Assembly (NCBI GenBank): GCA_913051905.1
Contig: CAJXBY010000042.1
Coordinates: forward strand, 1-16,904
Reading direction: 5' to 3'
Source: an uncultured Gammaproteobacteria bacterium
Lineage (GTDB): Bacteria > Pseudomonadota > Gammaproteobacteria > Arenicellales > UBA868
Length of the DNA: 16,904 nucleotides
This document shows, in pieces, positions 1-16,904 of this stretch (the stretch's first letter is position 1; each line of letters starts with the position of its first letter). The translations under genes and the position numbers were made by a program. A model generated the notes under the pieces. That model saw only the letters and a program-made list of their open reading frames with translations. It searched no databases and had not been told where the DNA came from.

Positions 1-78
1 CTAATGGCAACCGACAAGTCAGTGCTGAAATACGTTGAATTGTCAGAGCTCAAATTACACGCGCTAGATCTTTCCTGA
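1..78 (+). CDS. Possible C-terminal tail of an upstream gene
   Basis: Frame 1 is open from the first base to a TGA at 76-78 and would encode the last 25 residues of a protein entering from the left (ending ...LKLHALDLS). The other two forward frames close within 38 bases. I see no recognisable motif, so this may be only a chance open stretch. The ATG at 4-6 would give a 24-residue peptide with no convincing ribosome binding site. Confidence 0.2.
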   Translation, partial: LMATDKSVLKYVELSELKLHALDLS

Positions 79-178
79 TTCTACACTCAAGTCGTTTCCC
101 TGGTTCTATCGTCCTGTGAACTACCTCGTATAAATTGATTTCCGTCTGCCATCGTTCCGATCAGAAGAAAACACTGTT

Positions 179-817
179 GTGCACAGTAAGGTCTTGAAAC
201 TGCTCCTGCCAGTCATTGGAATGGGTCTTGTGATTCTGGCATCGAACACTTTGGTGCAGCATCCGGTCCAGGTCATTTTCTGGAGCGTTGATCTCGCTGG
301 GGTTCTCACCTGGGGCGCGTTCACTTACCCGGTCGCTTTTCTAGTGACTGACACGACCAATCGTGTTTTAGGAATGGGAGCTGCCCGTAAAGTAGTCTAT
401 GTCGGCTTTGTGTTGGGGATAACGCTGACGCTGGGTGCTGCTCTGGGTCTGGCCGGGAGTATTCAGACAGAAGGCACTTCACTATTAGATGCCCTGTTTC
501 TCGACGATAAGGCGTTTGCCCTCTTCCGTATCGGCCTGGCTTCTGGCGCTGCGTTCCTGGTGGCCCAGATGCTGGATATTCGGGTGTTCGACTGGTTGCG
601 CCAGGCCGACTGGTGGAAAGCGCCCGTCGCTTCTTCTTTCACCGGGTCATTGGTCGACACCGTGATCTTTTTCTTTCTTGCCTTTGCCGGTACCGGTGAG
701 CCCTGGGCGAGCTGGGCGATTGGGGACTTCGCTGCAAAGCTTCTGATGATCGCGCTGCTGTTGTACCCTTTCAGGGTCCTGGTCGGGCTGTGCTCTCGGC
801 AACCACCGTCTAGCTGA
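179..817 (+). CDS. yhhQ: YhhQ/VUT-family queuosine precursor transporter
   Basis: An inner-membrane protein of 212 residues with about six hydrophobic segments. It matches the YhhQ (DUF165/VUT) family, which imports 7-deazaguanine precursors of queuosine such as preQ0 and preQ1, and in some bacteria queuine or queuosine. Family features visible are SNTLVQHPV near residue 23, TWGAF then FLVTDTTNRVLG around 44-64 (compare TWGAFSFPFIFLATDLTVRIFG, recalled from E. coli YhhQ), MLDIRVFDWLRQ near 131-142, and SSFTGSLVDTVIFFF near 152-166. The start is GTG at 179: a stop lies at 131-133 and there is no in-frame ATG between. AGAAGA at 163-168 is a distant possible ribosome binding site. The ATG at 221 would cut into the first membrane segment. 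The 3' end overlaps the convergent psuG stop by 8 bp. The substrate here is inferred from family only; the neighbours are nucleoside genes, so a queuosine-like nucleoside is possible. No preQ1 riboswitch is recognisable upstream. Confidence 0.85.
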   Translation: MHSKVLKLLLPVIGMGLVILASNTLVQHPVQVIFWSVDLAGVLTWGAFTYPVAFLVTDTTNRVLGMGAARKVVYVGFVLGITLTLGAALGLAGSIQTEGTSLLDALFLDDKAFALFRIGLASGAAFLVAQMLDIRVFDWLRQADWWKAPVASSFTGSLVDTVIFFFLAFAGTGEPWASWAIGDFAAKLLMIALLLYPFRVLVGLCSRQPPSS

Positions 818-1715
818 GCGTGACAGCGAGGCGACCGGCAATAGAAGCGTTATTGAGGATCAAGGCAGTATTCACAGTCAGTGTAGCGCCTTTGGAAAGC
901 TCGGCGATGCGGTTTAACAGATAAGGTGTTACTGACTTACCGGTGATCCCACTTTCCTGGGACTCTGTCAAGGCAGTCTGTGTCCAGTTTTCCAGGTCGC
1001 AGAGTGCCACGGCAAGTGCTTCCGGTGGGGGAACCGCGAGTACCTCGCCACCCGAAAGGCCGAGCTCGCGACGGGTACGAATGATGTCCGCGGCTTCGCC
1101 TACGGTATCAACGAACTGATGCAGGCTAATACCTGATTGGGCAGAGAAGAACGCCGGCAACTCCTCGGTACCGAATCCCACCACGGGAACCCCAAGGGTC
1201 TCCAGCATTTCGATCGTTGCGGAGAGATCAAGCAGCGATTTGGCTCCCGAGCACACTACGGTGACGGGTGTTTGGGCGAGTTCTTGAAGGTCGGCGGAGA
1301 CATCCAGGGTACGGTTCCAGCCACGGTGAACCCCGCCTATACCACCCGTTGCAAAGACTGAGATGCCGGCTTTACGCGCGCAGATCATGGTTGCCGCAAC
1401 TGTCGTCCCACCGGTGAGTCCCTTGGCACAGGCAGTGGCAAGGTCGTGCCGGCTCAGCTTACGGGTTGTATCGTCCTGGCTGATACGCTCGAGCTCAGTC
1501 TCTTCGAGACCGATCCTGATCTGACCGTCAATCACCGCGATAGTGGCGGGGGTCGCGCCTTGCGCGCGAATCTGATCTTGGGCGTCTCTCGCGCAGGAGA
1601 GGTTCTCGGGAAAGGGCAGTCCGTGGGTGATCAGGGTGCTCTCGAGGGCGACCACGGGTTGATTATCGGCGAGTGCCGCTTCAACTCCGGAGGAGAGAGC
1701 AATCAGTTCAGTCAT
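810..1715 (-). CDS. psuG: Pseudouridine-5'-phosphate glycosidase PsuG
   Basis: Cytosolic enzyme that breaks the C-C glycosidic bond of pseudouridine 5'-phosphate to give uracil and ribose-5-phosphate. The 301-residue product has the usual family length. Visible family motifs are VALESTLITHG (catalytic-type Glu25), KLSRHDL at 86-92, GGTTVAATM at 102-110, FATGGIGGVHRG at 121-132, DVSADL at 138-143 (metal-ligand Asp142), and CSGAKSLLD with Lys159, equivalent to the Schiff-base lysine of the E. coli enzyme. The C-terminal TPYLL, GATLTVN and LILNNA blocks are also typical. The ATG at 1715-1713 overlaps the psuK 3' end by 8 nt. No Shine-Dalgarno sequence precedes it, so translational coupling to psuK is likely. 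Its product uracil would need a phosphoribosyltransferase or export, and neither is in the window. Confidence 0.97.
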   Translation of the reverse strand: MTELIALSSGVEAALADNQPVVALESTLITHGLPFPENLSCARDAQDQIRAQGATPATIAVIDGQIRIGLEETELERISQDDTTRKLSRHDLATACAKGLTGGTTVAATMICARKAGISVFATGGIGGVHRGWNRTLDVSADLQELAQTPVTVVCSGAKSLLDLSATIEMLETLGVPVVGFGTEELPAFFSAQSGISLHQFVDTVGEAADIIRTRRELGLSGGEVLAVPPPEALAVALCDLENWTQTALTESQESGITGKSVTPYLLNRIAELSKGATLTVNTALILNNASIAGRLAVTLS

Positions 1716-2640
1716 CGATCAGTTTTGCGGTCTGTTCCAGAGCGTGCCATGATAGCGCGGTTCGGGAGGGACCCGGTTGAGCTGCAATAATGCCAGCAGA
1801 GAGGCCCCAACGGGCAGCGGTTCGCAGACTGTGATCCTGTTCCAACGCGGCAATGGTCGCCGCCGCCAGCGCGTCTCCCGCACCGGAGAGATTTCCGGTC
1901 TCTGCGGTGGGTGCGGTGAGACTGCCGCACCCACCGCAGTCTGCCCAGGCGACACCTTGTGCACCGGCTGTGATCACCACCTGCTTGAGTCCTCGGTCTC
2001 TTAGACACTGTGCCTGCTGTAGCGCGTGCCGAAGCCCGCCGGACTCACGGCCACTGAGCACGGCCGCTTCGCAGGTGTTCAGAAAGAGTGTGTTCAGCCG
2101 CGTCAGGACCCCACCGAGCCGATGTGACTTAGCCGGTGACGTAGCCACCGCGTAGAGTCGGGATGAATCGAGCAGCATCGCCAGAGATTCCAGTGCCGGA
2201 CCCGAAAGATTGGAATCCACGCACCATGCATCCCAGGATTGGAGCTGCGCTTCATATTTCTGCCAGTATTCGGCGCTGAGCCGGTCGTAAATGGCCATAT
2301 CGGCCAGTCCAATCACAAGTTCTCCGTTGAGATCCAGAACGGCGGTGTAGCTTCCCGTGGGAGCTTCGCTGTCGAACTCCAGAGCAACCGGTTGGATGTC
2401 GTTGGATTCAAGGTGATCATACAGAGATTTACCATTTTTATCCCGACCTACCCGGCTGGTAAGACCCACATCGCTTCCGAGTCTCGACAGGGCAGTGGCG
2501 ACATTGAAAGCGACCCCACCCGGGATACCGGTTGTACAAACCGGATTTGATTCCCCTGAAACGAGCTTGTCCTGGCAACGCAAAATCGTATCCCAATGTA
2601 GTCCACCCAGACACAGGATTCGTGACTGTCTACAAGTCAT
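1708..2640 (-). CDS. psuK: Pseudouridine kinase PsuK (PfkB family)
   Basis: A 310-residue PfkB-fold sugar kinase that should phosphorylate pseudouridine at the 5' position with ATP, feeding PsuG. The N-terminal half has GGLHWD at 12-17 and the PfkB substrate-side block PGGVAFNVATALSRLG at about 40-55. The C-terminal half has the ATP-side GAGDALAAA block beginning at 253, with catalytic-type Asp256. The residues just before GAGD read GNLS instead of the common DTT or NVT. Assignment to pseudouridine rather than another nucleoside or sugar rests mainly on the overlapping psuG downstream, the same order as E. coli psuK-psuG. The start is ATG at 2640-2638 with an AAGAAG-like sequence about 7 nt upstream. 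The promoter should lie in the divergent 2641-2772 interval. Confidence 0.92.
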   Translation of the reverse strand: MTCRQSRILCLGGLHWDTILRCQDKLVSGESNPVCTTGIPGGVAFNVATALSRLGSDVGLTSRVGRDKNGKSLYDHLESNDIQPVALEFDSEAPTGSYTAVLDLNGELVIGLADMAIYDRLSAEYWQKYEAQLQSWDAWCVDSNLSGPALESLAMLLDSSRLYAVATSPAKSHRLGGVLTRLNTLFLNTCEAAVLSGRESGGLRHALQQAQCLRDRGLKQVVITAGAQGVAWADCGGCGSLTAPTAETGNLSGAGDALAAATIAALEQDHSLRTAARWGLSAGIIAAQPGPSRTALSWHALEQTAKLIDD

Positions 2641-2698
2641 GATGGGCTTCTTGGATAAATTGCCAAGGCTTAGTGCGTCTGCGAGGACTCGTATTGGT

Positions 2699-2723
2699 TA
2701 AACTGAAGGCGTATTGCAGTTTA
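2699..2723. promoter_or_regulatory. Inverted repeat TAAACTG-N11-CAGTTTA, candidate operator
   Basis: A perfect 7-bp inverted repeat: TAAACTG at 2699-2705 and CAGTTTA at 2717-2723, with an 11-nt spacer. It lies in the 132-nt region between divergently transcribed psuK and the exonuclease gene, where both promoters must sit. The symmetric arms and centre-to-centre spacing suit a dimeric repressor. No gene for one is in the window, so the role is inferred. I found no well-spaced sigma-70 boxes on either strand here. Confidence 0.35.
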
Positions 2724-2772
2724 TCGACAATAAAGCCGAGCTCATAGTTACTCAAACGGTGAAAAAGGTAAG

Positions 2773-3396
2773 GTGAGAGAAGGCAGTTCAATTCGGCTGG
2801 GTGATCTGGGCCGGTACCGTTATGTGTTGTGTCTAGATGCGGAGTTTACGTGCTGGGAAAACAGTCTACGCGACGGTTGGTCGGACCCCAAATACCCCCC
2901 GGAGATCTTGCAGATTGGATTAGTCGGGTACGACAACATCACCGGGGAAACGATTTCCGAGTATGTGTCATTCGTCCGCCCAGTATTGAATCCTGTGCTT
3001 TCCGACTACTGCAAAAATCTATTGAGGCTGTCTCAACAGACCATCGATCGAGCACCTGGGCTTTCATTGGTGCTGGCGGAGATCGAAAACCATCTCCTGG
3101 GTTATAGTTTGGAGAGTTGTTGTTTGTGCTCATTTGGACCGGATTTGATTCAAATTGCTGAGGACACCGCTAGGCAGGGGCTACCGGATCCTTTCGGTCA
3201 ATTCCGGTGGCTGAATCTAAGAATGGAAGCTAGCCGTTTGTTAAATAGAGCTATGGAGTTGTCAGAACGTACTGACATCCGATCAGAATTGGGATTGACA
3301 GAATCACTCCACCGGCATGATGCGCTTGATGATGCGAGGGATGTTAAGCTGCTTCTGGACGCGCTTAATCGAGTGTATCGGCACCGTGAGTCGTGA
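2773..3396 (+). CDS. DEDDh 3'-5' exonuclease, KapD/ERI-1-like
   Basis: A 207-residue protein with the RNase T/DnaQ-type exonuclease fold. The DEDDh metal-binding residues are visible: Asp22 and Glu24 in CLDAEFTCW, Asp124 in CSFGPDLIQ, and His182 with Asp187 in HRHDALDDARD. PEILQIGLV at 43-51 and LSDYCKNLLRLSQQTIDRA at about 76-94 resemble the KapD/ERI-1 branch (LS.FC..LTGI.Q..VD.A), whose members trim RNA 3' ends. In DnaQ-type relatives of polymerase III the other domains are larger. The start is GTG at 2773, with AAAGG 4 nt upstream; GTG at 2824 is a poorer choice because it would place the first Asp too near the end. It is transcribed divergently from psuK. A role in releasing nucleotides from RNA is possible from context but unproven. 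Confidence 0.8.
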   Translation: MREGSSIRLGDLGRYRYVLCLDAEFTCWENSLRDGWSDPKYPPEILQIGLVGYDNITGETISEYVSFVRPVLNPVLSDYCKNLLRLSQQTIDRAPGLSLVLAEIENHLLGYSLESCCLCSFGPDLIQIAEDTARQGLPDPFGQFRWLNLRMEASRLLNRAMELSERTDIRSELGLTESLHRHDALDDARDVKLLLDALNRVYRHRES

Positions 3397-3468
3397 TGGT
3401 AAAAACGGGAGTCTGACGGCTTTTGTGCAGGCTGTCTTGAATTGCTGGCGTTACACTTTTGTGCTCAG

Positions 3469-3500
3469 TTGACTGTGGTTCGTCCGTTAGTGAAGATTAA
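3469..3500 (+). promoter_or_regulatory. Possible promoter upstream of the nucleoside hydrolase gene
   Basis: TTGACT at 3469-3474 matches the sigma-70 -35 box at five of six positions. The best downstream -10 candidates, GAAGAT at 3492-3497 (17-bp spacing) and GATTAA at 3495-3500 (20-bp spacing), are weak, so an activator may be needed or the match may be chance. It lies in the only sizeable gap before the hydrolase-ribokinase pair. Confidence 0.25.
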
Positions 3501-3539
3501 AAAACACATCGAGAAGACGGTCAATTGATGAGGTCAGTC

Positions 3540-4493
3540 ATGGAGAGACGAAAAATCATCCTGGACTGTGATCCGGGGCATGATGATGCGGTAGCAATCC
3601 TGCTGGCACTGGCGTCTCCTGAGGAGCTCGAACTCTTGGGGATCACCTGCGTTGCCGGCAACGTTCCGCTGAACCTGACGCGGATGAATGCCTTACGCAT
3701 TTGTGAACTCGCAGAGCGGAATGAGGTTCCGATCTATTCTGGCTGTGAGCGGCCCATGGTCCGTACACTGGTCACGGCCGAAGCCGTACACGGTCAGTCA
3801 GGTCTGGACCTGCCGGATGGATCAACGCTGCCCGACCCGGACAAGGCGCTGGAAGCGGAGCATGCGGTTGACTTTATGATTGAGACCCTGATGTCGGAAC
3901 CGTCGGGCTCGGTCACGTTGTGCCCGATGGGACCATTGACCAACGTTGCTGTCGCTATGGTCCGCGCACCGGAGATTGTGCCAAGAATTGCCGAGATCGT
4001 GCTGATGGGCGGTGCCGCGATCAACCCAGGCAACGTGACGCCTGCAGCCGAGTTCAACATCTATGTTGATCCGCACGCAGCAGATGTGGTCTTCAGGTCT
4101 GGGGTACCGCTGGTGATGATGGGTCTGGACGTGACACACCAGGTGCTGGTGACTCCATCGCGCAAAGAAGCGATCCGGGAAACCGGTGGGCGGGTCTCCA
4201 ATGCTGTCGCCGATCTGCTGACGTTTTACTGCAGCTACGACCTGGCCAAATACGGAATGGAAGGTGGACCACTGCACGATCCCTGTGTGATTGCCCACCT
4301 GATCGACCCGACCCTCTTCACTCTCAAGCACGTGCATGTGGCCGTGGAAACGTCCTCCGAGCTGACTCTGGGCCAGACCGTGGCTGACTGGTGGACTGTC
4401 ACCGATCAGACACCGAACTGCCACGTTGCAGATCAGGTGGAAGATGATCGATTTTTCACACTGCTCAACGAACGCCTTGCCCGATTGCCGTGA
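3540..4493 (+). CDS. Ribonucleoside hydrolase, RihB/IUNH family
   Basis: A 317-residue inosine-uridine nucleoside hydrolase that should hydrolyse ribonucleosides to base plus ribose. The N-terminal calcium-site motif DCDPGHDDA supplies Asp9, Asp11, Asp15 and Asp16. VHGQSGLD near 84-91 carries the active-site His of group I enzymes. AEFNIYVDPHAA supplies the ribose-binding Glu and Asn. GGPLHDPC supplies the second His and the C-terminal metal-binding Asp. The pattern is close to E. coli RihB as I recall it (MEKRKIILDCDPGHDDA). That similarity supports ATG at 3540 as the start, with GAGG at 3530-3533 6 nt upstream, over the in-frame TTG at 3525 or ATG at 3528. The stop overlaps the ribokinase GTG by 4 nt, so the released ribose would be phosphorylated at once. 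Substrate preference cannot be read from sequence alone. Confidence 0.92.
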   Translation: MERRKIILDCDPGHDDAVAILLALASPEELELLGITCVAGNVPLNLTRMNALRICELAERNEVPIYSGCERPMVRTLVTAEAVHGQSGLDLPDGSTLPDPDKALEAEHAVDFMIETLMSEPSGSVTLCPMGPLTNVAVAMVRAPEIVPRIAEIVLMGGAAINPGNVTPAAEFNIYVDPHAADVVFRSGVPLVMMGLDVTHQVLVTPSRKEAIRETGGRVSNAVADLLTFYCSYDLAKYGMEGGPLHDPCVIAHLIDPTLFTLKHVHVAVETSSELTLGQTVADWWTVTDQTPNCHVADQVEDDRFFTLLNERLARLP

Positions 4494-5401
4494 GTGTAAT
4501 TGTCTTTGGATCCGCCAACGTGGATCTGGTGATGCCGGTTCTGGCTTTACCGGTTCCCGGCCAGACGGTGCTCACGGAGAGCTACCTGGCGGTTCCCGGG
4601 GGTAAAGGTGCCAACCAAGCGCTTGCTACACGGCGCGCAGGCGCTGAAGTGAATTTTGTCGGTGCGGTGGGAGACGATCCCCATGGTGAGTCAGCGCTGT
4701 CACTCCTGCAGGCCGAGGGAGTCGGTCTTGATGCGGTCAGAAAGGCTGACCGGCCGACGGGCTGTGCTGTCGTTATGGTTAATCCGACCGGTGAAAACTC
4801 CATTGTGGTCGCAAGTGGTGCCAATCAAAGTGTTGCGGCCAGCCAGGTCAGCGATACTTTACTGGACCAAGCTGATCTCTTGGTATTACAACAGGAGATT
4901 CCGGTGGAAGAGAACCTCCAGCTTGCTCTCCGCGCGACGAGAAAAGATCTTCAAGTCGTCTACAACCTGGCACCGGCGACGGACGTACCGGGGGAGCTCT
5001 TGGAGGCAGTCGATATGTTGGTGGTCAACGAAGTTGAAGCGGCATTCCTGGCGGGGGGTGATTCTGACCAAGACATGGCCGTGCTGGCCGAGGCCCTGGC
5101 AGGTGAACACGGTTTCAGCGTAATCATTACTCTGGGGTCAGACGGTGTGTTCGTTGCGCCCGGAGAAGGCGCCGGGAGTTTTTCTGTCGGTGCACCGGTT
5201 GTGCGTGTGACCGACACGACCGGAGCTGGAGACACCTTCACAGGCTATCTGGCAGCCCGTTTGGCCCAGGGCGATCTGGAACTGAAAAAGTGTATTTTGG
5301 AGGCCACCTGTGCTGCCTCACTTGCCTGTACCAAAACCGGCGCCCAGTCGGGAATCCCTTACGCGAGTGAGGTCGCTCGAAGCGCTTCGGTTGACATCTG
5401 A
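4490..5401 (+). CDS. rbsK: Ribokinase RbsK (PfkB family)
   Basis: A 303-residue cytosolic sugar kinase converting ribose plus ATP to ribose-5-phosphate. VFGSANVDLV supplies Asn10 and Asp12. The ribose-binding PGGKGANQA block is at 36-44 (Gly37, Gly38, Lys39, Asn42). DRPTGCAVVMV near residue 86 is the usual sheet contacting the sugar. DTTGAGDTFTG at 242-252 carries catalytic Asp248. These are ribokinase-type rather than adenosine-kinase-type signatures. The gene starts with GTG inside GTGA, overlapping the nucleoside hydrolase stop by 4 nt, a typical translational-coupling junction. The pairing indicates that ribose from nucleoside hydrolysis is the intended substrate, although deoxyribose or another pentose cannot be excluded. 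Confidence 0.93.
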   Translation: MSVIVFGSANVDLVMPVLALPVPGQTVLTESYLAVPGGKGANQALATRRAGAEVNFVGAVGDDPHGESALSLLQAEGVGLDAVRKADRPTGCAVVMVNPTGENSIVVASGANQSVAASQVSDTLLDQADLLVLQQEIPVEENLQLALRATRKDLQVVYNLAPATDVPGELLEAVDMLVVNEVEAAFLAGGDSDQDMAVLAEALAGEHGFSVIITLGSDGVFVAPGEGAGSFSVGAPVVRVTDTTGAGDTFTGYLAARLAQGDLELKKCILEATCAASLACTKTGAQSGIPYASEVARSASVDI

Positions 5402-5408
5402 TACCCGG

Positions 5409-5439
5409 CGGGTCAGCACCGGACCGCACGGTTGACCCG
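5409..5439 (+). other. Stem-loop in the gap between ribokinase and binding-protein genes
   Basis: CGGGTCA (5409-5415) pairs with TGACCCG (5433-5439), and inside it ACCG (5418-5421) pairs with CGGT (5429-5432), with a two-base bulge and a 7-nt loop. It lies just after the rbsK stop. No T-run follows, so it is not a classical intrinsic terminator. It could be an mRNA-processing or stability element or an operator for the binding-protein gene. A second small hairpin, CAGCC-TATG-GGCTG, is at 5473-5486. Confidence 0.4.
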
Positions 5440-5530
5440 ACCTTGGTGGGAAGGTACTCTCATTCGGGTCTTCAGCCTATGGGCTGCCAAGAGCACGGGC
5501 TGGAGGGTTTTGAGTTAAATATCCGATTAA

Positions 5531-5536
5531 AGGAGG
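5531..5536 (+). promoter_or_regulatory. Consensus Shine-Dalgarno for the binding-protein gene
   Basis: AGGAGG lies 7 nt before the ATG at 5544. It is one of the few perfect ribosome binding sites in the window, fitting the high translation expected for a periplasmic binding protein. Confidence 0.85.
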
Positions 5537-5543
5537 GTGTTCG

Positions 5544-6728
5544 ATGAGATTCTTTCGTATTCAACTGGTGGCGCTTCTGGTTGCTGCATTCGGGTTGATC
5601 GTAGGCCCGCTGAGCAGTACGGCGATAGCCGCCGGGAAGGTTGCCCTGGTGCTTGATGTAGGGGGTCGAGGTGACCTTTCATTTAATGATATGGGTTTTA
5701 AAGGTGCTGACGAGGCGGTTGCGAAGTTCGGCGTGGAACTGGTCGAGATCCAGAGCAACTCAGCTGCCGATTATTTGCCAAACCTGCAGAATGCAGCCCG
5801 CAGCGGGGAGTTCGATGTCATTGTCGCTGTTGGATTTCTGCTGGCTGATGCCATGGCGGAAGTTACCGATCAGTTTCCGGATCAGAAATTTGCCATCATT
5901 GATGTGACCTGGCTGGGCAAGCCCAACCTGATGGAGATTGGCTACGAGGAGAACAAAGGTTCCGCCATAGTGGGAGCGCTCTCTTCAATGGTGGCGGCTC
6001 ATTATGGTTATGACAAGATCGGTGTCGTGCTCGGAATAGAGATTCCGGTCCTGTATAAGTTTGAAGCCGGTTACCGCTACGGCATGCACTGGGGAAATGC
6101 CAAGTACGCCGAGAAAACAGGTAAGCAAGCCAACGTGGGTCTTCTGTGGACTTATACGGGCACATTTAGCGACATCGCTAAAGGCAAGGCCGCAACCGAA
6201 GCGATGCTAGCGCAGGGCGCGGGCCTGATCTACAACGTGGCTGGACCCCTTGGCATCGGTGATCTTGAGGCCATTACTGAGCACCTTGAAGCCAAGGGTA
6301 AATCCGCAGGCCCGCCCTTCATGATCGGTGTCGATGCCAACCAGGATTACCTAGGGGACGGTCATCGGGTGCTCGCCAGCATGATGAAGCGGGTCGATTT
6401 CGGCGTTTACAGCGCAATCGAAGCGGCGGTTAACGGGTCCTTCAAGGGCGGTGTCCAGATTCTGGGTCCGCATAATGGTGGTATTGCCATGTCGGGCAAA
6501 CAGGATCTGGCAGACTTCATCCAGTTCGGCATCAAGGGGGGTGCGATCAGTGCGTCCGACAGCAGCCAGATTACCAGTAACTGGGTGGCGATGCGTAACG
6601 ATATCCCGGGCTGGATCTGGGATGCGGTTGCAGACCTTCAGGCGCAAATCAGTGACGGAACGGCTGAAGTGCCTTGCGGCTGGTGTCCCGATACCATTGG
6701 TGATATCCGCGCCAAGTATCCGGACTGA
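5544..6728 (+). CDS. BMP-family periplasmic nucleoside-binding protein of an ABC importer
   Basis: Substrate-binding protein of the basic-membrane-protein (BMP/PnrA) family, whose characterised members bind nucleosides. A signal peptide spans about residues 1-30 (hydrophobic core followed by STAIAA before GKVALVLD). There is no lipobox cysteine, so a soluble periplasmic protein is expected, unlike the lipoproteins of spirochaetes and Gram-positives. The mature part begins with the family block GRGDLSFNDMGFKGADEA and contains FDVIVAVGFLLADA, GSAIVGALSSMVA and FMIGVDANQDYL, all BMP-typical positions around the ligand cleft. At 394 residues it is somewhat long for the family. The C-terminal tail contains CGWC at 378-381, and those are the only cysteines in the protein. 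The two permease genes follow after a strong hairpin. The nucleoside substrate is inferred from family plus surrounding catabolic genes. Confidence 0.93.
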   Translation: MRFFRIQLVALLVAAFGLIVGPLSSTAIAAGKVALVLDVGGRGDLSFNDMGFKGADEAVAKFGVELVEIQSNSAADYLPNLQNAARSGEFDVIVAVGFLLADAMAEVTDQFPDQKFAIIDVTWLGKPNLMEIGYEENKGSAIVGALSSMVAAHYGYDKIGVVLGIEIPVLYKFEAGYRYGMHWGNAKYAEKTGKQANVGLLWTYTGTFSDIAKGKAATEAMLAQGAGLIYNVAGPLGIGDLEAITEHLEAKGKSAGPPFMIGVDANQDYLGDGHRVLASMMKRVDFGVYSAIEAAVNGSFKGGVQILGPHNGGIAMSGKQDLADFIQFGIKGGAISASDSSQITSNWVAMRNDIPGWIWDAVADLQAQISDGTAEVPCGWCPDTIGDIRAKYPD

Positions 6729-6741
6729 CACCACTCTTTGA

Positions 6742-6753
6742 GCAGGTACCTGC
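6742..6753. repeat. Perfect 12-bp palindrome GCAGGTACCTGC
   Basis: GCAGGTACCTGC reads identically on both strands. It lies 13 nt after the binding-protein stop and directly abuts the stem of the following hairpin. It may be an operator half of a composite site, part of the terminator structure, or chance. Confidence 0.4.
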
Positions 6754-6788
6754 AATGGGGGAGAGGACGATTGTTTCTCTCCCCCATT
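6754..6788 (+). terminator. Strong intercistronic hairpin after the binding-protein gene
   Basis: AATGGGGGAGAG at 6754-6765 pairs perfectly over 12 bp with CTCTCCCCCATT at 6777-6788, leaving an 11-nt loop. It is followed by TGTTTGTG, a broken T-run. This is either a leaky intrinsic terminator or a 3'-end stabilising hairpin. Either would give more binding-protein mRNA than permease mRNA, the usual stoichiometry need in ABC importers. Confidence 0.75.
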
Positions 6789-6850
6789 TGTTTGTGCGGA
6801 CCGCAAGCCTGCGATCTGAAATAATAGTCTTCGTTCCAAACGGTTAAAGA

Positions 6851-7921
6851 TTGCGTGCCTTAATCCGTCAGTTGAATCCCGTTGCGGAGTCGGTCATCGC
6901 CGGGTTGATCGGGATTGCCATCGGGGCAGTGATCATGCTGGTGTACGGCTATGATCCCGTTGCGGCCTATATTTCCTTGTTCCGTGGGAGTTTCGGCAGC
7001 ATCTACAGCTGGGCCGAGTCACTGGCTAATGCCACGCCATTGATTCTCACGGCACTGACTTTTGCCGTCGCCATGCGCGGTGGCCTGTTCAACATCGGTG
7101 CGGAAGGTCAGCTTTATATTGGCGCACTTGCCGCCGTAGCCGTCAGTCTGATTCATCTGCCTTATCCTTTGCACGTGGTTGTCGCACTCCTGGCGGCCAT
7201 GCTGGCCGGAATGATCTGGAGTCTGCCGGTTGCTTTTCTCAAGCTGGGCCGTGGTGTACATGAGGTGATCTCGACCATCATGTTCAACTGGATCGCACAC
7301 TTCTTTGCGTTTTATCTCATCGCAAACGTACTCACCGATCCGAAGCGGGGCGAGAAGACGATCAGTATCGCCGAGACATCACGGTTGGCAAGGGTCCTGC
7401 CTGATGCCAGTCTCAATTTCGGTCTGCTGGTTGCAGTGATTTCGGCTGTTGTGGTGTTGTTTCTTCTCTGGCGAACCACAGGAGGGTTTGAATTGCGGGT
7501 AAGCGGTTTCAACCCGGATGCTGCCCGCTATGCAGGGATCAGCCGCCGCCGACAGATTTTGACGGTTTTTCTCATCGGCGGTGCTACCGCCGGTCTTGCC
7601 GGCGCAGTTCAGGTGATGGGCCGGCCGCCTACCTACGCCTTGATGAGTGGCCTGCCGCAGTTCGTGAACCTCGGATTCGACGGGATCGGTGTGGCCATGA
7701 TCGGGCGGAACCATCCCATCGGAATCATCTTTGCGGCGATCTTTTTTGGAGGGCTGCTGGTCGGAGGTCGCATTATGCAGTTCTCGCCCGGCGTCCCCCT
7801 GGAAATGGTTCGGGTGGTCGAGGGGGTGATCATCCTGGCGCTGGCTGTACCTGAACTGAAGCGTATTTTGGTCCGTATCGGTTTGCGATTGAAACGCAGG
7901 AGGCAGAGCCATGGCGCTTGA
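6851..7921 (+). CDS. ABC nucleoside importer permease 1 (BMP/NupP type)
   Basis: A 356-residue integral membrane permease of the branched-chain/ribose-type family (BPD_transp_2), with about eight to ten hydrophobic segments. Family signposts are LANATPLILTALTFAVAMRGG then LFNIGAEGQLYIGA around 57-93, where the EGQ segment is the cytoplasmic coupling region to the ATPase. Later come LKLGRGVHEVISTIMFNWIA and GFELRVSGFNPDAARYAGI. The start must be non-ATG: TAA closes the frame at 6845-6847, and the first ATG (6935) falls within the first membrane segment. TTG at 6851 is chosen and TTG at 6872 is the alternative. No clear ribosome binding site is seen. The 3' end overlaps permease 2 by 11 nt. Confidence 0.92.
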   Translation: MRALIRQLNPVAESVIAGLIGIAIGAVIMLVYGYDPVAAYISLFRGSFGSIYSWAESLANATPLILTALTFAVAMRGGLFNIGAEGQLYIGALAAVAVSLIHLPYPLHVVVALLAAMLAGMIWSLPVAFLKLGRGVHEVISTIMFNWIAHFFAFYLIANVLTDPKRGEKTISIAETSRLARVLPDASLNFGLLVAVISAVVVLFLLWRTTGGFELRVSGFNPDAARYAGISRRRQILTVFLIGGATAGLAGAVQVMGRPPTYALMSGLPQFVNLGFDGIGVAMIGRNHPIGIIFAAIFFGGLLVGGRIMQFSPGVPLEMVRVVEGVIILALAVPELKRILVRIGLRLKRRRQSHGA

Positions 7922-8813
7922 GCATCTCTGGGGTATTCTCTTTATCTCGCTGCACGCGATGGTCCCTATTACGCTGGCTGCCATCGGTGAGACAATCGAG
8001 GAGTCCGCCGGTCTGTTTAACATCGGTCTGGAAGGTATCCTGTTGTTGAGTGCACTGGCCGGCGCAGTGGGTGCCGAAGCCTCCGGCAGTGCGGTGGTTG
8101 GACTGATGACGGGAATGGGGACTGGTGCCCTGATCGGGTTGCTGTTCGGTGTGGTCAACACGTACTGGAAGGGAAGCCAGTTGATTACCGGGGTTGGAAT
8201 CAACCTTTTTGCTTTTGGTTTTGTCGCGTTCATGCTGATCACGTTGGGCGCACCCGGTTTTCACAGCGTACCGCGTGACGTGCAGGTCAAGCTGATCCCC
8301 CTCGGCGTTGGAAGCCTGAGCCCACTGGTGCTGGTGACGGTGATCCTGGCAATTGGGGTTTACTGGTTGTTGTACCGTACCCAACTCGGAATCCGAATTC
8401 GGGCAGTGGGTGAGAACCCGGCTGCGGCAGACGTTGCCGGTATCCGGGTCAATGCGCTTCGTTTGGGCACGGCGGTTGCGGCAGGTCTGCTGGCAGGTCT
8501 TGCGGGTGCCTACCTCAGCGTTGACTGGTTCGGTGCTGTAACCAAGGAGATCACTGCGGGTCGTGGCTTTATTGCACTGGCAACAGTGGTGTTCAGCGGA
8601 CTCAATCCCTTGCTCGCTTTATTGGGGGGATTTATTTTCGGCTTCTTCGATGGGTTGGCAACCTGGGTTGCCACCTACCCCGGAGTCAAAAAGCTGATTC
8701 CTTGGCAGTTTGTCGCGATGGCACCGTATGTCGTGACGTTGCTGGTCGTGGCTGGAGCCATTGGCAGGGCCCGCTTCCCCAAGGCTTTAGGGGTTCCTTA
8801 CTTGCGGGAGTGA
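7911..8813 (+). CDS. ABC nucleoside importer permease 2 (BMP/NupQ type)
   Basis: A 300-residue membrane permease, the shorter partner of the preceding gene and from the same BPD_transp_2 superfamily. Typical blocks are MVPITLAAIGETIEESAGLFNIGLEG (here spanning about residues 17-42, with the EG-containing coupling loop) and TQLGIRIRAVGENPAAADVAGI in the middle, which is the classic cytoplasmic loop contacting the nucleotide-binding subunit. SVDWFGAVTKEITAGRGFIALA follows. The ATG at 7911 has AGGAGG about 6 nt upstream, inside the permease 1 gene, and overlaps that gene by 11 nt, so the two are co-translated as a heterodimer. The gene ends 18 bp before the stop of the convergent ATPase gene. 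No terminator is visible in that short gap. Confidence 0.93.
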   Translation: MALEHLWGILFISLHAMVPITLAAIGETIEESAGLFNIGLEGILLLSALAGAVGAEASGSAVVGLMTGMGTGALIGLLFGVVNTYWKGSQLITGVGINLFAFGFVAFMLITLGAPGFHSVPRDVQVKLIPLGVGSLSPLVLVTVILAIGVYWLLYRTQLGIRIRAVGENPAAADVAGIRVNALRLGTAVAAGLLAGLAGAYLSVDWFGAVTKEITAGRGFIALATVVFSGLNPLLALLGGFIFGFFDGLATWVATYPGVKKLIPWQFVAMAPYVVTLLVVAGAIGRARFPKALGVPYLRE

Positions 8814-8831
8814 TGTAAAGCGAGGCCGTAC

Positions 8832-10379
8832 TCAGGCAGCCCGTTCGAGCGTTCCTCCACCTGCCATCCAGCGGCCGAGCTGTTCCCGGTCGGCACCCTG
8901 TGCCTCGACCATACCGGCCATTGCACCCTGGAAAATTACACCGATCCGGTCTGACAACGACATGATCTCGTCCAGATCTTCAGAGACCACGAGAATGGCG
9001 GAACCGTTCTCGCGCAACTCCAGAAACAACTCCCATGTGTGCCGAATGGCCCTGGCATCAAGCCCTTCAGTGGGATGCGACGCAATGATTACCGGCGGCT
9101 TACGCCAGGTTTCACGCCCCAGGATCAACCGCTGAATATTGCCGCCTGAAAGGATCCGGGACTCGGTCTGCCACAGGTCCGGTACCAGCGCATTGAACCG
9201 CGAGACGATGTCCTCGGTATGCCGGTTGATTTCACGGGGTTTAAGGATGCCGCGGCTGGCAAACGGGGTGGTTCGGTAATCCTTGAGTATGACGTTCTCG
9301 GCTACGAACATCGATTCAACGATACCGATCTCCCGCCGCTGTTCCGGGATGTGGGCAACGCCTTGTTCAATAAAAGCCCTGGGTGTTTGATGGGTCATGT
9401 CCCTGCCGAGAATTCGGATCTCGCCCTGTTTTGCAGGGCGAAGACCGGTGAGGCACTCGATGAGTTCGCTCTGACCGTTTCCGGCAACGCCGGCAATGCC
9501 AAGAATCTCACCCTTGCGAACTTCTAGATTGATCGAGGGTGTGCCTGCTTGGTCCTCACCGGTCTGGGGGATCAGATCGATGACCTGGATCGCTTTGTCC
9601 TCTGACACGACCGGGGGTCTTGCCATATAGTCTGGTACCACCTCACCGAATGTACGGCGGGTGAGTTCTTCCTCATTGGTCTCGCTGACCGGCTGGGTGC
9701 CGTGAGTTTTACCGAGTTTGAGGACCGTGACCCGGTCAGAGACTGCAAACACTTCACGCATCTTGTGGGTGATAAAGACGATGCCTTTACCTTCGCCGGT
9801 CATGGCCCTCAGAACGTCAAAAAGGTGATCCGCTTCTCCGGGGGTCAGCAGCGAGGTCGGTTCATCCAGCAGCAGGACCTCAGGTTCGTGATAGAGCACT
9901 TTGAGAATTTCCGCCCGTTGCTGCTCGCCGGCAGAGAGCGTTTCAACTCGAGCTCTGGGGTCCACCTTAAGCTCATATCGTTCGGCGAGCTCGGCCAGTT
10001 TCTTCTCCACCGCCTTTATGGGGAAGGAAAAGCTTGCTGATTTCAGCCCGACCATCACGTTCTCCGCCACGGTAAAGGCTGGCACAAGCATCAGCTCCTG
10101 GTGGACCATGGCGATGCCGTGGGCGAGTCCGTCCCGGGGTGAAACGAGTTCTACAGGTTGGCCCTTGATCCTGATTTCTCCGGCAGTTTTACCGTAGTAA
10201 CCGGATAGGATATTGGCGATGACCGTTTTCCCGGCGCCGTTCTCACCAAGCAGGGTATGCACCTCTCCGGCGCGGACTTCAAAGTCAATGTGATCCAGGA
10301 TCAGGTGTTCCCAGACGCCTGGGAAACCCTTGGAGATGCCACGCGCCTGAAGCAGAATGTCGCCGGGTGTTGGGGTCAT
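8832..10379 (-). CDS. ABC nucleoside importer ATPase with two nucleotide-binding domains
   Basis: A cytoplasmic ATPase of about 515 residues of the RbsA/NupO type, with two fused nucleotide-binding domains. Domain 1 has Walker A GENGAGKT near residues 45-52, Q-loop HQE near 94, signature LSAGEQQ near 149-155 and Walker B LLLDEPT near 170-175. Domain 2 has a degenerate P-loop GVAGNGQSEL, signature LSGGNIQ, and a Walker B region reading ASHPTEGLD, in which the catalytic Glu is replaced. Such degeneracy is normal for the second half of this family. The ATG at 10379 is preferred; a TTG at 10388 has AGGA 7 nt upstream and would add three residues (MDS). It is the only ATPase for the adjacent permeases, but it lies on the opposite strand, facing them tail to tail, so it must have its own promoter. 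Confidence 0.94.
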   Translation of the reverse strand: MTPTPGDILLQARGISKGFPGVWEHLILDHIDFEVRAGEVHTLLGENGAGKTVIANILSGYYGKTAGEIRIKGQPVELVSPRDGLAHGIAMVHQELMLVPAFTVAENVMVGLKSASFSFPIKAVEKKLAELAERYELKVDPRARVETLSAGEQQRAEILKVLYHEPEVLLLDEPTSLLTPGEADHLFDVLRAMTGEGKGIVFITHKMREVFAVSDRVTVLKLGKTHGTQPVSETNEEELTRRTFGEVVPDYMARPPVVSEDKAIQVIDLIPQTGEDQAGTPSINLEVRKGEILGIAGVAGNGQSELIECLTGLRPAKQGEIRILGRDMTHQTPRAFIEQGVAHIPEQRREIGIVESMFVAENVILKDYRTTPFASRGILKPREINRHTEDIVSRFNALVPDLWQTESRILSGGNIQRLILGRETWRKPPVIIASHPTEGLDARAIRHTWELFLELRENGSAILVVSEDLDEIMSLSDRIGVIFQGAMAGMVEAQGADREQLGRWMAGGGTLERAA

Positions 10380-10485
10380 TGAATCCAAAAGTGATTCCTG
10401 AGGTTATTGAATCTCGCTGATCGTGTCAGTAGATCGTTGAGACCGGGGCCTATCGTCCATCCACATTGCAATCGGATCGGCCTAC

Positions 10486-10491
10486 TATAAT
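10486..10491 (+). promoter_or_regulatory. Consensus -10 box upstream of the purine nucleoside phosphorylase gene
   Basis: TATAAT at 10486-10491 is a perfect sigma-70 -10 box in the divergent ATPase/PNP intergenic region. The nearest -35-like sequence, TTGCAA at 10466-10471, gives a 14-bp spacer, too short for strong activity, so activator dependence is possible. Transcription would start near 10498. Confidence 0.45.
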
Positions 10492-10567
10492 CAAAGACCA
10501 GGTATGGCAATAGTCTGCCGGTATTCCTGTGACTTTTAAGGTTAACAGTCGGGACGACGCACCAAAC

Positions 10568-11395
10568 ATGAAACGCCATGAATCCGCGGGTGAGATGATC
10601 CGCCAGGCTGCTGCCGGCCGCCTGCCTAGAGTCGGCCTGATCCTGGGAAGTGGTCTGGCAGAGTTGGCAAAACGGATCGAAAACGCGGTTGTGATCTCCT
10701 ATCAGGATCTGCCGGGCTATCCGGCGACCACTGTCGAGGGCCATGTCGGGCGCTTGGTGATTGGCGACTGGGCGGGCATCCGGGTGGCCTGTATGCAGGG
10801 GCGTTTTCATGTGTATGAAGGGTACGACCCCTCTGAGTTCATAACACCGATCAGAGCCTTGCAGGCAGCGGGCTGTGAGCTTCTGCTGGTGACCTGTGCT
10901 GCCGGCAGCTTGAGAGAGGAAATGCCGCCAGGCAGCCTGATGGCGTTGACAGACCACATCAACTGGTCGGGAATCAGCCCCCTAGCGGGACCAAACGACG
11001 CGGACATTGGGCCTCGTTTTTTGGATCTGAACAATGCCTACGATCCAGGGCTGCGTTCGTTACTGCAGGATGCCGCGCAGGAAACCGGGGTCATCTTACA
11101 AGAGGGTGTTTACATCTGGTGTTTGGGGCCCAATTTTGAGACGCCGGCCGAAATCAGGGCTTTTAGGATGCTTGGGGCAGACGTCGTCGGCATGTCGACG
11201 GTCCCGGAGTGCCTGATCGCACGGCATTGCGGCATGCAGGTGGCTGCGGTTTCAGTGATCACCAATCTCGCGGCTGGGATGCAGCCTGAGCTCTTCCATG
11301 CAGAGACCCTGGCGGCTGGAGGAAGGGCAACGCCAAAACTGGGAAACCTTATTGAATCGTTTCTTGGGGGTCTTAGTGTAGCTGGATTTACATGA
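10568..11395 (+). CDS. Purine nucleoside phosphorylase, trimeric (inosine/guanosine) type
   Basis: Cytosolic enzyme splitting purine ribo- and deoxyribonucleosides with phosphate into free base and (deoxy)ribose-1-phosphate. The 275-residue product fits the trimeric PNP class. With this start, landmarks are LILGSGL (phosphate-site Ser28), GRFHVYEGY (Arg79, His81), GPNFETPAE (Glu191, purine-binding), GMSTVPE (Met209, Ser210) and VITNLAAG (Asn233). One deviation is VTCAAG at 108-113, where most relatives have VTNAAG. The ATG at 10568 is preferred because the in-frame GTG at 10529 would add 13 residues of unlikely sequence; neither has a clear ribosome binding site. It is divergent from the ABC ATPase. 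The ribose-1-phosphate made would be used by DeoB downstream. Confidence 0.92.
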   Translation: MKRHESAGEMIRQAAAGRLPRVGLILGSGLAELAKRIENAVVISYQDLPGYPATTVEGHVGRLVIGDWAGIRVACMQGRFHVYEGYDPSEFITPIRALQAAGCELLLVTCAAGSLREEMPPGSLMALTDHINWSGISPLAGPNDADIGPRFLDLNNAYDPGLRSLLQDAAQETGVILQEGVYIWCLGPNFETPAEIRAFRMLGADVVGMSTVPECLIARHCGMQVAAVSVITNLAAGMQPELFHAETLAAGGRATPKLGNLIESFLGGLSVAGFT

Positions 11396-11561
11396 CAGTC
11401 TTGCTCAACGAACAGTAACGGTATCCAAAGATTTCTAGTTGGGGTATCTGGAGCAGGATTTTTGCAATAACTTCGTGATGATAAATTCCGATAATCACAT
11501 AACCGATTGTTTATGGGGAGCCATCAATAATGAGTTGTCTAGAAAAACTATAAGCCCATTC

Positions 11562-11579
11562 CCGCTAAGGGTTTAGCGG
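11562..11579 (+). other. Hairpin just upstream of the methyltransferase start
   Basis: CCGCTAA (11562-11568) and TTAGCGG (11573-11579) form a perfect 7-bp stem with a GGGT loop, ending 9 nt before the methyltransferase ATG. No Shine-Dalgarno sequence lies between the hairpin and the start. The only one nearby, AAGGG, is within the hairpin and loop (11567-11571). It could control translation or be the end of an upstream transcript. The rest of the 193-nt gap 11396-11588 is AT-rich with nothing else recognised. Confidence 0.45.
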
Positions 11580-11588
11580 AACAATCAA

Positions 11589-12419
11589 ATGAAAATATAC
11601 AGATTATTTTCTCTTTTTCGGAAAATATTTTTCTCGTTGTATAAACGAATTCGTACGGCCATTTATGTGTGGACCAATGATCAAGAGAAAATATTTCAAA
11701 ACGAGTTAGCCCGATACCGAGATCTGGGCCTTGATTATAGAATGGGTCTGCGGGTTCTAGAAAAAACGATCAATGAAAAAATCGACTGTATGGATGTATC
11801 TAGTCATATGGTACTTTTTTCAGCACTTAGTTTGTCGCCATCATATTTTTCGGACATATTAGAAATTGGGACTTATAAAGGGGAGACCAGCAATCTATTG
11901 TCTAGACTATTCCCATCGGGAAATATTACGACAATTGATCTGCCAGCCTCAGACCCGATATTTTTTAATAGTTATTTGGGTGCTAGAGGAAATGCAAACC
12001 GACAGAAGATCTACACAGAAATATTGTCTCAGAACCTCACTCCGGACAACATTCACTTCATTGAAACCAATAGTTTCTTTCTTTTGTCGGTCTTAGATGG
12101 AAAAAAATTTGATTTGATTTGGCTAGATGGTGGTCATTTGTATCCTGAAATTGCATGGGATGCCTGCCAGGCATACTGGTTGTGTAAACCTGGGGGACTA
12201 ATCATCTTCGATGATGTGGCTCTCAATTCAAATACTCGGACAACGGATAAACTTTCCGGGGCAGTACATGAAGTGGTGACGTATATTTCAAGTCGTACTA
12301 ACTGCAAGGTGAGTTATCTTCTCAAGAGGCTTGATCCTAAATACAATTCTGTCCCGAGTCTTCAAAAGCACATTGCCGTACTTGAGAAGTGCATGGCTCC
12401 AGATATTGGAAAAGAATAA
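11589..12419 (+). CDS. Class I SAM-dependent methyltransferase (Methyltransf_24-like), AT-rich
   Basis: A 276-residue protein with a Rossmann-type methyltransferase domain in its middle. Motif I is DILEIGTYKGETS at 89-101, the acidic residue after strand 2 is ITTIDLP (Asp117), and motif IV-like LIWLDGGHLYPEIAWD is at 176-191. Strand 5 reads GGLIIFDDV at 202-210. The DGGH and FDD pattern is like Methyltransf_24 proteins, several of which act on sugars or cell-surface glycans; the substrate here is unknown. The N-terminal 30 residues are rich in Lys, Arg and aromatics (LFSLFRKIFFSLYKRI) and may bind membrane. Base composition is strikingly low in GC compared with both flanks (14 of 60 in line 11581-11640), and codon use is A/T-ending, suggesting recent transfer. 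It has no evident link to nucleoside metabolism. Confidence 0.8.
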   Translation: MKIYRLFSLFRKIFFSLYKRIRTAIYVWTNDQEKIFQNELARYRDLGLDYRMGLRVLEKTINEKIDCMDVSSHMVLFSALSLSPSYFSDILEIGTYKGETSNLLSRLFPSGNITTIDLPASDPIFFNSYLGARGNANRQKIYTEILSQNLTPDNIHFIETNSFFLLSVLDGKKFDLIWLDGGHLYPEIAWDACQAYWLCKPGGLIIFDDVALNSNTRTTDKLSGAVHEVVTYISSRTNCKVSYLLKRLDPKYNSVPSLQKHIAVLEKCMAPDIGKE

Positions 12420-12940
12420 AGAATTTAGAAGACAGATAACTGCTTTGACTAATGAGAGAACTAGAAAAAGGAAAGTAATTTATTGGTTAGGTGGTTCCGA
12501 ACAGTCGTATTTGCTTACTGACGACCGATATCTTGTTAGTGTTAAATTGACTGTTCTTTGTTTTGGCCACTGCTCTGGCTTTCAAAAGGATATACTGATT
12601 TTTTAATGATGCGCCGTCAGTTATTCTGTTCTACCTTTCTTGCCCGATTCTTCAGTCGCTAAGTCGGTCCAGGAGTTAATCAGTCTTCATTCTCTCCCTA
12701 TTAAATTAAACTAGGTCGGTGTAGGCTAAAGAATTTCTGGATTGTTGTAGTAACCTAATGACGCGATCTGACGTAAAGAGAGTGGTCTTGGTTCTGAATG
12801 TCTATGTAATACTCATTACTCCGATAAGAAGCGACTGCCGTAATTGGTTACGCTAGTACATTTAAGAATGTTACGAATGTTCGAACAAAGTGAAAATCTT
12901 GTGCTACTTTCTTTTATCGAGAATCTAGGCCTGCTTTAAG
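12420..12940. other. AT-rich intergenic stretch without a convincing gene
   Basis: About 520 nt between the methyltransferase and deoA, lower in GC than the surrounding genes. The only open frames are short, lack start signals or family resemblance, or overlap known genes. Noted within it are an imperfect 15-nt direct repeat (12659-12673 and 12711-12725, 12 of 15 identical, around GTCGGT), a 7-nt tandem GAATGTT at 12866-12872 and 12875-12881, and a 10-bp palindrome at 12878-12887. No tRNA, IS end or clear terminator was found. The deoA promoter should be here, but I could not place it confidently. Confidence 0.6.
12878..12887. promoter_or_regulatory. Perfect palindrome TGTTCGAACA, candidate operator upstream of deoA
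   Basis: TGTTCGAACA is a 10-bp perfect palindrome whose end is 53 nt before the deoA GTG. It overlaps a tandem GAATGTT repeat (12866-12881). The position suits a repressor site for the deo operon. It resembles the outer bases of the E. coli DeoR operator (TGTTAGAA) only loosely, so the regulator is unknown. Confidence 0.3.
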
Positions 12941-14275
12941 GTGACCAAGCCGTTCCTCGCTCAGGAGGTGATCCGTCGCAAGCGGGAAGGCCAGGTGCTG
13001 GGCAGCGATGAGATCAATCGGTTTATTCGGGCGCTGGCAAGCGGCAGCCTCAACGATGCCCAGGTTGGTGCTTTTGCGATGGCGGTCTACCTGCAAGGGA
13101 TGACCCCGGAAGAGTGCGCAGTCCTGACTATTGCCATGCGGGACTCCGGCGAAGTACTGCACTGGGACAGAGAGCGCCTGCGGGGGCCCGTGATCGATAA
13201 GCATTCGACCGGCGGGGTGGGGGACTGTGTCAGCCTGATGTTGGCACCCATGCTGGCAGCCTGTGGTGCACACGTGCCGATGATCTCCGGCAAAGGTCTG
13301 GGCCACACCGGCGGCACACTGGATAAGCTCTCGAGTATTCCAGGCTACGAAATTCAGCCGTCACTTACGGTCTTTGTCGAGGTCGTCGAGAGTACAGGAT
13401 GTGCGATTATCGGTCCGACACCTGATGTCGCCCCTGCTGATGGACGACTTTATGCCGTACGGGACGTTACCGCGACAGTTGAATCAGTGCCATTGATTAC
13501 CTCCTCGATCCTGTCAAAAAAGCTGGCTTCGGGTCTGGACGCACTGGTAATGGACATTAAGACCGGCAATGGGGCGGTGACCCCAGAACTGAATGCGGCC
13601 AACGCGCTCGCCCGCAGCCTTCTGGATACGGCCAGCGAGACCGGATTAAAGACCTCGGCAGTGATCACAGACATGAACCAACCATTGGCGCCCGTAATCG
13701 GTAATGCGTTGGAAGTCACTGAGGCTGGCGCTTACCTGACCGGGCAGCGTCAGGATCCCCGTCTCCACCAGGTGGTTCTCGCACTGGGCTCAGAGCTGCT
13801 GGTAACAGCTGGTATCACACCAGATCAAGATCAGGCCCGGCGGAAACTCGAGAAGGTCCTGGCCGAGGGTTCTGCGGCAGAGTGTTTCAACAAAATGGTG
13901 GCCTCACTCGGCGGTCCATCGGGATTTCTGGAGCAGACTGATCAGTATCTACCCAAGGCGCCTGTGATAGTCGAGGTCTCTGCCAAGACCAGCGGCGTCG
14001 TATCGTCGATCAATACTCGGGCACTGGGTCTAGCCTTGCTGCGGCTAGGCGGTGGGCGACAGAAGCCCGATGACGATGTGGACCCCGTTGTGGGGTTCGA
14101 CCAGTGCCGGCGCGTCGGAGAGGAAGTGGATCGTGGAAGCCTGCTGTGCCGAATTCACGCCCGGGATCCCGATCAAGCGGCATCCGTCCTATCGGATGTG
14201 CAACGCGCTATTGTTGTCAGTGATCGTACGCCGAAGAGTTCACCCGTGGTTGTTTCCGTTCTGGAGGGGACCTGA
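12941..14275 (+). CDS. deoA: Thymidine phosphorylase DeoA
   Basis: A 444-residue cytosolic phosphorylase converting thymidine or deoxyuridine plus phosphate to base and 2-deoxyribose-1-phosphate. The N-terminus [13 protein letters not shown] matches E. coli DeoA (FLAQEIIRKKRDG, recalled), which supports GTG at 12941 as the start. [10 protein letters not shown] near 86-95 is the phosphate-binding glycine-rich loop. [17 protein letters not shown] near 112-128 corresponds to the family signature, with Lys where most have Arg (SGRGL). [16 protein letters not shown] supplies the thymine-binding Arg, and [11 protein letters not shown] the Ser and Lys partners. The long form with C-terminal VDPVVGF fits DeoA rather than the shorter pyrimidine phosphorylase Pdp. 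It is the first gene of the right-hand operon; its stop overlaps the deoB ATG by one base (TGATG). Confidence 0.96.
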
Positions 14276-15528
14276 TGGCGCGCGCCATCATGCTGGTGCT
14301 GGATTCCCTCGGTATCGGTTCAAGTGCCGATGCGGGTCGTTTTGATGACCGTGGCGCTGATACCTTCGGACACATTGCAGAAGCCTGTATGCGCCGTGAA
14401 GGTGAATCTGACAGCGTCTTTCACGGGCCGCTGCAAATTCCGGTGCTGTCGGAACTTGGGCTGGTTCATGCGGCGGCCGCCAGTCGGGGCAGGTGGCCCG
14501 CTGGCCTGCCCCGAATCGATCCCATCGGTGCCTGGGGCTATGCGGTGGAGGTCAGTCGCGGCAAGGACACACCGAGCGGGCACTGGGAAATGGCGGGAGT
14601 ACCCGTCGATTTTGAATGGGGTTATTTCCCCGACACTCTGCCGAGTTTTCCCCAGGCGCTGACCGATCAGTTGATCGATCAGGCAGACCTTCCAGGCCTC
14701 CTTGGAAATTGTCATGCCTCAGGCACAGCGATCATCGACCAGCTGGGAGAGCAGCACCTGGAATCGGGCCAGCCAATTGTCTATACCTCTGCAGACAGCG
14801 TATTTCAAATTGCCGTCCACGAGGAACGATTTGGTCTCAAGCGGCTGTACGATATTTGCGCGATAGCCCGGAAACTCGTCGATGAATGGACAATCGGTCG
14901 GGTGATTGCAAGGCCCTTCACGGGCAGTTGCCGGGGCGGGTTCGTCCGCACCGGAAACCGCCGGGACTACACGACCCCGCCGCCGGAACCGACGCTGCTG
15001 GACCGGATGGTTGAAGATGGCGGTGAGGTGGTATCGGTGGGCAAAGTCGCCGATATCTTTGCAGGACAAGGCGTGAGTCGTACGATCAAGGCGAATGGCA
15101 ACGAGGAACTGTTTGATGCGACACTGGATGCCCTCGCCACCACGGGGAATCATGCCCTGATATTTACCAATTTTGTCGACTTTGACATGCTGTATGGCCA
15201 CCGCCGGGACACGGTGGGGTATGCCAGGGCATTGGAGGCGTTCGATCGAAAACTGCCGGAACTTCTCGCTGTTCTGGAGAAAGGGGATCTCGTCTTGGTC
15301 ACGGCTGATCATGGATGTGACCCGACCTGGCCAGGCCATGACCACACCCGCGAGCACGTTCCAGTACTGGCGTTCGGTCCTGGAGTGAAGTCGGTGTCAC
15401 TCGGCGAGCGCAAGACTTTTGCGGACATGGGTCAGACGCTTGCAGAACATCTTGACCTGGATCAACTGGATGCCGGAGAGTCATTCCTGGGGCATATCTT
15501 CGAACGGGAGATCCCATGCCAGAATTAA
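14275..15528 (+). CDS. deoB: Phosphopentomutase DeoB
   Basis: A 417-residue metalloenzyme of the alkaline phosphatase superfamily, interconverting (deoxy)ribose-1-phosphate and the 5-phosphate. It therefore links PNP and DeoA products to central metabolism. The first metal Asp10 is in [14 protein letters not shown]. The phosphorylated Thr99 is in [29 protein letters not shown] supplies the next metal-site Asp and His. [21 protein letters not shown] supplies the Asp-His pair and the terminal metal His. Length and motif order match E. coli DeoB. The ATG at 14275 shares one base with the deoA stop, and the 3' end overlaps the dioxygenase gene by 13 nt. Confidence 0.97.
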
Positions 15529-16409
15529 TGCAAACGCAGGTCGATTCGACAGGTCGATTGTCTAACAATGCGGTGGATAGCTGGGTGGATAATGGCTGCT
15601 TGTTGATCGAAGATTTCATCTCGAAACGGGCTTGCGAAGCTCTTCTCCTCACGATCGACCGACTGGTGGAAGCATTCGAGCCGGATGACGTCAAAACGGT
15701 TTTTTCGACCACCTCTCAGGTTCACGCAGCAGCGAATTATTTTGAGAGCTCCGGAGACAAGATTCGATTTTTCTTTGAAGATGGCGCGTTGGATTCGACT
15801 GGGCAATTGACGTGTGCCAAGGAACATGCACTGAACAAAATCGGACATGCGTTGCACGACCTCGACCCGGACTTTGAGCGTTTCTCATACGATCCCCGTC
15901 TCGCAGTATTGGCGAGTCAACTCGGCCTCGCGGATCCTCTGCTCCTGCAATCCATGGTGATTTTCAAGCAGCCCCGTATCGGCGGTGAAGTAGTGTGGCA
16001 TCAGGACAGTAGCTTTCTCTACACCGAACCTTTGAGTGTGCTTGGTTTCTGGTTTGCCCTGGAGGATGCCACTCTTGAGAACGGGTGTATGTGGGCTATA
16101 CCCGGAGAGCATCTTAATGGCCTGCGCCAGCGGTTTCACAGGGTTGATGGTGCACTCACGATGACGGACCGGAAAGAGATGGCCACATTTGACCCGGCAC
16201 AGGGTGTTCCTTTGGAGGTTTCAAAGGGCACCTTGGTTGTACTGCACGGGTCATTGCCGCACTACAGTGGACCCAATCACAGTGATCGGTCGCGCTGTGC
16301 GTTTACGCTGCACGCTATCTCTGCGAGTGCCCGGTATCCAGGCGACAATTGGCTCCAGAGGGGACCCGATATGCCGCTACGTCCTCTGTCACCAGAGCGC
16401 CCAACTTGA
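15516..16409 (+). CDS. PHYHD1-like phytanoyl-CoA-dioxygenase-family oxygenase
   Basis: A 297-residue Fe(II)/2-oxoglutarate-dependent oxygenase of the PhyH family with a complete active site. His162 and Asp164 (WHQDSS) and His249 (LPHYSGPN) form the iron-binding facial triad. Arg260 (SDRSR), 11 residues later, should bind 2-oxoglutarate; human PHYH has the same 11-residue spacing. [30 protein letters not shown] and DNWLQ are very like human PHYHD1 as I remember it, so this is the PHYHD1-type branch rather than a true phytanoyl-CoA hydroxylase. ATG at 15516 is inside deoB (13-nt overlap) and the stop overlaps the add start by 4 nt, so it is co-translated with nucleoside enzymes. The substrate is unknown; context suggests a nucleoside, deoxynucleoside or pentose derivative. 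Confidence 0.9.
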
Positions 16410-16904
16410 CGGTACTCCCAAAAGTCGAGCTTCATTGTCATCTGGAAGGTGCTGCGGGACCTGCGTTGATCCGGCGATTGGCTCGGCGTAACGACATTAC
16501 TCTGCCTGACACCTTGTTCACCCCAGATGACCAGTTCGCGTGGACCGATTTTCCCAGCTTTCTGGAAGCCTACGATCAAGCCAGCCGGGCGATCTCGACG
16601 GCAGCCGATTATCGTGATGTGACTTACGAGTATCTTGCAGAGTGTGCCAGGGAAACTGCGATTTATGTCGAGCTCATGTCATCGCCCGATCATGCCGCGG
16701 CCGCAGGATTGTCCTATGAAGATCATTTAGACGGCATTCTGCAGGGTATCGACGATGCTGAACGCGATTACGAAATCACAGGTCGCTTGATCGTCACCTG
16801 TGTTCGGCATTTCGGTCCCGCCCGCGCTTTAAAGGTTGCGGAAGAGGTTCGCAGTAATCCCCATCCTTATGTGGTCGGGTTCGGTATGGGGGGTGATGAG
16901 AACG
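16406..16904 (+). CDS. add: Adenosine deaminase, N-terminal part (cut by window end)
   Basis: The frame is open from the TTG at 16406 to the window end (about 166 residues). It begins [16 protein letters not shown], with the zinc-binding HxH of the adenosine/AMP deaminase family about 12 residues in, and later DFPSFLEAYD, IYVELMSSPDH, GRLIVTCVRHFGP and VVGFGMGGDEN, the last being the family GDE-type block. The pattern resembles the proteobacterial Add form (VELHCHLEGA...GFGLAGEE). The TTG overlaps the dioxygenase TGA as TTGA; another in-frame TTG at 16349 would add 19 residues unlike the family. Deamination of adenosine or deoxyadenosine gives inosine or deoxyinosine for PNP. The catalytic His and Asp of the C-terminal half are beyond the window, and the related adenine deaminases cannot be fully excluded. 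Confidence 0.93.
   Translation, partial: MTVLPKVELHCHLEGAAGPALIRRLARRNDITLPDTLFTPDDQFAWTDFPSFLEAYDQASRAISTAADYRDVTYEYLAECARETAIYVELMSSPDHAAAAGLSYEDHLDGILQGIDDAERDYEITGRLIVTCVRHFGPARALKVAEEVRSNPHPYVVGFGMGGDEN

Follow-up and report, generated by a model that had tools for sequence, protein, structure and literature searches.

Why should a gene of the PhyH family lie within a run of nucleoside breakdown genes? The question is raised by the gene at 15516..16409 (+ strand), here called phyh, of the window, which is the whole stretch of 16,904 nucleotides analyzed here. The reading frame starts with ATG, encodes a PHYHD1-like Fe(II)/2-oxoglutarate oxygenase of 297 amino acids, and has a PhyH domain (PF05721) at residues 25 to 260 (E value of 1.1e-44; 153.7 bits, cutoff of 22). 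It overlaps deoB, which ends at 15528, by 13 nt, and its TGA stop codon (16407-16409) lies in a 4-nt overlap with the TTG-started add; both overlaps had been given in the preliminary description of this DNA, and the coordinates agree. The deoA and deoB genes overlap by 1 nt, at 14275, and a 4-nt overlap between phyh and add is also found in Hongsoonwoonella zoysiae (locus L072). Judging from these overlaps, phyh may well be translationally coupled with its neighbors. The deoA-deoB-phyh-add neighborhood is more than chance, since it recurs in other genomes. Read from sequence, the phyh product is very probably a cytoplasmic 2'-O-methyl nucleoside demethylase of the PHYHD1 type, acting as the feeder step of a nucleoside-catabolism operon.

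Sequence comparison places phyh close to human PHYHD1, and its identity as a PHYHD1-like protein, claimed in the preliminary description, was borne out by both sequence and fold. Human PHYHD1 (PDB 2opw) was the top sequence match (E value of 1.2e-66; 228.3 bits), versus only 34.8 bits for human PHYH (2a1x), which showed 19% identity by fold alignment. A Foldseek search with an AlphaFold model of phyh, a moderate model built from 19 sequences (pLDDT of 74.5), placed 2opw and 3obz on top with a TM score of 0.83 and 43 and 42% identity, and the other 48 chains listed showed 15 to 22% identity. The model falls below a pLDDT of 50 at residues 64 to 74, the region of the PHYHD1-specific helix, and a helix is predicted at phyh residues 68 to 73, within the stretch that matches the extra cavity helix (human Q56 to L71), likewise with a pLDDT of <50. 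This stretch is present and conserved among PHYHD1-like sequences, and gaps interrupt it in the other PhyH paralogs, at S64 in 50/57 and at H70 in 44/57. A function as phytanoyl-CoA 2-hydroxylase (PHYH) was considered and rejected, the nearest solved relative being PHYHD1 by 228.3 versus 34.8 bits. A virus-borne origin gained no support: 37 viral-contig stretches matched a peptide pattern, and none of them encoded a relative by tblastn.

The active site had been described as intact, and indeed all four residues are present. The HQD codons, which include those for the Fe(II) ligands His162 and Asp164, lie at 15999..16007, the Fe(II)-binding His249 codon at 16260..16262, and the 2-oxoglutarate-binding Arg260 codon at 16293..16295, all on the + strand. 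In an alignment of the window and 79 related loci, each of H162, D164, H249, and R260 was found in 80/80 PHYHD1-like sequences, and the four align with the Fe/2-oxoglutarate positions of the 57 other PhyH paralogs, where they were kept in 57/57, 56/57, 57/57, and 57/57, respectively.

2'-O-Methylation is a frequent modification of RNA, and ordinary salvage enzymes act poorly on the 2'-O-methyl nucleosides that come from degraded RNA. An enzyme acting on these compounds was discovered via a functional screen in a study whose main focus is animals (PMC12709175; NAR, December 2025, 53[22], gkaf1379), and the parts of that paper on which we draw give the reaction as 2'-O-methyl nucleoside to nucleoside plus formaldehyde. 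FJS, a metagenomic bacterial oxygenase, demethylates free 2'-O-methyl nucleosides with 2-oxoglutarate and releases formaldehyde; PHYHD1 proteins from human, mouse, zebrafish, fly, and a fungus carry out the same demethylation, as do plant and viral PHYH-like proteins, and the active bacterial relatives are FJS and proteins from Sphingomonas, Poribacteria, and Acidisoma (PMC12709175). According to the same parts of the paper, relatives from several groups tolerate a wide range of bases, nucleotides and RNA are not substrates of these demethylases, human PHYH is inactive, and FJS formed only trace hydroxylated phytanoyl-CoA. Dialysis inactivates the published relatives. The PHYHD1 branch had been described as having no settled bacterial role, a statement that is overtaken by the demethylation published for relatives, bacterial ones included (PMC12709175). 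By analogy, phyh would carry out the same reaction as these relatives.

Docking in human PHYHD1 placed K102, H105, Q139, and W277 on the ribose, with S154 at purine bases and F161 stacking on the base (PMC12709175). By alignment, the ribose-docked residues correspond in phyh to Lys108 and His111 (15837..15848, + strand), Gln145 (15948..15950, + strand), and Trp279 (16350..16352, + strand). Each of the four was found in 80/80 readable PHYHD1-like sequences (the window plus 79 loci; L045, with a frame of 7 residues, enters neither the residue counts nor the tree). At the same positions, the 57 other PhyH paralogs kept K108, H111, Q145, and W279 in 5, 1, 7, and 7 sequences, respectively, and all four in 0/57. 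Human F161 corresponds to F167 in phyh, a position that is Phe in 60/80 and Tyr in 20/80, and human S154 corresponds to V160, at a variable position. The retention of the four docked residues therefore supports the same substrate class, and does not fix the base preference.

The whole window is a nucleoside-catabolism island. On the - strand lie psuG, for pseudouridine-5'-phosphate glycosidase (810..1715; PDB 4gij, E value of 1.2e-81; PF04227, E value of 3.9e-118), which gives the island a second enzyme for modified nucleosides, and, overlapping psuG, a PfkB kinase gene (1708..2640; PF00294, E value of 1.2e-34) that is probably psuK, a name taken from its position; ribokinase and pseudouridine kinase models match it below their cutoffs. 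This pair (810-2640), divergent from the other genes, adds pseudouridine breakdown to the island. Adjoining psuG is a gene for a Vut_1/queuosine-precursor-type transporter (179-817; over the TIGR00697 cutoff), which likewise has a link to modified RNA bases; none was found near phyh in the best 80 loci. A 3'-5' exonuclease domain protein (RNase_T; 2773-3396) is possibly an RNA-degrading source of nucleosides, and its gene was not found in the best 80 loci. Then come, on the + strand, a nucleoside hydrolase (3525..4493; PF01156, E value of 1.4e-105), which is RihA/UriH-like and below the cutoffs of those models (NF052221, 334.8 bits, cutoff of 450), and a second PfkB kinase (4490..5401; PF00294, E value of 1.5e-51), probably a ribokinase by name. 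A BMP-type ABC uptake system spans 5544-10388 and comprises a BMP/PnrA-type substrate-binding protein with a probable role in nucleoside uptake (5544..6728, + strand; PF02608, E value of 2.6e-39), ABC permeases 1 (6851..7921, + strand; PF02653, E value of 7.5e-39) and 2 (7911..8813, + strand; PF02653, E value of 3.2e-36), and a double ABC ATPase (8832..10388, - strand; two PF00005 stretches). Purine-nucleoside phosphorylase (PNP) is encoded at 10529..11395 (+ strand; NF006054, 350.7 bits, cutoff of 218). Between PNP and deoA lies a Methyltransf_24 gene (11589-12419), not found in the best 80 loci by tblastn; the G+C content is 0.40 to 0.42 at 11201-12800 and 0.50 to 0.61 elsewhere in the window, and this stretch with its gene looks like a foreign insert. 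The phyh gene follows deoA, for thymidine phosphorylase (12941..14275, + strand; TIGR02643, 614.7 bits, cutoff of 570.7), and deoB, for phosphopentomutase (14275..15528, + strand; NF003766, 540.7 bits, cutoff of 256). The last gene, add, for adenosine deaminase (16406..16904, + strand; PF00962, E value of 2.5e-32), has NF006848 as its best NCBIfam match, a partial one, and runs off the end of the window; its start is likely the TTG at 16406, with an in-frame TTG at 16349 as the alternative.

The gene had also been called an orphan, a label that does not hold among its relatives. The locus set consisted of the best 80 of at least 555 confirmed stretches. Hypothesis-free clustering of the neighbors in these best 80 loci, the window included, gave deoA (25 loci) and deoB (17 loci) as the commonest; NupC transporters, nucleoside hydrolase, and cytidine deaminase were among those that came next. 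A directed search of the same best 80 loci used a core set of deoA, deoB, deoC, PNP, nucleoside hydrolase, cdd, add, and nupC within 2 kb of phyh. At least one core gene was found in 41/80 loci and at least two kinds in 31/80, counts that are lower bounds because some contigs are short. The totals were 32 loci for deoA, 24 for cdd, 23 for deoB, 17 for nucleoside hydrolase, 16 for nupC, 14 for PNP, 12 for add, and 11 for deoC. In 36 of the 41 linked loci, the nearest core gene was on the same strand and within 100 nt, with a median gap of 21 nt. In the other 39 of the best 80 loci, the available stretch contained no core gene.

Linkage was compared with that of other members of the family in the same genomes, using 57 of the 140 other PhyH matches listed (up to 3 from any one genome; 23 of the 30 genomes contributed). 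For three of these controls (L097, L100, and L111), a PHYHD1-like gene is some 20 kb away. A core gene accompanied 19/30 PHYHD1-like genes versus 1/57 other PhyH genes (Fisher P value of 1.3e-10), the single linked control having a nucleoside hydrolase (L105). With the 23 control-yielding genomes alone, the figures were 12/23 versus 1/57 (Fisher P value of 2.5e-7); both P values ignore kinship between genomes. The markers for nupC, cdd, deoC, and add were drawn from the loci themselves, which biases the comparison toward the loci over the controls. A wider sample of 289 genomes was drawn evenly from the class of genome G005 (Pelagibius, Alphaproteobacteria), and a match at an E value of 1e-50 or better was found in 29/289. 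Core-gene linkage was seen in 15/29 of these and in 14/28 without G005, a center genome picked for its linkage; some of the sample loci are contigs among the best 80. For 11 of the linked loci, flanks of about 1.5 kb sufficed to show the core gene; the remaining 4 emerged from wider flanks of the other 18 loci, where phyh runs into BMP-ABC-cdd-PNP-deoC. Among the remaining 14/29, one had a BMP-ABC system alone and 13 had none. The class of G017 (Woeseiaceae, Gammaproteobacteria) yielded a match in no more than 2/274 genomes, the center included, so that this sample is uninformative on linkage.

At least four gene orders recur, across Alphaproteobacteria, Gammaproteobacteria, and Actinomycetota, with uptake by BMP-ABC or NupC. 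The alphaproteobacterial order is BMP-ABC-cdd-PNP-(deoC)-deoA-(deoB)-phyh, then add or 5'-nucleotidase. Woeseiaceae and related Gammaproteobacteria have phyh-deoA-nupC-nucleoside hydrolase, with cdd-preA-preT-hydantoinase on the opposite strand. The actinomycetotal order is BMP-ABC-phyh-add, and L056 and L162 have phyh-nucleoside hydrolase beside psuG. That two unrelated uptake systems are in use speaks for an association formed, or retained, on more than one occasion. The unlinked members, mainly from Kiloniella, Myxococcota, Acidobacteriota, SAR324, and some Rhodospirillales, lie beside unrelated genes; one immediate neighbor was taken from each of ten such loci, and these genes showed no common theme. 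The tree was used for nearest rows and groups only, being a single build with unsettled bootstrap, a midpoint root, and an out-group on very long branches.

Some further neighbors were observed. In three alphaproteobacterial loci (L040, L073, and L176), phyh is immediately preceded, on its own strand, by an aldehyde dehydrogenase gene; a role as formaldehyde sink was considered and dropped, the protein being alpha-ketoglutaric semialdehyde dehydrogenase-like, below that model's cutoff. In Woeseiaceae-type loci, a TRZ/ATZ-family amidohydrolase is encoded near phyh on the opposite strand (L025, L028, L029, L037, L038, L041, L046, L047, L053, L066, L068, L077, L079, and L080); the L068 protein has a lipoprotein-like N terminus, and the amidohydrolase is perhaps an exported nucleoside deaminase. 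In the H. zoysiae locus L072, an open reading frame at 8738-9931, which we take to be like the proline racemase family, lies between deoB and phyh, and the same deoB-phyh gap is present in L078.

The demethylase that we propose would work as follows. Fe(II) held by H162, D164, and H249 would, with 2-oxoglutarate on R260, activate O2, and K108, H111, Q145, and W279 would position a free nucleoside (Am, Gm, Im, Cm, or Um). The 2'-O-methyl carbon would be hydroxylated, with succinate and CO2 as by-products, and the hemiacetal would collapse to formaldehyde and the plain nucleoside. Add would then take the freed adenosine, PNP would take inosine and guanosine, and the nucleoside hydrolase, together with the PfkB kinase, would handle uridine; DeoB would process the ribose-1-phosphate further, and cytidine would go to the cytidine deaminase encoded in the same operon of many relatives. 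The methylated nucleosides presumably enter through the BMP-type ABC transporter. The oxygenase would be placed among these linked enzymes because they make plain nucleosides useful. The preliminary description had suggested that a dead-end derivative is converted into a substrate of a neighboring enzyme; the reaction type is now published (PMC12709175, in the parts used here), and the proposed partners have shifted, since DeoA is annotated as thymidine phosphorylase and Add, PNP, and the nucleoside hydrolase are therefore better candidates for the next step than DeoA.

Counting against this demethylase are the loci without a core gene (39/80 and 14/29, in the stretches seen), the V160 in place of human S154, the moderate structure model, and the fact that phyh is the sole operon gene specific for 2'-O-methylation. 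The neighborhood is compatible with any nucleoside substrate, and the operon-linked branch might oxidize another free nucleoside, whether deoxy-, N-methyl, or otherwise modified, or a breakdown product, with 2'-O-methyl activity minor. A fungal 2'-hydroxylase acts on a deoxynucleoside; deoA, whose product usually acts on deoxynucleosides, is the most frequent neighbor (32/80 in the best 80 loci), and human S154 is replaced by V160 in phyh. We nevertheless consider this improbable, as the four ribose-docked residues are invariant (80/80) and 2'-O-demethylation with broad base tolerance is common to relatives of several groups (PMC12709175, as far as the parts used extend). The earlier suggestion that a nucleoside is oxidized is supported where it named a modified nucleoside, a modified ribonucleoside being favored here, and deoxynucleosides and pentose phosphates are without support. 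Far less probable still is that phyh is a phytanoyl-CoA hydroxylase-like or small-molecule hydroxylase in the operon by chance. Pfam and automatic names do point to phytanoyl-CoA dioxygenase, and about half of the homologs are unlinked, but human PHYH is a far weaker match (34.8 versus 228.3 bits), linkage stands at 19/30 versus 1/57, and only trace hydroxylated phytanoyl-CoA was reported for FJS (PMC12709175, same parts). The preliminary description had proposed a survey of homolog neighborhoods for recurrent nucleoside genes, and these do recur, in 41/80 of the best 80 loci and in the 19/30 versus 1/57 of the control comparison; the scatter without linkage that it had held against its own idea was found for about half of the homologs and not for the rest, in the stretches seen.

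A third alternative concerns purpose rather than reaction, namely, that the main role is protective, with 2'-O-methyl nucleosides removed where they inhibit phosphorylases or become faulty nucleotides, and not catabolic feeding. Harm from 2'-O-methyl nucleosides has been proposed for animals (PMC12709175, in the parts on which we draw), and many bacterial homologs lie outside catabolic operons. The linked partners, however, are uptake and breakdown enzymes, including preA, preT, and hydantoinase in the Woeseiaceae-type loci, and therefore indicate nutrition over protection. We regard a mainly protective role as unlikely, though the likeliest of the three alternatives; protective and nutritional roles are mutually compatible.

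Returning to the feeder demethylase, we lean toward a broader reading, in which PHYHD1-type oxygenases (for 2'-O-methyl nucleosides) and the PsuG/PsuK of the window (for pseudouridine) would feed one uptake and breakdown operon, a dedicated bacterial modified-nucleoside pathway, with the operon assembled several times around the oxygenase. If true, the repeated assembly explains the purpose of bacterial PHYHD1-family members. The enzyme kind was recently described, and its recurrent operon is apparently undescribed: no paper describing these phyh operons was found in the open-licence literature, and a term search of the text of PMC12709175 returned no passage on gene neighborhoods. The operons are the likely physiological setting for bacterial demethylases, and they permit annotation of proteins most of which, where named, are now called phytanoyl-CoA dioxygenase or hydroxylase. 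Culturable operon-bearing hosts are available, such as Stappia, Dongia, and Pelagibius relatives; Stappia sediminis (L078), H. zoysiae (L072), and Dongia deserti (L018) are examples of culturable relatives with the operon.

Among known systems, human PHYHD1 (2opw and 3obz) with its animal orthologs is the closest solved relative of phyh in sequence and fold, and shares the Fe/2-oxoglutarate site and the four ribose-docked side chains; phyh differs in being bacterial, in lying within a nucleoside uptake and breakdown operon, and in having V160 for S154. FJS and the other bacterial PHYH-like demethylases, compared here by published description, belong to the same Pfam family, with Tyr at the position of human F161 where phyh has Phe (PMC12709175, parts used here). 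Bacterial 2'-O-methyl nucleoside catabolism is also represented by the RK9NH, LbNH, and AgNH hydrolases, which have aldolase and ribokinase genes nearby, and a 2018 paper puts forward a gene cluster in which a hydrolase and an aldolase would break down 2'-O-methyluridine (PMC6278475, seen in part). According to that source, these hydrolases remove the base and leave 2'-O-methylribose, whereas phyh would take the methyl group first. PsuG/PsuK are unlike phyh in cleaving a C-glycosidic bond, by unrelated chemistry, and resemble it in providing, at the other end of the window, a dedicated entry step for a modified RNA nucleoside.
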